A stretch of DNA of 54,632 nucleotides from a virus. Below, in pieces: positions 1 through 54,632 of this stretch. A program made the position numbers and the translations under genes. The notes beneath the pieces are model-generated. The model was not told where the DNA came from. It made no database searches and saw nothing but the letters and a program-made list of their open reading frames with translations. The stretch's first letter is position 1, and every line of letters starts with the position of its first letter. The DNA is taken from positions 1 through 54,632 of IMG/VR virus record IMGVR_UViG_3300017963_002387. One strand, written 5' to 3'.

Positions 1-1362
1 CGACGAATACCATGATCCATAGGACCCGGAAAGAAAGTCTTCCCCGTCCGCGACAATGCCCAGGACCTGTCCCAGCCCGCCGCCGACGGATCCGTCGTTA
101 TGATGCGAAACGCCCATGACCCAGCAAAACGCCCGGATCTGTTGTCCGGCTTTGACGCCGACAAGCTGTTTTCGGACACATGCCCTATGGGACGCGAATG
201 CCGTCCCGATCGATAGCGACCGCGGTTCAGTCCGGACTTCCGGCTGATTCGTCTGACCGTCCCGGATCTTTGGCTTGATTTCTGGACGGTCGAACTTCCC
301 TTCGGCTGGGTCTTCATACCATTCCGCGATCCAGCCGTCCCCGGGAACTTCTAGTTCGCTGATTCCGTTCTGATAAACCCAGCCTTCGGGGGGGTCGAAC
401 GACGTTCCATAAACGGTATTCCATTCTTCCGGCATTTCCTGATCCCCTTTCTTCCAGGTTATTCCCCTGGAAAATACGCTTCTGATTTCTTCTATAACGT
501 CCGGCTTCCGGACGATTTCGAACTTGTCATGGTCCCAACGATACAAGATCAGGGACCCGATCGTCGGCTTTCGTTCAGCCAAATTCCAGGCTTCGACAAA
601 GGTATAGGCTTCATTGATCCAACCGTTCGCGACCCAGGGTTCATTCTGATCGGTTTCCGTAATCAACATGGGGACGTCCCCCAGCCCGATCCGAACGAAC
701 ATGCCCGCGTAATCTTCGAACGCCCTGAATTCGAACTGTCGATCCTGGAAGGGGGGACCCATCGGTTGATCGACGTAAACAAGCCGCGGGGACGTCCCAT
801 GGGTGTATGTATGGATCGCTGTCGCCTGAATGTCGAATCCCCAGCCCCGAAGGAACAAGTAAACGTCCTGAAGATACTGAACCCAGTCCCCGCGCGGGTT
901 TGTTTCGTATGTCGTTTGGTTATTCCATGGCCCTGTCGGTCCCGGGATCACGATATCGTCAATATGTCCTGGGTTCGCCCGAATCGCGCCCGCGCAAGCC
1001 TGGACGGTTTCAGCATAGAACCGGGGAAGGATCGGGACGCCTTCGGGACGTTCCCAGTCGACGTTCGGTTCGTTCCCGATGATCCAGACGTGAACGCCCG
1101 GGGACGCCTTTGCATAATTCCCAACGCGCCGGACAAAGTCCCCCATGAAGCGTTCCGGTGCTATACAGCCGCCATGCGTTCCCCATGCATGCTGAATCCG
1201 GACCGCGACCGTCAAGCCGTCCCAGGGGCTGATATCCCCGATTCCGCCCATGTCGTTCGGATCATGCCCGACCGCCCGGGGAAGCAGTATCGTTCCGCCG
1301 GACCCGGCGAACAGCGCCGGATCGCCTTCGTCGTGAATGCCGTTTATAAACCTGGACAACAT
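1..1362 (-). CDS. Tail-associated glycoside hydrolase-like protein (partial, C-terminus outside window)
   Basis: The frame runs 454 codons from an ATG at 1362 to the window edge without a stop, so the protein is truncated. AGAAAGGA lies just before the start. Residues 1-300 look like a TIM-barrel glycosidase of clan GH-A: a strand ending in IIGNEPN (Glu98, usual acid/base position) and a later strand LITET (Glu236, usual nucleophile). The distance of about 138 residues fits GH5/GH39-like enzymes. Residues about 310-454 look like a beta-rich carbohydrate-binding segment. It is the last gene visible in the tail module, after Dit, Gp37-like and LamG proteins, so a receptor-binding or glycan-degrading tail tip role is inferred. 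The substrate is unknown. Confidence 0.75.
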   Translation of the reverse strand, partial: MLSRFINGIHDEGDPALFAGSGGTILLPRAVGHDPNDMGGIGDISPWDGLTVAVRIQHAWGTHGGCIAPERFMGDFVRRVGNYAKASPGVHVWIIGNEPNVDWERPEGVPILPRFYAETVQACAGAIRANPGHIDDIVIPGPTGPWNNQTTYETNPRGDWVQYLQDVYLFLRGWGFDIQATAIHTYTHGTSPRLVYVDQPMGPPFQDRQFEFRAFEDYAGMFVRIGLGDVPMLITETDQNEPWVANGWINEAYTFVEAWNLAERKPTIGSLILYRWDHDKFEIVRKPDVIEEIRSVFSRGITWKKGDQEMPEEWNTVYGTSFDPPEGWVYQNGISELEVPGDGWIAEWYEDPAEGKFDRPEIKPKIRDGQTNQPEVRTEPRSLSIGTAFASHRACVRKQLVGVKAGQQIRAFCWVMGVSHHNDGSVGGGLGQVLGIVADGEDFLSGSYGSWYSS

Positions 1363-1374
1363 GTCTGATCCTTT

Positions 1375-2172
1375 CTACGCGCCATAAGCCGCGCGCGACT
1401 GTTGGTAAAATGCTTCGATCAAATCGTCTTCAACCGCTGAAGCCGCCAGAAAGACCATGGAAGCCAAACCCGCCATGAATGCACTTCCAGCCCCGAACGC
1501 GCCGACGTCGAAGGTTGCTGAACTGTTGAAAATAGATGCGCCGATCGCCGCGACATTCGTCGCCTTGACGCTGTCAACCCAAACCGCGACTTCTGTACTA
1601 GGGGTAAATCGCCCTGCGAGAAATGTCCAGCCGCTTGTAACCGCGGTCGATAATACGCCGTCCCAGTTCGTCCCGTCGTCTGAAATGCCGAAATAAGCGC
1701 CGCCCAGGTTGTCATGATATAAGCGATATGAACGGTTCCCCGCGCCTGTCATTTTCGAAATACAGTATTCGTCCGCCCCTGGGGTTTCGCTGTCGAACTT
1801 GAACCAACCGCCCAGCGTTAGACCGGGGCTGTCCATGTAAGATTCAGTCCCCAGAATGTCAAATTCGATCGAATCCGCATGATCCAAAAAATCCCCGGTC
1901 CCATCCAGATCAACGTATGGAACAAAGCCGTCGTTCCCGAACTTTGGGTTTCCGTTATAAGACAGGCTTCCCGAATTCCCAGCGACCGTATTCGCGATCC
2001 CGCCGGAAGACACAACCGACATGGGCCAAATTCCGCGAAGCCCGGGAAACGCAAGCGCCATGCTGATCGCATGCGCCCATGCATGCTGATCCCGATGTAA
2101 GATTTCGGCTTTGCCGCCGCGCCGAATGTCCTTCCGGACCGTTGCTATCCGCGCGACCGTTCTTTCAGTCAT
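1375..2172 (-). CDS. LamG/concanavalin A-like lectin tail protein
   Basis: This 265-aa protein has an N-terminal basic segment (about 1-35) followed by one concanavalin A-like (LamG) jelly-roll domain. Recognisable family features are VDLDGTGDFLDHADS, LTLGGWFKFD, YRLYHDNLGG and a final AFYQQSRAAYGA helix, typical of phage LamG proteins. Its ATG overlaps the TGA of the upstream Gp37-like gene (ATGA), so the two are translationally coupled. Such domains usually bind glycans or proteins at the host surface, so a baseplate or fibre role is inferred. No catalytic residues are evident. Confidence 0.8.
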   Translation of the reverse strand: MTERTVARIATVRKDIRRGGKAEILHRDQHAWAHAISMALAFPGLRGIWPMSVVSSGGIANTVAGNSGSLSYNGNPKFGNDGFVPYVDLDGTGDFLDHADSIEFDILGTESYMDSPGLTLGGWFKFDSETPGADEYCISKMTGAGNRSYRLYHDNLGGAYFGISDDGTNWDGVLSTAVTSGWTFLAGRFTPSTEVAVWVDSVKATNVAAIGASIFNSSATFDVGAFGAGSAFMAGLASMVFLAASAVEDDLIEAFYQQSRAAYGA

Positions 2173-3254
2173 CCGATCAGTCCTTCATAAACAAGTTTTG
2201 CTGAGATAGCGATCGGTTCGCCCGCCTGAAGATCGATATGAACCGTATCGATCAGACATTCGTATTCGACTTGATCATACAGCGCGATTACCCGATCGCC
2301 AAATTGCCAGTCGACCGCAAACCGCGATCCGTCCGTATCGATCGCGCCGCCTTCGAATCGAATAACGGGTCCCCGTTCGCCCAGTTCCCGTTCGCCTTCA
2401 GCCAGAACCGCCGCGTCCGTTTCCGACATGCGCGCGTCAATATAGGTTTCAACCCGCGCCCAGATACTGTCATTCAGCCCCGCGGTTTCTGCTTCCTGTT
2501 GGGTCCGGTCTTCCCCTTCGCCTTGTCCCAACGCGTAAACATATGTCGGACGCTGTCGCCAAACATACCAAACAGACGGATCGATCAGGTTATTTCGCTC
2601 TTCTGAAAAGACAAGCTTTTGTGCGCCCGACGTTCGATCAATGCCCGGTTGATTCAAAAATGTGTCAAAGCGAAAGTGAATGTTCTGTCCGCTGAAAATC
2701 GGGACAAGATCGAAATAAACCTTTGTCCCCTTGATCAATGCCTGTCCCTGAAGATCCTGAAGGACCGTAAGGACGTTTTGCCATGCGAAAGCTTTGGTAA
2801 CGCTGGGACCCTGTCCCAGATCACTTCCGATCGTGATATAGCTTGACAGATCGCGCGCCGTTGTCGCCTGGGTCCCCAGGTTTTCACGCATGACTTCGCG
2901 CATGATATCGTCCGCGCTGTCGGTCTTTTCCGTTTCGTCCGTATGTGCCGCATATGCCACGATACGATCTTCAGCGATACAAAGGGGACCGTCCCCGTCC
3001 AGGATAACCATGCCGGGGACCCGTCCCAGTTCGCGCAAAAGAAAAGCCCATGTCGTTCCAAACCCGCTTAGTTCATACGTGAAAACAATAAGCATGTCGC
3101 GCCGGAAATCGCCGATCTTGTATTTCCCGTCCGGAAGGGTCAGCCGACAGCCGCCGACGTCCCCCAGCGTCCGGACGGCTTCGAAACGAAGAAGGTCCCG
3201 GGGGTGATATAAGGGGCTTCCCTTGTCATCATAGATACGGACTTCGATTCCCAT
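2169..3254 (-). CDS. Gp37-like siphovirus tail protein (baseplate hub)
   Basis: The 361-aa product resembles the siphovirus ReqiPepy6 Gp37-like family: an N-terminal beta domain (VRIYDDKGSPLYHPRDLLRFE), a central region with DETEKTDSADDIMREVMREN, and the conserved stretch RSYITIGSD-like followed by WQNVLTVLQDLQ. The C-terminus (WQFGDRVIALYDQVEYECLIDTVHIDL) matches the hub-type domain that sits on Dit. It follows the Dit gene directly, with the TAA of Dit adjacent to its ATG, and is coupled to the next gene by ATGA. Position and fold suggest a tail-tip hub protein to which receptor-binding proteins attach. No peptidase motif was seen. Confidence 0.75.
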   Translation of the reverse strand: MGIEVRIYDDKGSPLYHPRDLLRFEAVRTLGDVGGCRLTLPDGKYKIGDFRRDMLIVFTYELSGFGTTWAFLLRELGRVPGMVILDGDGPLCIAEDRIVAYAAHTDETEKTDSADDIMREVMRENLGTQATTARDLSSYITIGSDLGQGPSVTKAFAWQNVLTVLQDLQGQALIKGTKVYFDLVPIFSGQNIHFRFDTFLNQPGIDRTSGAQKLVFSEERNNLIDPSVWYVWRQRPTYVYALGQGEGEDRTQQEAETAGLNDSIWARVETYIDARMSETDAAVLAEGERELGERGPVIRFEGGAIDTDGSRFAVDWQFGDRVIALYDQVEYECLIDTVHIDLQAGEPIAISAKLVYEGLIG

Positions 3255-5744
3255 TTAGTCAACACTTCCATAACGAATCGGCATGCTGATAAAGCCCGCG
3301 CCCGTCGCTTCCGGGGTGAACATGCTGATTATGTTCGTCCCGGGGATAACCCGGAACTCTTCAATATCGCTTCCCGGAAGAATCGCGCCGGGTTGCCGCC
3401 CGCCAAAGGTGCTATAGACCAACACTTTCCCGGGTCGAAGATCAATTCGAAAGTCTTCGCCGTCCCGGACGCCGTAATTCATGAACAGATCCGTTCCCAA
3501 CGTTTCGTTCCGGAAGACGTAAAGATCCGCGACCGCGGACGGATCGTAATATCGGAACTGGGGCTTTGCCGCCTGATCCCCAGGATAGCTAAACGCCGTC
3601 CGCCCGCCAGTATAAACGGTCCCCGTTTGTGTTCCGCCCACAAATAGATCATATCGCCGTTCAGTTGTCGGATCCGGATTCCCAGCCACGATTTCATATA
3701 CTGTCCCCGCGCCGCTGTAAACAGGAACCTGGACCCATGCGAACCCATTCCATGCCGCGATCCGATCAACCGTCAACGATCCCGCGGTCGAAAATATGCC
3801 GGAAACGTACATGGTCCCGTCTGGGGCTTTGTGGATATTCCAAACGCGCGCGCCCATGCCCAGATCCAGATCGAACGCTTGCCCAGCGAAGACGCGCCCG
3901 ATGTAATTACAGCTTGTATTTCCGCCCAAAGTCGTAAAGTTGCCGCCGACATAAACGGACTGATCGTCCGCCAGTTCCAACGCATTCACGACGTTGTTAG
4001 CGCCGGACGGGACCGCCTGATATACAACACCCTGATATATCTTTGCGATATAGTTCCCGTTCGCGCCCAGCCCGCCGATATTCGCCGCCGATCCGCCAAC
4101 CCAGACATAACGATCCGCGTCGACTATAACCGAATACATGGTCGCGGTTGCCGGGGCTGCCCCCAGGGGGGTCCCCCAGCCGCCCGCAGAATAGTCGTAT
4201 CGCGCGATATAGTCCGCCGCCGGACTTGCGCCGACATTCAAAAAGTTCCCGACGATCCATATATCGCCGTTCGTATCGAACGCGATATCGTTTACAGTTG
4301 TCATGGTCGCGACCGCCGCGCCCGTAATATCGCCAACGTTGCTGAAGGTATTCGTAACCGGATTATAGCTTGAAAAGCTGTCCCCTGTTCCGCCGCCCAG
4401 GTTTGTGAACTGTCCGCCGATATAGATTATTCCATCGGGACCCAGCGCCAAAGCGTCAACGATCCCGTTTACACTTCCCCCAGGACCGACAAGTTCCCAT
4501 GTCGCGGCTTCAAAGTCGTATCGGCATAAGTAATCCGCGCCCGCTATATTGTCAAAGGTCGTAAAGTTCCCCCCAACGTAAAGCTTCCCGTCCGGACCAA
4601 AGATGATCGCATTGATCGAAGTATAGGTCCCCGCGGCATTCGGGGGACCCAGGTTCGACCAAATTTCATTGTCTTTGATCCGCCCGTAAACAAGCCGTGT
4701 ATTTGCCAGTGTATCCCTTGTCTGCAACGATCGCGCAAAGTCTTTGATTTCGTAAAAGTAGGGATCTTCAGCCAGAAAGCGAAGCGCCAAAACTTCCGAA
4801 CAAGGGAAGGTCCCATGGACAGCCAACCGAAGCCCTTCTTCGTAATGAAGATCGATGTAACGCGGGGGATAATCCGATCCTTCAGTGTACCATAAGCGAA
4901 CAGGCTGGGGACGTCCCAGGTTCAAGGGAAGCGAATCGCCCTTCAGAACTTCGATCAAGTCCCTTCGCGCCGATCGCAAGTCTTCCAGGCTGTTCCAGGA
5001 CGCGGGGTCTTCCAGGACGCCCGTCAAAGTCAAGGGTCGCATGGTATCGCGGACCTGGGAAACGTCCCCACCCGGGGAAAGCGCATATTCGAAAGATCGG
5101 AATTCTGTCGGGGGAAGCCCAGCGCCGTCCATGGATTCGATATCGAAATGGTAAACGTCCGCCAAGTCCCGGACCCGTCCCCCAGCCCTGGACAGCGCCG
5201 ATCGCCGCGTTACACTGGCATGGGCAAAGCCTTCCCATTCACAACCCGGCTGATCGCCGTCCATGTACGTTGTCCAGTATTCGGATTCTTCAACCTGAAC
5301 CCGATCGACATACCAGTAAATGTTTCCGCCGACAGTTGTCCGAATGTAAAGATCGACGCTTGCGTTCGCTTGCGCCGCCGGGATCTGGGTCCCGTATATA
5401 TGCCAGTCCCCGTCAAAGCCCGTATAGATCACGTCGGGAATATGCCAGTTCGCCGCGTCCAGGCTTACTTGAACGCCTGGGGACCCCGGGGGGTTCTTTA
5501 GGGCAAACGTGACATAGTGGATCGCGTTTGCCAAAGTGTCAAGGTCCAGGTTGATCCCCTGATTCGCGCCGTTCGTATTGACGCTGTAACACTGAAAGCC
5601 CAAAAAGCTGTCAAGCGCATATCTTGTAACCGAAACCGCGCCGTTATAGGTCGCGTATTCCGTCGGAATGTTCCCCGTTTCCGCGCTGGGGGACAAAACT
5701 TTGTTGAACCCTTCTTCGGGAACGACGATCTTCCAGTATCCCAT
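3255..5744 (-). CDS. Distal tail protein (Dit-like) with inserted beta-propeller
   Basis: 829 aa. Residues 1-165 form a carbohydrate-binding-like beta-sandwich ending in YWTTYMDGDQPGCEWEG and a HASVTRRSA motif common in siphovirus tail proteins. About 170-350 and 720-829 match the two halves of a Dit-like protein (PLTLTGVLEDPASW; later RNETLGTDLFMNYGV, ILPGSDIEEF, PGTN). Between them, about 365-700, lie six to seven repeats of the type GPDGKLYVGGNFTTF / YIGGQFTNLGG / VYVGGNFTTLGG, i.e. Kelch/NHL-like propeller blades. The propeller therefore appears inserted into the Dit C-terminal domain. It sits between tape measure and hub genes as expected for Dit. The propeller may bind host glycans (inference). 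Confidence 0.8.
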   Translation of the reverse strand: MGYWKIVVPEEGFNKVLSPSAETGNIPTEYATYNGAVSVTRYALDSFLGFQCYSVNTNGANQGINLDLDTLANAIHYVTFALKNPPGSPGVQVSLDAANWHIPDVIYTGFDGDWHIYGTQIPAAQANASVDLYIRTTVGGNIYWYVDRVQVEESEYWTTYMDGDQPGCEWEGFAHASVTRRSALSRAGGRVRDLADVYHFDIESMDGAGLPPTEFRSFEYALSPGGDVSQVRDTMRPLTLTGVLEDPASWNSLEDLRSARRDLIEVLKGDSLPLNLGRPQPVRLWYTEGSDYPPRYIDLHYEEGLRLAVHGTFPCSEVLALRFLAEDPYFYEIKDFARSLQTRDTLANTRLVYGRIKDNEIWSNLGPPNAAGTYTSINAIIFGPDGKLYVGGNFTTFDNIAGADYLCRYDFEAATWELVGPGGSVNGIVDALALGPDGIIYIGGQFTNLGGGTGDSFSSYNPVTNTFSNVGDITGAAVATMTTVNDIAFDTNGDIWIVGNFLNVGASPAADYIARYDYSAGGWGTPLGAAPATATMYSVIVDADRYVWVGGSAANIGGLGANGNYIAKIYQGVVYQAVPSGANNVVNALELADDQSVYVGGNFTTLGGNTSCNYIGRVFAGQAFDLDLGMGARVWNIHKAPDGTMYVSGIFSTAGSLTVDRIAAWNGFAWVQVPVYSGAGTVYEIVAGNPDPTTERRYDLFVGGTQTGTVYTGGRTAFSYPGDQAAKPQFRYYDPSAVADLYVFRNETLGTDLFMNYGVRDGEDFRIDLRPGKVLVYSTFGGRQPGAILPGSDIEEFRVIPGTNIISMFTPEATGAGFISMPIRYGSVD

Positions 5745-5747
5745 GCT

Positions 5748-8078
5748 TTATGCCCTTCGCCCTAAAGCTTCCATAATCCGGAAGTCCTGTTGAACCGCCG
5801 GGGACGTCGCCCGGGTCGATACGTTCATGGTGTAATTGTTGACGGGCTGAACTGTTACCCGTTCCGGCTGATTCCCTTCGCCCGCTGTAATCCGAATCGG
5901 ACCGCCGAAGCCCGGTCCGACAATGCCAGCGAACCCATGCTGGGCTGAAATGTCCGGAATGGTCGCGCCCGGGGAATAATCGGAAACGACTTCCTTTATT
6001 TCCTGGATCCGGGTTGTGATCGTGATTTCTTTCGACTGTAGTTCATTGATCGCGTCCCGAAGGGTTGCCGTCTTCCCGACCGCGGATCCGATCGAAGCTT
6101 CATAGTCCTGGAATTCGCCGCGCGCGTTCGTCGAAAACTCTTCAAGCTGAGATTCCCAGTCTTCGGTTTCCGTATCCATTGTATCGCCAAAGCCGCCCAG
6201 CCGTTCCGCGACCTTTCCCAGATCGACCGTTGCGCCGTCCGCCCACTTGTCAAGCGCCGTAATCCACTGATTCGCGCTGTCAGCCGTCTTTTCGTCGATC
6301 AGCCCATATTGTTTGCTGATTTCCGTTTGCATGCGAAGCGTTTCTTCGGCTGGGATTCCGCGCATTTCGGCGAACCGGGTCGCTGTATCCAACAGCATGC
6401 GCCCAAAGTTTTCGCGCTGGATCTTTTCTTGCGCCGCGGCTTTCTCTTCCAACGCCGCGATCGATTCGTCCCGATCCCGCTGGGCTTCAGCGATCAGCTT
6501 GTCCGTATTTTCCCCAGCGACCGCGACCATGCCGTCATAGGATCGTTCTAAGATCGAACGCTGTTCCTGGGCTTCGCCCTGAAGATTCGCGATTCGTTCT
6601 TCCATGCGAAGCCGATCCAGGGTCGACGTTTCTTCGTTGAATTCCGCTTGCTGTTCTAGGGCTTCCTGGATCCGGGCTTCTGTTATGGCAAGTTGACGCC
6701 GCTTTGCGTCTTCGTCGATCCGATAGTAGGTTGTCTTTCCCCTTTCCTGAAGGGTCGCGACCTGTTCAAGATATGCGGCTTCGATTTCTTCCCGTTCTTC
6801 AGCAAAGTCTTCGGCTGTTTTTGTCCGATCTTCTTCGAACCCATGCCATTCCTGGGCCAACCCGAACGCCGCTTCAGCTTGTCTTTGCATCATGGCGTTT
6901 ACGCGTTCGATTTCCGCCTTTGCGTCTTCCTGGGCTTTCCTAAAGTCTTCGACCGCCGGGGTCGCGCGTTCGATCGCCTTTTCGATATCTTCGGCTGATC
7001 GCGCATAGTCCCCATGTGAAACGGAAGCGTCTTCAGCCATGTACGAAATACGCTGAATTTCCTTCGCGCCGTCTTCGACCGCTTCGTTCAAGTGATATTG
7101 ACGATAACGGGACAGTTCGCTTTCATGGTTCCAGTCAACCATGGACGCCGCGCCGCGTTTCATGCTATTATTGAACGCTTCGAACGGGTTCTTCAGCTTG
7201 TTCAGCGCCGCCAAACCGTCATAGGTCGCGCCCGCCATGATAACGACTTGCTGAAGCGCCGTCGGAATGTTCCGGATCCGCGCCGCCAGATCGTCAACCC
7301 CGCCTGTATTTTCGACAACGCCCAGAAGCAGAAGCCCCAGCCCTTCTTTTGCGTCTTCGGTCGCGGCTTTTAGCTTGTCCATTTTGACCGCCGCGGTATC
7401 CGTTGTATCGCCCAGGATCTGAAGGGCCTTGTTTCCTTCTTCGATCACGGCGATCTTGAACGCTTCTTCCCGGGACAATCCTTCGATCGACGCCTGAAGC
7501 TCTTCGATCCGCGCACGAACGCGACCCGACGAAATCCCAAAGTTGTCAAGCCGGGGGATCGACTGATTCGCCAACAGCGCCGCAAAGTCCCCGATCCGGT
7601 CGCCCGCGGACATGGTTTGATCGCCCAGCTTTGTCGTGATCGCCGCGACCGTCCCCATTTCGTCGGACGTTTCGACAAGCCCCATTTGTAACAGCTTCGA
7701 CGCGCCTTGCATGGAAGCCATGCGCGAAACGGTTCCGTCCGTCGCGTTCTGGAACGCCTGAAGGAACATTTCCGCCCGGTCCGCGCCGCCCGCGAACCGT
7801 TCGAATCGAAGGGCTGTCGCTTCGCTTTGCGTTCCCAGCTTGAATAGTTCCGCGGTCATTTTGGGGATCTGCATGACGAATTCCGTCGCCATTTGCCCCG
7901 CGCGTTCAAAGACGCCGCGCGTTATGCTATCCATGGCGGACTGGAATTTCGATCCCTTTTCCGCGACCTTTTCAAATTGTTCGCCGACGTCGCCCATTGT
8001 GTCGCTTAGTTCAGCGACGATCTTTCCGCCTTCGGTTTTGACGACAATGTCGACTTGAACGCGATTACGTTCTGGCAT
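5748..8078 (-). CDS. Tape measure protein
   Basis: 776 aa. The N-terminus (VDIVVKTEGGKIVAELSDTMGDVGEQFEKV) and the alanine/glycine-rich amphipathic region up to residue 200 are typical of phage tape measure proteins. Residues about 380-640 are long charged coiled coils rich in Glu, Ala and Gln. A short C-terminal domain ends in VTVQPVNNYTMNVSTRA. No lytic transglycosylase or peptidase motif is visible. The ATG lies inside the end of the frameshifted chaperone frame (14-nt overlap), the standard order. From length alone the tail should be moderately short for a siphovirus, about 110-120 nm, using the usual relation of 0.15 nm per residue. Confidence 0.9.
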   Translation of the reverse strand: MPERNRVQVDIVVKTEGGKIVAELSDTMGDVGEQFEKVAEKGSKFQSAMDSITRGVFERAGQMATEFVMQIPKMTAELFKLGTQSEATALRFERFAGGADRAEMFLQAFQNATDGTVSRMASMQGASKLLQMGLVETSDEMGTVAAITTKLGDQTMSAGDRIGDFAALLANQSIPRLDNFGISSGRVRARIEELQASIEGLSREEAFKIAVIEEGNKALQILGDTTDTAAVKMDKLKAATEDAKEGLGLLLLGVVENTGGVDDLAARIRNIPTALQQVVIMAGATYDGLAALNKLKNPFEAFNNSMKRGAASMVDWNHESELSRYRQYHLNEAVEDGAKEIQRISYMAEDASVSHGDYARSAEDIEKAIERATPAVEDFRKAQEDAKAEIERVNAMMQRQAEAAFGLAQEWHGFEEDRTKTAEDFAEEREEIEAAYLEQVATLQERGKTTYYRIDEDAKRRQLAITEARIQEALEQQAEFNEETSTLDRLRMEERIANLQGEAQEQRSILERSYDGMVAVAGENTDKLIAEAQRDRDESIAALEEKAAAQEKIQRENFGRMLLDTATRFAEMRGIPAEETLRMQTEISKQYGLIDEKTADSANQWITALDKWADGATVDLGKVAERLGGFGDTMDTETEDWESQLEEFSTNARGEFQDYEASIGSAVGKTATLRDAINELQSKEITITTRIQEIKEVVSDYSPGATIPDISAQHGFAGIVGPGFGGPIRITAGEGNQPERVTVQPVNNYTMNVSTRATSPAVQQDFRIMEALGRRA

Positions 8079-8588
8079 TCAATTTCCTTCGGAATTCTTG
8101 AAATTCCGCTTCCCAGTTCGCCATTCGCGCATGCATGGATACGGGTTCCCAGGCTTCCTTTCGGATCTGATCAGGGGTCGTTCCTGGGTATAACCGACAG
8201 AATGACAACAAAAGCCATTCCGCCGGGGGTTCATGAACGTCTGGGCGATTCATAAAGTCCCAGAAACGGCCCTTCAGTTTTTTAGTTCGTCCGCTGTTGG
8301 CATGCCCAGGACGATCCGCGACAGAATCGCCAGTTCCGCGGCTGTACATGAATTCCAGACGTCGGGATCCTCTTCCGGTTGGGGAAGGGGATTCCCTTCG
8401 ACGTCGACCCAGTTCCAGCGCAAAACGCGATTTCGAAGTTCGTCAAGCCGCGTTTCGTCTTCCGATCGCATGGAATTCGGGACAAGCCCCAGGCTTTCTT
8501 CAACTGTGACAGGGATAAATTCGACCCATGAATCAGCGCCCTGGGCTTCCCGGGTCCATGCCTGGACCGTCTGCTTTCTTTTTGGCAT
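8065..8588 (-). CDS. Tail assembly chaperone fusion (gpGT analogue) made by -1 frameshift
   Basis: The first chaperone frame ends GAA CTA AAA AAC TGA. The heptamer A AAA AAC at 8283-8277 is in the correct 0-frame register (A_AAA_AAC). A -1 slip replaces the stop by CTG AAG GGC and opens 70 further codons to the stop at 8065, giving a 174-aa product. The extension contains RFWDFMNRPDVHEPPAEWLLLSFC and AEFQEFRRKL. A chaperone pair joined by a -1 shift just before the tape measure gene is the established lambda G/GT arrangement. The extension frame has no good start of its own. Confidence 0.9.
8274..8588 (-). CDS. Tail assembly chaperone (gpG analogue), unshifted product
   Basis: 104 aa, acidic, mostly helical (VTVEESLGLVPNSMRSEDETRLDELRNRVLRWNWVD). 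AGAAAGGCG precedes the ATG at 8588. The frame stops at TGA 8276-8274 directly after the A AAA AAC slippery heptamer, so most ribosomes should release this short form while a minority continue into the GT extension. It lies between the tail tube and tape measure genes. The function, coating the tape measure during tail assembly, is inferred from position and the frameshift signal rather than from sequence similarity. Confidence 0.88.
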   Translation of the reverse strand: MPKRKQTVQAWTREAQGADSWVEFIPVTVEESLGLVPNSMRSEDETRLDELRNRVLRWNWVDVEGNPLPQPEEDPDVWNSCTAAELAILSRIVLGMPTADELKN

Positions 8589-8603
8589 TGTAACGCCTTT
8601 CTA

Positions 8604-9065
8604 CTAGCTAGAAATGACCGTCGGTTCGACGTAACCCGCGCGGACAACAAAGCCCGCCGCGATCGGTCCGCCCGCGGACGCGTCCATGTTGGGAAACGTG
8701 ATCTGAGAAAGGACCCCGTTCGGGATCCGATACTGCTTTTCCCCAACCGCGCCGCCCTTCGGGGACCAACGCAAGCAAACCATGGGGGTGCATGTTGCCG
8801 CGTCCCATGCGTCTTCGATGGTTTCCCAGGCTTCGCCCGCGACTTCCGTATATACGATCGTCACAACGGCTTCAAAAGGCTGTTTCTTTCCGCCGCGAAT
8901 GATCGGTCGCATGCCGTCCAGGGTGTACGCTTCCCCTGTCATGCGATCCTGGGAAATCGGGTCCAGGGACGTCGAAGAACCGGAAATGTCGACCCAGGCG
9001 CCGTTACAACCGACGTCAATTTCCAGCTTTCCACAACCCAACGCTACAGCTTCGCTTGTCTGCAT
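8604..9065 (-). CDS. Major tail (tube) protein
   Basis: 153-aa beta-rich protein with the pattern of siphovirus tail tube proteins: a core N-terminal strand (GKLEIDVGCNGAWVDISGSS), a loop with GEAYTLDGMRPIIRGGKKQPFEAVVTIVYTE, and a C-terminal FVVRAGYVEPTVISS. It lies directly upstream of the tail chaperones and downstream of the tail terminator group, which is the canonical place. AAAGGAAA precedes the ATG. It polymerises as hexameric rings around the tape measure (family knowledge). Confidence 0.82.
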   Translation of the reverse strand: MQTSEAVALGCGKLEIDVGCNGAWVDISGSSTSLDPISQDRMTGEAYTLDGMRPIIRGGKKQPFEAVVTIVYTEVAGEAWETIEDAWDAATCTPMVCLRWSPKGGAVGEKQYRIPNGVLSQITFPNMDASAGGPIAAGFVVRAGYVEPTVISS

Positions 9066-9110
9066 TTTCCTTTGCTCCTATGGGTCCGCCGGACCCGAAT
9101 CTTGATTACA

Positions 9111-9461
9111 TCATCCAGATTTTCCCCTGGGGGAAATGTCTGGATCAACGCCTAAAGCCGTCTTTAGTTCGCGCCGCCAACGCCGAACAAGTCCCGTCGG
9201 TAGGGACAGCGCATGCGCCAAGTCCTGATCGTTCCGATAAAGGAACGTTGTAACCGTGATTCCGTTTCTCTTCAGCCGCTTCGCCCGATATCGCCAACCT
9301 GGAAGAACGTCAAAAGGTGGGGTCCCAAAGGGCGATATCGCGCCGACGTTGACAAGAATGTCCAGGTTTTCCCGGGGAAGGTCCAGGAACATGACCGTTC
9401 CCTTTGGGACGATCCCGCCTTTGTAATCCAGGTTCTTCAGAACGATATAAAGTTCGTCCAT
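9111..9461 (-). CDS. Small neck/tail-region protein, unknown
   Basis: 116 aa. The first half has a small beta domain seen in many phage head-tail proteins (YKGGIVPKGTVMFLDLPREN followed by LVNVGAISPF). The second half is basic, and DLAHALSLPTGLVRRWRREL could form a helix-turn-helix-like pair. The ATG follows the stop of the tail terminator gene by only a few bases and lacks a clear ribosome binding site, suggesting coupling. The final codons contain one copy of the TTCCCC-GGGGAA palindrome. Position between tail terminator and tube protein suggests a neck or assembly role, but the family is not recognised. Confidence 0.65.
   Translation of the reverse strand: MDELYIVLKNLDYKGGIVPKGTVMFLDLPRENLDILVNVGAISPFGTPPFDVLPGWRYRAKRLKRNGITVTTFLYRNDQDLAHALSLPTGLVRRWRRELKTALGVDPDISPRGKSG
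9122..9135. repeat. TTCCCC-TG-GGGGAA palindrome, copy 1
   Basis: Inside the end of the leftward 116-aa gene; reads CA at the centre on the transcribed strand. Confidence 0.75.
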
Positions 9462-9926
9462 TTAGAAGATTTCCAGTTCTAGTTCGTATCGGATCCCCGC
9501 GTATTCGGTCGCTGGGGAAGTGTTGGTGTAATCGAAAATGACCCGTTCGCATGTCCAGTGTACGCTTCGAATCGTTTCGACGCCGAATGCCGGACAGCCC
9601 GCTTCCGTTTCCAGTTCGTCTTCTACAGCGTCCCAGACGTCGACAAGCCGTTCCATGTTTTCGTCAAGATGATTCCGCCTGTCCGCGTAAACGTCCATGC
9701 GGACAACTAACCTATGGACCCGGACCGACTTGTTCAGCGTATGGGTATCGGTTTCTGTCCGCGAATCAACTTCAAGCGTTTCGGGGTAAAACTGGATCGT
9801 CGGAAGGTCATGGATCCCTTCCTTCAGTTCGTCGTAATCCTGAAGGTAAAAGGGATCGCCGCCAACCGTCAAGCCGACGAACGCGTCGTGAACCGCTGTA
9901 ACCGCCTGTCCGATCGTTAGCGCCAT
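9462..9926 (-). CDS. Tail terminator-like protein
   Basis: 154 aa, alpha/beta, with an N-terminal helix (LTIGQAVTAVHDAFVG), the strand DLPTIQFYPETLEVDS, and VRVHRLVVRMDVYADRRNHLDENMERLVDVWDAVEDEL. This resembles the lambda gpU / neck tail terminator fold, in which strands flank a helix and the protein caps the tail tube. AAGGGG precedes the ATG. It follows the HK97 gp10-like gene and precedes the tube protein, the expected order. Assignment rests on position plus fold pattern. Confidence 0.65.
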   Translation of the reverse strand: MALTIGQAVTAVHDAFVGLTVGGDPFYLQDYDELKEGIHDLPTIQFYPETLEVDSRTETDTHTLNKSVRVHRLVVRMDVYADRRNHLDENMERLVDVWDAVEDELETEAGCPAFGVETIRSVHWTCERVIFDYTNTSPATEYAGIRYELELEIF

Positions 9927-9932
9927 GTCCCC

Positions 9933-10439
9933 TTACCTTGACGTAATCGCCTTGACAGCCCGATCGATTTCACGTTTGATCCGGGCTTGACTTTCGTCGA
10001 ACGCTTCCTGAAAGTATTTCTTTGCCTTGATTCCGCGTTTCGCGATCGACAGCCGCGCCTTGTATGCCAACGCGCCCGCCGCCTTCCGGTCCCCCTGGAC
10101 AACGCGAAGCGCCCATCTATAAATCGGTTCCCATGGGGGCCAGAATGGACGGGTCCCGAATTCCTGATATGGGGCATATTTCACATTTGATCCAACAATG
10201 CCGCGGATCGTTGTATGGTTCGGCTGTTCGACTTTAGGCGTGATACTTGCGCGAAGCCGCCCGCGATCGACCGGGACCTTCTTCTTTGCCTTCCCTTCGA
10301 CATATAGCATGGACCGCGCGACCGCGGACTGTAATTGACGTCCTGGAACTTGACCCGCGCCGCCCAAGTCGCGCGCGACCTGTTCAAGCTTCTTCTGGGT
10401 TTCTTTCAACCCCTTTACTTCGACGTCGACGCCGGACAT
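9933..10439 (-). CDS. HK97 gp10-like neck protein
   Basis: 168 aa starting at ATG 10439, which overlaps the connector stop as TAATG. The frame is open further upstream but that part is antisense-type sequence inside the connector gene, so this start is chosen. The family signature is clear: VEVKGLKETQKKLEQVAR, AKKKVPVDRGRLRASITPKVE, then VGSNVKYAPYQEFGTRPFWPPWEP. In HK97-type phages gp10 joins head completion to the tail terminator. Confidence 0.85.
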   Translation of the reverse strand: MSGVDVEVKGLKETQKKLEQVARDLGGAGQVPGRQLQSAVARSMLYVEGKAKKKVPVDRGRLRASITPKVEQPNHTTIRGIVGSNVKYAPYQEFGTRPFWPPWEPIYRWALRVVQGDRKAAGALAYKARLSIAKRGIKAKKYFQEAFDESQARIKREIDRAVKAITSR

Positions 10440-11086
10440 TATATCGCCGGGTTCACATGTCGACCCAGGATCAGGATCATTTTCACGTCGGGATCCAGTT
10501 CCTGAAGAAACGTCGGCTGTCCCAGTTCGATCGAAGCCAGCGAATCCGCCATTCCCCCCTGAAGCCGCTTCCACCAACGCGCCGTCTGCATAATCGCGGC
10601 TTCCTTTATGTCCGCCGGGACCGCCGCATAACCGCCAAAGTCCGCGGTCAGCTTGACAGTAAACAGCCTGAACTTTATGTCCCCCTTTGTCCAGATCGAA
10701 TAGTCTCCATTCGGATCCAGGAACAGAAGGTTATAAGGGGTCTTTAGCTGGGGTCGCCTATGATCCCCGTTTCCCGGGAAATAATCGCCGTCCCCAGCCC
10801 AGGGGGTTGACGGGTTCGACAGGGTTTCATACGTCGTATCGGTCATGGCGTCTTTCAGGTAAACCGCCGAAATCGAAACGCATTCGTCGACCCGTAACCA
10901 TGGCTGTCCGGTCCCGAAATAGTATTTCGTCGCTTCAGCCGCCAGAAAATAGTTGTCGGGACGATTACAAAAGCCGTCGATCGTCCGGGAAGCCGCTGTT
11001 ACAAGCTTTGCGATCGCGACGTCCGCGTCTGCGCCTTCCTTTTCGATCTGATTTTTGACTTCGGCTGTTGAACAGTAATCAGACAT
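10439..11086 (-). CDS. Head-tail connector (gp6-like adaptor)
   Basis: 215 aa. It begins with a helical gp6-type region (YCSTAEVKNQIEKEGADADVAIAKLVTAASRTIDGFCNRPDNYF), followed by a beta insertion (TKYYFGTGQPWLRVDECVSISAVYLKD) and ends with helices PADIKEAAIMQTARWWKRL and SLASIELGQPTFLQEL. This is the usual layout of the phage gp6-like head-tail connector that docks on the portal. It is coupled to the gp10-like gene by a TAATG overlap. Confidence 0.8.
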   Translation of the reverse strand: MSDYCSTAEVKNQIEKEGADADVAIAKLVTAASRTIDGFCNRPDNYFLAAEATKYYFGTGQPWLRVDECVSISAVYLKDAMTDTTYETLSNPSTPWAGDGDYFPGNGDHRRPQLKTPYNLLFLDPNGDYSIWTKGDIKFRLFTVKLTADFGGYAAVPADIKEAAIMQTARWWKRLQGGMADSLASIELGQPTFLQELDPDVKMILILGRHVNPAI

Positions 11087-11095
11087 GACAACCCC

Positions 11096-11488
11096 TTACA
11101 TATTGAAATCGACAGGATACGATCCCGCGACCGTCTGAATGAACGCGTCTGCTTCAGCCGCCGCCGCCGAAGCCGCGTCGTTATTGTCCAGAAGCATTTC
11201 AAGTTCATTCAGTCCCCAGCCAGTAATCGGTTCGGGAATCGTATTCAGGTTTGCCGCCAAAAGGTTTTTGTATGCCTGGACCTTCTGGGGATTCGTCCCC
11301 GAAGCCAGCGCCGCGGACAGATCCGCCGCCGGAATGCTGATCGTTTTGTGCCGCCCGGGAATGATAAACCATTCGTCGGACCCCTGAACCGCCGCGATCG
11401 CGTAAATGTCATGGTCGACATGCCCAGAACCGTCGTTCCGCGCCGTCGGCGATCGGGAAAGCCTGTACTTTTTGACATAGTCCGCCAT
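11096..11488 (-). CDS. Uncharacterised virion-region protein
   Basis: 130 aa. AGGAG precedes the ATG at 11488. A beta-rich N-terminal half (YAIAAVQGSDEWFIIPGRHKTISIPAADL) is followed by a helical alanine-rich half (PQKVQAYKNLLAAN, ELEMLLDNNDAASAAAAEADAFIQTVAG). No family is recognised. It lies between the large LamG protein and the connector, so it is probably a structural or assembly protein. Similar short proteins with a conserved EWFIIPGRHKT-like strand occur in phage head modules, but this is from memory and weak. Confidence 0.6.
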   Translation of the reverse strand: MADYVKKYRLSRSPTARNDGSGHVDHDIYAIAAVQGSDEWFIIPGRHKTISIPAADLSAALASGTNPQKVQAYKNLLAANLNTIPEPITGWGLNELEMLLDNNDAASAAAAEADAFIQTVAGSYPVDFNM

Positions 11489-11497
11489 GATATTCTC

Positions 11498-14400
11498 CTA
11501 TGGTCGCGCGAACGTTGCGTCGACATGCTGGGCTGGGGTTGCGTTCGATCCCCAGAACATGCCCTGGGGGATATCGCCCGTAAAGTCGATCCCAGCCGCC
11601 GGGGAAACCGTGATCCTCAAAACGCCGTCGACATAAAGATATATTGAAACCCCAGTGTAAAAGACCCGGACGGTATAGGTTGTCCCCGCGACAATCGCGC
11701 CGCCGCCTGTCGCCCAGTCCGCCGAAGATGCGATTCCGCCGACCTGGACTTCAAGCCGAAGGTTGTCCGCCGCGGTCCAGTACAGCCGAATGTAATTCGC
11801 AACCGGACCCGCCGCCCAGAACACATGCGGGGTCGCGTTCCCCCAGTCGATTATATCGCTGTCATCATGCCGCGGGGTCCAGTTGAACATAACCAAACCA
11901 AAGGACGGGGCAAAATATCCGGCTGGGATCGGCTGTTGACAATCGTCGCGCCCGTCAACCCGCAAGCCTGTATCTTCCGCGCTGTTGGCTTCAGATGCGG
12001 GGGTGACGGTCAGGGTGATGGAATCCATGAGAATGGCAAACACATCGTCGGAATAAACTGGACCCGCGCCTGTTCCCGTAAGGCGAATCTTTGAGCCTGC
12101 GTCGTCGACAACGCGCATTACTTCGGTCCGAAATTGCCATGCGGCCCTATCCCCTTCTAGGTCTGCATCGGCGTTAGATACTTGCGGTGCCCAGTTGCGA
12201 TCAAACATTCGTGGCGACTCTGATCCATCCCCATATACCCAAACCCCCCAAGCCCAAAATTTCCCGTTGCTAGTCAAAACAAAATAGGACATTTGATCAA
12301 AGTTTGTTGCCGAAGCCGCCCATTCCAACGCTTCCGATCCGCTGTGTATGATCCCGCCGCCCGCTGTACTGGCTTGCGTATCGCCTGGATCAAGGCTTTC
12401 ATTTGCCCATCCAGTGATCAACTCAGGGTTGACGCCTTGCAAGCTCTCATGGTCGCCATTCGGCAAGACGCTAGGCATAACCTGTAGTTGGTGGATCTGC
12501 ATTACGCCTTCTGCGTTTATGTTCTCGATAAAGACCCGCAAGGTCGTGCAACCCGCCGGAACCTTGAAACAAAACGTTTCCGCCCATGGGTGTAAGCAGT
12601 AGGGTTCGTCAAAGCGAATCAGGAACACATCGTTTGTATCCCAGTCATTGTCCGTTCCGCCCGCAAGGTTCGCCGTGACAACGTCTTCGCTGTTGTCCGT
12701 AATGGTCGCTGAAGATCCATCCGTGATATTGTAGACCGTCGCGCCGATCAACGCGTCCGCGATCCATCGGGGGGACGTCGGCTGTAGGGTCGCCTGATTG
12801 TTCGCGCCCGCATGCGTCCCGTACAGCATAGGACCGTTGAATGTCACAACGTCCGCCGCGCCCGTTACGTCCCGAATGCGGACCCTGGGTCGCGCCCGAC
12901 CGTCCTGGTCAATCGCCAGAACAGGAAAGGCGACGTAATCATCCCCTGCGGTCACAGCCTGTTCGATATAGACCCCTTCCCCAGCCGCGTCGACGCCGAC
13001 ATTGTATCCGCCATTGTAGACCCTTGCCCCAGGTTCGTCGGTTGCCATGTCTGGGGTTGTGTTCCAGTATCCGTCGCCAAAGGTGATCGTGCCGTTGGCT
13101 GTGCCTGTCGCATCGGTCAAGGTTGTACCCGCGCCGTCGCGGAAGTTGAACTGGCGAAGGGTGTTCCCGTCCACCGCTGGCGGGTTTAGGCGATCTGGGG
13201 GGACAAAGGTGTCCGTGTAGCGAACGGAATCGGAAAGACGCGCCCAAGCACATGCGCCGTCATGATAATAGCCTCCCCCAGCGCCAAATATCCGCAAGTC
13301 GTGGGAAGCATCAGATATATAATTTCCTACAGATGCATCACTGGTATCCGCTAAAACACCGTCTACCCAAAGGTAGAGCTTCCTATCGCCACCTTCGTCA
13401 TATGTGATAGCAACGTGGTGAAAACGCTTGTCTGTATAGGAAAGGGCCGTGCGAGCTGTTGCACTCGTATCATCGTAATATACAGCCCCGATGAAAAGCC
13501 CTCCTGAATTGATATAGATCAGCCATCCAAACCCTTTATAGAAAAGCGTAGCGCTTCCGGCGGGTGGCTCCGAATCTATTCTAAACCATCCTTCGGCTGT
13601 AAACGCGCCGCCATCGGGAACGTCGTCAATATCAGCCGCCGATCCGCAGTTGACAAGCGTTGCCGATCCGTCCCCTTCCAGGCTGTACGGAATGACTGGG
13701 CTTCCGTCCTGTTCCCAAATGCTTGACCATGACCCATCCGTGATCGTCCCATCGTTCCCTGGGCTTGTGACTTGTGCCGCCGCTGTTGCGCCTGTGCCTT
13801 CGTCTATCAGCCAAGCTTCAATGGTATTCCCATCATTATAGATTGTACGTGGGGGAATAAAGTCAGTCCCATGGCTGTGACGATCATTGTCGCTGATCTC
13901 TACCCATGTAATAGCGCCTTCCCAAAACCAGCCACTAACGCGCCCGATGGTAAGGTCGTCCGATGCGTCCCCATCATACAGACCCACGCCCGCAATTTGA
14001 GTAGTATAGCTTGCTGCCCACTTGCCATCTACGGCAAGATAGATTTTCCGATCCCCCGTATCATCATAATATAGGGTGACAAGGTGCCACTTTCCATCAT
14101 GAAAAGAGTCTACATGGGGGAAGGCATCCGGCCATATCTGACTTTGCGCGTTTGTGTCCGCGCATTGAACCAGCCCGCGAATCCTTCCACTATCTGTAAA
14201 CGAAAGACTCCAAACTGTCCCTTTAGCCAAAACGCCATTAAAAGCGCTGGCATCACTGTCTGCCCGAACCCACGCGTCAACCGTAAACTCTGCCCCGCTG
14301 GGAATATCATCCAGGGTTGCGCCTGATCCGCAGTTTATGCCCGTGCTTGTCCCGTTGAATTCAACCGCATAGTCCGTTCCAGGCAAGCCGCCATCCCACA

Positions 14401-15277
14401 TGCCATGCACGTCTGGCAAGTTGTCAGCCCAGGGCCAAGACCATGCTTCGCCTGTTCCGGTTGTCAAGGCTTCGGCTGTACTGTCGGTGGGGAGACAGAA
14501 ACAAACGTCTTCTGAGCCTGTGACTTCGGTAGGATCACGTCCTGATCCCGCATTGTATATTTCGGTCAGTTCGTCCGTTGACGGTAGTTGGTAGGGGTTG
14601 CCTGTCTGGGGCAAGGTGCCATAACCGTTGTCATCGGTCAGAACACGGCGATAGACCGTCAAGCCTTCAATGATGGCGTCTGCTGAATTTCCTCCTGCAT
14701 AGTTCCCGAAGCGCGATTCCGAAGACACATTATCAGCAATCCACTCGGACGCTTGACCATAGGTATGGACGTTGTTGACCGATATACGAATATGATTTGT
14801 CCCGTCAATGGGGTTTTTCGAATCCCACGACAGGATCACGCAATAGGTCGTGCCAGCAGTCCATGCCGACACATCAATAGCAAGACCCGCAAACGGAATA
14901 CTCCCACGAAAGAACAGCCGATCATCGTCGTACTTGTAGATCGCTACATCCCCGAAAACGATCTGATAGTGGATCAGGCCGTCGTCCCCATCCCATTCTG
15001 GCGTGATCCAGAAGACGATGGTGCCCTGATATGGATCAAGGTTGGCGTAGCGAACTTCTGTCGCATTCCCCACCTGATCGCCACGGGGGAACGTCACAAC
15101 GTCTGAGGTTCCGGTGCCATCTAGCTTGCCCTGGACAATCGGGGCTGTATAGAAGGGACCCGCGCTGATCCGCTTGTCCATGGCGGGTGTAAACGTGACA
15201 AGATCCGGATCAAAGACGAACGTCGGCTGTCCGCCTGTCGGGTGTAAAAACTGGCTGTCCCTTGAAACGCGCGCCAT
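11498..15277 (-). CDS. Very large multi-LamG virion-surface protein
   Basis: 1259 aa. At least four concanavalin A-like (LamG) domains are visible: about 55-240 (DLDPYQ-type start, FWITPEWDGDDG), about 305-520 (FNGTSTGINCGSGATLDDIP, AEFTVDAWVRAD), about 540-740 (NCGSAADIDDVPDG, AFTAEGWFRID, HHVAITYDEGGDRKLYLWVDG), and about 1120-1255 (VRVFYTGVSIYLYVDGVLRI). About 950-1090 looks like a carbohydrate-binding beta-sandwich. Domains 2 and 3 are clear paralogues. It sits in the head module rather than the tail, so it may be a head fibre or capsid-surface adhesin. Codon and word usage in roughly 13.1-15.1 kb differs from the rest of the window, suggesting recent domain acquisition. Confidence 0.75.
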   Translation of the reverse strand: MARVSRDSQFLHPTGGQPTFVFDPDLVTFTPAMDKRISAGPFYTAPIVQGKLDGTGTSDVVTFPRGDQVGNATEVRYANLDPYQGTIVFWITPEWDGDDGLIHYQIVFGDVAIYKYDDDRLFFRGSIPFAGLAIDVSAWTAGTTYCVILSWDSKNPIDGTNHIRISVNNVHTYGQASEWIADNVSSESRFGNYAGGNSADAIIEGLTVYRRVLTDDNGYGTLPQTGNPYQLPSTDELTEIYNAGSGRDPTEVTGSEDVCFCLPTDSTAEALTTGTGEAWSWPWADNLPDVHGMWDGGLPGTDYAVEFNGTSTGINCGSGATLDDIPSGAEFTVDAWVRADSDASAFNGVLAKGTVWSLSFTDSGRIRGLVQCADTNAQSQIWPDAFPHVDSFHDGKWHLVTLYYDDTGDRKIYLAVDGKWAASYTTQIAGVGLYDGDASDDLTIGRVSGWFWEGAITWVEISDNDRHSHGTDFIPPRTIYNDGNTIEAWLIDEGTGATAAAQVTSPGNDGTITDGSWSSIWEQDGSPVIPYSLEGDGSATLVNCGSAADIDDVPDGGAFTAEGWFRIDSEPPAGSATLFYKGFGWLIYINSGGLFIGAVYYDDTSATARTALSYTDKRFHHVAITYDEGGDRKLYLWVDGVLADTSDASVGNYISDASHDLRIFGAGGGYYHDGACAWARLSDSVRYTDTFVPPDRLNPPAVDGNTLRQFNFRDGAGTTLTDATGTANGTITFGDGYWNTTPDMATDEPGARVYNGGYNVGVDAAGEGVYIEQAVTAGDDYVAFPVLAIDQDGRARPRVRIRDVTGAADVVTFNGPMLYGTHAGANNQATLQPTSPRWIADALIGATVYNITDGSSATITDNSEDVVTANLAGGTDNDWDTNDVFLIRFDEPYCLHPWAETFCFKVPAGCTTLRVFIENINAEGVMQIHQLQVMPSVLPNGDHESLQGVNPELITGWANESLDPGDTQASTAGGGIIHSGSEALEWAASATNFDQMSYFVLTSNGKFWAWGVWVYGDGSESPRMFDRNWAPQVSNADADLEGDRAAWQFRTEVMRVVDDAGSKIRLTGTGAGPVYSDDVFAILMDSITLTVTPASEANSAEDTGLRVDGRDDCQQPIPAGYFAPSFGLVMFNWTPRHDDSDIIDWGNATPHVFWAAGPVANYIRLYWTAADNLRLEVQVGGIASSADWATGGGAIVAGTTYTVRVFYTGVSIYLYVDGVLRITVSPAAGIDFTGDIPQGMFWGSNATPAQHVDATFARP

Positions 15278-15285
15278 ATATCCCC

Positions 15286-15741
15286 CTATGGGGCTTTGGA
15301 AACCTTCAGGGTCCGTTCAGCCGCTTCAGCTTGCGGGGTTCCGTCCGCCGCCGAACATGACTGGATCTTGACATACGGGACCGGGAAAATGTCCGCGTTC
15401 ACGATAACGATCCCGTTTTGGATCGGCTGGGTCAGAAGGACGCCCAACGTATCCCAGATCGCTTTCTCTTCGACGTCGGTCGATTCCATGCGCCCGTATA
15501 GTTGGAAATGGGTCCCGGTCATGGCTTCCGGGAACTGAATGCACATGCCCGCCCAGTATCGCATGTCAATCCAACGATCTGTCAGCGACTGACCGTTCGG
15601 GATCGTGACTGATTCGACAACTTTTCGCCGTTCAATTCGCGCCGTCCCGACAAGGGCATGCGTCCCGTCTTCCTGATCGCGATATCGCGATTCCATGTCG
15701 TTTGGAACGCCGCGTTCCTGGGTCCTTACAATGTCCGCCAT
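15286..15741 (-). CDS. Putative head-surface beta protein
   Basis: 151 aa, ATG preceded by GGGGAAGG. The composition is beta-rich with the segments ERRKVVESVTIPNGQSLTDRWIDMRYW, GTHFQLYGRMESTDVEEKAIWDTLG, and AAERTLKVSKAP at the end. No known family is recognised. It is the first gene after an internal leftward promoter carrying a GAAC-N4-GTTC box and lies just before the LamG giant, so the two may be co-expressed surface proteins. Confidence 0.6.
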   Translation of the reverse strand: MADIVRTQERGVPNDMESRYRDQEDGTHALVGTARIERRKVVESVTIPNGQSLTDRWIDMRYWAGMCIQFPEAMTGTHFQLYGRMESTDVEEKAIWDTLGVLLTQPIQNGIVIVNADIFPVPYVKIQSCSAADGTPQAEAAERTLKVSKAP

Positions 15742-15785
15742 GTTGCCTTCCCCTTCCCCGTCCCGGGGTTGATCGCTATATGACC

Positions 15786-15814
15786 ATTATACACTAGAAC
15801 AGCCGTTCTATCAA
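15786..15814 (-). promoter_or_regulatory. Leftward promoter with embedded GAAC-N4-GTTC (SOS-type) operator
   Basis: Read on the minus strand: TTGATA (15814-15809), a 17-bp spacer, then TATAAT (15791-15786). The spacer contains TAGAAC-GGCT-GTTCTA (15810-15795), a perfect 6-bp inverted repeat that matches the LexA box core GAAC-N4-GTTC known from Gram-positive bacteria. It overlaps the 3' end of the 55-aa membrane protein gene and would drive the 151-aa protein, the LamG giant and the neck and tail genes. Promoter geometry is seen directly; LexA control is inference. Confidence 0.7.
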
Positions 15815-15961
15815 CAATATAACCGCGATCGCCGTCGTCGACAGGGACGTCAAGCCGAACAGGACCCATGCCGCGATCGGGAAGTCCGTCACGACGCGTC
15901 CCCAGCGAACCCGGATCTGTTCCGGCTGTCCTTTCTTGTTTACGCCGAATAAAGTGTTCAT
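15794..15961 (-). CDS. 55-aa single-pass membrane protein
   Basis: A short gene with ATG at 15961 overlapping the TGA of the upstream gene (ATGA) and ending at TAG 15794. The first 30 residues are hydrophilic (NKKGQPEQIRVRWGRVV); about 31-52 form one hydrophobic helix (WVLFGLTSLSTTAIAVILLI) and the tail is ERLF. It is the last gene of the coupled glycan-modification block; an internal promoter lies over its 3' end. The function is unknown; an accessory to membrane-bound modification enzymes or a lysis protein would both fit its size. Confidence 0.65.
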   Translation of the reverse strand: MNTLFGVNKKGQPEQIRVRWGRVVTDFPIAAWVLFGLTSLSTTAIAVILLIERLF

Positions 15962-16593
15962 GTCGGTTCCTCTTCATACCACTGAACGACGATAGACATG
16001 GGCTGATCCGATCCCGCGCGGTTCGTCAAGCATAGGATATAGTCGCGCCCTGGACCCAGAACCCATTCTTCATTCGCCCGAACTGTTCCGCCGCCCGCCC
16101 GGGGACCCGTTCCGCCCGGTTCAAAGTCGTTATATAGCTGAACGCCTGGGTCCGCGATTGTTGGTGTATGGTAAACGTCGACCTGGGCCTTATGGGACGT
16201 TTTGTTTCGGTTCATATTGACGGACGCGATCAATGTCCCGTCGTCTGTTAGGGTTGGGTTTTCATACAGACAAACTTCCATATCGCCGCCGCCCGCGGCA
16301 TTCCATGATGTATGCCCCTGAACGTCCGCCGGGACCCGAATCAGGAACTGAAGGGAATTATTGTCCCCGATCGGGGACGCGTCTGGGGTTTTATAGGACG
16401 CTGAAAAGTGATTCCCTTTGTGGATTTCATGATGCACGTAATCAATAACCGTAAGCGCAAGCCCAACGCTGTCGACCGAAAGCCCGCCGCCGATGTAAAC
16501 CGCCGGGGCAAAGACGCCGGATTCGATTTCATACCAAAGGACCCGATCCGCGCCTTCAAGGGGCTGGGTCCGCTGTTCCGGTCGCTTTGACAT
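15958..16593 (-). CDS. Putative head decoration/fibre beta protein
   Basis: 211 aa. The central part is a beta-sandwich with the order YVHHEIHKGNHFSASYKTPD, NSLQFLIRVPAD, ASVNMNRNKTSHKAQVDVY, ANEEWVLGPGRDYILCLTNRAG and QPMSIVVQWYEEE. Proteins with an H-x-I-H-x-G-x-H-F motif and this ending recur next to capsid genes in uncultured siphoviruses and are generally annotated as head or decoration proteins; this is family memory and not certain. It follows the sulfotransferase genes with TAATG coupling, so it is also a candidate substrate of the modification cassette. Confidence 0.6.
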   Translation of the reverse strand: MSKRPEQRTQPLEGADRVLWYEIESGVFAPAVYIGGGLSVDSVGLALTVIDYVHHEIHKGNHFSASYKTPDASPIGDNNSLQFLIRVPADVQGHTSWNAAGGGDMEVCLYENPTLTDDGTLIASVNMNRNKTSHKAQVDVYHTPTIADPGVQLYNDFEPGGTGPRAGGGTVRANEEWVLGPGRDYILCLTNRAGSDQPMSIVVQWYEEEPT

Positions 16594-17399
16594 TATTCCC
16601 CCAGGACCCAGCGCCCGTCAACCTGGGTCCATGAATTCTCTTCCTGTTCGACGTTGTATCCCCAGCCTTCGCGCGCCAACCGTTCCCGAAGCGCCGTCCA
16701 GTTCCCAAACATTTCCCAAAGGGGAACAGGGAATTCGCGTTTCAAGTCAACCCGAAGGGGAACATTGTCAACGCCCAAGAACTGACAGACGCGCGCGCGT
16801 TCCCGGGGATTCATTTCCTGGACCGATCCCCCAGCCCCGCCGCGGACCATGTCTTCATAGAACACTTCAATATATTCGCCGTCGAATTCTTTCTTCAGCC
16901 GATCATGTCCCCGCTTCCGTTCGCTTGCGATCCGCTTGACGGCATATGCCGCATAATCAAGATCCATGGTCGCCTGGGGGACGTCGCGTTCCCTGAAGCT
17001 ATGGACCGGGTGATATTCCAGGTTCCGCCCGCGGACTTGCTGTTGGTAAGCATAGGACAACGCCTGTCGCAAAAGCGATCGCCGCTGAAGGTGTATGATT
17101 TTAGGCTGAACTTTCTGGATCGTAGGCCATACTTTTTCATGGAACGCCTGTCGATAGATCAGCCGAAAGCCGGACGCGAAATAACCCGTCTGATTCCAAA
17201 GCATGACCATAAGTCGATCCGGCTTGATCTTCGCCTTGCGCCAGATCGACGCATGATGCATGACTTCGCCGCGATCGCAAAAAACCGACGGGTGATTCGA
17301 CAGCGCATGAGCGCAAAAGGTCCCCCCTGTCCGGACATGCGCCAGAATCAAAAACGGGGTCGCGATATCTTTGGTTTCGTCATTGTCTATTCGCGCCAT
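16593..17399 (-). CDS. Sulfotransferase-like enzyme B
   Basis: 268 aa. A PAPS-dependent sulfotransferase fold is suggested by the first strand and loop PFLILAHVRTGGTFCAHALS (5'-phosphosulfate-binding P-loop-like RTGGT), a following NHPSVFCDRGEVMH, and the 3'-phosphate-binding region KIIHLQRRSLLRQALSY with Arg and Ser in the expected positions. The C-terminal part has YIEVFYEDMV and VCQFLGVDNVPL, shared with the neighbouring enzyme. It starts inside the end of the upstream sulfotransferase gene (13-nt overlap). The acceptor could be a glycan built by the adjacent glycosyltransferases or a virion protein; neither is shown. Confidence 0.75.
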   Translation of the reverse strand: MARIDNDETKDIATPFLILAHVRTGGTFCAHALSNHPSVFCDRGEVMHHASIWRKAKIKPDRLMVMLWNQTGYFASGFRLIYRQAFHEKVWPTIQKVQPKIIHLQRRSLLRQALSYAYQQQVRGRNLEYHPVHSFRERDVPQATMDLDYAAYAVKRIASERKRGHDRLKKEFDGEYIEVFYEDMVRGGAGGSVQEMNPRERARVCQFLGVDNVPLRVDLKREFPVPLWEMFGNWTALRERLAREGWGYNVEQEENSWTQVDGRWVLGE

Positions 17400-18085
17400 A
17401 GGTCCGCCCAGTCGTTTCGCTTCAGCATATCCGCGATTTCCTTCCAGTTGGTGTAATAGGTTTCAGTCGCCCGTTTATGCATCTTCCGATTGTCCGCGTA
17501 CAAAGGACGGCGAATAACGCCCAGGAACTGACAGATCCGCCCTGTTTCCCCCAGGGGAATAGACCCGTTCGCCTGTTGGGTTATGTCTTCGTATCGAACT
17601 TCAAGAATTTCGCAGTTCTGTTGTACGCCGCGAAGGAACGCGCGCCGCTGTTGGTTCAGCCGCTTGATCCGGTTGGCAACGTCCGCCGGGATCGCGTCCA
17701 GGACTTCATTGTCCACAAAGGACCCATCAAAGACATGCCGCGGGATCCCATTCCGGATTTCCTGTTTCGCCAGAAGGACGCTTGTCACGGTTGGCATAAT
17801 CGCCCGCGTCAAGTGAAGGATCTTGACTTCGTTATTGACAAGGTATTCCATGACGCCCGGGTGTAGCGCCTGATCATAGGTCAGCCGACAAGCCGCGACC
17901 TTGTAATAGGGTTCTGTTAGGACAAGGTCCAGGATCCGGACCGGACGCTTCCCGATATGCTGAACCCATGTCGCCTGGGGTCGAAGGGGTTCTTCCCGGG
18001 GACAGTGTATGTCCCGATGGTTCGACAGACAGCCCGCAAAGTACAACCCGCCCGACCGCTGGGTCGCGACAATGACCGCCTTCAT
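17387..18085 (-). CDS. Sulfotransferase-like enzyme A
   Basis: 232 aa from ATG 18085, which overlaps the methyltransferase stop as ATGA; the open frame extends upstream but only antisense to the methyltransferase. The P-loop-like segment VIVATQRSGGLYFAGCLSNH near residue 5, the segment VKILHLTRAIMPTVTSVLLA, and CEILEVRYEDI / ICQFLGV match the sulfotransferase pattern and the next gene, with which it is a diverged pair. The usual His/Arg catalytic arrangement is not certain. A TTCCCC-GGGGAA palindrome lies inside the gene at 17546. Confidence 0.7.
   Translation of the reverse strand: MKAVIVATQRSGGLYFAGCLSNHRDIHCPREEPLRPQATWVQHIGKRPVRILDLVLTEPYYKVAACRLTYDQALHPGVMEYLVNNEVKILHLTRAIMPTVTSVLLAKQEIRNGIPRHVFDGSFVDNEVLDAIPADVANRIKRLNQQRRAFLRGVQQNCEILEVRYEDITQQANGSIPLGETGRICQFLGVIRRPLYADNRKMHKRATETYYTNWKEIADMLKRNDWADLWRE
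17546..17559. repeat. TTCCCC-CA-GGGGAA palindrome, copy 2
   Basis: Inside sulfotransferase A, the one copy that reads TG at the centre on the transcribed strand. Confidence 0.75.
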
Positions 18086-18552
18086 GTTCCGTCCCAACCT
18101 TCCGGCTTTTTGATCAGGTTCCAGTAAAAGGACGTCGGACGCTTCTTTTTGTTCGCCCAACGCTTCAGAATATGCCATTTGTACGGGGTGTAAAAGCTGT
18201 AATCCCTTCCCCGCTGGGTTGTCGGGTCCAGTTGGTCCATGATCCCGGGTCCGACTTTGTGAATATGCGTCAAGTCTTCCCAGGTAACGTTCGCCTTCCA
18301 GAAAGGAAGCTTGACGACGCAAAGCCCGCCAAGTTCCGTAATCCGCCAGATTTCGTTCATGGACGTAAGCAGATTATGGTAAAGGTGTTCCAGGACCGAA
18401 AACGCGTAAACGCGCGCGAACTGTCCGTCTTCCCATGGCCATGGTAGATCGTTCAAGTCCCATGCCACGTCGATCGCCTTCGAATGCTGGGTTATGTCAT
18501 GGTTGATCGAATCGTCCAGGATTCGGTTCCCCGCGCCCAGGTTCAGATTCAT
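18082..18552 (-). CDS. SAM-dependent methyltransferase (type 11-like)
   Basis: 156 aa. The N-terminus MNLNLGAGNRILDDSINHDI carries the class I motif I (LNLGAGNR), acidic residue DITQHSKAIDVAWDLNDLPWPW follows, and FARVYAFSVLEHLYH gives the post-motif strand with LEHL typical of the Methyltransf_11 family. It is short but has all core strands. AGAAAGGG precedes the ATG. In glycan gene clusters such enzymes O-methylate sugars; that role here is inferred from its neighbours. It overlaps the upstream 63-aa frame by 56 nt. Confidence 0.8.
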   Translation of the reverse strand: MNLNLGAGNRILDDSINHDITQHSKAIDVAWDLNDLPWPWEDGQFARVYAFSVLEHLYHNLLTSMNEIWRITELGGLCVVKLPFWKANVTWEDLTHIHKVGPGIMDQLDPTTQRGRDYSFYTPYKWHILKRWANKKKRPTSFYWNLIKKPEGWDGT

Positions 18553-18688
18553 GTATGCCCTTTCTGTATGCCCGCGCCAAGTGTTCCGCGATCCGGGCTT
18601 CGACTTGTTCGATATCGCGATCGTATCGCAAGCCCAACCGTTGACAAAGATCGTTCACGATTTCCGCCGCCCGCGCGCGCGCGTTCAC
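18497..18688 (-). CDS. 63-aa helical protein, GTG start
   Basis: A GTG at 18688 overlaps the TGA of the upstream glycosyltransferase (GTGA). The protein begins NARARAAEIVNDLCQRLG and has a long charged helix DIEQVEARIAEHLARAYRKG; the rest is Gly/Pro-rich. It overlaps the start of the methyltransferase by 56 nt in another frame. The tight junction and helix-like composition support a real coupled gene, but the overlap makes this uncertain. Function unknown. Confidence 0.45.
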   Translation of the reverse strand: MNARARAAEIVNDLCQRLGLRYDRDIEQVEARIAEHLARAYRKGIHESEPGRGEPNPGRFDQP

Positions 18689-20355
18689 TGTCCATGCTTT
18701 CTCATATAATCGTCGACCATGTCCCATGCGACCTTGTCGGTCAGCCCGTATCCTTCCGGGACCTGTCCGGTCCAACGCCGCGCCCGACCAACAAAATGAA
18801 GGACGCCCGCCGACCCTTTCTTTCCGGGGGGATATTCCTTCCCCTTCAGGGTGATCAGGGTATTCCATTCGTTCCCCAGCCATAGGACCCGGATCGGGTC
18901 AGAGTATAGCGCCCGGATCAAAGCGCCCTGATCGCGTCCCTGGTATTTGTTCCATTCGGCGAACCATCGAACCATGAATGCTTCCGCCGCCGGACAGCGC
19001 CGGAATCCCCAAACCCCGCCATTGATCTGAAGACTTTCCGCGGTCCCGATCTTCTGGATCGTCTTCATATACTCTTCGCGATTGTTCGACCTTTGGAAAT
19101 CGTCCAGGGTATCATGAAGATGCGCGTCTTTGCAGATTATGAATTCCCAGCCCATGTCAAGCCATCGGAAATACTGTTCGACGTCGGCATGGACGATTTC
19201 AATATCCGCGTCCAGGTATAGGATCGATTCCCATTCCGCCGGGGCAAAATCGTAAGCCTTCAGCTTTGCGATCCGCCCGCCTATATCTTTGTCCGGTTGC
19301 TTGATCAGGATATGTTCTGGACCCAGCTTCCGATCTGAACACAACGCGACCGGGATCCCGGGAAGGTTCGCCCGGATCGTTTTGATCGCGATCTTTGCCG
19401 CGTCCCGGGCTGGGTCCCCAAACGCGACCATATAGATCCCGCGCCGCCCATCGGACGAATCGATCGCCTGAAGCCGGGGTTTGTCATAAAGGAACCCTTC
19501 GAATGCTTCCCGGTTCGCGTCGACCCAAGCTTCGACCGCATGCGGCTTTGTCGTTTCCCGAAGAGCTTCCCGATCGACCGTATCGAATCCGCCCAACGCC
19601 TTCCCGAATGCCCGCTTCAGGCTTTTGTAATCGCCCGCGGTATAGCGATATATCCCATGGACGTCGGGAATGCTATCATGGATCCCAACCCCAACCGGGA
19701 TCACAACCGGGACGCCGCATGATAGGGCTTCCAGGGTTGTCATGGGTCCGCCTTCGACCGTCGACGTACAGACAAAGACGTTCAGGGACTGATAAAACGC
19801 TGGCATGCCGTCCCAGGTGTATTTCTTTGTGGGGCAAGGCCAACCGCGACCGGACGCCTTGAACTGGGCTTCCTTCTGAAAGTCCTGGACAAGCGCCGAA
19901 GCCAGTTCTTCCCCCTTGCGCCCGCTTTTGTATCGGAAGCCGGAAAAGCCCGCGACCGGAAGTGTTCCGCTGGGCTGGGGGACAATGACAAAGCGATCGG
20001 TTTCCAGGGGAAGGGGGAAAACGAACGTCTTCCCGTAAAGGGGTTCAATAAGCGCCCTTGTCTGTTCGTTCATACAGACGCGAAGGGTTGAATTCTTTGC
20101 CGCCGCATGGAACAGCCGGACCTTTGCCGATTCCGCCGCGTCCGCGTCTTCAAGATGCGTCAAATAAGCGACCGTCGGGGTCGCGTCGAACCGCGGGGCT
20201 TTCTGATATTCAAAGTATCCCAGCCAGTAATTCAAGTCCGCGGACGGGTCCGGTCGATCGGACGCCTTCCAACCGAACGCGTCCATAAGGTAACGCGCGA
20301 ACCGGGGGATAACCCGATCGTCTGTCCAGTTCCGGCATACGATATGTACCTTCAT
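18685..20355 (-). CDS. Two-domain glycosyltransferase (GT-B plus GT-A fusion)
   Basis: 556 aa from ATG 20355, which forms ATGA with the upstream 48-aa gene. Residues 1-295 are a GT4-like GT-B half; the nucleotide-sugar site motif STVEGGPMTTLEALSCGVPV is at about 199-217. Residues about 305-556 are a GT-A half with a DxD motif in LYLDADIEIV (Asp382/Asp384), later NGGVWGFRR and RDQGALIRAL, like GT8-type enzymes. Two transferases in one chain suggest sequential addition of two sugars. The second half is related to the separate 203-aa enzyme upstream. Confidence 0.85.
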   Translation of the reverse strand: MKVHIVCRNWTDDRVIPRFARYLMDAFGWKASDRPDPSADLNYWLGYFEYQKAPRFDATPTVAYLTHLEDADAAESAKVRLFHAAAKNSTLRVCMNEQTRALIEPLYGKTFVFPLPLETDRFVIVPQPSGTLPVAGFSGFRYKSGRKGEELASALVQDFQKEAQFKASGRGWPCPTKKYTWDGMPAFYQSLNVFVCTSTVEGGPMTTLEALSCGVPVVIPVGVGIHDSIPDVHGIYRYTAGDYKSLKRAFGKALGGFDTVDREALRETTKPHAVEAWVDANREAFEGFLYDKPRLQAIDSSDGRRGIYMVAFGDPARDAAKIAIKTIRANLPGIPVALCSDRKLGPEHILIKQPDKDIGGRIAKLKAYDFAPAEWESILYLDADIEIVHADVEQYFRWLDMGWEFIICKDAHLHDTLDDFQRSNNREEYMKTIQKIGTAESLQINGGVWGFRRCPAAEAFMVRWFAEWNKYQGRDQGALIRALYSDPIRVLWLGNEWNTLITLKGKEYPPGKKGSAGVLHFVGRARRWTGQVPEGYGLTDKVAWDMVDDYMRKHGQ

Positions 20356-20498
20356 GACAGTCCTTTCAGTTCCGTAATCGCCCAGCCAAAGACCAACGCC
20401 CAGACGAATCCGAACAGTATCACGTTTCCGCCCGTTGCCAACCCCAACAGCGCGACCAACAAAGCGAACAAAGCCAACAATGGATCCGCCGCCTTCAT
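20352..20498 (-). CDS. 48-aa hydrophobic membrane protein
   Basis: This short gene is joined by ATGA overlaps on both sides (ATG 20498 to the upstream glycosyltransferase stop, TGA to the downstream ATG 20355). Its sequence is nearly all hydrophobic: DPLLALFALLVALLGLA, a short GGN turn, then VILFGFVWALVFGWAI, i.e. two likely membrane helices in a hairpin, ending TELKGLS. It may anchor the glycosyltransferases to the membrane or act as a small holin-like protein; both are inference. Confidence 0.65.
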   Translation of the reverse strand: MKAADPLLALFALLVALLGLATGGNVILFGFVWALVFGWAITELKGLS

Positions 20499-21106
20499 GC
20501 GCGCGCCCGCCCAAACAAGTGCGCGATAATGCCGCCGCCATTCCAGGGTTTGCCCAGAAGCCAAAGCCGAACGGGGATTTCGATCAATGCCCGAAGGAAT
20601 GCGCCTTGATCCTGTCCCCGAAAGCGAAGCCATTCGCGCCGCCAAACACTGAAGAACTGCACGATCCGGATCGACTTTCGGAAGAACATGACGCCGCATT
20701 GTATTTGTAACACATCATAAGCGCCCGCCTTCTTCAAGGTCGCTTCTTTGTCTTCCCGAGACACATGCCACAACAGCCGCGCGCCCTGATTTTCCGACGT
20801 GACAAGCGCCATGTCCCAGCCCCTGTCCAGAATGTCAAAGCCCGCCGACAAGTCCCCGTAAACCCGAGTATCCGCGTCCAGGTATAGCGTATGGTCAAAG
20901 GGGGACAGCTTGTCCAGGTTGACTTTCGCCCAGCGCGATTTCTGGACGTCTGTAAAGCCGGACATGTCCCCCAGTTCCGCCGAATCGGATCCGATCATGG
21001 CGATCGGAAGATCCGGCATGTGTTTCTTCAGGCTTTGGGACGCTTCCCAGTATTCCGAAAGCGCCCGGGACCCGTAAGCGATATATACCGCGCCGCGGGT
21101 TGTCAA
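20495..21106 (-). CDS. GT-A glycosyltransferase (GT8-like)
   Basis: 203 aa. The pattern GAVYIAYGSRALSEYWEASQSL at the start, HTLYLDADTRVYGDL (DxD, Asp77/Asp79, metal and nucleotide-sugar binding), IQCGVMFFRKS and RGQDQGAFLRAL closely follows GT8-like or phage nucleotide-diphospho-sugar transferases. It is homologous to the C-terminal half of the neighbouring 556-aa enzyme, so a duplication is likely. Sugar and acceptor cannot be told. Confidence 0.85.
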   Translation of the reverse strand: MTTRGAVYIAYGSRALSEYWEASQSLKKHMPDLPIAMIGSDSAELGDMSGFTDVQKSRWAKVNLDKLSPFDHTLYLDADTRVYGDLSAGFDILDRGWDMALVTSENQGARLLWHVSREDKEATLKKAGAYDVLQIQCGVMFFRKSIRIVQFFSVWRREWLRFRGQDQGAFLRALIEIPVRLWLLGKPWNGGGIIAHLFGRARA

Positions 21107-21118
21107 GGTTCAGCCTTT

Positions 21119-21802
21119 CTATTCTTCTGTATATCGGGGACCCGCTGTCCAGGTAACGGGAAGCGCACAAAGGATCGGACGGGTTCGGAAAACAGCCCGC
21201 AAAAAGGACAGCCGCCGATCGTCGCCTTCCTTATGCTCTTCTTTCCAGACGTCGAACAGTTCGTCCGTTTGGGGACAGCGCGCGACATACAACAGCCCGG
21301 GGTTATAGACCGGGACGCGCAAGTCCTGGACAACGTCCAGGGTCCGTTTCTTTTCGTCGTCTGATCCCAAGTGTAACGCAAGGGCCTTATATCGCCATAG
21401 GGGACATGCGACTTGCCAACCATGCTGAACCCTATGAAAGCCGACTGGCATAAGTTCACGGCGAAGCGAAACATTCGGATCCCAAAACAGGGTTGAACCA
21501 TAGGGACGCCCGGAAAACAGGGTCCCAACCTGGACGCCCATGCCGTCCCATGTTCCGTCGACAAAGCCCGTCGCGGATTCCGGGTCCGCTGGGTCGACAA
21601 TTACGACGCCCGAATTTCCCCAGTCCGCGACCTGATTTCGAATGTCCTTCCGGGGGATTTCGCATTCCCCAGCCGCAAGCATAACGCGCGCGTCATGTTT
21701 GCCAACCTGGACCCATTCCCCGGCTTCATGCTTTTGCATTCGCGCATGTTCGTCTTTCAGGTATTTCGCGGACAACAGACGAACCCAGACAAAGACAGAC
21801 AT
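21119..21802 (-). CDS. First gene of the glycan cassette, possible glycosyltransferase-related protein
   Basis: 227 aa, ATG preceded by GAAAGGG. Residues 1-75 (HEAGEWVQVGKHDARVMLAAGECEIPR) resemble a small domain found near phage head genes. Residues 80-227 (SGVVIVDPADPESATGF, RELMPVGFHRVQHGWQVACPLWRY, VPVYNPGLLYVARCPQTDELFDVW) have the NPGLLYV strand and following helix seen late in GT-A transferases, but no DxD is obvious. It could be a degenerate transferase or an acceptor protein. A long hairpin with the TTCCCC palindrome in its loop precedes it. Confidence 0.6.
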   Translation of the reverse strand: MSVFVWVRLLSAKYLKDEHARMQKHEAGEWVQVGKHDARVMLAAGECEIPRKDIRNQVADWGNSGVVIVDPADPESATGFVDGTWDGMGVQVGTLFSGRPYGSTLFWDPNVSLRRELMPVGFHRVQHGWQVACPLWRYKALALHLGSDDEKKRTLDVVQDLRVPVYNPGLLYVARCPQTDELFDVWKEEHKEGDDRRLSFLRAVFRTRPILCALPVTWTAGPRYTEE

Positions 21803-21817
21803 TATATCCCTTTCGGA

Positions 21818-21880
21818 AGGAAGCCGGGACCCGTCCCGTTTCCCCTGGGGGAATACCCGGGGACGGGTCCTGGACTTCCT
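21818..21880 (-). promoter_or_regulatory. Long hairpin upstream of the glycan cassette
   Basis: Arms GGACCCGTCCC (21827-21837) and GGGACGGGTCC (21860-21870) are perfectly complementary. They extend outward through a G-T pair and CC/GG to AGGAAG (21818) and CTTCCT (21880). The loop contains the TTCCCC-TG-GGGGAA palindrome. It lies in the 88-nt gap between the 145-aa gene and the cassette. It could be a processing signal, a partial terminator or a protein site; no T-run follows in the direction of transcription. Confidence 0.6.
21840..21853. repeat. TTCCCC-TG-GGGGAA palindrome, copy 3
   Basis: In the loop of the hairpin before the glycan cassette; reads CA on the transcribed strand. Confidence 0.75.
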
Positions 21881-21890
21881 TCAGCCGGAT

Positions 21891-22328
21891 CTAGTCTACG
21901 ATTTCGCTGATCAGGGTTGTCGAAACGGGTTCATAGCCAGCGACAAAGCCCCAAAGGGTCGCGCTGTATTCGACCGCATCGGTCCCCACGGTGATCAGGG
22001 GGGAAATGAAGTCGTAACCGGGGGTCAGTTCTTCCCCGCGAAGTTCGATCAGAACGACTTCGTTCCCGTCGCCGCCCGCCTGGGTCAACTGGGTAATTGC
22101 TTTCCCGGCGATATTCGCCATGTTCGATCCAGCCGCGTTTGTGCATTCGCGAATGACAGCGTCCAGGGTCGCGCCCTGGGCCATGTCCCCGACGTCGATC
22201 ACTAGAACGAACCGATCGTGATCGCCCGCGGTAACGGGACCCAGCGCATGCGCGCCCGCCGCTAGGCTGTCGGCATGTTCGACCGCCAACAGTTCATATC
22301 CTTCGCTGAAACGTTCGCAGAAATCCAT
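21891..22328 (-). CDS. Capsid-adjacent protein, possible decoration protein
   Basis: 145 aa from ATG 22328, chosen because AGGAG lies seven bases upstream; an upstream in-frame ATG falls inside a hairpin. Segments YELLAVEHADSLAAGAHALGPVTAGDHDRFVLVIDVGDMAQGATLDAVIREC and KAITQLTQAGGDGNEVVLIELRGEEL are alternating helix and strand, ending SATLWGFVAGYEPVS. This matches a short family found immediately after HK97-type capsid genes in many phages, which usually gets a capsid-associated label. Exact role unknown. Confidence 0.65.
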   Translation of the reverse strand: MDFCERFSEGYELLAVEHADSLAAGAHALGPVTAGDHDRFVLVIDVGDMAQGATLDAVIRECTNAAGSNMANIAGKAITQLTQAGGDGNEVVLIELRGEELTPGYDFISPLITVGTDAVEYSATLWGFVAGYEPVSTTLISEIVD

Positions 22329-22346
22329 GATTGTATCTCCTATGCT

Positions 22347-22368
22347 GGGGGACCCTTTCGGGTCCCCC
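22347..22368 (-). promoter_or_regulatory. GNRA-tetraloop hairpin before the 145-aa gene
   Basis: On the transcribed strand a 9-bp stem GGGGGACCC/GGGTCCCCC closes a GAAA tetraloop. It lies between the capsid gene and the next start, with AGGAG just downstream. It belongs to a repeated family of GGGACCC hairpins placed before ribosome binding sites. No T-run follows, so it is more likely a stabilising or processing element than a full terminator. Confidence 0.7.
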
Positions 22369-22390
22369 ACTACAGCCGACTTATGTCAGC

Positions 22391-23728
22391 TTATGAAGTC
22401 GGGTGAATTCCCAGGATCACGAACGGCGAAACCTGGGTCGTTCCGTCGCTGTACGTCAACGGAAGATCCAGCCACGGTCGCCCGCCAACCCGAGAAACAG
22501 CGCGCCATGCCGTCAAGTCGTTCTGGAATCGGAAATGCTTCGAAGCGTCAACCGTAACCGCCTGTCGATCCCCGATCAGATATTTCGACCAGTCGCAAAG
22601 CGCAACCGATCCCACTTCGCCGGGTTGCGGCATATGTTCGCTGAAGAAAACAGGATACCCGAACAGCGAACCCGGGACGCCGTCGCGCGCGCTGGGCATA
22701 AAGACATAGGACGGATTCCCAGCCGGACCGTTCAGTTCGATCAAGTCGGACATCCACTGTCGCGACATCATCCAGATCGGGGAACGCCCGACAAAGGCTT
22801 CCAGCATGTCCGCAAAGTCCGATACCGCGATCGCGCCGATCGCCGCCGGGGGGATCGTGATCGTCCCAGGTGCGGGGATAATCCCCAGGGGCTGTCCAGC
22901 GCCCGTCCCCTGAACATAGGCATGTTCTTTATACCAGTCGATCGCGCCGCCGAATGCCGAATTCAGGAACGCTTCCAGCGAAACGGCATTGTCCATAAGC
23001 AGTTCGTCGCTTGCTTCAGTGTACAAAGCCAGCTTGAACGCGGTCAGATTGATCCGCCTGAAGGACGGCTGGGTTTCGTCCTTTTCAGTCGCTTCTTCGG
23101 TCCATTTGGCGATGATCCCGCCAAACCAGTGGGGCTGTCCGGCTGTCGTCGCGCCCTGATTCAGCGCCGGAAGCTGGATCTGTCGACGCCGCATCGGGAT
23201 CACGGTTGCCCGCGGGGTAACGACACTGTCCGTTCCGCCCGGGTGAACCAACAGGCTTTCGCCTTGCTGTACTGGGACAAGATACCCGCCGGACGCGCCG
23301 ACGGATTCCAGAAGGTCTTTGCTGTCGCCCGGTTCAACCCAGCCGATCTTCGTTTCGTCGACCGCGGGTTCTTCCGGATCGCGCCAACGCTTCAGCCCGG
23401 GGTGAACCGACTTGCGCCCAAACTCAGCATTGAACACTTCGACCAACAGCCGACCCAGCGAACCGATCTGCTTTGCCGGACGATCGCCGCCGCGATTTTC
23501 GACCTTCGCGGTCCCCATAAGGGCCTTTTCCGATTCGGCGATCTGGACAAGGCTGTCGATTTCGCTTTTGATATCGTCGACCCGCGCCAGCATGCGGGTT
23601 GCCTTTTCCCGATCTTGCGCGTCCGCCTTTTCGTTCAGAAAGATTTCCTTCGCGTCGCGAATCAGCTTCTGACCTTCGTTCCGAAGTTCGTCGACGCGAT
23701 CGCCCACGATCATCATTTGTTCAGCCAT
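22391..23728 (-). CDS. Major capsid protein (HK97 fold)
   Basis: 445 aa. Residues 1-80 form a charged coiled coil (delta-domain scaffold: ELRNEGQKLIRDAKEIFLNEK, ARVDDIKSEIDSLVQIAE), normally removed by the protease. The mature part has ASGGYLVPVQQGESLL, an RINLTAFKLALYTEASDELLMD spine region, GQPLGIIPAPGTITI, WMMSRQWMSDLIEL and DWSKYLIGDRQAVTVDAS, all hallmarks of HK97-type capsids. It follows the protease gene by two bases. Start ATG at 23728 is followed by MAEQMMIV. Confidence 0.95.
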   Translation of the reverse strand: MAEQMMIVGDRVDELRNEGQKLIRDAKEIFLNEKADAQDREKATRMLARVDDIKSEIDSLVQIAESEKALMGTAKVENRGGDRPAKQIGSLGRLLVEVFNAEFGRKSVHPGLKRWRDPEEPAVDETKIGWVEPGDSKDLLESVGASGGYLVPVQQGESLLVHPGGTDSVVTPRATVIPMRRRQIQLPALNQGATTAGQPHWFGGIIAKWTEEATEKDETQPSFRRINLTAFKLALYTEASDELLMDNAVSLEAFLNSAFGGAIDWYKEHAYVQGTGAGQPLGIIPAPGTITIPPAAIGAIAVSDFADMLEAFVGRSPIWMMSRQWMSDLIELNGPAGNPSYVFMPSARDGVPGSLFGYPVFFSEHMPQPGEVGSVALCDWSKYLIGDRQAVTVDASKHFRFQNDLTAWRAVSRVGGRPWLDLPLTYSDGTTQVSPFVILGIHPTS

Positions 23729-23730
23729 GG

Positions 23731-24837
23731 TTATACTCCTATGATTTTCAGTTCTGCTTCCAACAGGTTGATCCGCGTCAACATGTCCGCTTCGGAAGGT
23801 GAATCATCTTCGACCCGACCGACGTCGTCATGCTGTTCGGCTGGATCGGCCTTTCCCTTGAAAGGTGAATCCGCCGCCAACTTTCCGGGATCGTCTTCCT
23901 CTTCTTCTTCGACCGAAGCCGAAAGTCCGGGGACGTCGATCCCAGCGTCTTCCAAAAGTTCGACCAACGCTAGAACGGCATTCGCGATCCGCGTTCCGTT
24001 CCGCGCCGATAAAACGCGCCCTTCTTTTGCCGCCTGGACAAGTTCGCCCAGCCGCTTCAAGTCCTGTTCAACCGCCCATGCCGCCTGGAAAATGGGGACA
24101 AGGGTCTTTGCGTTTTCTTCAGCCGCGTATAGGGCTTGAATCTGTTCGACCGCTTCGTCTTCCGTATCATGACAGCCCAGGCTTTCCCCAACGGCTTCCC
24201 CGTCTTCATTGATCTTGTAAACGCAATACTGATCGCCTTCGACAAAGACGTCCCATGGTTTCTCTTCGGTCGCCTTATCTTCAGCGTCTGGGTTGTCATC
24301 TTTGACGCCCGTCGTCGACGTCGCTTCGTTCATTCCCCATAGGACGGGGGATACTTCCCAAAGCCGCAAGGTCCGCAAGTTCCGGACCGTCACGTCCTGT
24401 CCGTCGACCTCTTCCTTCGAATAGTCAAAGTCCAGGGGATCATATCCGAAGGACCATTCATTCACAACGCCTTCTTTGATCCGCCGGAAAATCGCCATGG
24501 ACGCGTCGTCGTCAAGCATGAACTTTGCGGTCAGTTCCGCGCCGCCCGTTGCTTCGGGGAACTTTGACAAGGCTTCTGGGGGAAGGTCAGACGCGCCGAC
24601 TTCCCGAAGTCGAAGGGGCTTCGCGATCGCGTCCCGGACGCTGAAGGTGTTATGATGATCCAGGATCCGAACCCGGGACCCGCGTTCCGCAAAGGTCTTT
24701 GTAAATGCGCCCGGGTGAATGCGATCGCCGCCGCTGTCGACGTTGCCCATGACGGCGAAAATCGCCGTTACAATGCCCTGGGTTTCGTCAATTTCTGTAA
24801 TCAGCCCGTCAACCGTTTTATGTTCTTTCGCGCCCAT
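23731..24837 (-). CDS. Prohead protease (HK97 U35 family) with C-terminal scaffold-like tail
   Basis: 368 aa. The protease domain (1-175) has VDSGGDRIHPGAFTKTF, RILDHHN (catalytic His region), GVVNEWSFGYDPLD (catalytic Ser region) and LRLWEVSPVLWGMN. After it comes a small domain WDVFVEGDQYCVYKINEDG with GCHDTEDEAVEQIQALYAAEE, a module often found after phage proteases, then an acidic coiled-coil tail that may act as scaffold in addition to the capsid delta-domain. It precedes the capsid gene directly. Confidence 0.92.
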   Translation of the reverse strand: MGAKEHKTVDGLITEIDETQGIVTAIFAVMGNVDSGGDRIHPGAFTKTFAERGSRVRILDHHNTFSVRDAIAKPLRLREVGASDLPPEALSKFPEATGGAELTAKFMLDDDASMAIFRRIKEGVVNEWSFGYDPLDFDYSKEEVDGQDVTVRNLRTLRLWEVSPVLWGMNEATSTTGVKDDNPDAEDKATEEKPWDVFVEGDQYCVYKINEDGEAVGESLGCHDTEDEAVEQIQALYAAEENAKTLVPIFQAAWAVEQDLKRLGELVQAAKEGRVLSARNGTRIANAVLALVELLEDAGIDVPGLSASVEEEEEDDPGKLAADSPFKGKADPAEQHDDVGRVEDDSPSEADMLTRINLLEAELKIIGV

Positions 24838-24849
24838 GGGTGTATCCCC

Positions 24850-25035
24850 CTATTTGTGTTCTGTTGGTCCGACAGCCCAGCGCCGGACAAGTGTTACCTT
24901 TTCCGCGCAATAGGGACATTTCCGGGTTTCGCGCCTGTTCAGTCCCAGCCGCGCGATCGCGACCTTCAGCCGCCGCCCGCATGCCGGACAATAGGCTTCT
25001 TCTTCCGGCGATTCAAATTCAACCGTATTTCGCAT
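24850..25035 (-). CDS. Small Com-like zinc-ribbon protein
   Basis: 61 aa from ATG 25035, preferred over an ATG 18 nt upstream because AGAAGGAAG is correctly spaced. Two knuckles, CPACGRR and CPYC, are 27 residues apart with basic residues between (RRLKVAIARLGLNRRETRK). It resembles the Mu Com-type zinc-binding regulator. It sits between protease and an opposite-strand gene. Likely nucleic-acid binding; target unknown. Confidence 0.7.
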   Translation of the reverse strand: MRNTVEFESPEEEAYCPACGRRLKVAIARLGLNRRETRKCPYCAEKVTLVRRWAVGPTEHK

Positions 25036-25058
25036 GATGCTTCCTTCTTTCATAATGC

Positions 25059-25087
25059 TTGACAGCCGCCGACGCCCATGCTATACT
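25059..25087 (+). promoter_or_regulatory. Rightward promoter inside the leftward arm
   Basis: TTGACA (25059-25064), 17 bp, TATACT (25082-25087). It points against the surrounding structural genes and lies 36 bp before a rightward 72-aa gene with a good ribosome binding site. The box arrangement equals that of early promoters in the right arm. Confidence 0.8.
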
Positions 25088-25123
25088 GTAGACAATGGTC
25101 GCCCGATTCAGAAAGGACAAAGC

Positions 25124-25342
25124 ATGCCCGCCGACAATGCCCGCCGAATCATAACCGTTTCATGCGACTGGGAAACCGGAATCGCCGACGTCGTGATAAT
25201 GCGCCGGACGCGCCGGGGAATCTATTCCCGATCCCGATATGCCCGCTTGCGACATGCGCCCAGCCTGAACCGTCTTTGGCAAGTCCTGAAAGGTCGCCCG
25301 CATTCCTTCGCCCAGGGACAGTCCGTTTACCATTTTCAGTAA
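25124..25342 (+). CDS. Rightward small basic protein (moron-like gene)
   Basis: 72 aa, preceded by AGAAAGGACAAAGC and its own promoter. It begins with a strand-rich part (RRIITVSCDWETGIADVVIMRRTRRGIYSRS) and continues as a basic helix (PSLNRLWQVLKG), net positively charged. It is the only rightward gene in the 34 kb left arm and overlaps the end of the 81-aa leftward gene by 7 nt. An independent promoter and opposite orientation in a late operon are the usual marks of a moron expressed outside the late programme. The family is not recognised. Confidence 0.7.
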   Translation: MPADNARRIITVSCDWETGIADVVIMRRTRRGIYSRSRYARLRHAPSLNRLWQVLKGRPHSFAQGQSVYHFQ

Positions 25343-25581
25343 ACCGGGGGACGCCCGTCGACAAGGTTTTCTGGGACCGGGTCCCGGTCGACGATTTCGC
25401 CCAGGGTGAAAATGTCAAGCGCCGCCTTCGCCGCTTCATAGTCCAGATCCGGAATATCCGGGGTCTTTGGTAAAAGATTCGTTGCCGCCTGAAGGACGAT
25501 AACCGCCTGTTCGTCTGGACCCGTCCAGACAAGACCGTCGACAGTATAACGTTCCCCCAGCCATTCGATCGTAACCGCCAT
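25336..25581 (-). CDS. Small acidic protein after MuF
   Basis: 81 aa, acidic: TIEWLGERYTVDGLVWTGPDEQAVIVLQAATNLLPKT then DYEAAKAALDIFTLGEIVDRDP. It follows the MuF stop by one base. Its last 7 nt overlap the convergent rightward gene. No known family; perhaps a small head-assembly factor. Confidence 0.6.
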   Translation of the reverse strand: MAVTIEWLGERYTVDGLVWTGPDEQAVIVLQAATNLLPKTPDIPDLDYEAAKAALDIFTLGEIVDRDPVPENLVDGRPPVY

Positions 25582-25582
25582 G

Positions 25583-27427
25583 TTAGTCCCAACCCCGAAG
25601 GGCCTTATAAATCAAGTCAAAGTATTCCGGGTCCGCGCCCGCGAATTCCGCTGGCCTTTCATACATATACTGAAGCCCCATGCTGAAGATTTCAGTCCCG
25701 TAATACGTATCTTGAACTTTATAGATTCTTCCCATGTACGCGTTCATGAACTTGTCTTTCTTCGCGACTTCATAGTCTTTGTAATTCCGATCGGGGTATA
25801 TGTCCTTCAGCCGTTCAAGCTGATCGTTCGCCGTCCGCCTTTCCAAGAAATCGACCGCCATTTGTTCAATTCGCGGGTTCTTTTCTTCGATTTCATGTCC
25901 CCATTCATGAACGATCGTCGCTGTTTCCGAGTAGGACTTTAGCCGAATAGTTCCGTTCGAATGATTCGCCCGATCCTTGTCCCCAGCCGCTTCGAATTTG
26001 ACCGGATCCGCGCCAGTCAACACATTCACGCCTTGCATGTTCCGATACCATTCCGCCGCGTCTTCGATCGCCTGGGACTGAACATATCGATCCCGGATTT
26101 CCTGGGTTGCGCTATATTCCGGGACGAAATTCCGATATTCTTCCGGGACAAAAAGCATTTTCCGAAGTTCCGCGTCCCGCATGGCTGTCAAGTCTTTGAT
26201 CCGCTTCCGAAGCCGCTGTTCTTCTGCAACCGCCGCCCAGAAATCCGCCTTTTCCTTTTCATATTCTTCGCGGGTTATAACGCCTTCCTGTAATCGAATG
26301 TGAACGTTTTCGACGGCTGATTCAAGGGCTTTCATGGTCCGCCTTGCGCGCCGATGCTCAATTTCCGCTTCCGAAATCGGAACGGACAGTTCAAGATCCC
26401 GCTGAATCAATTCGTCCCGAATCCATTCAGGCGTCTGTTCCAGGGGAACTTGATCCTGGGACGGGAATTCCCCTTCTTCCTGAAGCGCCTGTTCCGGCTG
26501 GGGTTCCTCTTCTTCGAATTCGTAAAGAACTGGGGCCATAGTACAACGACAGTTCGCCATTTCCGAAATGTCCGCGCCCATGGACCCGTCAAGGGGATAC
26601 ATCATTTGGAACCCGCCGACGATAAACGGCTGATCCATCGGGATCGGACCGATCGACCCGCCTTCACGATAGGTCGCGTCCGCCTGGACATGTGTGTCCC
26701 GGGTCCGCCTGTCATGTGCCGCCAACCATTCCTTCAGTTCGACTTCGCCGCTTTCCATATACAGATTATACGTCCCGGCATTCGACGCCCGCATGGTTTC
26801 GGTCCGCGCGATCAAGTCGCGCCTGGGTCGCGGCTTCCGATCAAGAAACCACTGGAATTCTTGTTCGGTCATGATTTCGCGCCAAAGCGCCCCAACCTCT
26901 TCCCCAGTCAAGTAATAGTCGAACGTCGCGTCGATCTGCTTCGATATTTCGTCGATCGTCCAACCGTTATTTTGTGCCTGGGCGATCAGCGTCTGAAGGT
27001 CTGAAATCGTTGTGTCCATAGCTGGCTGGGCAAAGACCATGTGATACTGTTGAACCCATTCGGAAGCCAGCATGTTCGCCACGTCGAACCGCATGCCCAG
27101 CGCCGCCGCCTGAAAGTCCGCAACGTCCGTAAACAGCGCCCGGACCTGGGGCATGAACGATTTCCGCCAGTTGATCCCCGCTTCGCCCTGAATCCGGAAG
27201 TAATCGTCCCAGTCGATCTTGATCTGTTCATAGTTTACGCTTTGCTTCTGGGCGAATGCGTCCGCTTTTGCTTTGGAAACCGCCGCCAGAACTGCACGCC
27301 GATCGGCTTCGAACGCTTCGGTCGCGGACTTTGCGAACGCGGGTTCGTATTTCGTCGCGATCCTAGCGATCGACTTGGCATAAGCCGCCCGCCGCCTTCC
27401 TGTCAGCCGACGATACTTCAGACGTCT
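25583..27427 (-). CDS. MuF-type head morphogenesis protein with C-terminal HEWGH metallopeptidase domain; frame entered by -1 shift from portal
   Basis: From ATG 27154 the protein has 523 aa, but the same frame is open for 91 codons upstream to 27427, reads as real protein (AKSIARIATKYEPAFAKSATE, INWRKSF) and contains no ATG, GTG or TTG. It begins on the A9 tract that ends the portal frame, so it is probably translated as a portal fusion. Numbering from Met 27154: residues 110-205 are the MuF domain (LIARTETMRASNAGTYN, RTRDTHVQADA, NCRCT); 220-330 is charged helix; 380-523 is a zincin-like domain with HEWGH (His416, Glu417, His420) and a terminal GTEIFSMGLQYMYERPAEF. Polymorphic MuF effectors with peptidase ends are known in temperate phages. 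Confidence 0.82.
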   Translation of the reverse strand, partial: RRLKYRRLTGRRRAAYAKSIARIATKYEPAFAKSATEAFEADRRAVLAAVSKAKADAFAQKQSVNYEQIKIDWDDYFRIQGEAGINWRKSFMPQVRALFTDVADFQAAALGMRFDVANMLASEWVQQYHMVFAQPAMDTTISDLQTLIAQAQNNGWTIDEISKQIDATFDYYLTGEEVGALWREIMTEQEFQWFLDRKPRPRRDLIARTETMRASNAGTYNLYMESGEVELKEWLAAHDRRTRDTHVQADATYREGGSIGPIPMDQPFIVGGFQMMYPLDGSMGADISEMANCRCTMAPVLYEFEEEEPQPEQALQEEGEFPSQDQVPLEQTPEWIRDELIQRDLELSVPISEAEIEHRRARRTMKALESAVENVHIRLQEGVITREEYEKEKADFWAAVAEEQRLRKRIKDLTAMRDAELRKMLFVPEEYRNFVPEYSATQEIRDRYVQSQAIEDAAEWYRNMQGVNVLTGADPVKFEAAGDKDRANHSNGTIRLKSYSETATIVHEWGHEIEEKNPRIEQMAVDFLERRTANDQLERLKDIYPDRNYKDYEVAKKDKFMNAYMGRIYKVQDTYYGTEIFSMGLQYMYERPAEFAGADPEYFDLIYKALRGWD

Positions 27428-28770
27428 TTTTTTTTACCTGTTGGTAAGGTGCCTTTGTCCCGATCTTCTTCTTCAGCCGTTGCCGCCGAAGAGCTTTGAT
27501 CCGGCTGTTCGCTTCCCAGCCGCCCGGACGGAACAAGTCCCAGGGGCAAATATGAAATATCGCCGCCCGGAATGTCCCCGACGTTCAGCCCAACCGCGCC
27601 CAGCGCCGACAGCGCCGGGACGCCCATGGTCCATAGTTGGTGCGCCGCGTTCACTAAAGGAACGACGTCCGACTTTAGCGCCGGGACTTCCGTCATGTCG
27701 AACGCGACCCAGACGTCCCGATCCGGATTGTTCAGGTGATACGCGTAATCAACTTCAAAAAGCCGAAGTTCCGGGACGAATGTGTCTTCCCAGAACGCTT
27801 GACGGGCTTCCTGATAATTGCTGTATGTCGCCCGATCCAGCCCAACCCGGGACCCGATCAAAATCGGGGGGACGCCGAAGGGACCCAGAATCCGCGTTTC
27901 ATTCCGGCTGTCGATCCCGTCAAAGCCAAGTTGATCGAACTGATATCCCAGCGCCTTCACTTCCCCCTCTTCGCCCAGGACAACCGGATCAAGCCAACCT
28001 TCCTGGGATCCGCCGTAAGCTTCGCGCCAACGTTCCTTTGCCGACGATATCAGTTCGTCCGTCAAGGGGACCGAATACTTTATGAATACGTTCTGCATAA
28101 GACCGCGGTCGAACAGGTTCTTCAGGAAATATGAAACGGCATTGTCGACGTCGCCATTCCGCGCAAGGGCTGAAATGGGGGACAGCCCGGGTCCCATGCC
28201 TTCCAGGGGGTCCAGGGGATTCGTGAACTTGACATGGATCATGTCTTTGGGAAGGATCGGCATGCCTTCTTCCCATGTCGCGCCTTCCGGAATGTAACGA
28301 TATCCCTTTATGTCCCGTTCGCCCGGAACGATCTTGATCCGGTCCGGTCGAAGGTTATACATGGCTTCGATTTCGTCGCCCGCGACCCGCTTCAAGTAAG
28401 TGTAGTTGTTTCCGCTTATGTTCAGGTAAACGGTTGCTTGCTGTTGGAATTCGATCATGCTTTGGTGTTCGTTCGGTCGACTGACCAACAAAGCCAAAGG
28501 ATCGTTAGGGTCGACTTCTTCGCGCGCGTCCATGTCCCCAGTGTACGCCTTCAAGGGGGCTGAAGTAAGCGCCCGCGCTTTGTACATGATCGCGCCATAG
28601 ATCAACGCGTTTAGACTGAACCCTTCATTCACGAACGACGCATAATCATAAAGCGTCCACAAAGGACGCCCGGTTCGATACGAAGGAAAGAACAATGGGG
28701 CTGTTGACTTGACGGGGGAATTGAATGTCAACGCCCGCCATGCCGCTTTGATTCGTTCCGCGAAGGTCAT
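27418..28770 (-). CDS. Portal protein (HK97/gp3 family)
   Basis: 450 aa in the unshifted form. It shows the typical clip, wing and stem elements: VNEGFSLNALIYGAIMYKARAL, LALLVSRPNEHQSMIEFQQQATVYLNISGNNY, DMIHVKFTNPLDPLEGMGPGLSPISAL, ILGPFGVPPILIG, and YSNYQEARQAFWEDTFVPEL. The C-terminus is disordered and acidic and ends GGT AAA AAA AAA GAC GTC TGA (A9 at 27435-27427), an A AAA AAA slippery site that leads in -1 into the MuF frame. The full fusion would be about 1062 aa. Confidence 0.93.
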   Translation of the reverse strand: MTFAERIKAAWRALTFNSPVKSTAPLFFPSYRTGRPLWTLYDYASFVNEGFSLNALIYGAIMYKARALTSAPLKAYTGDMDAREEVDPNDPLALLVSRPNEHQSMIEFQQQATVYLNISGNNYTYLKRVAGDEIEAMYNLRPDRIKIVPGERDIKGYRYIPEGATWEEGMPILPKDMIHVKFTNPLDPLEGMGPGLSPISALARNGDVDNAVSYFLKNLFDRGLMQNVFIKYSVPLTDELISSAKERWREAYGGSQEGWLDPVVLGEEGEVKALGYQFDQLGFDGIDSRNETRILGPFGVPPILIGSRVGLDRATYSNYQEARQAFWEDTFVPELRLFEVDYAYHLNNPDRDVWVAFDMTEVPALKSDVVPLVNAAHQLWTMGVPALSALGAVGLNVGDIPGGDISYLPLGLVPSGRLGSEQPDQSSSAATAEEEDRDKGTLPTGKKKDV

Positions 28771-28792
28771 GAAGTCCCCTATAACACAAACG

Positions 28793-28818
28793 CCCGGATC
28801 GCATGTTCGCGATCCGGG
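28793..28818. promoter_or_regulatory. Perfect hairpin in the portal leader
   Basis: CCCGGATCGC and GCGATCCGGG form a 10-bp stem around ATGTTC, between the leftward promoter and the portal start. It is followed on the transcribed strand by GTTTGTGTTAT, so it could weakly terminate transcription from upstream or stabilise the portal mRNA. Confidence 0.55.
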
Positions 28819-28860
28819 TGATATCTGTCCGCTTCGCGCGATTCGGCCCGGTCAGTTTTC

Positions 28861-28889
28861 ATTTTACCATGGTTCTGTCAACCCGTCAA
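28861..28889 (-). promoter_or_regulatory. Leftward promoter upstream of portal
   Basis: Minus strand TTGACG (28889-28884), 17-bp spacer, TAAAAT (28866-28861), 91 bp before the portal ATG. A second TTGACA lies inside the spacer but at wrong spacing. This would give the structural genes their own transcript start. Confidence 0.7.
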
Positions 28890-29330
28890 GATTTCCCCGG
28901 GGGGAAGACCGGGAACGCGTCCCGGACCGCGCAACCTTTCCCAAGTTCTGAAGAATTCCGCGGTCGCCAGTTCCGCGTATTCGTCCGGGTCCGCCTTCGC
29001 CATTTTGCCATTGTCCCAGAACCGATCCGGGTCCTGTCGACGCCGACATTCCCAGTTCCAGAAGATTTCCTTCAGATCCCGAAGTTCGAACGAATAGGTT
29101 ATCTCTTCCGGGGGAAGGTCGCGAACGATGATTCCGGGGACCTCTTCCAGAAGCGACCCGAAAAGGTTCGCGCAACCTTTTGCGATCACTTCAGCCGGGA
29201 CTTGATCGACTTCTTCCCGGGTGTAGAAAACGCCGTCGTTCGCCGGGTCCCGTTCAACTTCTAACCATAGGACGAACGCGTCCCGAATGCTGTCCCGGCA
29301 TGCCCAGTAAACGTCCCTTGTTCCGAACAT
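28878..29330 (-). CDS. Uncharacterised acidic protein between terminase and portal
   Basis: 150 aa from ATG 29330 (AGAAAGGAAGG upstream; the longer frame crosses the neighbouring gene antisense). Helical: DVYWACRDSIRDAFVLWLEVERDP, EVIAKGCANLFGSLLEE, LRDLKEIFWNWECRRRQDPDRFWD, ATAEFFRTWERLRG. Rich in Trp and acidic residues. No known family. The stop overlaps the downstream portal promoter. A variant TTCCCC-GG-GGGGAA palindrome lies near its end. Confidence 0.65.
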   Translation of the reverse strand: MFGTRDVYWACRDSIRDAFVLWLEVERDPANDGVFYTREEVDQVPAEVIAKGCANLFGSLLEEVPGIIVRDLPPEEITYSFELRDLKEIFWNWECRRRQDPDRFWDNGKMAKADPDEYAELATAEFFRTWERLRGPGRVPGLPPGEILTG

Positions 29331-29343
29331 GGTCCCTTCCTTT

Positions 29344-29583
29344 CTATAGGTTCCAGTCCCAGTCAAATTCCCCGTTCCCATGTGACGTAATTGACGGATC
29401 GACCCAGGCGGGTTCATTCCCGGGAAGGTGTTCAGGAAGTTCCGGGCTTTCGATCAACATGGTCATGCGCCCATTCGCATGATCCGTCAAGTCCATGAAT
29501 ACGCCGACGATCTTCGCGTCTTCCGGCATGTGTAGCATGGACCGAACAAACGCAAGCGATACGCGCATCTTTGCCTTCCCCAT
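29344..29583 (-). CDS. Small uncharacterised protein after terminase
   Basis: 79 aa with AGAAAGGAACAG before the ATG. N-terminal alpha/beta part MRVSLAFVRSMLHMPEDAKIVGVFMDLTDHANGRMTMLIES, then an acidic Pro-rich tail ending FDWDWNL. The first half has the pattern of a single-strand or ligand-binding ACT-like hairpin often seen in small phage proteins. No function can be assigned. Confidence 0.6.
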   Translation of the reverse strand: MGKAKMRVSLAFVRSMLHMPEDAKIVGVFMDLTDHANGRMTMLIESPELPEHLPGNEPAWVDPSITSHGNGEFDWDWNL

Positions 29584-29596
29584 GATCTGTTCCTTT

Positions 29597-31000
29597 CTAT
29601 CCGATCAGGATTCCCGTCTTCCCGTACAGCCCCAGCGCGCCCGCCGATATGCTGTCCGGAAGGTGAAACGACGTCCCCGATCGAAAGACGTCGTCAACCG
29701 AAGCCAGTCTATGTTCGGCTTCCATGAAGTCGATATGGGGACAGACAAAGTCCCCGCGTTCGATCGCCGCGATATATTCGGTCAGCATATCCGAACGCCG
29801 CGCGCCAACCATGATCACGTCCTTTACAGACGTCGACAGGTAATCGCGAACGACGTCCCCGACGCCTGTCGCGTCATGCGCCGCGCCGCCTGGGTAGCGC
29901 TTATGCCGAACGTTCAGCCGTTCGATCATCTTGGGCCATGGCAACCGCCCGATCCGTTCGAACGCGACAAGCCGGAAGGGTTTCACGTCCCAGCGCCATG
30001 TAATGATGACCGTCCAGTCCTGTTTTCGCGCCCAGTCCGCGCCCGTCCCATATCGCCCGGAAACCCGGATCTTTGTCGACCCGCATTTCGAACAGCGATC
30101 GCCGTTCTGGAACCCAACCCAGCCGCATTCCCGGCATGTGATCCAGGGGGGTTCGATTTCGATATATTCGCCCGGGGACCCGCGATATTCGCCCAGGGAC
30201 CGATCGAACATTTTCGCGACCATGTCGACGTTGATCGCCCGGGAACCCGGGGCTGGGTCCTGAAGTTCATATTCCGCAAGCCACATGGCGGACGTGACGG
30301 TCGCTTTCTTTTCTTCGACGTCCAGGGGATCCAGCCATCCATGGGGCTGAAGATTTTCCCGATAGCACCACTCGTATATGGGCCAACCTTCCTGGTTCGC
30401 CCTATGGAGAATCTTTGTGAATGTTTCGTCCGCGTAATGATGCGTCGAAGACATGACGTTCTGGGGACGGACGTCCAGTCCGGGCTTTCGCATGGTCTGA
30501 CCCAGCGCCGCATTCAGGATCGATTCGTCCATTTCGTCGCATTCGTCAAGTCGAAGCCGCTGAGGGTGCGGACCGCGGACCGATCGGGAAGACGCCATGA
30601 GCGATCGAATGTGATTCCCAAAGATCAGCCGGGTTTCATGCTTGACTTCGCCGACAAGATAATGGGATACAGTCCCGGCATGCCAGAAATCGGACGTATA
30701 TTCCAGGACCCGATCGGACTGTTCGCCGGACCCGCCCAGGACGTTCACATTACATTTCAGTGTTAGGGCTTCGGTCAGCGCCAACAGCGCCAGAAGGAAA
30801 GACTTTCCGCCGAAGCCGCGCGAAGCCTTCCAGACAGCGTTCGGGGACCTTGCGAAATACGCGTCCGCGAACGCGCGCCATGGGGTTGTATGATCTTCGC
30901 AAACCTGGACGTCCGGGATCCGAACGCCGAACGCCTGGAACACAAAGTCCCGAAGCTGTTCTTCGGTTTCGATCTTTCCGAACACATGGACTTCTGGCAT
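29597..31000 (-). CDS. terL: Terminase large subunit with inserted zinc ribbon
   Basis: 467 aa from ATG 31000; a TTG four codons upstream is less likely. The ATPase domain has KASRGFGGKSFLLALLAL (Walker A-like, about 58-70), LRLDECDEMDE (Walker B plus catalytic Glu) and MSSTHHYADETF (coupling motif). Between ATPase and nuclease lies a zinc ribbon CRECGWVGFQNGDRCSKCGS. The RNase H-like nuclease has GTGADWARKQDWTVIITW and, later, AHDATGVGDVV. The enzyme packages and cuts phage DNA at the portal. Confidence 0.95.
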   Translation of the reverse strand: MPEVHVFGKIETEEQLRDFVFQAFGVRIPDVQVCEDHTTPWRAFADAYFARSPNAVWKASRGFGGKSFLLALLALTEALTLKCNVNVLGGSGEQSDRVLEYTSDFWHAGTVSHYLVGEVKHETRLIFGNHIRSLMASSRSVRGPHPQRLRLDECDEMDESILNAALGQTMRKPGLDVRPQNVMSSTHHYADETFTKILHRANQEGWPIYEWCYRENLQPHGWLDPLDVEEKKATVTSAMWLAEYELQDPAPGSRAINVDMVAKMFDRSLGEYRGSPGEYIEIEPPWITCRECGWVGFQNGDRCSKCGSTKIRVSGRYGTGADWARKQDWTVIITWRWDVKPFRLVAFERIGRLPWPKMIERLNVRHKRYPGGAAHDATGVGDVVRDYLSTSVKDVIMVGARRSDMLTEYIAAIERGDFVCPHIDFMEAEHRLASVDDVFRSGTSFHLPDSISAGALGLYGKTGILIG

Positions 31001-31001
31001 A

Positions 31002-31202
31002 CTACAGCGCAAGCCCCAGGATCAACAGCCCGATCGCAAGCCCAACGCCGAACCATGACATGATCCCCGTTCCGATCGAAATCAAGATAACCCAGAACCC
31101 AGAAAGATCGCTGTCAGAAGCGACGGCGATCATAATGGCAAACCAAAGCCCAGCCGACAGCCCAACGCCCATGCCGTAAACGGCTTCTTTCACATCTTTC
31201 AT
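31002..31202 (-). CDS. Small two-helix membrane protein, holin candidate
   Basis: 66 aa. Two hydrophobic helices, about 9-29 (GMGVGLSAGLWFAIMIAVA) and 36-64 (GFWVILISIGTGIMSWF, GVGLAIGLLILGLAL), with a short charged N-terminus MKDVKEA and SDSDL turn. Its TAG overlaps the upstream side of the terL start. A holin is possible because a hydrolase gene lies 1 kb upstream in the same operon, but size and topology alone are not diagnostic. Confidence 0.65.
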   Translation of the reverse strand: MKDVKEAVYGMGVGLSAGLWFAIMIAVASDSDLSGFWVILISIGTGIMSWFGVGLAIGLLILGLAL

Positions 31203-31213
31203 GCCGCCGCCTT

Positions 31214-31693
31214 TCAGTGTTTTATGATGATCAGTTCGTCGGAATCCAGAAGCGCCGCAAGCCCGCCGCCGGACCCTTCGCCGCCTTCGGGCTGATCGTA
31301 CAGCCCCAGAAGTCGGGCTTCGTCCTTCAGGATCGCCAGCTTTGTTGGAATGTCTTCAGCTTGCGCGCGAAGGATTCGCCTTGACAATAACGCTTCTGAT
31401 AATGCGTCCGCCTTTCTAGCATTCGACTGTTTCTTGATTTCTTCTTCAGCTTTGGCATAGTAGTTATAACACTGACGACGGTTTACGGGAAGGTGTTCCG
31501 CAAGAAAGTTTACAACGTCCGGCTTCGCATGCCCGTCCAGGATCATCTTATAAGCGATCATGACCCGCCGATCGATTTCGTCCGCGGTCGCCCGGTTCCC
31601 CTTGTTTCCCCCCCAGAACCGCCGATCGTCTGGATCGACAGCGTATTCGGCTTCAAGCCGTTCCCGTTCCGCCTTTGTCAAGCTGTCCGCCAT
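31214..31693 (-). CDS. terS: Terminase small subunit-like protein
   Basis: 159 aa. It has an N-terminal disordered segment, a helix-turn-helix-like part (DEIDRRVMIAYKMILDGHAKPDVVNFLAEH then VNRRQCYNYYAKAEEEIKKQ), a long oligomerisation helix (ALSEALLSRRILRAQAEDIPTKLAILKDEARLLGLY) and a Gly-rich acidic tail. The ILKDEARLLGLYD motif is typical of phage small terminases. It lies one gene upstream of terL. Confidence 0.8.
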   Translation of the reverse strand: MADSLTKAERERLEAEYAVDPDDRRFWGGNKGNRATADEIDRRVMIAYKMILDGHAKPDVVNFLAEHLPVNRRQCYNYYAKAEEEIKKQSNARKADALSEALLSRRILRAQAEDIPTKLAILKDEARLLGLYDQPEGGEGSGGGLAALLDSDELIIIKH

Positions 31694-31701
31694 AGTTCCC
31701 C

Positions 31702-31962
31702 CTAGATTTGCGTCCAGGTGTTTCCCGTCCGCCGATATGCCCGAAGGACATGCCGCGGAATCCGCGCCCGCATGACTTCGATCGTTGCCGCCGCCTGTTC
31801 GTCCGGGACCTTCAGGGTAACGCCCATGCCGTCGATCTTCCCGGGTTCGACTTCGACCGTCCGATCCGATACCTTTCCGCCGAACAGGATCTGGAACGCC
31901 ATGCCAAAGCGCCCTTGAACGACGTCCGCCATATCCGCGACATTCAACGCGTAATTGTCCAT
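31702..31962 (-). CDS. Uncharacterised 86-aa protein
   Basis: Start at ATG 31962 (AGAAAGGAACTGAAC just upstream) rather than the frame's earlier codon. The sequence NYALNVADMADVVQGRFGMAFQILFGG then SDRTVEVEPGKIDGMGVTLKVPDEQAAATIEVMRA is alpha/beta with an internal hydrophobic turn. Not recognised. Its 17-nt start region is identical to that of the gene at 34060. Confidence 0.6.
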   Translation of the reverse strand: MDNYALNVADMADVVQGRFGMAFQILFGGKVSDRTVEVEPGKIDGMGVTLKVPDEQAAATIEVMRARIPRHVLRAYRRTGNTWTQI

Positions 31963-31975
31963 GTTCAGTTCCTTT

Positions 31976-32218
31976 CTATCCACTATAGGGGACCCAGCCG
32001 CCCGGATCCAGACGATACGCCCGAACCATGGGGAACTTTTCCTGAACGATCGAAATCACTTCGGGAATGTTCCCCGCTTCGCTGTTGAACCGCGCCAGAA
32101 TGGTTCCGTCGTTCGCGATCGCCGAATTTCCAGACAGGACCCGGGAAAGCATGTAATCGATCTTTTCGTCCTGGGTCGCATGTTGTGCGCCGAAAAGGGA
32201 TATTCCATATTCGATCAT
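31976..32218 (-). CDS. Uncharacterised 80-aa protein
   Basis: ATG 32218 overlaps the hydrolase stop as ATGA. ISLFGAQHATQDEKIDYMLSRVLSG and AIANDGTILARFNSEAGNIPEVISIVQEKFPMVRAYRLDPGGWVPYSG suggest a small alpha/beta protein. The end SIVQEKFPMVRAYR has a helix-strand pattern. No family seen. Confidence 0.55.
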   Translation of the reverse strand: MIEYGISLFGAQHATQDEKIDYMLSRVLSGNSAIANDGTILARFNSEAGNIPEVISIVQEKFPMVRAYRLDPGGWVPYSG

Positions 32219-32706
32219 GCGTTCCATTCCTTCGCCCAGGTTTTGTAAAAGAACAGCGAATGTCCCCGGGGACCGTGAAATTCCTTCAGCATGATATCGT
32301 ATCGCTGGGGCCAACCGCGATTCCGAAGATCGTTCCCGGACAGCATAGCAAGTGCGCCGCCCGTTATGTCATGTTCGTTCAGCGCCAGACGCGCGATATC
32401 GATCGCCCATGGTTCAGGTGCGCCGATCCCGGCATATCCATGGAACCGATCCCGAACGACGTCCGCGACAGAAGCCCAGCGCCCGTTTTGCCATGGGGCT
32501 TCGAACAGGTTGATCGCTGTATGGGCGATCCAGCGCCCAACCTTTACCCGGTCGCTGAACAGCCCAGCCCCTTCCCCCTGAATCGCCGCCGCCAGAAATA
32601 GGACGTCTTTGCTTTCTTCGTTCGCCCGTTCCCGTTTCAGACGCCGGATTTCGCGCGCGATTTCTTCAAGCTGTTCGGCGATTTTGTCAAGCCGTTCAAA
32701 GTTCAT
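32215..32706 (-). CDS. SleB-like cell-wall hydrolase (endolysin candidate)
   Basis: 163 aa. Residues 1-30 form an amphipathic coiled coil (LDKIAEQLEEIAREIRRLKRER). From about 35 the pattern DVLFLAAAIQGEGAGLFSDRVKVGRWIAHTAINL, SVADVVRDRFHGYAGIGAPEPWAIDIARLAL, and a late GHSLFFYKTW resembles the SleB/hydrolase_2 fold, in which the Glu in the first helix (here in IQGEG) is catalytic. It has no signal peptide, so a holin would be needed. Coupled at both ends by ATGA. It is the only lysis enzyme candidate in the window. Confidence 0.6.
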   Translation of the reverse strand: MNFERLDKIAEQLEEIAREIRRLKRERANEESKDVLFLAAAIQGEGAGLFSDRVKVGRWIAHTAINLFEAPWQNGRWASVADVVRDRFHGYAGIGAPEPWAIDIARLALNEHDITGGALAMLSGNDLRNRGWPQRYDIMLKEFHGPRGHSLFFYKTWAKEWNA

Positions 32707-33242
32707 TGTATTTCCTTCCAGTCCCTGATTCGCTTCCCGGTTTCAGCGTTCACAACCGGACGCCCAAAGATCGTCACATAGTCAAAGACAGGTTCATTCA
32801 ACACGATCTGTTCCCAGCCCGAACGAACTGGACGAACGATAGGGATCACAACCCGCTTCCCGGGGACCGAAACGGTATTCGAAAGGTAAGGAAAGCTGTC
32901 CTGAAGTAGTTCGTCCGTCGCATGAATCACTTCAGCTAGCCGCCAGCATTCAATGCCCGGGTCCCCGGTATCCTTCAACCGGGATCGGACCTCTTCCGTT
33001 CCTTCGACCCGAACTTCGACTGTCGGACCCTTGCGGACCGTATTCGGGACAAGAAAGCCGCCCAGATCGATCCATTCGTCCCGGACCTTCGCTTCGATCC
33101 GCGCCGCCTGAGCCGCGCCATGGGCGGGACCGGGACCCGGTTCCGAAGGGTCCCAGCCCGTCCATAGCTTCCGGGGCTGAACCGTCCCCGTAACCGCAAG
33201 CGCCAGAACCGATCGCAAAAAGCCCCGCCTGGACGTCTTCAT
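32703..33242 (-). CDS. Tat-exported protein of unknown function
   Basis: 179 aa. The N-terminus KTSRRGFLRSVLALAVTGTV is a textbook twin-arginine signal (S-R-R-x-F-L-R plus hydrophobic stretch). The mature part is beta-rich: DEWIDLGGFLVPNTVRKGPTVEVRVEGTEEVRSRL, VSVPGKRVVIPIVRPVRSGWEQIVLNEPVFDYVTIFGRPV. It overlaps both neighbours by ATGA and has GGAAGGGGAATC before the start. Phage proteins with Tat signals are unusual. A role in superinfection exclusion or surface remodelling is possible but not shown. Confidence 0.7.
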   Translation of the reverse strand: MKTSRRGFLRSVLALAVTGTVQPRKLWTGWDPSEPGPGPAHGAAQAARIEAKVRDEWIDLGGFLVPNTVRKGPTVEVRVEGTEEVRSRLKDTGDPGIECWRLAEVIHATDELLQDSFPYLSNTVSVPGKRVVIPIVRPVRSGWEQIVLNEPVFDYVTIFGRPVVNAETGKRIRDWKEIQ

Positions 33243-33562
33243 GATTCCCCTTCCGGTTCCGACGTCGCGATCTTCCAGACGCCTTCCGGGATCCCGGCTT
33301 CCATCATGGCGTTCGCGACCTTTGTCTTTGTCAGCCCGCCCAACGCGACCGGACCCGCCGCGTCGTCTGTAATCATTTGACTGGCAACGATCGCCGCGGG
33401 TTCAACAAAGGGGTATAGGGGCATGTTCAGCCCTAACAGGGGAACCGGAACCCGACAGACCGCGATCGCGTCCGGCTTCCATTCGTCATGAAAGACGATT
33501 CGTTCGCCGTCCGGGGAAACGACGCAAACGTCTTCCCCATGCACGTCCGCTTCGTAAAACAT
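33239..33562 (-). CDS. Uncharacterised 107-aa protein
   Basis: Start ATG 33562 (AAGAAAGGGAAG upstream; TAATG overlap with the basic 63-aa gene). FYEADVHGEDVCVVSPDGERIVFHDEWKPDAIAVCRVPVPLLG is beta-rich; LGGLTKTKVANAMMEAGIPEGVWKI forms a helix. No family. It precedes the Tat gene with ATGA. Confidence 0.6.
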   Translation of the reverse strand: MFYEADVHGEDVCVVSPDGERIVFHDEWKPDAIAVCRVPVPLLGLNMPLYPFVEPAAIVASQMITDDAAGPVALGGLTKTKVANAMMEAGIPEGVWKIATSEPEGES

Positions 33563-33753
33563 TATCTTCCCTTTCTTCGGAAACGCTTCCCCGCGGTCGA
33601 AGCCCAGCCGCAACCTTCGACAAAGGGAACGTTCAATCTTCGCGCGATACGCCGACAGTCCTTCACGGTCTTTCCGTTTCGAATTTGTCGACGCCCGTCA
33701 TTGTTTGTATGCCGCCTTTCAAAGTCCCTGATTCTGCTGTTTCGCCTGGGCAT
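33562..33753 (-). CDS. Very basic 63-aa protein
   Basis: Start ATG 33753 with AAGGGAAGGAAACCC upstream; longer upstream frame overlaps another gene and is rejected. The sequence MPRRNSRIRDFERRHTNNDGRRQIRNGKTVKDCRRIARRLNVPFVEG contains about one third Arg/Lys. It is likely nucleic-acid-binding. The helix KTVKDCRRIARRLN looks like a recognition helix, but no fold is assured. Confidence 0.6.
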   Translation of the reverse strand: MPRRNSRIRDFERRHTNNDGRRQIRNGKTVKDCRRIARRLNVPFVEGCGWASTAGKRFRRKGR

Positions 33754-33793
33754 GGGTTTCCTTCCCTTGCGTCCATAACAGCGTTGTAAATGT

Positions 33794-34060
33794 TCACGGT
33801 CGACGTTTCCGCCGCTTCCTTTTCCCCTGGGGGAATAGCTTGTCCGCCCGGTCCGCATGCTTGCGAAGAGCGATCGCGATCCGCCGCGACTGTTCTGGGG
33901 TAAAGACCATGAAGCTTGTCGGGCTGTCAAGCTGAATTCCAACCCAGGATCGACCTTCAGCCATAAACGACTTGATTTCGACCCGTTCCCCTTTGGCTGG
34001 GCTGTCCGGGGGTTCTGGCTGAATTCGCCTTGTTCCGATCGTTTCGACATGCTTTGTCAT
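33794..34060 (-). CDS. First gene of the leftward arm, 88 aa
   Basis: ATG 34060 preceded by AAAGGAACTGAAC. RVEIKSFMAEGRSWVGIQLDSPTSFMVFTPEQSRRIAIALRKHADRADKL is a compact alpha/beta domain, found in several actinophage and clostridial phage small proteins by memory; the end is basic (GKRKRRKRRP). A TTCCCC-GGGGAA palindrome lies at 33822-33835 within the coding sequence. It might be regulatory. Confidence 0.65.
   Translation of the reverse strand: MTKHVETIGTRRIQPEPPDSPAKGERVEIKSFMAEGRSWVGIQLDSPTSFMVFTPEQSRRIAIALRKHADRADKLFPQGKRKRRKRRP
33822..33835. repeat. TTCCCC-TG-GGGGAA palindrome, copy 4
   Basis: Inside the first leftward gene; reads CA on the transcribed strand. Confidence 0.75.
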
Positions 34061-34168
34061 GTTCAGTTCCTTTCATAAGCGAAGGGTCCCCGCTTGTCGG
34101 TTTACTTCCGCCATGGAAGCCATGACGATACCTTCGCCGACAGGGGGACCCTTTCTTTTCTTTGGTGG

Positions 34169-34197
34169 GGGGACCCGGGACCGGAACCCGGGTCCCC
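34169..34197 (-). promoter_or_regulatory. Leftward leader hairpin (GGGGACCC family)
   Basis: GGGGACCCGGG (34169-34179) and CCCGGGTCCCC (34187-34197) form an 11-bp stem with a 7-nt loop in the leader of the leftward transcript. On that strand it is followed by CCACCAAAGAAAAGAAAGGG, very like the sequence after the hairpin at 48552-48581. Confidence 0.65.
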
Positions 34198-34245
34198 GTT
34201 AGGAGTTCGCGGGGGATCCGCCCGAAAGATCCCCGATGCGACTTC

Positions 34246-34274
34246 AGTATATCATGCCCGGGACCCGTCGTCAA
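34246..34274 (-). promoter_or_regulatory. Leftward arm promoter
   Basis: Minus strand TTGACG (34274-34269), 17-bp spacer, TATACT (34251-34246). The spacer contains GGGTCCCGGG, a GC-rich near-dyad. It is the best placed start for the leftward operon beginning at 34060. Confidence 0.75.
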
Positions 34275-34369
34275 GTTTTCATGGTAAGTACAATTCCGGA
34301 CCCTCAAATTATACTTATTTCCGAAATAGATCAATTTCAAAAGATCCGTGAAATTGACGTGAATCCCCC

Positions 34370-34398
34370 TTGACAAGATGCTAGAATAGTGCTATAAT
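34370..34398 (+). promoter_or_regulatory. Rightward early promoter, copy 1
   Basis: TTGACA (34370-34375), 17 bp, TATAAT (34393-34398), with GTGAAT and CCCC upstream and CTAGAAT in the spacer. It is one of three near-identical promoters (others 36303 and 40556). Confidence 0.9.
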
Positions 34399-34404
34399 AT
34401 GACT

Positions 34405-34508
34405 GTACGCGGACGGGTTCGGGGGAAAACTGGAAGCGCCGCCAAGCATCCGGGAAACCGGGGAAAACTTGGGAAGGGGTCGCGGAAAAGCATCCGGAAC
34501 CCGTCCGC
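34405..34508 (+). ncRNA. Structured 5' leader of the rightward arm
   Basis: GCGGACGGGTTC (34409-34420) is perfectly complementary to GAACCCGTCCGC (34497-34508), closing about 76 nt that contain two copies of AAGCATCCGG and runs of GGGAAA. The transcript would start near 34405, so the helix sits at its very 5' end. It ends about 40 nt before the first gene. It may be a stabilising leader or a small RNA. Confidence 0.6.
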
Positions 34509-34546
34509 AAAGCCAAAGGGAAGACTAGACAAGAAAGGGAATGAAA

Positions 34547-34888
34547 ATGCTGAACAAGAAAGAACGACGGGAAGTTCTGGCAAAGTTGGCGGAAATGACG
34601 GCTTACGGGTTGACGGCGAAGGAATCGCGCGCCGTTCACAGTTCGACAATGGACTTCAACCGGGGCATGGCGTGGGGGTTGGAAGTCGCCGCGAAAGCCG
34701 CCGGGGTTCCGGAATCAGTCATTTGGCAAGTTCACGAACACGTAAGCGCCGCGGTTGACGCCGAACACCTTCCCTGTAAGGTTCAACAATGCCGGAAGTG
34801 CAAACATTGTCGCGTCCAGGAAATCGCCCAGGACGCCGCGAAAGTCGCCGAAGCCGAAATCGCCCGCCGGAAAGCCCAGGGATACTAG
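34547..34888 (+). CDS. First rightward gene, 113-aa Cys-bearing protein
   Basis: Start ATG 34547, preferred over ATG 34541 because AAAGGGA is then properly spaced. LNKKERREVLAKLAEMTAYGLTAKESRAVHSS is helical, followed by FNRGMAWGLEVAAKAAGVPESVIWQVHEHV and a Cys cluster CRKCKHC near residue 85. Possibly zinc-binding. No known family. It is first in the early operon, so host takeover or regulation is possible. Confidence 0.65.
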   Translation: MLNKKERREVLAKLAEMTAYGLTAKESRAVHSSTMDFNRGMAWGLEVAAKAAGVPESVIWQVHEHVSAAVDAEHLPCKVQQCRKCKHCRVQEIAQDAAKVAEAEIARRKAQGY

Positions 34889-34897
34889 AACCCCAAA

Positions 34898-34919
34898 GGG
34901 GGACCCGCAAGGGTCCCCC
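34898..34919 (+). promoter_or_regulatory. GNRA-tetraloop hairpin before the 131-aa gene
   Basis: 9-bp stem GGGGGACCC/GGGTCCCCC with loop GCAA, starting 10 nt after the stop of the first gene and followed by AGAAAGGACCC and the next ATG. Same element as at 40974 and 41627. Confidence 0.75.
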
Positions 34920-34934
34920 AGAAAGGACCCAGAA

Positions 34935-35330
34935 ATGAAGTTGTATCGGGTTCGAACGAATCAAGAAATCGTCGGGGAATACCTGAACAGCGATTCCGCC
35001 CGAAACCATCTTCGCCATTGTCGACAGTTTACCCGGGAAGACGTCGGGGAATGGGTCCGGCTGGAAGTCGAAGACGTCGACCGCCTGTCGGAACAAAGGG
35101 TCCTGATCACTGGGGACGTCGCTTTCTGGCAATTCAACCGGGAATCGAACGGGTCGCGGACGCTGAACCGGACCGTCTGGAATATCCGCCGCGAACGATG
35201 CGACTGGATCGGGGAAGTCAAGTTCCTGGGTCGCGTCCTGTTGGTCCGGCATGACCCGCGCAAAGCCCGCCGCCTGTCCGCCCGATTCGATTCGGATCCG
35301 GAATGGATCGCCTACGCGATCAGGGACTGA
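34935..35330 (+). CDS. Uncharacterised early protein, 131 aa
   Basis: ATG 34935 with GAAAGGA upstream; the frame is open further upstream but overlaps the first gene in another frame. KLYRVRTNQEIVGEYLNSDSARNHLRHCRQFTREDVGEW then EVEDVDRLSEQRVLITGDVAFW and WIGEVKFLGRVLLVRHDPRKARRLSARFD. Mixed alpha/beta with many basic residues in the second half. Not recognised. Confidence 0.65.
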   Translation: MKLYRVRTNQEIVGEYLNSDSARNHLRHCRQFTREDVGEWVRLEVEDVDRLSEQRVLITGDVAFWQFNRESNGSRTLNRTVWNIRRERCDWIGEVKFLGRVLLVRHDPRKARRLSARFDSDPEWIAYAIRD

Positions 35331-35342
35331 AAGGGGAATAAC

Positions 35343-35828
35343 GTGAAAGCCTGGAATGAACTGCAAAGGAAAGCCTGGGAAGCCCGCAAGGTTTCGATCC
35401 CGGTCGAACTGCTTCAGAAATTGACCTTCGCGACCGAACTTCTTTCAGACAGCCAAAGCCTTCCGATCGAAGGTCGCGAAAGCTGGGGACGGATCGCCGC
35501 GCAAGCCCGGGAAATCGTCCAGGAACAGGAAGACCGGATCGATCGGCTGGGGAATGCCGCCGCGATTCCGCAAACCTTCATGCATGACGGGAAGCTGTTT
35601 CGGACTGGGAAGACGACGACGGGGCATTTACCCGAACGACGCCGCGCCCGGTTCCTGGAAGCCTTCGCCCGGTTCGGAATCGCCGAAGAATTCAACGCCT
35701 GGACTGAAAGCGAAGTGTACGGAAGACAGTTCTTTTTACTAGAAGACGGGACGATCAAGCCCGCGGACAGCCGGAAAAAAGCCGCGATCAGCCGCGCATT
35801 TTCCGAACGAAGGGAAGAATCCGAATGA
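35343..35828 (+). CDS. Uncharacterised early protein, 161 aa, GTG start
   Basis: Start GTG 35343, with AAAGGGGAA seven bases upstream; no ATG is suitably placed. Helical N-terminus (AWNELQRKAWEARK, VELLQKLTFATELLSD, WGRIAAQAREIVQEQEDRIDRLG), then a small domain HDGKLFRTGKTTTGHLPERRRARFLEAFARFG and a basic end. It overlaps the next gene (ATGA). Family unknown. Confidence 0.65.
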   Translation: MKAWNELQRKAWEARKVSIPVELLQKLTFATELLSDSQSLPIEGRESWGRIAAQAREIVQEQEDRIDRLGNAAAIPQTFMHDGKLFRTGKTTTGHLPERRRARFLEAFARFGIAEEFNAWTESEVYGRQFFLLEDGTIKPADSRKKAAISRAFSERREESE

Positions 35829-36028
35829 AGCCGAAATGGGACGTCGCGCCAAAGGGGTCCGCTTATGGACTATATCGAATCCGCCTAAAGTATTCGACGC
35901 CTGTCGCATATCCGGACGGGCTGTTCACTGAAGTTCGACAGCTTGTTTGCATCGGTCCCCGAAGCGATATCGTCGAACTGAAGAACCGCATGACCGAATT
36001 TTATGCCCGCCTGGACAAGCTGTCATGA
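35825..36028 (+). CDS. Small alpha/beta protein, 67 aa
   Basis: ATGA-coupled at both ends. WDVAPKGSAYGLYRIRLKYSTPVAYPDGLFTEVRQLVCIGPRSDIVELKNRMTEFYARLDKL: two strands then a helix. No family recognised. Confidence 0.6.
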   Translation: MKPKWDVAPKGSAYGLYRIRLKYSTPVAYPDGLFTEVRQLVCIGPRSDIVELKNRMTEFYARLDKLS

Positions 36029-36237
36029 AGGGATACTATTACGTCAAGACCGCGACCGGGTCGAAGGTTCACTTGATCACGAAGGACAATTTCGATCGCC
36101 GTCCGTTCCCCTTCCCCAAGTCCCTTTGTGGGGGACAAGCAACCCGGGACCCGGGCTGGGTCCGCGTCGACGAAATCCCCGAAGGCTGTTCGCCTTGCCC
36201 GACTTGCGAACGCCGCAAGCTTCCGATCTTTTCCTGA
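36025..36237 (+). CDS. Small Cys-containing protein, 70 aa
   Basis: ATG 36025 overlaps the preceding TGA. Begins KGYYYVKTATGSKVHLITKDNF, ends GCSPCPTCERRKLPIFS, giving a C-x2-C-x2-C cluster plus an earlier LCGG that could form a zinc site. Last gene before a strong terminator, so it closes the first early operon. Confidence 0.6.
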   Translation: MKGYYYVKTATGSKVHLITKDNFDRRPFPFPKSLCGGQATRDPGWVRVDEIPEGCSPCPTCERRKLPIFS

Positions 36238-36247
36238 ATTCCCCCCA

Positions 36248-36278
36248 GGGGACGAATCTTCGGATTCGTCCCCCTTTT
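36248..36278 (+). terminator. Intrinsic terminator closing the first early operon
   Basis: Perfect 11-bp stem GGGGACGAATC/GATTCGTCCCC closing a TTCG tetraloop, followed by CTTTT. This is an exceptionally clear rho-independent terminator. The next promoter starts 25 bp downstream. Confidence 0.92.
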
Positions 36279-36302
36279 ACGTGAAAATGCCGTGAATACC
36301 CC

Positions 36303-36331
36303 TTGACAGGCTTCTAGAATTCTGCTATAAT
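36303..36331 (+). promoter_or_regulatory. Rightward early promoter, copy 2
   Basis: TTGACA (36303-36308), 17 bp, TATAAT (36326-36331), preceded by CGTGAATACCCC and with TTCTAGAATTCTGC in the spacer, including the palindrome TTCTAGAA. Nearly identical to copies at 34370 and 40556. Confidence 0.92.
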
Positions 36332-36373
36332 ATAGTTGTCGCGCGGGGGAAGCAGAACAGAAAGGAAGCCGGA

Positions 36374-36586
36374 ATGAGAAAAGAACTGGACTGGGCTGAA
36401 CTGGGAAACGAATACGCGAACCTTCTGATCGCTGTCGAATACGGCATTGATCGGGAAGGGAACCCGGTCGAATGGGAACCCGGTCGCCAAACAAGAATGA
36501 ACGCGATCGACGATCTGTTCGGCGAACATAAGAATTACACCTTGAACGATTATGTCGAAAATGCCCTTCAGGAACTGGGGCTGTAG
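36374..36586 (+). CDS. Small acidic protein, 70 aa
   Basis: First gene behind promoter copy 2, with AGAAAGGAAG before the ATG. KELDWAELGNEYANLLIAVEYGIDREGNPVEWEPGRQ then NAIDDLFGEHKNYTLNDYVENALQELGL. Strongly acidic; small DNA-mimic or inhibitor-like composition is possible but speculative. Confidence 0.65.
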   Translation: MRKELDWAELGNEYANLLIAVEYGIDREGNPVEWEPGRQTRMNAIDDLFGEHKNYTLNDYVENALQELGL

Positions 36587-36603
36587 AAAGAAAGGGACTG
36601 AAA

Positions 36604-37002
36604 ATGGATTACAGAAGCCTGACCGCAAGAGCATGCGAAGCCGCGAAACAGGGTTATGACCGGGTCGCGATCGCCTGGGTTCAGGAAATCGTTTCAATCG
36701 CCGTAAGCTTTACGGAACAGGACCGGGAAGGGGTCGATGCGAAAGCCGCCGCCCGTTCAGCCGCATTCGTAATCAGCCAGTGTTCAGAAGAAACCCAAAA
36801 GGATCAATGGGACCGCATGCGCGCCGCCCAGGAAGCGATTCGGGAAACCTGGACGCCGGAACAGGTTCACGACTTCACGTTTCACGACGCCGCATTCGAT
36901 ACCTTCAGCCGGATTCAGTTCTATATGATGACCGGGGGACAGGATACGCTTGAACTGTCCGCCGACTGGGTCGAAGCCAACGGGGAAAGGGTCGAACTGT
37001 AA
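36604..37002 (+). CDS. Helical protein, 132 aa
   Basis: AAAGGGACTGAAA precedes the ATG. Entirely helical: SLTARACEAAKQGYDRVAIAWVQEIVSIAVSF, AAARSAAFVISQCSEETQKDQWDRMRAAQEAIRETW, then a metal-site-like HDFTFHDAAFDTFSRIQFYMM with two His. Not recognised. Confidence 0.6.
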   Translation: MDYRSLTARACEAAKQGYDRVAIAWVQEIVSIAVSFTEQDREGVDAKAAARSAAFVISQCSEETQKDQWDRMRAAQEAIRETWTPEQVHDFTFHDAAFDTFSRIQFYMMTGGQDTLELSADWVEANGERVEL

Positions 37003-37004
37003 TC

Positions 37005-37018
37005 TTCCCCCAGGGGAA
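37005..37018. repeat. TTCCCC-CA-GGGGAA palindrome, copy 5
   Basis: Directly upstream of the -35 of promoter 37020; CA on the transcribed strand. Confidence 0.8.
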
Positions 37019-37019
37019 A

Positions 37020-37048
37020 TTGACAGGGGCTGTCCCCTATGATACAAT
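37020..37048 (+). promoter_or_regulatory. Rightward promoter with inverted GGGCTGTCCCC operator arms
   Basis: TTGACA (37020-37025), 17-bp spacer, TACAAT (37043-37048). GGGCTGTCCCC (37027-37037) in the spacer is the reverse complement of GGGGACAGCCC (37049-37059) directly after the -10. A TTCCCC-CA-GGGGAA palindrome (37005-37018) abuts the -35. Such placement would let a bound protein block polymerase. Confidence 0.85.
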
Positions 37049-37073
37049 GGGGACAGCCCGGAAAGGAAACGAA

Positions 37074-37406
37074 ATGCTTGTCTATCCGCCCGAAACAACG
37101 CCCGAACAGAAGGAACAGATCCGCGCCCAGGTTCGCGAAGCCCTGGATCGGCTTCCGGACGGGCTGTTCGTCCTGGGGGTCCGGGTCCAGGGATACGCGG
37201 ATCCGACGATTCGCCCGGTCGACTTCAGACAGTTCGGCGATACGTCTGAACCGCATTTCCGCCCGCATGTTTCATGGATTACGCTGGAATGGCCCGCCAT
37301 GTTCGGGAAGCCGCATTTCCGGCTTTGCTATGTTCGGAAAACGGGGACTGAAGCCTTTTACGCGGACGGTCCCGAATTTTCCGACGATCGGGACGTCTGG
37401 GCATGA
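37074..37406 (+). CDS. Uncharacterised protein, 110 aa
   Basis: ATG 37074, with GGAAAGGAAACGAA upstream. VYPPETTPEQKEQIRAQVREALDRLPDGLFVLGVRVQGYADPTIRPVDFRQFG then HVSWITLEWPAMFGKPHFRLCYVRKT: helix followed by a small beta domain. First gene after the operator-bearing promoter. No family. Confidence 0.65.
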   Translation: MLVYPPETTPEQKEQIRAQVREALDRLPDGLFVLGVRVQGYADPTIRPVDFRQFGDTSEPHFRPHVSWITLEWPAMFGKPHFRLCYVRKTGTEAFYADGPEFSDDRDVWA

Positions 37407-37576
37407 ACGACTTCTTCCGATACGTCGAACAGGAAGCCCGCCGAAGGTTCCCGTCGATCGACTTTACACTTGAAACATGCCATTACGGAATCGCCGTCCT
37501 GAACGAAGACGGGGAAGAAATCGACTTTTACGAATGGCAAGATCCGCCCGGGACGGAAGAAAGGGTCCGATACTAG
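37403..37576 (+). CDS. 57-aa acidic small protein
   Basis: ATGA overlap with the previous gene and TAG at 37574. Begins NDFFRYVEQEARRRFPSIDF, then ETCHYGIAVLNEDGEEIDFYEW. The tight junctions on both sides (next ATG one base after the stop) support a real gene. Unknown function. Confidence 0.65.
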   Translation: MNDFFRYVEQEARRRFPSIDFTLETCHYGIAVLNEDGEEIDFYEWQDPPGTEERVRY

Positions 37577-37577
37577 C

Positions 37578-37832
37578 ATGAAAGCTTTGGAACAATGGCT
37601 TCGGGTTCGCGTAAATGTCCGGTCCGACGTCCTGTTCGTTTCGGACGGTCGCTTTCTGGAAACCTTCGCTGAAGACGCCGAAAAGGTCGCCCGCTGGCTG
37701 GAATGCCCGATTCGCGACTATATGGGGACCCGGGTTGTCGGATTCCCCATGGAAGTCGCTGAACGCAAGATCCACATGTTGACATTCGCCGGGAAGACGG
37801 TCGCGATCGCTGAACAGGTTCGGCGATCATGA
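37578..37832 (+). CDS. Small alpha/beta protein, 84 aa
   Basis: KALEQWLRVRVNVRSDVLFVSDGRFLETFAEDAEKVARWLECPIRDYMGTRVVGFPMEVAERKIHMLTFAGKTVAIAEQVRR. Strand-helix-strand pattern. Starts one base after the preceding stop, ends in ATGA overlap. No family recognised. Confidence 0.6.
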   Translation: MKALEQWLRVRVNVRSDVLFVSDGRFLETFAEDAEKVARWLECPIRDYMGTRVVGFPMEVAERKIHMLTFAGKTVAIAEQVRRS

Positions 37833-38041
37833 CCCAGCTTGTTTCCGCGACCTTTCGCGAAGCCGTCCAGGAAGCCGAAACCCGCGGGGTCCCTTGCGTC
37901 GTTTACTGGGATCCGGAACTGTTGGGCTTTGGGGTTTACACGGTCGAAGAGGTTGGGACGATCGGGTCCTGGGTCCGCCCGGACATGATCGTTCATAAGA
38001 CGAAAGGGTCAGACAATGCCGTCGAAATTCCGCAAGGCTGA
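37829..38041 (+). CDS. Small protein, 70 aa
   Basis: TQLVSATFREAVQEAETRGVPCVVYWDPELLGFGVYTVEEVGTIGSWVRPDMIV. Begins with a helix then an antiparallel beta pair, overlapping the GIY-YIG gene by 26 nt at its end. Unknown. Confidence 0.6.
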   Translation: MTQLVSATFREAVQEAETRGVPCVVYWDPELLGFGVYTVEEVGTIGSWVRPDMIVHKTKGSDNAVEIPQG

Positions 38042-38399
38042 CATAAACTGGGCTGACAAGCCGGGGACGGTTTACCTTCTACACTTCAGCCGTCCATACA
38101 AGCATTGTCGGCATTACATCGGATTTACGGAACGCCCGGTCGACGCGCGATTCGCCCAGCATCTAAATGGTCATGGATCCGCGCTGACCGCCGCCGCCGA
38201 AGCCCGGGGGATCACGTTCGAAATCGCCCGCACATGGGACAATGTCGATCAGTCCCTGGAATTCATTCTGAAGTCCCGGGGGGAAAGCCGGAAGCTTTGC
38301 CCGATCTGTTCCGGGAACCATGCCCTTGAAATCGCCATTTACGAACATTCGCCGCTTCAGCCCGCCGGATTCGTCGAAGACAACAGCATTCCATTCTAG
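38016..38399 (+). CDS. GIY-YIG-like nuclease domain protein
   Basis: 127 aa. GTVYLLHFSRPYKHCRHYIGFTERPVDARFAQHLNG follows the GIY-YIG core (here VYL and YIG, then a conserved Arg R-F-A-Q-H), and SLEFILKSRGESRKLCPIC contains a C-x2-C pair that may be a zinc site. The single domain without a DNA-specificity domain is more like host-nuclease or Slx1-like small proteins than a typical homing enzyme. Its ATG is preceded by AAGGGTCAGACA. Confidence 0.75.
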   Translation: MPSKFRKADINWADKPGTVYLLHFSRPYKHCRHYIGFTERPVDARFAQHLNGHGSALTAAAEARGITFEIARTWDNVDQSLEFILKSRGESRKLCPICSGNHALEIAIYEHSPLQPAGFVEDNSIPF

Positions 38400-38411
38400 A
38401 AAGGAAACAGC

Positions 38412-38603
38412 ATGAAGAACGCAATAGCACGACTTGGGATCGCCGGGATCGCCGCGACAATCGCCATGGGGTTCATTGTATCCGCGACCATGGACATTCT
38501 GGACATTCAGGATCCGTCCGCGAGAATGGCCTTTATGACAATCGCCGCGATCGTAACCGTTCCGTTTGTCCTTTGGCTGACCGCCAGAAAGGAAACGTCA
38601 TGA
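38412..38603 (+). CDS. Two-helix membrane protein, 63 aa
   Basis: GAAAGGAAACAGC before the ATG. Helices ARLGIAGIAATIAMGFIVSATM and AFMTIAAIVTVPFVLWLTA, separated by DILDIQDPSARM; basic end ARKETS. In an early operon such proteins often act in superinfection exclusion or membrane takeover; no evidence distinguishes these. Confidence 0.65.
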   Translation: MKNAIARLGIAGIAATIAMGFIVSATMDILDIQDPSARMAFMTIAAIVTVPFVLWLTARKETS

Positions 38604-39340
38604 AGAACGCCGTCCGAATGCCCGGGTTTAGGGTCCCTGTCAGTTTTTGGAAAGCCCTGGGATATGAAGGATCGTCCAGGCTTGTCATGCTGTACTGGAC
38701 GCCCGCCGGGGACGAAACCGTTTTCGAAGACGGGCTTGTTTCCGTTTGTGGTGCCGACTGGCAAAGCTTCCTATTCCTGTTGGCGGACGATCGGAACAAA
38801 AACGCCCTGAATCGCGCCTGTCGGCTGTCAAAGGTCCATAAGGAAGCGATCGGAACGTCCGACAGCTTCGCGACCCATGCGATCGTTGTCGACAGGGAAG
38901 AACGAAAATCGTATCTTGTCCCGATCGAAGACGCGCGCGAAGCCGTGAACGCCCAGCATAAACGGATCGACGTCGACGTCATGATCGAATTCGATCAAGG
39001 GGACTGGGAAGCCCTGAAGAAAGCCTTCGACGAAATCCCCGCGCCAACCCATGAAGAAATCAAAGATCGAATCCGGGAACAGCAAACAAACATGGCGGCT
39101 TTCGTCGCGGACATGCACAAAAGCCCGCCGAACTGTAAGTCGATCATAAACGGCTGGGTTTGCCTTCGCCATGGCGGATCAACCTGTCCCGGCATGTGTT
39201 CGGAATTCGAAGCCTTCGAAGAACTGGATCTGGACGGCTGTTGTCGGCTGTTGACGGAATTCGCGGAACGTTGCCACAAATGGGAAGACCATGAAACGCT
39301 TCGCGCGCTGAAAGAAAACCTGGGGCTGGAAGATGACTGA
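38600..39340 (+). CDS. Uncharacterised protein, 246 aa
   Basis: ATG 38600 overlaps the preceding TGA. N-terminal half: FRVPVSFWKALGYEGSSRLVMLYWTPAGDETVFEDGLVSVCGADWQSFLFLLADDRNKNALNRACRL; then IDVDVMIEFDQGDWEALKKAFDEIPAPTHEEIKDRIREQQ; C-terminal Cys-rich part KSIINGWVCLRHGGSTCPGMC and LDGCCRLLTEFAERCHKW. Possibly metal-binding at the C-terminus. Unknown family. Confidence 0.6.
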   Translation: MKNAVRMPGFRVPVSFWKALGYEGSSRLVMLYWTPAGDETVFEDGLVSVCGADWQSFLFLLADDRNKNALNRACRLSKVHKEAIGTSDSFATHAIVVDREERKSYLVPIEDAREAVNAQHKRIDVDVMIEFDQGDWEALKKAFDEIPAPTHEEIKDRIREQQTNMAAFVADMHKSPPNCKSIINGWVCLRHGGSTCPGMCSEFEAFEELDLDGCCRLLTEFAERCHKWEDHETLRALKENLGLEDD

Positions 39341-39683
39341 AGCCGAATTCCGCGCATTCGTAAAGGAAACCGTTGTCGAACGTTGCGGCTGGATCGTCGT
39401 CGCTGATTTCAGCGATCGACGCCGCATGCCGTCCGGACTGGCTGGGGTCCCGGATCTTCTGTTCGGGGTCCCAGCCCATGACGGACGATCCGCGCCGATC
39501 CTTATTTGGTTCGAAGCCAAGTCCCCAACAGGGAAGCGAACCGAATCGCAAATGGAATGGTTCGAAATGAACCGCCCGCTGTTCTGCTATAGCAACCGAT
39601 ACATTGTCGCGTCAAGCTGGCTGGAATTCTACATCGTCGTCGAAGACCTATTACCAAAGGAAGCCCTTACATGGAACCACTGA
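39333..39683 (+). CDS. VRR-NUC domain nuclease
   Basis: 116 aa. The PD-(D/E)xK pattern is clear: MPSGLAGVPDLLFGVPA (Asp), ILIWFEAKSPTGKRTESQMEWFEMN (Glu-x-Lys and Gln), typical of stand-alone phage VRR-NUC proteins that process branched or flap DNA. It lies between replication-type genes, overlapping both neighbours. Confidence 0.85.
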   Translation: MTEAEFRAFVKETVVERCGWIVVADFSDRRRMPSGLAGVPDLLFGVPAHDGRSAPILIWFEAKSPTGKRTESQMEWFEMNRPLFCYSNRYIVASSWLEFYIVVEDLLPKEALTWNH

Positions 39684-40537
39684 CCGCAACCGAAACCGTC
39701 GAACTTCAGTCCCTGGAAGCCCAGTTCGACAAGTCCGAAGAGATTGAAAACCCGTTTCATATCACGCCGATCGGGTTGGAAGCCGATCGCCCGCCCAGCC
39801 TGGAAGAATGGGAAGCATTCGGACAGTCCCTTATGCGAATGATCGAAACCATGCCCTGGGTCGTCGGGGACTGGATGATCATGGGCGAAGCCTTTGGGGA
39901 CGAACATGCAAACGCCATGGAATTCACTGGGCATGAATACGACGCCGTCACGAAATATAAGCATGTTGCGAAACATGTCCCGAAATGGGTTCGCCGGGAC
40001 CCGTCGGTCATAAAATGGACTTACCACAAACATGTTGCCAACCTGGAACCGGAAAGACAGGACTTTTACCTTTCCCTGATCGAAAGACAGCGCGCCGGGG
40101 AAGAACTGATCGGAACCGCGATCGAAGTCCCCCTTCTGGGTTCGTCGAATGTCTTCTATCATTTCGTCCGCGCGAATGAAAAGGTCGCGGCTTTGTCCCT
40201 TCCGGAACAGGTTGAACTAGACTGGACCGATCCGAAGGACGCGCGAAACGACGCCGACTTGATCGCCGCAAAGACAAAATACAGCCCAGAAGACGACGCG
40301 CCGCCGGAACTTCCCGACGTCAAGAAACCGGACCCAAACGCGAACTTGCTTCCCCCCTGTCCCCTTTGTGGGGGAACACTTGCGCCGAATCACTGTCGCG
40401 ACTGTTCAGCCGGGTTCGAAGACTTCGCCTGGACCCTTCATAACCTGATCGGGGACGTCAAAAAGCTTATGGATTCCGGGGAACTTTCCCGGGGCATTCG
40501 GGACGTCGTCTTTCACGAATTCGACGCGGATCCGTGA
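39671..40537 (+). CDS. DNA-binding-like protein with GDW..GE helical domain and C-terminal zinc knuckle
   Basis: 288 aa. Residues 45-140 (WEAFGQSLMRMIETMPWVVGDWMIMGEAFGDEHANAMEFTGHEYDAVTKYKHVAKHVPKWVRRDPSV) match a helical domain seen in phage and plasmid proteins next to replication or partition genes, with the GDW-x2-x-GE motif and a putative HTH. The C-terminus has CPLCGGTLAPNHCRDC (zinc knuckle) and GIRDVVFHEFD. It overlaps the VRR-NUC gene and ends just before promoter copy 3. Role in DNA binding inferred. Confidence 0.65.
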   Translation: MEPLTATETVELQSLEAQFDKSEEIENPFHITPIGLEADRPPSLEEWEAFGQSLMRMIETMPWVVGDWMIMGEAFGDEHANAMEFTGHEYDAVTKYKHVAKHVPKWVRRDPSVIKWTYHKHVANLEPERQDFYLSLIERQRAGEELIGTAIEVPLLGSSNVFYHFVRANEKVAALSLPEQVELDWTDPKDARNDADLIAAKTKYSPEDDAPPELPDVKKPDPNANLLPPCPLCGGTLAPNHCRDCSAGFEDFAWTLHNLIGDVKKLMDSGELSRGIRDVVFHEFDADP

Positions 40538-40555
40538 ATTTCCCGTGAATACCCC

Positions 40556-40584
40556 TTGACAAGATTCTAGAATTCTGCTATAAT
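40556..40584 (+). promoter_or_regulatory. Rightward early promoter, copy 3
   Basis: TTGACA (40556-40561), 17 bp, TATAAT (40579-40584), again preceded by CGTGAATACCCC and with TTCTAGAATTCTGC in the spacer. Differs from copy 2 at very few positions across about 42 bp. Confidence 0.92.
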
Positions 40585-40638
40585 AAGGACGTGGCTGGGG
40601 GGATTCATAGGGGCGAAAGCCCGGAAAGGGGTTCGAAA

Positions 40639-40965
40639 ATGGGGAACACTGAGGTTCGGAAGCTGGAAAGCCTGGGGTTCGAAGCCGCCCGGAATCGGGA
40701 AGACCTTCAGGCCGGGGAACTTGTCACGGTCGAACTTGCGACCGGACGGGGATTCGTGAAGGCTTGCGCCCGGGTCCTTCGGGTTATGCCTGGGGACGAC
40801 GTTCAAATCAAGGTCGTCGGGCTTGAGGTCCCCTATCCTTATCACGTTGGCGACATTGTCGTCGTTCACGGCGAACACGTCGTCGACTGGGACGGAAACG
40901 ACGGCTGGAAGCCGGAACATGCCCAGGCTGTCCGGAACCTTCTGTCGAATTCGCGGAAAGCCTAG
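40639..40965 (+). CDS. Uncharacterised beta-rich protein, 108 aa
   Basis: ATG 40639, GGAAAGGGG upstream. TEVRKLESLGFEAARNREDLQAGELVTVELATGRGFVKACARVLRVMPGDDVQIKVVGLEVPYPYHVGDIVVVHGEHVVDWDG: small beta-barrel-like pattern. First gene of the third early operon. Unknown. Confidence 0.65.
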   Translation: MGNTEVRKLESLGFEAARNREDLQAGELVTVELATGRGFVKACARVLRVMPGDDVQIKVVGLEVPYPYHVGDIVVVHGEHVVDWDGNDGWKPEHAQAVRNLLSNSRKA

Positions 40966-40973
40966 ATCGAAAA

Positions 40974-40995
40974 GGGGGACCCGCAAGGGTCCCCC
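40974..40995 (+). promoter_or_regulatory. GNRA-tetraloop hairpin before the 126-aa gene
   Basis: 9-bp stem GGGGGACCC/GGGTCCCCC around GCAA, 8 nt after the stop of the previous gene and 17 nt before the next ATG, with AGGAAAGGA between. Identical to the copy at 34898. Confidence 0.75.
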
Positions 40996-41012
40996 AGGAA
41001 AGGATTCAGAAA

Positions 41013-41393
41013 ATGGAATTCGGGTTCAGACGCTGGGAAGACGGGAAGACTTGCGAACGATGCGCCGCCGAAATTCATTCCGGCTGGATCGTCGACGGGA
41101 AGACCTACGGTCCGACTTGCGGAATCGTCATTCTGAGGGAAGCCGGAATCAAGTTCCCGGACAAGTTTGGTCCCCTAGCATTCGACCCGGAAGCCATGTC
41201 CGAAGCTGTTCGGTTGAACGAATGGAAGAACGGTCGCTGGGTCCATTCCTATGAAGCCCGGGACGCCCATCGGAAGATCGTCGGGTCCGTCCCCTGGAAA
41301 ATCGCGCAAGCGATCGCCGCCGGAAAGACCGTCCGTTTGTCCGGCGAATCTATTCGAAGCTATGAAGCCGTCGTGAAAGGACTGAAGTCATGA
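41013..41393 (+). CDS. Cys-containing protein, 126 aa
   Basis: FGFRRWEDGKTCERCAAEIHSGWIVDGKTYGPTCGI gives a possible zinc site (C-x2-C ... H ... C). The second half is helical (AMSEAVRLNEWKNGRWVHSYEARDAHRKIVGSVPWKIAQAI) ending in a strand. First of four successive Cys-rich genes. Unknown family. Confidence 0.65.
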   Translation: MEFGFRRWEDGKTCERCAAEIHSGWIVDGKTYGPTCGIVILREAGIKFPDKFGPLAFDPEAMSEAVRLNEWKNGRWVHSYEARDAHRKIVGSVPWKIAQAIAAGKTVRLSGESIRSYEAVVKGLKS

Positions 41394-41620
41394 ATAACCC
41401 ATGGGCGAAACGTTGGAATAACCTTCATTCGACCGAACCGGACCCGGGGGAACGCGCGTTGGCGCGCCTGGAAGCCCAGGACGCCGAAGACGCCGGGACC
41501 CGCGCATGTGGCCTTTGCGGGGGAACCGCTTACTATCGTCCCGGGGTTGGGGCTTTTCAGTGTCCGAATTGTCGGGCTTTGTTGATCCGCGGAACCTGGG
41601 TCCCAAGATATCCGCGCTAA
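41390..41620 (+). CDS. Zinc-ribbon protein, 76 aa
   Basis: ATGA-coupled. Helical N-terminus then a ribbon with ACGLCGGTAYYRPGVGAFQCPNCRALLIRG, i.e. two C-x2-C knuckles 15 residues apart, like a RanBP or Com-type ribbon. Probably nucleic-acid or protein binding. Confidence 0.7.
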   Translation: MNNPWAKRWNNLHSTEPDPGERALARLEAQDAEDAGTRACGLCGGTAYYRPGVGAFQCPNCRALLIRGTWVPRYPR

Positions 41621-41626
41621 ACTAAA

Positions 41627-41646
41627 GGGGACCCGCAAGGGTCCCC
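41627..41646 (+). promoter_or_regulatory. GNRA-tetraloop hairpin before the 114-aa gene
   Basis: 8-bp stem GGGGACCC/GGGTCCCC with loop GCAA, starting 7 nt after a stop codon and followed by AGAAAGG and the ATG at 41662. Confidence 0.75.
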
Positions 41647-41661
41647 AGAAAGGTTGTGAAA

Positions 41662-42006
41662 ATGGCTGTCAAGCTGAAGGAAGTTCACTGTCCGGAATGT
41701 AATCAGGACGTCACGCCTGGACGGGTTGTCTTTCGTCACGGTCCCGGGCTGACAAGCGCGATCGATTCCTGCCCATTCTGTAACGCGCGCCTTCCCCGTC
41801 CGCCCAGCCCGCCGCTTTCTGAACGCGGACTGGCTGAAATCCTTATGTATCACGGATCGCGCGCCGCTGTCCAGGTTCTGATCGGGAAGGGGCTGAAGCT
41901 AGAAGACGCCGAAGCCCGGGTCGACGTGATTCACGAACGCATGGCGGACGGCTGTTTCCTGTCGGACTTTTCGTCCGCGATCATAGTCGAAGGGACAGGG
42001 ACATGA
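41662..42006 (+). CDS. Zinc-ribbon protein, 114 aa
   Basis: ATG 41662 (AGAAAGG upstream, better spaced than a GTG six bases earlier). Two knuckles CPECNQ and CPFCNA 29 residues apart, then a Pro-rich linker PRPPSPPLSERG and a helical part GLAEILMYHGSRAAVQVLIGKGLKLEDAEARVDVIHERM. Third in the Cys-rich run. Confidence 0.68.
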   Translation: MAVKLKEVHCPECNQDVTPGRVVFRHGPGLTSAIDSCPFCNARLPRPPSPPLSERGLAEILMYHGSRAAVQVLIGKGLKLEDAEARVDVIHERMADGCFLSDFSSAIIVEGTGT

Positions 42007-42440
42007 AGGACCATTCGCCGGAATGCTTGGCTGAACTTCAACGCCGGGAAGCCTTGCGCGAAGCTTACACGATCGCATGGCCCGATCACTGTGAACACTG
42101 TAAGGGCTGGGGTCAGTTCTGCTATTCCTACGATCCCAGCCCAGCCGGGGTTTCCCTTGCGCCCGGAAAGCTGATCGACTGTGATCCCTGTCCGGAATGC
42201 GCCGAAAAAGGTCGCTGTCCCCGTTGCGGGTCCGTTGCCGTTTCCCCTGAAGGGGACGAATGCTTCCGTTGCGGCTGGAACCTGGACGCCGAAGGAATGC
42301 CGCCGCCCGCGGAATGCACATGCTGGGCTGAAGGCTGGGAACGGGAAATCGCCCGGGTCGAACTGTACGCCGAAGATGACTGGGTCGAAGACTTGGGCGA
42401 ACAAGTAAACTGGGATTTCTATTTCGATCGGGGATACTGA
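42003..42440 (+). CDS. Cys-rich multi-knuckle protein, 145 aa
   Basis: Fourth of the run. Contains CEHCKGWGQFC, CDPCPECAEKGRCPRCGSV, ECFRCGWNL and ECTCW: about twelve Cys, enough for three zinc sites, resembling DnaJ-type zinc fingers. ATGA overlap upstream; the tail is acidic (YAEDDWVEDLGEQVNWDFYFD). Likely a protein- or nucleic-acid-binding adaptor. Confidence 0.68.
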   Translation: MKDHSPECLAELQRREALREAYTIAWPDHCEHCKGWGQFCYSYDPSPAGVSLAPGKLIDCDPCPECAEKGRCPRCGSVAVSPEGDECFRCGWNLDAEGMPPPAECTCWAEGWEREIARVELYAEDDWVEDLGEQVNWDFYFDRGY

Positions 42441-42686
42441 ATGCCAAAGCTGGATCCGGACTTCTTCAGACGCTTTTCCGAAACCCGGCTGGAAGACGTC
42501 CTGAAGGATTTCCAGGGGGAAGCCGAAGAAGTCGCGGCATGGACCTATGCGGTCGCGGCTTCCCCAAAGTTCCGCCTGGATCCACAACAGATCGCGAACC
42601 TTGCGATCCTTGCATTCGCCGTCGGATCTGAACTAACCCGCAAACGAATGGAATTTGAAAACCTTATGGAAGGAATGAGAGAATGA
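42441..42686 (+). CDS. Small helical protein, 81 aa
   Basis: DPDFFRRFSETRLEDVLKDFQGEAEEVAAWTYAVAASPKFRLDPQQIANLAILAFAVGSELTRKRMEFENLMEGM. Starts directly after the previous stop. No family. Confidence 0.6.
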   Translation: MPKLDPDFFRRFSETRLEDVLKDFQGEAEEVAAWTYAVAASPKFRLDPQQIANLAILAFAVGSELTRKRMEFENLMEGMRE

Positions 42687-42874
42687 ACGCAAAGCTGATC
42701 GCGAACCTTGTCCTTACGATCTTTGTTTCGTCCGCCGCCGCATGGCTGTACTGGGAACTGACCCGGGACCGCGAAAAGGCGATCATAACGTTTCTGATCG
42801 TCGCGCCATGCGCCGCCCTGATTATCGCTTCCTGTCAAGCCGCGTCAAAAGTTGACAGCGATCGGGGAAGATGA
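42683..42874 (+). CDS. Two-helix membrane protein, 63 aa
   Basis: ATGA-coupled. Helices LIANLVLTIFVSSAAAWLYWEL and AIITFLIVAPCAALIIASCQA separated by TRDREK; basic end. Its last codons contain the next promoter. Confidence 0.65.
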   Translation: MNAKLIANLVLTIFVSSAAAWLYWELTRDREKAIITFLIVAPCAALIIASCQAASKVDSDRGR

Positions 42875-42880
42875 TATACT
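42852..42880 (+). promoter_or_regulatory. Promoter inside the end of the 63-aa gene
   Basis: TTGACA (42852-42857), 17 bp, TATACT (42875-42880). It drives the structured non-coding stretch and the replication operon. The boxes equal those of the moron promoter at 25059. Confidence 0.82.
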
Positions 42881-43067
42881 GTGCATGCCGTTAGGGGAAA
42901 GCGGCTGGAAAACACAAAAGCAAAAATCAATACTGCTATTATCGGACCCTGGGTCCGTTCGGCATGGCGGGATCGTCCTTTTGTGTTTTCCAACGATCGA
43001 CTTTCCCCCCAACCGCCATGCTGAACGAAGCCGGGGTCCTTTTTGTTCCCCCAGGGGAAAGGAAGCC
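42881..43067 (+). ncRNA. Structured non-coding RNA region upstream of the replication operon
   Basis: About 187 nt without its own gene. A perfect 15-bp inverted repeat TGGAAAACACAAAAG (42906) / CTTTTGTGTTTTCCA (42978) encloses a short dyad CGGACCC-T-GGGTCCG (42943). CATGCCG (42884) can pair with CGGCATG (42960), and the overlapping CATGGCGG (42963) can pair with CCGCCATG (43013); these two exclude each other and cross the long helix. Downstream lie a TTCCCC-GGGGAA palindrome and the ribosome binding site. It could be a trans-acting small RNA or a switching leader. Confidence 0.65.
43046..43059. repeat. TTCCCC-CA-GGGGAA palindrome, copy 6
   Basis: At the end of the structured non-coding stretch, 8 nt before the T5orf172 ATG; overlaps its ribosome binding site. 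CA on the transcribed strand. Confidence 0.8.
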
Positions 43068-43331
43068 ATGCCGACTATAACGACAAGGTTGTATTTGTTC
43101 AAAGCTGGGCCGTTCTTCAAGATCGGCTTTTCCCGGGACGTGAAAGCCAGACTTCGAACGATCGCTTCGAACTGTCCCCTTCCGGTCGAACTTGTCTGTT
43201 CCCTTCCGGAAGGTCTTTCTTCGAAAGAAACCGAAAGACGGCTTCATAAACGCTTCAGAACAAAGCGGGTCCGGGGGGAATGGTTCCGCCTAGATCCTGA
43301 AGACGTCGAATTCATAAAGGGGTTGTCATGA
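43068..43331 (+). CDS. T5orf172/GIY-YIG-like small nuclease
   Basis: 87 aa from ATG 43068 (GGGGAAAGGAAGCC upstream). The frame is open through the non-coding stretch but that part is not protein-like. TTRLYLFKAGPFFKIGFSRDVKARLRTIASNCPLPVELV then ETERRLHKRFRTKRVRGEWFRL match the T5orf172 domain, a GIY-YIG relative (YLF, KIGFS, Arg, then ETERRLHKRF, GEWF). It is coupled to the replication initiator by ATGA. May cut or only bind DNA. Confidence 0.8.
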   Translation: MPTITTRLYLFKAGPFFKIGFSRDVKARLRTIASNCPLPVELVCSLPEGLSSKETERRLHKRFRTKRVRGEWFRLDPEDVEFIKGLS

Positions 43332-44503
43332 CAATAAGCGGATTTCAGGGATTCGCGCCGCCGGAACAGAACTGGACAAAACTTCCAAACGTCCTAATCG
43401 AAGCCTTCCCCATGATTACGTCGCTGGGGGAACTGAAGGTCCTTTTATACGTCCTTCGACATACATGGGGCTTTCAGGAATTCGACCCAGAACCGAAGAA
43501 AATCACGATCGACGAATTCGAACATGGCCGAAAGCGCCGGGACGGGTCCCGGCTGGATTCAGGAACCGGGCTGTCAAAGAACACGATCCTTGACGGGCTG
43601 GAACGCGCCGAAGCCCATGGCTTTCTTCTGATCGAAGTCGACGATTCGGACGCCGCCCGGATCAAGAAATCCTATTGTCTGAACATGTTAGGGGTTCAGA
43701 AGTTGAACCCCGCTGTTCAGAAGTTGAACCCCGGGGGTTCAAAAGTTGAACAGCGATCAGAGAAAGAAACCATAGAAAGAAAAGAAAGAAAGACCGCGGC
43801 TTCGCCGCGTCCCCCTTCCGGGGGTTCGCGTTCCGCGTCCATTTCAGATCCTGATTCAGACGGAATCTATACAGCGAACATGATCGACGAATCCGACGAA
43901 ATGATCGGCTGTCCGGCATGCGGGGAAGATATCGACATTCGCGCCCAGCCGAACAGCCGGGGGACCTGTCCGGGTTGCGGGGTTGGGATTCGCATTCGGG
44001 ACCCGCATGGACGCGTAATCAAGAAAGGAAAACGATCCCTTCAGACGCTGGGCATGTTTCCAGACAGCCCGCCATGGGCGAAAGTGATCCAGCTTCGCGG
44101 AAATCAAGTTCCGGACTGTAGGGCTATTCACGACGTCGATCCGGACATGTTCTGGGAATGTATCGAATGGGCAAATGACAAGGTCCGCGCCGCGGAAATG
44201 CCGCCAAACCGTCTGATTTCCGCGGCTTTAGGCTGGGCACAAAAACGATTACGAAATGCCGAATCCGAACAGCGTCGCTTCATTCAGGGAAACCCCTGGG
44301 AAATGACAGCCGGGGAACGCCTGGACTTCTGGGCTTCATGGCTTCCGGCTTTATACGTCCTTCCTGAAGACAAGGTCGCTGAACTTGCCGCCGAAATGGG
44401 GCTTCAGAAACGGGGGGATCTATGGTACAATAGGAACGGGGACCTGTTGGATCCGGAAACGCATTCTGTAGACTGGAAGGAATCGCCCGAATGGAAGCAG
44501 TAA
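43328..44503 (+). CDS. Replication initiation protein with winged-helix N-terminus and internal zinc ribbon
   Basis: 391 aa. Residues 10-120 are a winged-helix DNA-binding domain of the phage replication type (NWTKLPNVLIEAFPMITSLGELKVLLYVLRHTWGF, LSKNTILDGLERAEAHGFL). GVQKLNPAVQKLNPGGSKVEQ encodes the iterons. About 190-220 is a zinc ribbon (CPACGEDIDIRAQPNSRGTCPGCG), and the C-terminus has FWECIEWANDKVRAAEMPPNRLISAALGW and FWASWLPALYVLPEDKV. It precedes the helicase and overlaps it by 13 nt, so it probably binds the origin and loads DnaB (lambda O-like role). Confidence 0.8.
   Translation: MTISGFQGFAPPEQNWTKLPNVLIEAFPMITSLGELKVLLYVLRHTWGFQEFDPEPKKITIDEFEHGRKRRDGSRLDSGTGLSKNTILDGLERAEAHGFLLIEVDDSDAARIKKSYCLNMLGVQKLNPAVQKLNPGGSKVEQRSEKETIERKERKTAASPRPPSGGSRSASISDPDSDGIYTANMIDESDEMIGCPACGEDIDIRAQPNSRGTCPGCGVGIRIRDPHGRVIKKGKRSLQTLGMFPDSPPWAKVIQLRGNQVPDCRAIHDVDPDMFWECIEWANDKVRAAEMPPNRLISAALGWAQKRLRNAESEQRRFIQGNPWEMTAGERLDFWASWLPALYVLPEDKVAELAAEMGLQKRGDLWYNRNGDLLDPETHSVDWKESPEWKQ
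43694..43796 (+). other. Candidate replication origin: three iterons plus purine-rich tract
   Basis: GTTCAGAAGTTGAAC at 43694-43708 and 43715-43729 and GTTCAAAAGTTGAAC at 43737-43751 are three 15-bp partly palindromic repeats spaced 21 and 22 bp (two helical turns). They are followed by an A/G-rich tract (43762-43796, GAAAGAAAGACC-type). Iterons within the initiator gene followed by an A-rich melting region are the layout of lambda ori in gene O. Functional status is inference. Confidence 0.75.
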
Positions 44504-45903
44504 AGCCGTCTGAAAAGCTGATCAATGTCCCTATGGAACAAGCCCTGTTGGGGGACATGCTGATCGATCCCGATGCGATCGGGAAAGCCCTGGAAATCGT
44601 ATCCGCCGAAGACTTTCATGTCGGAAGCCATGCCCGCCTGTTCGAAGCCCTGAAGCGACTTCACGATCAACAATCTAGGATCGACGTTCAGATTATCGCC
44701 GACGAAATGGGGGACGATCTGAAGGAACTGGGGACGGATCCCGGGGGTCGCGGGATCGCGTACATGACATGGATCATAGGAAAGACGCCCAGCGCCATGC
44801 ATGTGCGCGAACATGCCCGGGTTGTGAACAGGCTGTCGACCCTTCGAAGAATGGTCCGGGTTGCCGGACAGATCGCCAAAGCCGCTTATGAAGACCGGGA
44901 AGAGCTTGACGAACTGTTCGGAAAAGCCCGCCGCTGGCTTGACAGCATTCGCCCGGAAGCGTCCCATGACGACGCGATTCTGTACTGGCTGGAATCACTG
45001 TCCCTGTTTGTCGACCTTCAGCTTGAACGCAAAGCCGACGAAATCGCCCGGGAAGAAGGCGAACAGTTCTGGATCGACTTTCCATGGAAAGGGGTAAAAC
45101 AGCTTGTTTCGCATCTTCGCGCCGGGACGCTTTGCGCGATCGCGGCTGAACCGGGGGTTGGAAAGACGTCGTTCATGGAACAAGCCGCGGAACACTGGGC
45201 GAAACAGGGGATCCGTGTCGTCTTCTTCCACTTGGAACTGAACCATGCGATCATGATCGACCGCCGGACCTGTCGACATTCCGGGGTCCCCATGGAAGCC
45301 CTAGAACGCGGGGATATGCCGGACGCCGCGCTAAAGGCGATCGACAGCATGAAGCCCTGGGCTGGGGGGATCACGTATGTTCATAGTCCCCGCTGGTCCG
45401 CCGCCCGGATCGCCCGGACCGCCCGGACCCTTCACAGCAAGGGGCTTTGCGACATTGTCATTGTCGATTACCTTCAAAAGCTTCGCCTGGACTATGAACA
45501 TGGGGCTGTACGCGCCCAGGCTTTGGGGGACGCGATCGAACTTCTGAAATCGTCCGCGGAACAGTTGGGGATCCCGTATGTGATCGGATCCCAGTTTTCC
45601 AAAGGAAGCCGCGACAAGAAAATCAAAACGTCCGACGATATCCGCGATACGGGGGAACTGGAAGACAAGGCGAACGTCATGTTCATGCTGGATCGACAGC
45701 GCGCGTCAAAGAACATGCCGGACCTTGACATTCGGGAAGGGGATCGGGGACCCAGCGCGACCCTTCGCGCCGACAAAAATACACTGGGGAAAACGGGGTC
45801 CTGTTCACTTCGATTCGAAGGGGACCGCTTCCGCTTTATGGATTCGGGACCGCCGATCATGGACAGCCCGCCGCCGGAAGAAAGGGAAGACCTTCCATGG
45901 TAA
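44491..45903 (+). CDS. dnaB: Replicative DnaB-like helicase
   Basis: 470 aa. N-terminal domain EQALLGDMLIDPDAIGKALEIVSAEDFHV, linker, then RecA-type core: Walker A AAEPGVGKTSF (about 218-228), FFHLELNHAIMIDRRTCRHSG (helicase H1a/H2 equivalents), Walker B DIVIVDYLQKLRL, IPYVIGSQFSKGSRDKK (Arg finger region), DIRDTGELEDKANVMFMLDR. Hexameric 5'-3' helicase at the fork; its loader is probably the preceding initiator. Confidence 0.95.
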   Translation: MEAVKPSEKLINVPMEQALLGDMLIDPDAIGKALEIVSAEDFHVGSHARLFEALKRLHDQQSRIDVQIIADEMGDDLKELGTDPGGRGIAYMTWIIGKTPSAMHVREHARVVNRLSTLRRMVRVAGQIAKAAYEDREELDELFGKARRWLDSIRPEASHDDAILYWLESLSLFVDLQLERKADEIAREEGEQFWIDFPWKGVKQLVSHLRAGTLCAIAAEPGVGKTSFMEQAAEHWAKQGIRVVFFHLELNHAIMIDRRTCRHSGVPMEALERGDMPDAALKAIDSMKPWAGGITYVHSPRWSAARIARTARTLHSKGLCDIVIVDYLQKLRLDYEHGAVRAQALGDAIELLKSSAEQLGIPYVIGSQFSKGSRDKKIKTSDDIRDTGELEDKANVMFMLDRQRASKNMPDLDIREGDRGPSATLRADKNTLGKTGSCSLRFEGDRFRFMDSGPPIMDSPPPEEREDLPW

Positions 45904-46088
45904 CAGCGAAGCTATCCGCGATCCACCCTGTAGAAGACGGCTGGAATCTGAGCTATTGCGTCGCGACCGGGGAACATTTGCTATACGTTCATGTTGACGG
46001 CGAAGACGTTCAGATCGACGCGCCATGGGAAAAGCTGGAAGACGCCGCGATCGCGCGCGCCATGGACGTCCTGGGCGAAACAATATGA
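45897..46088 (+). CDS. Small protein after helicase, 63 aa
   Basis: ATG 45897 inside the helicase stop (ATGGTAA). TAKLSAIHPVEDGWNLSYCVATGEHLLYVHVDGEDVQIDAPWEKLEDAAIARAMDVLG. Beta strands then a helix. Unknown. Confidence 0.6.
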   Translation: MVTAKLSAIHPVEDGWNLSYCVATGEHLLYVHVDGEDVQIDAPWEKLEDAAIARAMDVLGETI

Positions 46089-46354
46089 TCGCCTGTTACG
46101 AAGGATATGAGGTCGTGGAATCTTTGGTGTATGGTCAAAGACCGCGCGCCAAGTTCACGATGCATGGACCGAAGGGATCATGTACGGTAATTTGCGTCGT
46201 ATCCTGGGACCTGTTCGATCTTGTCGAAGCCGGGGACCCGGTCATAATTGATTCCATGGCGAAAATGGCAATTATGGAATACGAAGAAACGGACCCGCCC
46301 GCGATCCATAATACGGGACGTCTGTTCAGCGCATCGGGAAAGGACCCGGCATGA
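46085..46354 (+). CDS. Uncharacterised protein, 89 aa
   Basis: ATGA-coupled. IACYEGYEVVESLVYGQRPRAKFTMHGPKGSCTVICVVSWDLFDLVEAGDPVIIDSMAKMAIMEYEE: small beta-barrel-like. Sits between helicase and methyltransferase. Unknown. Confidence 0.6.
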   Translation: MIACYEGYEVVESLVYGQRPRAKFTMHGPKGSCTVICVVSWDLFDLVEAGDPVIIDSMAKMAIMEYEETDPPAIHNTGRLFSASGKDPA

Positions 46355-47073
46355 AGTTCGATCACATAATCGCCGATCCGAACTGGCATTACAATCAGCG
46401 CCTGAACGAAGGGTTCGGGGGGACCCGGACAAAGTTCGGGAACGGGGCTGAAGGGCATTATAACCTATCGGGACTTGACGAAATCTGTTCCATGCCAGTC
46501 CCGGAAATCATGGCCGACGACTGTTTCGTTCACTTATGGACAACGGGTCCCCATTTCTTCGACGCCGGACCCGTCCTGGAAGCCTGGGGCTGTACGCCTA
46601 TAACGTTGGAATTCGTCTGGGTCAAGCTGACAAAAGGGTTTCTGGAAGAGGTTCGATCGAAACCGCTGTTCGTCGCGGATCTGATTCAGCGCCGGAACCT
46701 TCATGATCTGTTGGTCCGCGGAATCCATAAGCGCCCGGGGCATTACACGGCTTCGAACGCTGAACTGGTCGTTCTGGGAAAGAAAGGGAAGCCGTCGCTT
46801 CCTGAAGTGAAAATGTTCCCCCAGGTTTTCTTTACGGTCCCGGGGGACCATTCCGAAAAGCCCGACAACGTTCATGAATATGTAGAAGCCGCATATCCGG
46901 GGCAAAGATACGCTGAACTGTACGCCCGCCGCATGCGCCCAGGCTGGGTAACGCTGGGGAACGAAGTCCCGGGACAAGACGGGATCGACATGCGCGATTC
47001 GATCCCCTATATCGGTAGGGCAAAGGAACCGCGGATTTCCGAACTGTTGGAATTGCTTGACGAAAGGATCTGA
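46351..47073 (+). CDS. MT-A70 family adenine methyltransferase with DPNW motif
   Basis: 240 aa. HIIADPNWHYNQRLN carries the catalytic motif as DPNW (residues 9-12) instead of the usual DPPW, then GHYNLSGLDEICSMPVPEIMADDCFVHLWTTGPHFFDA, LEFVWVKLTKG, GIHKRPGHYTASNAELVVLGKKG and HSEKPDNVHEYVEAAYPGQRYAELYARR, all family hallmarks. It should place N6-methyl groups on adenine in DNA, protecting the phage or marking its DNA. The P-to-N change is a conservative member of the (D/N/S)PP(Y/F/W) group but lies in the key position. Confidence 0.85.
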   Translation: MKFDHIIADPNWHYNQRLNEGFGGTRTKFGNGAEGHYNLSGLDEICSMPVPEIMADDCFVHLWTTGPHFFDAGPVLEAWGCTPITLEFVWVKLTKGFLEEVRSKPLFVADLIQRRNLHDLLVRGIHKRPGHYTASNAELVVLGKKGKPSLPEVKMFPQVFFTVPGDHSEKPDNVHEYVEAAYPGQRYAELYARRMRPGWVTLGNEVPGQDGIDMRDSIPYIGRAKEPRISELLELLDERI

Positions 47074-47074
47074 C

Positions 47075-47503
47075 ATGAAAATCGAACAATCCGCAAGCGA
47101 AAGCATGATCGAAGAATTCCGCTGTCACTATCGCGCCCTGTATGGGGAACAGGCTGAACGAAGCCTGTTTCTAATGTATCGAACGTCCATGTTTCACATG
47201 ACCCGCCTGGACCGGAAGGACGCGCCGATCCAGGACTTTTCCTGGGAACAATTCGTCCAGGAACTGTTGTCGCTTCGCATTTGCCGAATCGAACATGAAG
47301 ATCAAGTCGGATTACACAAGCCGATCAACCTTCGGTTCCGCCCGCGCCGATCTTGCCTGAACTGTGAATCCATTCGCCGGGGTCTTCTTCCCGCGAACAA
47401 AACGTATTGCAAACGGGACCCGACGAAAGAACGATCGGAAGCCGAATCCGCTGAACTGATATGCGACCTATGGGAAGGAAGCCATGAAGAAAGCAAAGAC
47501 TGA
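47075..47503 (+). CDS. Uncharacterised protein, 142 aa
   Basis: ATG 47075 preceded by AAAGGATCTGAC. IEQSASESMIEEFRCHYRALYGEQAERSLFLMYRTS then FSWEQFVQELLSLRICRIEHEDQ, and a Cys set RSCLNCESIRRGLLPANKTYC. Helical with one likely zinc site. Unknown. Confidence 0.6.
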   Translation: MKIEQSASESMIEEFRCHYRALYGEQAERSLFLMYRTSMFHMTRLDRKDAPIQDFSWEQFVQELLSLRICRIEHEDQVGLHKPINLRFRPRRSCLNCESIRRGLLPANKTYCKRDPTKERSEAESAELICDLWEGSHEESKD

Positions 47504-47705
47504 AGTCGAAGTTCGGGTTCACTATGCGGGTTGGCTGGGATACGACGGACCGCCGCGCGCCATTTTCGCGATCGAAGTCGGGGGGACGTCCCAGGACCCT
47601 GTAAAGCTTCCATGCGCGCGCGAACCTAAACCGGAAGAGGTTCAGGGGTTGGAAGCGATCGTCATGAAGAAAGTAATCGCATGCCTGAACAAGCCGACTT
47701 CCTAG
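47484..47705 (+). CDS. Small protein, 73 aa
   Basis: KKAKTEVEVRVHYAGWLGYDGPPRAIFAIEVGGTSQDPVKL then EEVQGLEAIVMKKVIACLNK. Starts inside the end of the previous gene, overlaps the next by 25 nt. Unknown. Confidence 0.6.
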   Translation: MKKAKTEVEVRVHYAGWLGYDGPPRAIFAIEVGGTSQDPVKLPCAREPKPEEVQGLEAIVMKKVIACLNKPTS

Positions 47706-47977
47706 AACTGATCGACGCGATTCCAGACGCCGATCCCTGTTTCTGTTGTGGCAAACCCGGGGATTTAGTTCGCTGGGACGGGTTGGGGCGAATGATCCTG
47801 TCCCTATGCCCGGAATGCCGCCCGCTGATCTGGGGATACGAACATGGAATCTTTGCGCCGGAATGTCCCGTTCACGGTCGACAGGAACCGCGCCAAGTCG
47901 AAATCATAGCAGACGCCGCGCCATGGCCGAAGAAAACGAAGGGAAATCGTTCATGCTATCCCATGGAATGGAAGTGA
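47681..47977 (+). CDS. Zinc-site protein, 98 aa
   Basis: DPCFCCGKPGDLVRWDGLGRMILSLCPECRPL gives a C-x2-C and C-x2-C pair; further EC-PVH. Ends in basic PKKTKGNRSCYPMEWK. Overlaps the HNH gene. Probably nucleic-acid binding. Confidence 0.6.
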   Translation: MPEQADFLELIDAIPDADPCFCCGKPGDLVRWDGLGRMILSLCPECRPLIWGYEHGIFAPECPVHGRQEPRQVEIIADAAPWPKKTKGNRSCYPMEWK

Positions 47978-48396
47978 ACGCCTGGAAGCCGGAAGGGGAT
48001 CGTCGGTTGGCGATCGGGTTCCCGGACGTCGGGGACGATCTGAATGCCCATCGTTGGGTTCAGCTTTTCCCCTTCCTGAAGCTTCGGGACGGACGATGCT
48101 GGGCAAAGTCCGCGGACTGTTCGCCGAATGGATTCTATATCCATGAAGCGATCCGCCGATCGGCTGTCCAGGGTTGGGCGAAGCCGCTTCGGGTCCTGAT
48201 CCATACGCCGTTCAATTGTATTCTGCTTTGCGCGAACCATCATGAAACCGCGATCGAACCGCCCATGTTGGAAATCGCCGAAAGCATGTTCCATGTGTAC
48301 GGGCTTCAATACCTTGACTGGCTGAAGTCCCTTCCCTTCCTTCCCGGGTCCCATCCCCTAAAGGGGTTCCTGGAATACCATGGATCTAGCATATAG
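47953..48396 (+). CDS. HNH-like endonuclease
   Basis: 147 aa from ATG 47953 (GAAGGGAAATC upstream); ATG 47923 and 47968 are alternatives. CWAKSADCSPNGFYIHEAIRRSAVQGW followed by IHTPFNCILLCANHHETA has the HNH pattern (His in IHEAI, Asn in FNCILLC, HH at the end), as in restriction and intron-type nucleases. It closes the replication operon before a new promoter. Confidence 0.65.
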   Translation: MLSHGMEVNAWKPEGDRRLAIGFPDVGDDLNAHRWVQLFPFLKLRDGRCWAKSADCSPNGFYIHEAIRRSAVQGWAKPLRVLIHTPFNCILLCANHHETAIEPPMLEIAESMFHVYGLQYLDWLKSLPFLPGSHPLKGFLEYHGSSI

Positions 48397-48399
48397 AAC

Positions 48400-48428
48400 T
48401 TGACAGCGTCCGTTCACTGTGCTATAAT
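48400..48428 (+). promoter_or_regulatory. Rightward promoter before the recombination operon
   Basis: TTGACA (48400-48405), 17 bp, TATAAT (48423-48428) with TGC before the -10. The leader is 174 nt and holds a 17-bp direct repeat, a 21-aa frame and a hairpin. Confidence 0.9.
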
Positions 48429-48439
48429 ACGCATGCGAA

Positions 48440-48522
48440 TGAAAGGACGGTCGACAATGAAAGCGCCCGGGAAAAGCCCGGGGACGTATTCGCCAGACGC
48501 TGAAAGGACGGTCGACATGTAG
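48440..48522 (+). promoter_or_regulatory. Leader with 21-aa frame and duplicated ribosome binding site
   Basis: TGAAAGGACGGTCGACA occurs at 48440-48456 and 48501-48517. After the first copy an ATG (48457) opens 21 codons (KAPGKSPGTYSPDAERTVDM) to TAG 48520-48522. After the second copy comes ATG TAG, a minimal start-stop. Such an arrangement suits translational attenuation or a decoy ribosome site. Confidence 0.55.
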
Positions 48523-48551
48523 CAAGCGCCGAACGTCAACAAAAACCGACA

Positions 48552-48581
48552 GGGGGACCCGCGCCCGAAACCGGGTCCCCC
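48552..48581 (+). promoter_or_regulatory. Hairpin before the ERF gene
   Basis: 9-bp stem GGGGGACCC/GGGTCCCCC with a 12-nt loop, followed by ACCAAAGAAAGGACGCCCGAA and the ATG. Same stem as the GNRA family but with a larger loop. Confidence 0.65.
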
Positions 48582-48602
48582 ACCAAAGAAAGGACGCCCG
48601 AA

Positions 48603-49475
48603 ATGTCTGAACAGAACAGCCCGAAATCCCTATTCGCAAAAATGGCCTTGATTCTGAAGTCGATCGAACGGATCCCGAAACGCGGACGGAATCCCCATTT
48701 CAATTATGATTACGTCCTGGACGCGGACGTTCTGGAATCAGTCCGGAATCAGTTCGCCGAACATGGGATCGCGTTCTTTGTGTCCGTTGCCGACTTCCGA
48801 CAGGAAACCCGGACGTCTTCCCGGGGGAACGATACGATCAAGACGATCGTCGGGATCGACGCGACCTTCGCGGACGCCGAATCCGGCGAATCATTCACGG
48901 TTCGATGGATCGGGGAAGCCGACGATCAACAGGACAAGGGGGCAAACAAGGCCCTTACCGCTGGGGTAAAATACGGGCTGATCAAAACGTTTCTGATCCC
49001 GACGGGGGAAGACGACGCCGACAGTTCAGCCGGGACCCAGCCGGGAAGCAGACAGCCAAAGACGACGTCGACAAAGACCCAGAAGCCGCCCGCCGGAAAG
49101 CCCGGGCTGTACGTCATGACGTTCGGAAAGCATGGTCCGCCGAACGCGAAGACTGTCGCTGAGGTCGCGGAAAAGGACCCGAAATACCTGAAATGGATCC
49201 TGGACAATGTCAAGCCGGAAGACCGCCCGGACGATGTAAGGGCGATTCGCGCCCATTTGGGCATGACAGATCAGAAATCGCCCGCGCCCGCCGGGGAAGA
49301 CGTCGGACCGCTTCGCGCCCAGTTCCAGGAACTTATGGAAGAAGTTTACCCGGATTTGAAAGGGGTAAACGCGATCAATCGGGTTCTGAACGAAAAGGGG
49401 AAGCCCAACCTTCAGGACATGACCGTCGAACAGTTGAACGCCGGGATCGACTGGCTGAAAGGTAAGCTAGAATGA
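48603..49475 (+). CDS. erf: ERF-family single-strand annealing recombinase
   Basis: 290 aa. Residues 1-140 match ERF: SLFAKMALILKSIERIPKRGRNPHFNYDYVLDADVLESVRNQFAEHGIAFF and DDQQDKGANKALTAGVKYGLIKTFLIPTGEDDAD. A linker (about 145-165, Thr/Lys/Pro-rich) leads to GLYVMTFGKHGPPNAKTVAEVAEKDPKYLKWILDNV, a small domain also seen in exonuclease X-type proteins. The C-terminal 215-290 is helical. Ring-forming annealing of complementary ssDNA in phage recombination. Confidence 0.88.
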   Translation: MSEQNSPKSLFAKMALILKSIERIPKRGRNPHFNYDYVLDADVLESVRNQFAEHGIAFFVSVADFRQETRTSSRGNDTIKTIVGIDATFADAESGESFTVRWIGEADDQQDKGANKALTAGVKYGLIKTFLIPTGEDDADSSAGTQPGSRQPKTTSTKTQKPPAGKPGLYVMTFGKHGPPNAKTVAEVAEKDPKYLKWILDNVKPEDRPDDVRAIRAHLGMTDQKSPAPAGEDVGPLRAQFQELMEEVYPDLKGVNAINRVLNEKGKPNLQDMTVEQLNAGIDWLKGKLE

Positions 49476-50047
49476 GCGATTTTGTAGCGATCGCAAATCG
49501 GGAACTTGTTCGGCTGTTGGGGCTGTTGGCAAAAGCCGAACAGGATCTGGAAGACAGCGCCGTCATGTTGGCGGACGCCCGGGAAACAGCCGAACGGATC
49601 CTGAAACGGGACGGGATCTGGGACAAGATCGAACGCTGGAAGGGGGACGTCGCGCAAGGGAAAGCCCGGATCGATACTCTTCGCGGAAAGATCCAGATCG
49701 TTATAGAAGACCTGTTCCGACTGACCGGGGAAAAGACCCATGAAGTTGTATCGGTTGTCGAACGGCATGTCTATGAAATCGATCAGGACGCCGCGTTCCG
49801 CTGGGCGAAAGAAAAGGATATGGCCCTAAAGCTTGACGTAAAAGCATTCAAAAACCTGATCGACGCCGGGGTCGTTCCCGAAGAAGTCGGTCGACAGATT
49901 GTCAACCCGGGGATCCGAATCGCCGGGGACTTGGAACAATATATTCCCCCAGGGGAAGATGCGGACAGCGCCCGGGAAAACGAATCCGCCGAAAACGGGA
50001 CCGAAGAAGCCCGCGGTTTTGTAGAAGACGACGATACACCGTTCTAA
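49472..50047 (+). CDS. Coiled-coil protein of the recombination operon
   Basis: 191 aa, ATGA-coupled to ERF. Residues 1-85 are a coiled coil (IANRELVRLLGLLAKAEQDLEDSAVMLADARETAERIL, KIQIVIEDLFRLTG). Then HVYEIDQDAAFRWAKEKDMALKLDVKAFKNLIDAGVVPEEVGRQIVNPGIRIAGDL, a conserved piece often found beside phage recombinases. The C-terminus is acidic. Resembles Gp157/Gam-like accessory proteins only in general; nuclease-inhibitor function is a guess. Confidence 0.6.
   Translation: MSDFVAIANRELVRLLGLLAKAEQDLEDSAVMLADARETAERILKRDGIWDKIERWKGDVAQGKARIDTLRGKIQIVIEDLFRLTGEKTHEVVSVVERHVYEIDQDAAFRWAKEKDMALKLDVKAFKNLIDAGVVPEEVGRQIVNPGIRIAGDLEQYIPPGEDADSARENESAENGTEEARGFVEDDDTPF
49944..49957. repeat. TTCCCC-CA-GGGGAA palindrome, copy 7
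   Basis: Inside the coiled-coil gene after ERF; CA on the transcribed strand. Confidence 0.75.
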
Positions 50048-50051
50048 GCCC

Positions 50052-50093
50052 TTACGCGGATCCCAGGATTGTCACAAACTGGGATCCGCGTAA
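50052..50093 (+). promoter_or_regulatory. 15-bp perfect inverted repeat before the exonuclease gene
   Basis: TTACGCGGATCCCAG (50052-50066) and CTGGGATCCGCGTAA (50079-50093), 12-nt loop, 17 nt before the ATG. The first bases lie just after the upstream stop. No T-run follows. Confidence 0.75.
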
Positions 50094-50110
50094 GATAGAA
50101 AGGACAGAAC

Positions 50111-51106
50111 ATGAAGGTTTGCGCGTTCGATCTGGAAATTTCAGAAAAGCTTCCGGAAGGGTTTCACTGGGAACGGGGACTTGACATTTCATGCGCCGGG
50201 ACAGCCCTTCAGGACGGCGAAAGCCGCTTCTGGGTTGACCCGGACATGCCGGGTCCGGGGTTCGACTTTGCATTCGCCATGTCGCCAGAAACGATCGGCG
50301 ATCTTGTCCATTACCTTTGGAACCTTCAAGCTGTTCAGAAGATCCCGATCGTAACCTGGAACGGGCTGTCCTTCGACTTTCGCGCCCTTGCGTTCGCGGC
50401 TGGGGGAAACCGGGAACTGGAACAGAAGATCGGGATCCTTGCCATGAACCATATCGATCTTATGTTCCTGATCCGGGTTCAGAAGGGGTTCCCGATCAGC
50501 CTTCAAGCCGCCGCGGACGGGCTGTCCGTCGAAGGAAAGACCGAAGGCATGCATGGGGACCTTGCGCCGGACATGTGGCGGTTCAGCGCCGAAGAACAAA
50601 GGAAGGTCCTGGAATACGTCGTTCAGGACGCCGAAGCGACCCTTCGCGTTTACCGCGCGCTGAAAGCCCAGGGACAGCTTTCATGGCGGACAAAGTCCGG
50701 GTCCATTTCGAAATACCCATGGATCCCGGCATGGACGATCGGCGAAGAAGTCGTTCCCCCTGAAACAGATCGGTTCACTGGCGAAGCCTGGGAAAAGGCA
50801 TTCGCCGATCCCGGACGCCGCTTCCCGACTGTAAAGGAATGCCTGGACCGGGTCCCCAAAGCCGACACATCATGGATGGATCGCGCGCCGCCGCCGCTGG
50901 AAACGTACTTTTCATGGACGGCTGGAATGATCAACGCCGCAAACCGCCCGCGAATAAATGCCGGACCGATCCCACTGGATCCGCCACAAAAGGAAGATCC
51001 GCCGCCGATCGACGACATGGGTCCGGGCTTTGGTCCGCCGCCTGGACAGCCGAAGCCCGCCGAAGAAGATTCGCCGGACTGGGAACAGGACGAATGGACA
51101 TGGTAA
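50111..51106 (+). CDS. DEDD-family 3'-5' exonuclease
   Basis: 331 aa. KVCAFDLEISEKLPEGF (motif I, D-x-E), IPIVTWNGLSFDFRAL (motif II, N-x2-x-F-D), MNHIDLMFLIRVQKG and EYVVQDAEATLRVYRAL (motif III, Y/V-x3-D). The last 100 residues are Pro-rich and acidic (PPPLETYFSW, PPPIDDMGPGFGPPPGQPKPAEEDS) and may bind a partner. Likely processes recombination or replication ends. Confidence 0.85.
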   Translation: MKVCAFDLEISEKLPEGFHWERGLDISCAGTALQDGESRFWVDPDMPGPGFDFAFAMSPETIGDLVHYLWNLQAVQKIPIVTWNGLSFDFRALAFAAGGNRELEQKIGILAMNHIDLMFLIRVQKGFPISLQAAADGLSVEGKTEGMHGDLAPDMWRFSAEEQRKVLEYVVQDAEATLRVYRALKAQGQLSWRTKSGSISKYPWIPAWTIGEEVVPPETDRFTGEAWEKAFADPGRRFPTVKECLDRVPKADTSWMDRAPPPLETYFSWTAGMINAANRPRINAGPIPLDPPQKEDPPPIDDMGPGFGPPPGQPKPAEEDSPDWEQDEWTW

Positions 51107-51354
51107 CAAAGCCGCATGCGGTTGAACTGACATGGAAAACGTCAAGCCTTCAGGAAGGGCAAACCGTGATCGCCCGGATTTATGATCCCGATACGCAAGC
51201 CAAAGCCGGGGGGACCCGGGTCCGAACGAAGATCGAAAAGATCCATCGGATCGACGAAAGCCTTACCTGTTCGGCGAAAGTCGGGGGACTATATCTCGGG
51301 TTCCAGGTTCTTCCGGGACAGAATAAAGCCGTCCGGGACGGACTGATCGAATGA
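51100..51354 (+). CDS. Small beta-barrel-like protein, 84 aa
   Basis: ATG 51100 overlaps the previous stop (ATGGTAA). HAVELTWKTSSLQEGQTVIARIYDPDTQAKAGGTRVRTKIEKIHRIDESLTCSAKVGGLYLGFQVL. OB-like strands; possible nucleic-acid binder. Unknown. Confidence 0.55.
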   Translation: MVTKPHAVELTWKTSSLQEGQTVIARIYDPDTQAKAGGTRVRTKIEKIHRIDESLTCSAKVGGLYLGFQVLPGQNKAVRDGLIE

Positions 51355-52136
51355 CTTGGGGAAGCCGCGGGGAAGTCGAAATTACCCGGCATGCCGGGGA
51401 CGAAATTTCGAATTCGGTCCGGGTCGCGTTCCTGATCGCCAAGTTCGCCAACCTGGGAACCGTGATCGTCTGGGCCTTGACAACGATCGTATGGATTCAG
51501 TTTTGCGGCTTCCGGGAATACTGGGACGCCTTGACGGGTTGGGTTTACATCGGTTGGGCTTTCGCCCTGGGGGGTCCCTGGATCGCCGCGCCCGTTGCCG
51601 CGATTCTTTGGTATTTCGTTCCAAAGCTAAAGAATCCGAATTGGCCCGCGCCGTTCGCCCAGGTTGACGTTTCCGATCCGGAAGCGCCGATTACCTGGGA
51701 CGATGCGCGCCATATGCCATGGAAGGACGATCGCCCAGCCGCCGAACCGCGCGAAGTTGTCCGGGAAATTGTCTGGAAAGTCGAAGGGTCCCTTGACACT
51801 GGACAGGGACAGTCCATTCATGATCATCCTACCCTGAAAGACGCGCGCGCCTGGAAGAAATTCTGTTCAGCCGTCGTGAACGAAGGACGGAACTTTTCCC
51901 AGACGGAAGCGATTCGCCGACACAAGGTCAACCCGTCCGACTGGGAAACCATGTTCAACCGCTTCCGGGATCGCGGCTGGGTCGACGCCGTCGGGGAACG
52001 CGGAACGCCGGAACTGTCCCCAACCGGGAAAGCCTGGGTCCGGCATTACGCCCGGTCCCCCCTACCCCACCCGGGGACTGACATGGCTGTCATGACAGCC
52101 CCAGGGACAGACAGACAACAGACAGACAGAACATAA
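51351..52136 (+). CDS. Membrane-anchored protein with C-terminal winged-helix-like domain
   Basis: 261 aa. Two membrane helices at about 38-52 (GTVIVWALTTIVWIQF) and 65-90 (VYIGWAFALGGPWIAAPVAAILWYF), then a linker (ITWDDARHMPWKDDRPA) and a C-terminal part SIHDHPTLKDARAWKKFCSAVVNEGRNFSQTEAIRRHKVNPSDWETMFNRFRDRGWVD, with VGERGTPELSPTGKAWVRHY, that reads as a winged helix. Membrane-tethered DNA-binding proteins can attach replicating DNA or sense signals. The role is not shown. Confidence 0.65.
   Translation: MTWGSRGEVEITRHAGDEISNSVRVAFLIAKFANLGTVIVWALTTIVWIQFCGFREYWDALTGWVYIGWAFALGGPWIAAPVAAILWYFVPKLKNPNWPAPFAQVDVSDPEAPITWDDARHMPWKDDRPAAEPREVVREIVWKVEGSLDTGQGQSIHDHPTLKDARAWKKFCSAVVNEGRNFSQTEAIRRHKVNPSDWETMFNRFRDRGWVDAVGERGTPELSPTGKAWVRHYARSPLPHPGTDMAVMTAPGTDRQQTDRT
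52085..52100. repeat. 16-bp palindrome GGCTGTCA-TGACAGCC
   Basis: A perfect palindrome inside the last codons of the membrane protein gene, followed by tandem GACAGACA repeats (52106-52130) and promoter 52138. Half-site GGCTGTC is shared with the operator arms at 37027 and 37049. Confidence 0.6.
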
Positions 52137-52137
52137 T

Positions 52138-52166
52138 TTGACAGACGTCGTTCAATCTGCTATAAT
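52138..52166 (+). promoter_or_regulatory. Rightward promoter
   Basis: TTGACA (52138-52143), 17 bp, TATAAT (52161-52166) with TGC before -10. Preceded by the 16-bp palindrome and GACAGACA tandem repeats, so probably controlled. Confidence 0.9.
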
Positions 52167-52204
52167 GAACATGTGCGAATCGAATCCGCCGAAAGGGAAC
52201 TGGC

Positions 52205-52948
52205 ATGGCCGACTTTCACGAAAGCTATTCGCAAGGCGATCCGTACAGCCGGAAGCCGCTTCAATACTTCGGCTGGGCGATCGACCTGTTCATGGACGGG
52301 GAATCCTGGGCATATCGCGTTTATGCGCCCGATACGGAAGACCATGGTCCGACGGCTTCAGAAACGGGGTTCCCGTCCCGGTCCGCCGCCCGCTGGAATG
52401 CGTTTCTGAAGATCGACAATATCCGCCTGAACCTATGCAAGATCGAAGAAAGGGCAAAAGCTATGGAAGACCGGATCAGGATCTTGTTTGTTCGATCCCG
52501 GACCGCTGAAGAAACGATCGCTGAAATCCGGGACGGGGAATACATCTTTCGGGGATACGCGACCCGTTCGCCCGGGGACCCGAACGATCCGATGATCGGG
52601 GCTGTTGTCGCGGCTTTGCGCGCGCGAATGCGCCAACTTGCGGAATGCCCGTCGATCGGACGCCTGGACAGCAATTCCGGGGTCTTTGTGTCCCGGGGCT
52701 GGATCGAAATCCCCAGTCTAGATCGATACGTCCTTCGATACGTCCGGGACGTCGCATTCAACAAAGGACGAAACGTTCAGACGAACGGGAAACACCCGGT
52801 CGCAAAGAGCGCGATCGCCTATACGATCGCCATGGATATCCTGTCCGGGAACTATGTCCGGCTGGAACTTGGGCAAAACCCAAAGTCCTTTGTGTACGTC
52901 GCGCCGGAATCATCCGACGTTCCGCGGCTGGGTTGGGGGTTGACATGA
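52205..52948 (+). CDS. Uncharacterised protein, 247 aa
   Basis: First gene behind promoter 52138, with GAAAGGGAACTGGC upstream. ADFHESYSQGDPYSRKPLQYFGWAIDLFMDGESWAYRVYAPDTEDHG, NIRLNLCKIEERAKAMEDRIRILFVRSRTAEETIAEIRDG, then IGAVVAALRARMRQLAECPSIGRLD and LDRYVLRYVRDVAFNKGRN. Helical with a small N-terminal beta part. No family recognised. Confidence 0.6.
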   Translation: MADFHESYSQGDPYSRKPLQYFGWAIDLFMDGESWAYRVYAPDTEDHGPTASETGFPSRSAARWNAFLKIDNIRLNLCKIEERAKAMEDRIRILFVRSRTAEETIAEIRDGEYIFRGYATRSPGDPNDPMIGAVVAALRARMRQLAECPSIGRLDSNSGVFVSRGWIEIPSLDRYVLRYVRDVAFNKGRNVQTNGKHPVAKSAIAYTIAMDILSGNYVRLELGQNPKSFVYVAPESSDVPRLGWGLT

Positions 52949-53388
52949 AACGCTTTTTGATCGGGCTTGCGATTTTGGCATTGTTCGCCCTGTTTCTTGC
53001 CTTCATGATCTTGACGTTCGGATCGGTTCCCGGGTTCGCCCAGTCCCCGATTACGGATCCAGCGTTCGCATGTATCGTCGCATGCGTCGAATCGGGAAAG
53101 GACCCGGTCGAATGCGGAACTATTTGCAACGATCGACGTCCGTTCCCGACAGAACCGACATTCAAGCCCGCGAACCTGGAAGTCCGGGGATATCTTCCGA
53201 TCATTCGAAAGGACAAGCCGCCGCCGCCGCGACCAAAGCCAACGCGGACGCCGGACCCGATAACACTTTGCATAAACGGTTGTATGCACGATTACCCGTT
53301 CGCCGGACGAACGATCTGCACGGCTTATTGTTACGACGTCGGTCCGGATCCAGCGACATTCTTTCCGACGCCGACGCCGGAATACTAG
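52945..53388 (+). CDS. Secreted twin-CX3C protein with signal peptide
   Basis: 147 aa, ATG 52945 in ATGA with the previous gene. KRFLIGLAILALFALFLAFMILTFGSVPGFAQS is a signal peptide or anchor. The rest has two similar modules, CIVAC-x9-CGTIC and CINGC-x11-CTAYC, joined by a Pro/Lys/Arg-rich stretch (KDKPPPPRPKPTRTPDP). Twin CX3C modules fit disulfide-linked helical hairpins outside the membrane. No known family. Confidence 0.7.
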   Translation: MKRFLIGLAILALFALFLAFMILTFGSVPGFAQSPITDPAFACIVACVESGKDPVECGTICNDRRPFPTEPTFKPANLEVRGYLPIIRKDKPPPPRPKPTRTPDPITLCINGCMHDYPFAGRTICTAYCYDVGPDPATFFPTPTPEY

Positions 53389-53404
53389 AAGAAGGGACAG
53401 GAAC

Positions 53405-53611
53405 ATGAAACAGTTGGGGACCCGCGTTTCGAATAACACCTATGCTCAAAAGGAACGGCTTCAGACGGAAGGGGACTTTACGGTCCGCGAAATTCTGACC
53501 CTGGGGATCGGCATGCTGTATGAAGCGACCTTCGGGACTATGGACCGGAAAGCTCTTCTGGAACGCGCCCGGGAACTGACCGCCGAACAGGAAGGGAAGA
53601 ACAATGACTGA
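53405..53611 (+). CDS. Ribbon-helix-helix-like DNA-binding protein, 68 aa
   Basis: AAGGGACAGGAAC before the ATG. LGTRVSNNTYAQKERLQTEGDFTVREILTLGIGMLYEAT has the short strand, helix, turn, helix pattern of Arc/MetJ-like repressors. It could be the protein that binds one of the palindromic sites, but this is inference. Confidence 0.6.
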   Translation: MKQLGTRVSNNTYAQKERLQTEGDFTVREILTLGIGMLYEATFGTMDRKALLERARELTAEQEGKNND

Positions 53612-54134
53612 AGAACTTCTTCGCGCGATCACATGTGACGGCTGTATCGCAACCATGCCCAGGTTCGCCGAAAAGCGCCGGGACGAATGCCAGCGACTGA
53701 TCGCGCATGGGAAATGCCAGAAGGATATCGTCCGCGAAATGCTGACCGAAGCCGTCGATCTGATCCTGGACATGGCATGCGCCGGGGATCTTCCGATCGT
53801 CGGGGAAGCTGGCGAATCGGAACTTCCAAAGATCGACGACGATCCGCGGAACGCCTGGACACTGAGCCTTCAGAACCTGATCCATGCGTTCGCCGACTTG
53901 GACGTAAATCCTGGGCATTCAGACGCGTATCTATCCGCAACCATCAAAACCGTTCAGGAAGCCGTCGGACCGATCGTCGATCAAGCGCCCAACCTACGAA
54001 GCGACTGGGAAGCGCGCGCCATGGATCTTCTGGAACGGGTCGCCCAGCGCCCGCCCATGAAGCCGGGACGCCTTGATTACCTTTACCTTCGGGACATGAT
54101 CGAACGCGCGAAAGAACTTGACGCCGATCTGTAG
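53604..54134 (+). CDS. Uncharacterised helical protein, 176 aa
   Basis: EELLRAITCDGCIATMPRFAEKRRDECQRLIAHGKCQKDIVREMLTEAVDLILDMACAGDLPIVG, then SLQNLIHAFADLDVNPGHSDAYLSATIKTVQEAVGP and LDYLYLRDMIERAKEL. Mostly helical, with a Cys pair CDGC. Overlaps the RHH gene by 8 nt. Unknown; followed by a terminator. Confidence 0.6.
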   Translation: MTEELLRAITCDGCIATMPRFAEKRRDECQRLIAHGKCQKDIVREMLTEAVDLILDMACAGDLPIVGEAGESELPKIDDDPRNAWTLSLQNLIHAFADLDVNPGHSDAYLSATIKTVQEAVGPIVDQAPNLRSDWEARAMDLLERVAQRPPMKPGRLDYLYLRDMIERAKELDADL

Positions 54135-54156
54135 AACGTGATCCAGACAATAGAAA

Positions 54157-54186
54157 GCCGCGATCCTTTCCCGGGTCGCGGCTTTA
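54157..54186 (+). terminator. Intrinsic terminator
   Basis: Stem GCCGCGA (54157-54163)/TCGCGGC (54176-54182), loop of 12 nt, followed by TTTAT. Lies 23 nt after the stop of the 176-aa gene. Confidence 0.78.
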
Positions 54187-54189
54187 TGT

Positions 54190-54195
54190 TATAAT
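54190..54195 (+). promoter_or_regulatory. Possible -10 element before the last gene
   Basis: TATAAT at 54190-54195, directly after the terminator. No good TTGACA 17 bp upstream (TTTCCC there), so this is only half a promoter signal. Confidence 0.4.
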
Positions 54196-54231
54196 GAAAC
54201 AAACCTTTTAGGATCCATCATAGGGGGTTAT

Positions 54232-54632
54232 ATGTCCGACGTTCCAGACGTACATCTTGAATGGGCATTCCGGAACGCTGTCGCACATGGCGGAAAGTTC
54301 ACGTACAGCGAACTAGCCGGGTTCTTCGGCTTTGACGCTTCCTACCGAATGCGGAACAGGCTTCGAAATTACGCCGATCGCCGCCAGTCCATGACGAAAT
54401 TACCAAAGCCTGAACCGCCGCCCGGATTTGTCGACCCGAAGCCAAACGAACCCGATCCTATGGAAGCCCGATTCGCCGAACAGGGGAACTATGCTGAAGC
54501 TTCTGTTATCGGTCCCCAGATCAAAACCCTGGACGAACTGATCGAAGCCTGTTCAATCGACCTTGACGTCTGGGAACCGCTTCAGCCCGAATTCAAAACC
54601 TGGGACGGCTGGGCAAAGAAAGAACGCGCCGA
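54232..54632 (+). CDS. Phage replisome-region protein, N-terminal part only
   Basis: ATG 54232 after AGGGGG; open to the window end (133 codons). Begins DVPDVHLEWAFRNAVAHGGKFTYSELAGFFGFDASYRMRNRLRNYA, a helical domain, then a linker and VIGPQIKTLDELIEACSIDLDVWEPLQPEFKTWDGWAK. That second segment is typical of the N-terminal part of phage proteins that continue into a metallophosphoesterase-like or similar catalytic domain, by memory. The rest lies outside the window. Confidence 0.6.
   Translation, partial: MSDVPDVHLEWAFRNAVAHGGKFTYSELAGFFGFDASYRMRNRLRNYADRRQSMTKLPKPEPPPGFVDPKPNEPDPMEARFAEQGNYAEASVIGPQIKTLDELIEACSIDLDVWEPLQPEFKTWDGWAKKERA

Follow-up and report, generated by a model that had tools for sequence, protein, structure and literature searches.

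A glycosyltransferase, methyltransferase and sulfotransferase cassette in a viral virion gene block and its probable role in virion glycosylation

A modification-enzyme cassette lies in the virion gene block of an uncultivated tailed phage, virus record IMGVR_UViG_3300017963_002387, analysed here over its 54,632 nucleotides (the window). The block is probably a virion-glycosylation machine, in which a glycan would be placed on the terminal Ser/Thr of the major capsid protein (MCP) and the tail-tube protein and capped with methyl and sulfate groups. The enzyme families and folds, purifying selection, gene order and the terminal Ser/Thr on specific virion proteins are directly supported. Virion glycosylation like that of mycobacteriophage Che8, in which the enzymes are new and sulfation is an extra step, is the most likely interpretation of these observations, from which the chemistry, acceptor and benefit are inferred.

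Gene content and enzyme assignments

The cassette is confirmed as real, and all of its genes are carried on the minus strand, read from 21802 to 15958. The features are listed below with those that flank them.

22391-23728, minus: major capsid protein ending ...GIHPTS, a proposed acceptor (PF05065, 134.8 bits)
21891-22328, minus: conserved 145-aa protein after the MCP (phrog_28483, E 5e-21; ATG at 22328, searches used 21891-22331)
21119-21802, minus: 227-aa homologue with a predicted GT-A fold, N-terminally extended and lacking DxD (hhalign, AF2, VIA)
20495-21106, minus: GT-A (GT8-like) glycosyltransferase, 203 aa, DADTR motif (alignment; weak GT8)
20352-20498, minus: 48-aa hydrophobic protein (ATGA overlaps; 19-residue hydropathy 2.25)
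18685-20355, minus: bifunctional glycosyltransferase, 556 aa, GT-B (GT4-type) plus GT-A with DxD (Pfam, alignment, IMG/VR homologues)
18497-18688, minus: 63-aa protein, GTG start (GTGA overlap)
18082-18552, minus: SAM-dependent methyltransferase, 156 aa (Methyltransf_11; phrog_6636, E 1e-8)
17387-18085, minus: predicted sulfotransferase 1, 232 aa, paralogue of sulfotransferase 2 (Sulfotransfer_3 over cut-off; dN/dS)
16593-17399, minus: predicted sulfotransferase 2, 268 aa, Stf0/TPST-like fold (AF2 model, Foldseek, VIA, invariant residues, dN/dS)
15958-16593, minus: 211-aa protein ending ...EEEPT (phrog_5335)
10439-11086, minus: head-tail adaptor, which bounds the interval on its far side (phrog_442, E 1.6e-11)
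8604-9065, minus: 153-aa protein presumed to form the tail tube, ending ...PTVISS, also a proposed acceptor (named by position)

The overlap-coupled run described in the initial annotation can be read directly in the sequence: ATGA overlaps occur at 20495-20498, 20352-20355 and 18082-18085, a GTGA overlap at 18685-18688 and a TAATG junction at 16593. The two sulfotransferase genes share 13 bases (17387-17399), and the only gap in the cassette, of 12 bases, separates the 227-aa and 203-aa genes. Of the small membrane proteins proposed earlier, the 48-aa product is clearly hydrophobic; the 63-aa product, which shows zero amino-acid changes relative to a near relative, is not.

The presence of two sulfotransferases is upheld by different routes. 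Sulfotransferase 1 exceeds the Pfam cut-off for Sulfotransfer_3 (28.3 bits; cut-off 27). Sulfotransferase 2 falls under the cut-offs (Sulfotransfer_3, 19.4 vs 27; Stf0, 16 vs 22) and gave no match in a PDB sequence search, and is assigned by paralogy to sulfotransferase 1 (E 7e-22, 30% identity) and by the sulfotransferase fold of its AlphaFold (AF2) model (pLDDT 89.1, pTM 0.87). A structure-based search for PAPS-dependent sulfotransferases, suggested in the same annotation, returned Stf0 (1tex) as the top Foldseek match (E 2e-6), and in the VIA comparison Stf0 (1tex) and TPST gave Z scores of 13.4 and 13.0; heparan 3-O-sulfotransferases are matched as well. All 24 PDB matches at E ≤ 0.001 and all 50 VIA rows are sulfotransferases, as we take Teg12, Teg14 and StaL among them to be. 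Residues R23, G25, H36, R43, E45, R106 and Y181 are invariant in 31/31 family members, and R23, E45 and R106 are presumably the 5'- and 3'-phosphosulfate-type residues. With dN/dS values of 0.19 (sulfotransferase 1) and 0.15 (sulfotransferase 2), both genes are under purifying selection. Both products are predicted to be PAPS-type enzymes that transfer sulfate. A search for the phage's own PAPS supply found APS kinase in none of 30 records, many of which are fragments. No matching GenBank phage was found for either sulfotransferase; eight viral models in BFVD share the fold at E ≤ 0.001, including one from Synechococcus phage S-SCSM1.

The SAM methyltransferase call also stands (Methyltransf_11, 22.2 bits; cut-off 21.2). 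The two glycosyltransferase genes with three domains that had been described are real, and with the 227-aa protein the count becomes three glycosyltransferase-fold genes with four domains. Within the 556-aa fusion, the GT4-type domain scores 35.0 bits (cut-off 27), with Glycos_transf_1 and Glyco_trans_1_4 both over cut-off. In Pfam, the GT8-type domains score below the cut-off (18.5 and 11.7 vs 24.3), and they keep DxD in the aligned members (fusion domain, 4/4; 203-aa glycosyltransferase, 5/5). For the 227-aa protein, a GT-A fold is predicted from its similarity to the 203-aa family (hhalign probability 98.6) and from its AF2 model (pLDDT 93.2), which in VIA matches blood-group-type and alpha-1,3-galactosyl transferases (Z 9.7) and the PBCV-1 capsid glycosyltransferase (Z 9.3); the top Foldseek match reaches only E 1e-3. 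DxD is present in 0/37 members of the 227-aa family, which is not proof of inactivity because metal-independent glycosyltransferases exist. In tblastn against 50,697 GenBank phage records, the fusion had no match at E 1e-5; the 203-aa glycosyltransferase had matches only in Synechococcus phages (45 records; 23.5% identity among the matches listed).

Conservation of the block and the ends of virion proteins

Uncultivated IMG/VR relatives, comprising 151 loci, were grouped together with the window by common 60-mers into 99 groups, with 80 of 81 matches kept from the IMG/VR fusion scan. Their genes were called greedily on the plus strand, a procedure that missed the methyltransferase gene of the window itself. 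The virion-block position noted in the initial annotation recurs in many relatives, where the block sits between the capsid and head-tail-adaptor genes. Among closed capsid-adaptor intervals, the fusion is present in 38/38, partly by construction since many were found via the fusion scan, and a homologue of the 227-aa protein, which was never a query of the IMG/VR scans, is present in 38/38. The methyltransferase occurs in 27/38 and a sulfotransferase in 19/38, or 7/25 once loci found only by the sulfotransferase scan are set aside. In one interval counted as sulfotransferase-bearing (L020), the gene is an 87-aa fragment. Where capsid-scan groups extend 4 kb or more downstream, they carry a glycosyltransferase-like gene in 18/20 cases and the fusion in 15/20. 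Of the 33 groups that have a sulfotransferase, 32 have it within the nine genes that follow the fusion. The module's glycosyltransferase genes also occur near other head types (L152, L078 and L033); the terminase and portal terms for L152, and every gene name for L072, were read by eye. In genome contigs, a scan with a single short pattern found two MAG contigs, both viral-looking, and matches to the fusion occurred in 2/298 and 1/197 class members, starting genomes included.

In these relatives, specific virion proteins end in Ser or Thr, a pattern first noticed at MCP ends and tested afterwards. By family, the counts are 74/84 for the MCP (72/82 under another length filter), 18/18 for the tail tube and 19/24 for the head-completion protein; the next family reaches 6/22, and the background is 135/1209 (11%) in mechanically called ORFs that include the tagged tail and completion proteins. 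In the window-type clade, the MCP ends in Ser/Thr in 45/46 cases and the presumed tube in 7/7, all Ser. This tube, which has no Pfam or PHROGs match, was placed by its position ahead of small genes and a presumed tape measure, and no relationship between its family and the PF06199 tubes could be detected (hhalign probability 0.2). Terminal Ser/Thr is common to MCPs of three Pfam families, two tube families and the head-completion protein. One ending recurs across three proteins of the same phage in L131 (LESGS, EESGS and TEVGS), and the MCPs of the other head types end in EEGS (L152), LESGS (L033) and VEST (L078), with NEAT on the cement protein and EEET on the presumed tube of L078. Control MCPs end in Ser/Thr in only 2/18 cases, although these are distant (23-35% identity) and may have other glycosyltransferases. 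GenBank gave 150 matching records, of which 18 were used, drawn from 30 listed, with five Caulobacter records reduced to two.

The pattern has exceptions. Among module-bearing contigs, 8/75 MCPs do not end in Ser/Thr (six end in -LA; the others are from L086 and L088), and five of these eight contigs carry a sulfotransferase. L152 has an untagged head-completion-type protein, and two of its unassigned proteins end in Ser. Four module contigs (L072, L080, L071 and L053) give no support because no capsid gene was recognised on them. The MCP count is weakened because the MCPs are related, forming only 9 clusters at 50% single linkage, of which 5 are all Ser/Thr. In the window, 5/28 proteins end in Ser/Thr, among them the 48-aa protein, the methyltransferase and the 211-aa protein.

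Two other proteins had been put forward as glycan carriers, and neither withstood comparison with relatives. The 211-aa gene, found among the fetched contigs only in the window and a near-identical contig, is deleted in the ~96%-identical IMGVR_UViG_3300029267_000807, which keeps both sulfotransferases and the cassette. The LamG surface protein ends in -ARP rather than in Ser/Thr, has no same-size counterpart in the shortest intervals, such as that of L131, and is mosaic between close relatives. As candidate acceptors, the MCP and tail-tube C-termini fit far better than either.

Proposed pathway and alternatives

In the proposed pathway, the cassette would be expressed together with the structural genes. 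The soluble 203-aa GT-A enzyme and the GT-B/GT-A fusion, assisted by the 227-aa homologue, may attach a short glycan to the MCP and the tail-tube protein at their C-terminal Ser/Thr. Capping of this glycan would follow, by the methyltransferase with SAM and by the two sulfotransferases with host PAPS, giving a coat with negative charge and methyl groups. Such a coat could change adsorption or shield the virion from capsid-recognising defences or enzymes. The interpretation in the initial annotation is supported in part: the sulfotransferases, the glycan-building set and the virion-block synteny stand, and the acceptors named there do not.

It is unlikely that the terminal Ser/Thr reflects an assembly constraint and that the glycan goes elsewhere on the virion, for example onto an internal loop or the 145-aa protein. 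The latter is conserved beside the block in 15/38 intervals, all of one clade, and on two long contigs with no recognised module (L117 and L122) 2/3 MCP-labelled proteins end in Ser. A constraint of this kind does not readily account for ends shared by unrelated tube families, three MCP Pfam families and the head-completion protein, nor for their scarcity in the control MCPs and their appearance in Che8.

Modification of the host envelope (a capsule or LPS-like glycan), leading to superinfection exclusion or altered receptors, is improbable. Sets of glycosyltransferases, methyltransferases and sulfotransferases also occur in surface-polysaccharide clusters, and tyrosine integrases occur in some relatives (4/16 records). 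However, none was found in the window, a clear membrane-type stretch is seen only in the 48-aa product among cassette products, and GtrA (PF04138) occurs in 0/16 records, which may be incomplete, vs 7/14 control rings. The capsid-to-adaptor position also argues for the virion, and an envelope target would leave the terminal Ser/Thr unexplained.

Sulfation of protein side chains, in particular virion tyrosines, apart from any glycan is improbable to the same degree. In its favour, TPST scores as well as Stf0 in the fold comparison. The sulfotransferases are embedded in runs of glycosyltransferase and, mostly, methyltransferase genes, and they are optional where the glycosyltransferases are nearly constant, the pattern expected of a capping step. 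We infer a sulfated glycan as the product; sulfated tyrosine is one alternative. Hypermodification of phage DNA bases is very improbable: DNA-glycosylating phage glycosyltransferases are known (cited in PMC12619734), but the genes lie in the virion block away from replication genes, and thymidylate-synthase homologues (PF00303) occur in 0/16 records, which may be incomplete, vs 9/14 control rings. A Tet/JBP search carried no information on this point, its control having stayed silent. Marker genes for DNA modification and for Gtr-type envelope modification were not found in the 16 records, and the virion is the more likely target than DNA or the host envelope.

A broader proposal is evenly balanced: unrelated virion proteins ending in Ser/Thr, often as E-x-G-S, may carry a portable C-terminal tag recognised by a transferable module (the DxD-less homologue, the GT-A enzyme and the GT-B/GT-A fusion) that builds lineage-specific glycans with methyl and sulfate caps. 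Such a tag would span several capsid families, tail tubes, head-completion proteins and cement proteins.

Relation to known systems and implications

As described in PMC12619734 and PMC11256854 (Freeman et al. 2023), virion glycosylation in Che8 and related mycobacteriophages targets the capsid and tail tube, carries glycans at C-termini and uses phage-encoded glycosyltransferases, as proposed for the window. In Che8, -GS closes both the MCP (TGS) and the major tail protein (DGS), as it does many proteins of cassette-bearing relatives, and six other Che8 proteins that were read end otherwise; the window MCP (...PTS) and presumed tube (...ISS) share the C-terminal Ser. In contrast, the fusion has no tblastn match among GenBank phages, and the window glycosyltransferase genes follow the MCP gene whereas those of Maravista, a Che8 relative, are reported near the 3' end. 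The window set also adds the DxD-less homologue, the methyltransferase and the sulfotransferases. Bacterial Stf0/Sulfotransfer_3 enzymes have a like fold, a conserved Arg/Gly plus Glu close to the N-terminus and a second conserved Arg, but share only 16-20% identity. Capsid glycosylation in the chlorella virus PBCV-1 likewise involves virus-encoded GT-A enzymes, and the 227-aa protein matches 2p72 by fold; PBCV-1 is an unrelated virus, and the 227-aa family differs in its missing DxD. Phages of OM43 encode sulfotransferase-family genes (PF13469), whose function is described as unclear in PMC10580990; in the window, the sulfotransferase genes stand inside a conserved glycan cassette.

In a chiefly open-access literature, no paper was found linking phage sulfotransferases to virion glycans, and none on a C-terminal serine tag. 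Here, sulfotransferases are linked with specific candidate acceptor ends and with a glycan cassette that is conserved, swappable and located after the capsid gene. If the tag is portable, phage sulfotransferases would gain a defined role, and a protein's last residues would suffice to predict virion glycosylation. If the proposed pathway is correct, phage virions bear sulfated glycans, and glycosylated phage proteins would be predictable from sequence, which would matter for how phages adsorb, how stable they are and how they are recognised by immune systems.

Gene order and enzymes of the cassette

The window is a virus record made up of one 54.6-kb contig. The late genes of this virus lie on the minus strand and the early genes on the plus strand, and the two sides are parted by a switch in the sign of the GC skew at ~34 kb (window positions 34000-54632 versus 1-34000). 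The late genes are listed in transcription order.

22391-23728, minus strand: major capsid protein (MCP), first in transcription order
ATG at 22328, minus strand: conserved 145-aa protein, directly after the MCP
21119-21802, minus strand: 227-aa protein, third in transcription order
20495-21106, minus strand: 203-aa protein, TTG start
20352-20498, minus strand: 48-aa hydrophobic protein
18685-20355, minus strand: 556-aa glycosyltransferase fusion
18497-18688, minus strand: 63-aa protein, GTG start
18082-18552, minus strand: 156-aa SAM-dependent methyltransferase (MT)
17387-18085, minus strand: 232-aa sulfotransferase (ST1)
16593-17399, minus strand: 268-aa sulfotransferase (ST2)
15958-16593, minus strand: 211-aa protein, last in the listed order
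44491-45903, plus strand: DnaB, early gene
46351-47073, plus strand: MT-A70, early gene
48603-49475, plus strand: ERF, early gene

Reading of the window places overlaps at all junctions from the 203-aa gene to the downstream end of the cassette. By eye, G+C-rich inverted repeats with no clear T tracts are located in the MCP/145-aa gap (22330-22390) and the 145-aa/227-aa gap (21803-21890), and may tune expression to below capsid level.

ST1 and ST2 are paralogues (30% identity, E 7e-22), of which ST1 passes the Pfam Sulfotransfer_3 cut-off but ST2 does not. Using an AlphaFold model of ST2 (16-sequence alignment as input; pLDDT 89.1, pTM 0.87), Foldseek returned Stf0 as the top match (E 2e-6), followed by tyrosylprotein (TPST) and heparan 3-O-sulfotransferases among others; in VIA-align, Stf0 (Z 13.4) and TPST (Z 13.0) tie. 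A search of viral models placed named phage sulfotransferases among the best matches (eight models with E up to 0.001). In the 31 family members that reach 200 aa, 29 from relatives plus the window's two, Arg23, Gly25, His36, Arg43, Glu45, Arg106 and Tyr181 never vary. The sulfotransferase assignment of the initial annotation is upheld, for ST2 by fold and residues.

The 556-aa protein combines a GT4-type GT-B domain with a GT8-like GT-A domain (Pfam, alignment). The other GT-A enzyme, of 203 aa, has a DAD motif that all five aligned members share. Profile searches gave no family at a convincing score for the 227-aa protein; its profile nevertheless aligns with the 203-aa family (hhalign probability 98.6, E 1e-15), and its model (pLDDT 93.2) adopts a GT-A fold. 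The closest structures by VIA (Z 9.3-9.7) are blood-group-type and alpha-1,3-galactosyl transferases, including a metal-independent bacterial enzyme, and the PBCV-1 capsid glycosyltransferase; Foldseek by itself gave weak matches (best E 1e-3). DxD is kept in none of 37 family members; the protein is a pseudoenzyme or else a transferase that needs no metal. Relative to a ~96%-identical relative, dN/dS is low for ST2 (0.15), ST1 (0.19), MT (0.15) and the fusion (0.07), so these enzymes are maintained; the MCP value is 0.27.

Variability of the locus among relatives

Among 50,697 GenBank phage records, tblastn found no match to ST1, ST2, the fusion or the 227-aa protein, and weak matches to the 203-aa glycosyltransferase in 45 Synechococcus phage records; MCP relatives there share at most 35% identity among the matches listed (30 of 150). 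IMG/VR relatives were gathered by capsid scans, a fusion scan (at least 79 loci) and a sulfotransferase scan (37 loci). Together with two genome contigs, these loci form 99 groups sharing 60-mers, and 33 contain a sulfotransferase. In the 38 intervals closed by the MCP and head-tail adaptor genes, the fusion and a 227-aa homologue are always present, MT occurs in 27 and a sulfotransferase in 19. Synteny with capsid genes, a check proposed in the initial annotation, is found, with the fusion loci partly recruited by the fusion scan. Because some loci came in through the sulfotransferase scan, 7 of 25 intervals (one a fragment) is the fairer sulfotransferase frequency. Likewise, because many came in through the fusion scan, the capsid-scan figure is preferred for the fusion: of the 20 such groups that extend 4 kb or more downstream, 18 contain a glycosyltransferase-like gene, 15 the fusion and 6 a sulfotransferase.

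By family scan, other cassettes encode sugar epimerases, a DegT aminotransferase, a formyltransferase, GT2/GT4 enzymes and additional methyltransferases, while no family was assigned to two of the ten proteins examined. Judged from gene content, this position is a variable glycan locus. One relative's cassette (L115:17497-19924) pairs a DegT sugar aminotransferase with a formyltransferase, which suggests N-formyl amino sugars on that virion. Genes of the glycosyltransferase module also occur in other structural contexts in loci L152 (order fusion-ST-MT-227-type) and L078; no capsid gene was recognized within the stretch read of L072. L152 is QMWS01000002.1, a 'Thermoprotei archaeon' MAG contig that groups with viral contig IMGVR_UViG_3300014911_000013; its archaeal bin is probably a mis-binning or a host hint.

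Terminal Ser/Thr on virion proteins

The last MCP residue is Ser or Thr in 72 of 82 proteins, although the preceding tail varies. This pattern, noticed on listing MCP ends, was then tested on all 25 families present in at least eight contigs. Beside a background of 11% (135/1209) and 6/22 in the next family, three families alone are conspicuous, namely the MCP (74/84), one of 135 aa (18/18) and one of 116 aa (19/24). A single member of each served to name the latter two, as tail tube (135-aa family, PF06199) and head completion protein (116-aa family, PF05521). Within the clade of the window itself, the pattern holds for the MCP (45/46) and a 153-aa family (7/7), the presumed tail tube by gene position, which has no detectable relation to the 135-aa tube family. 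A single phage can bear a shared type of ending on three unrelated proteins, as in L131 (LESGS, EESGS and TEVGS). The rule also holds for heads of other kinds: the MCPs of L152 (PF05065, EEGS), L033 (PF03864, LESGS) and L078 (PF25209, VEST), the last with a cement protein (PF09956, NEAT) and a presumed tube (weak phrog_158, EEET). Only 2 of 18 related GenBank MCPs end in Ser/Thr (Fisher p 3e-10, relatedness ignored), these controls being distant and possibly served by other glycosyltransferases.

Several counterpoints apply. Among the 75 MCPs on module-bearing contigs, eight do not end in Ser/Thr (-LA in six of the eight), and five of the eight contigs concerned carry a sulfotransferase. In two long contigs with no recognized module, two of three MCP-labeled proteins end in Ser. 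At 50% identity the MCPs form nine clusters, five of them all Ser/Thr. The window's 48-aa protein, MT and 211-aa protein likewise end in Ser/Thr, and the L152 head-completion-type protein does not. Two further counterpoints concern lifestyle and PAPS supply: some relatives are probably temperate, since a tyrosine integrase occurs in 4 of 16 records (none was found in the window), and PAPS is probably host-supplied, as APS kinase was found in none of 30 records, many of which are fragments.

The 211-aa protein, initially annotated as a candidate glycan carrier, was rejected as the acceptor because its gene is deleted in IMGVR_UViG_3300029267_000807, where both sulfotransferases are kept. Its matches are phrog_5335 and proteins from two phages, one of Methylophilales and one of Roseobacter; it ends EEEPT and may be an accessory acceptor. 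The LamG protein gene (window 11498-15277 versus locus L004) shows mosaicism between two phages that otherwise share ~96% identity over the stretch compared, as expected of a receptor-binding or surface protein.

Comparison with mycobacteriophage Che8

According to PMC12619734, glycans have been seen on the C-terminal ends of mycobacteriophage capsid and tail-tube subunits, and PMC11256854 names Che8 as having glycans on its major capsid protein. The Che8 MCP ends FNKTGS and its major tail protein YSDGS, a likeness in proposed acceptor ends to the window and its relatives; none of six other proteins read from the same Che8 block ends in Ser/Thr. In contrast to Che8, the window's transferases fall outside the Che8 enzyme families, and its genes predict an added sulfation/methylation step. 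We infer a sulfated product, its acceptor site and its benefit. The window's locus is most likely a virion-glycosylation locus that would work like that of Che8, with different enzymes and with sulfation and methylation in addition.
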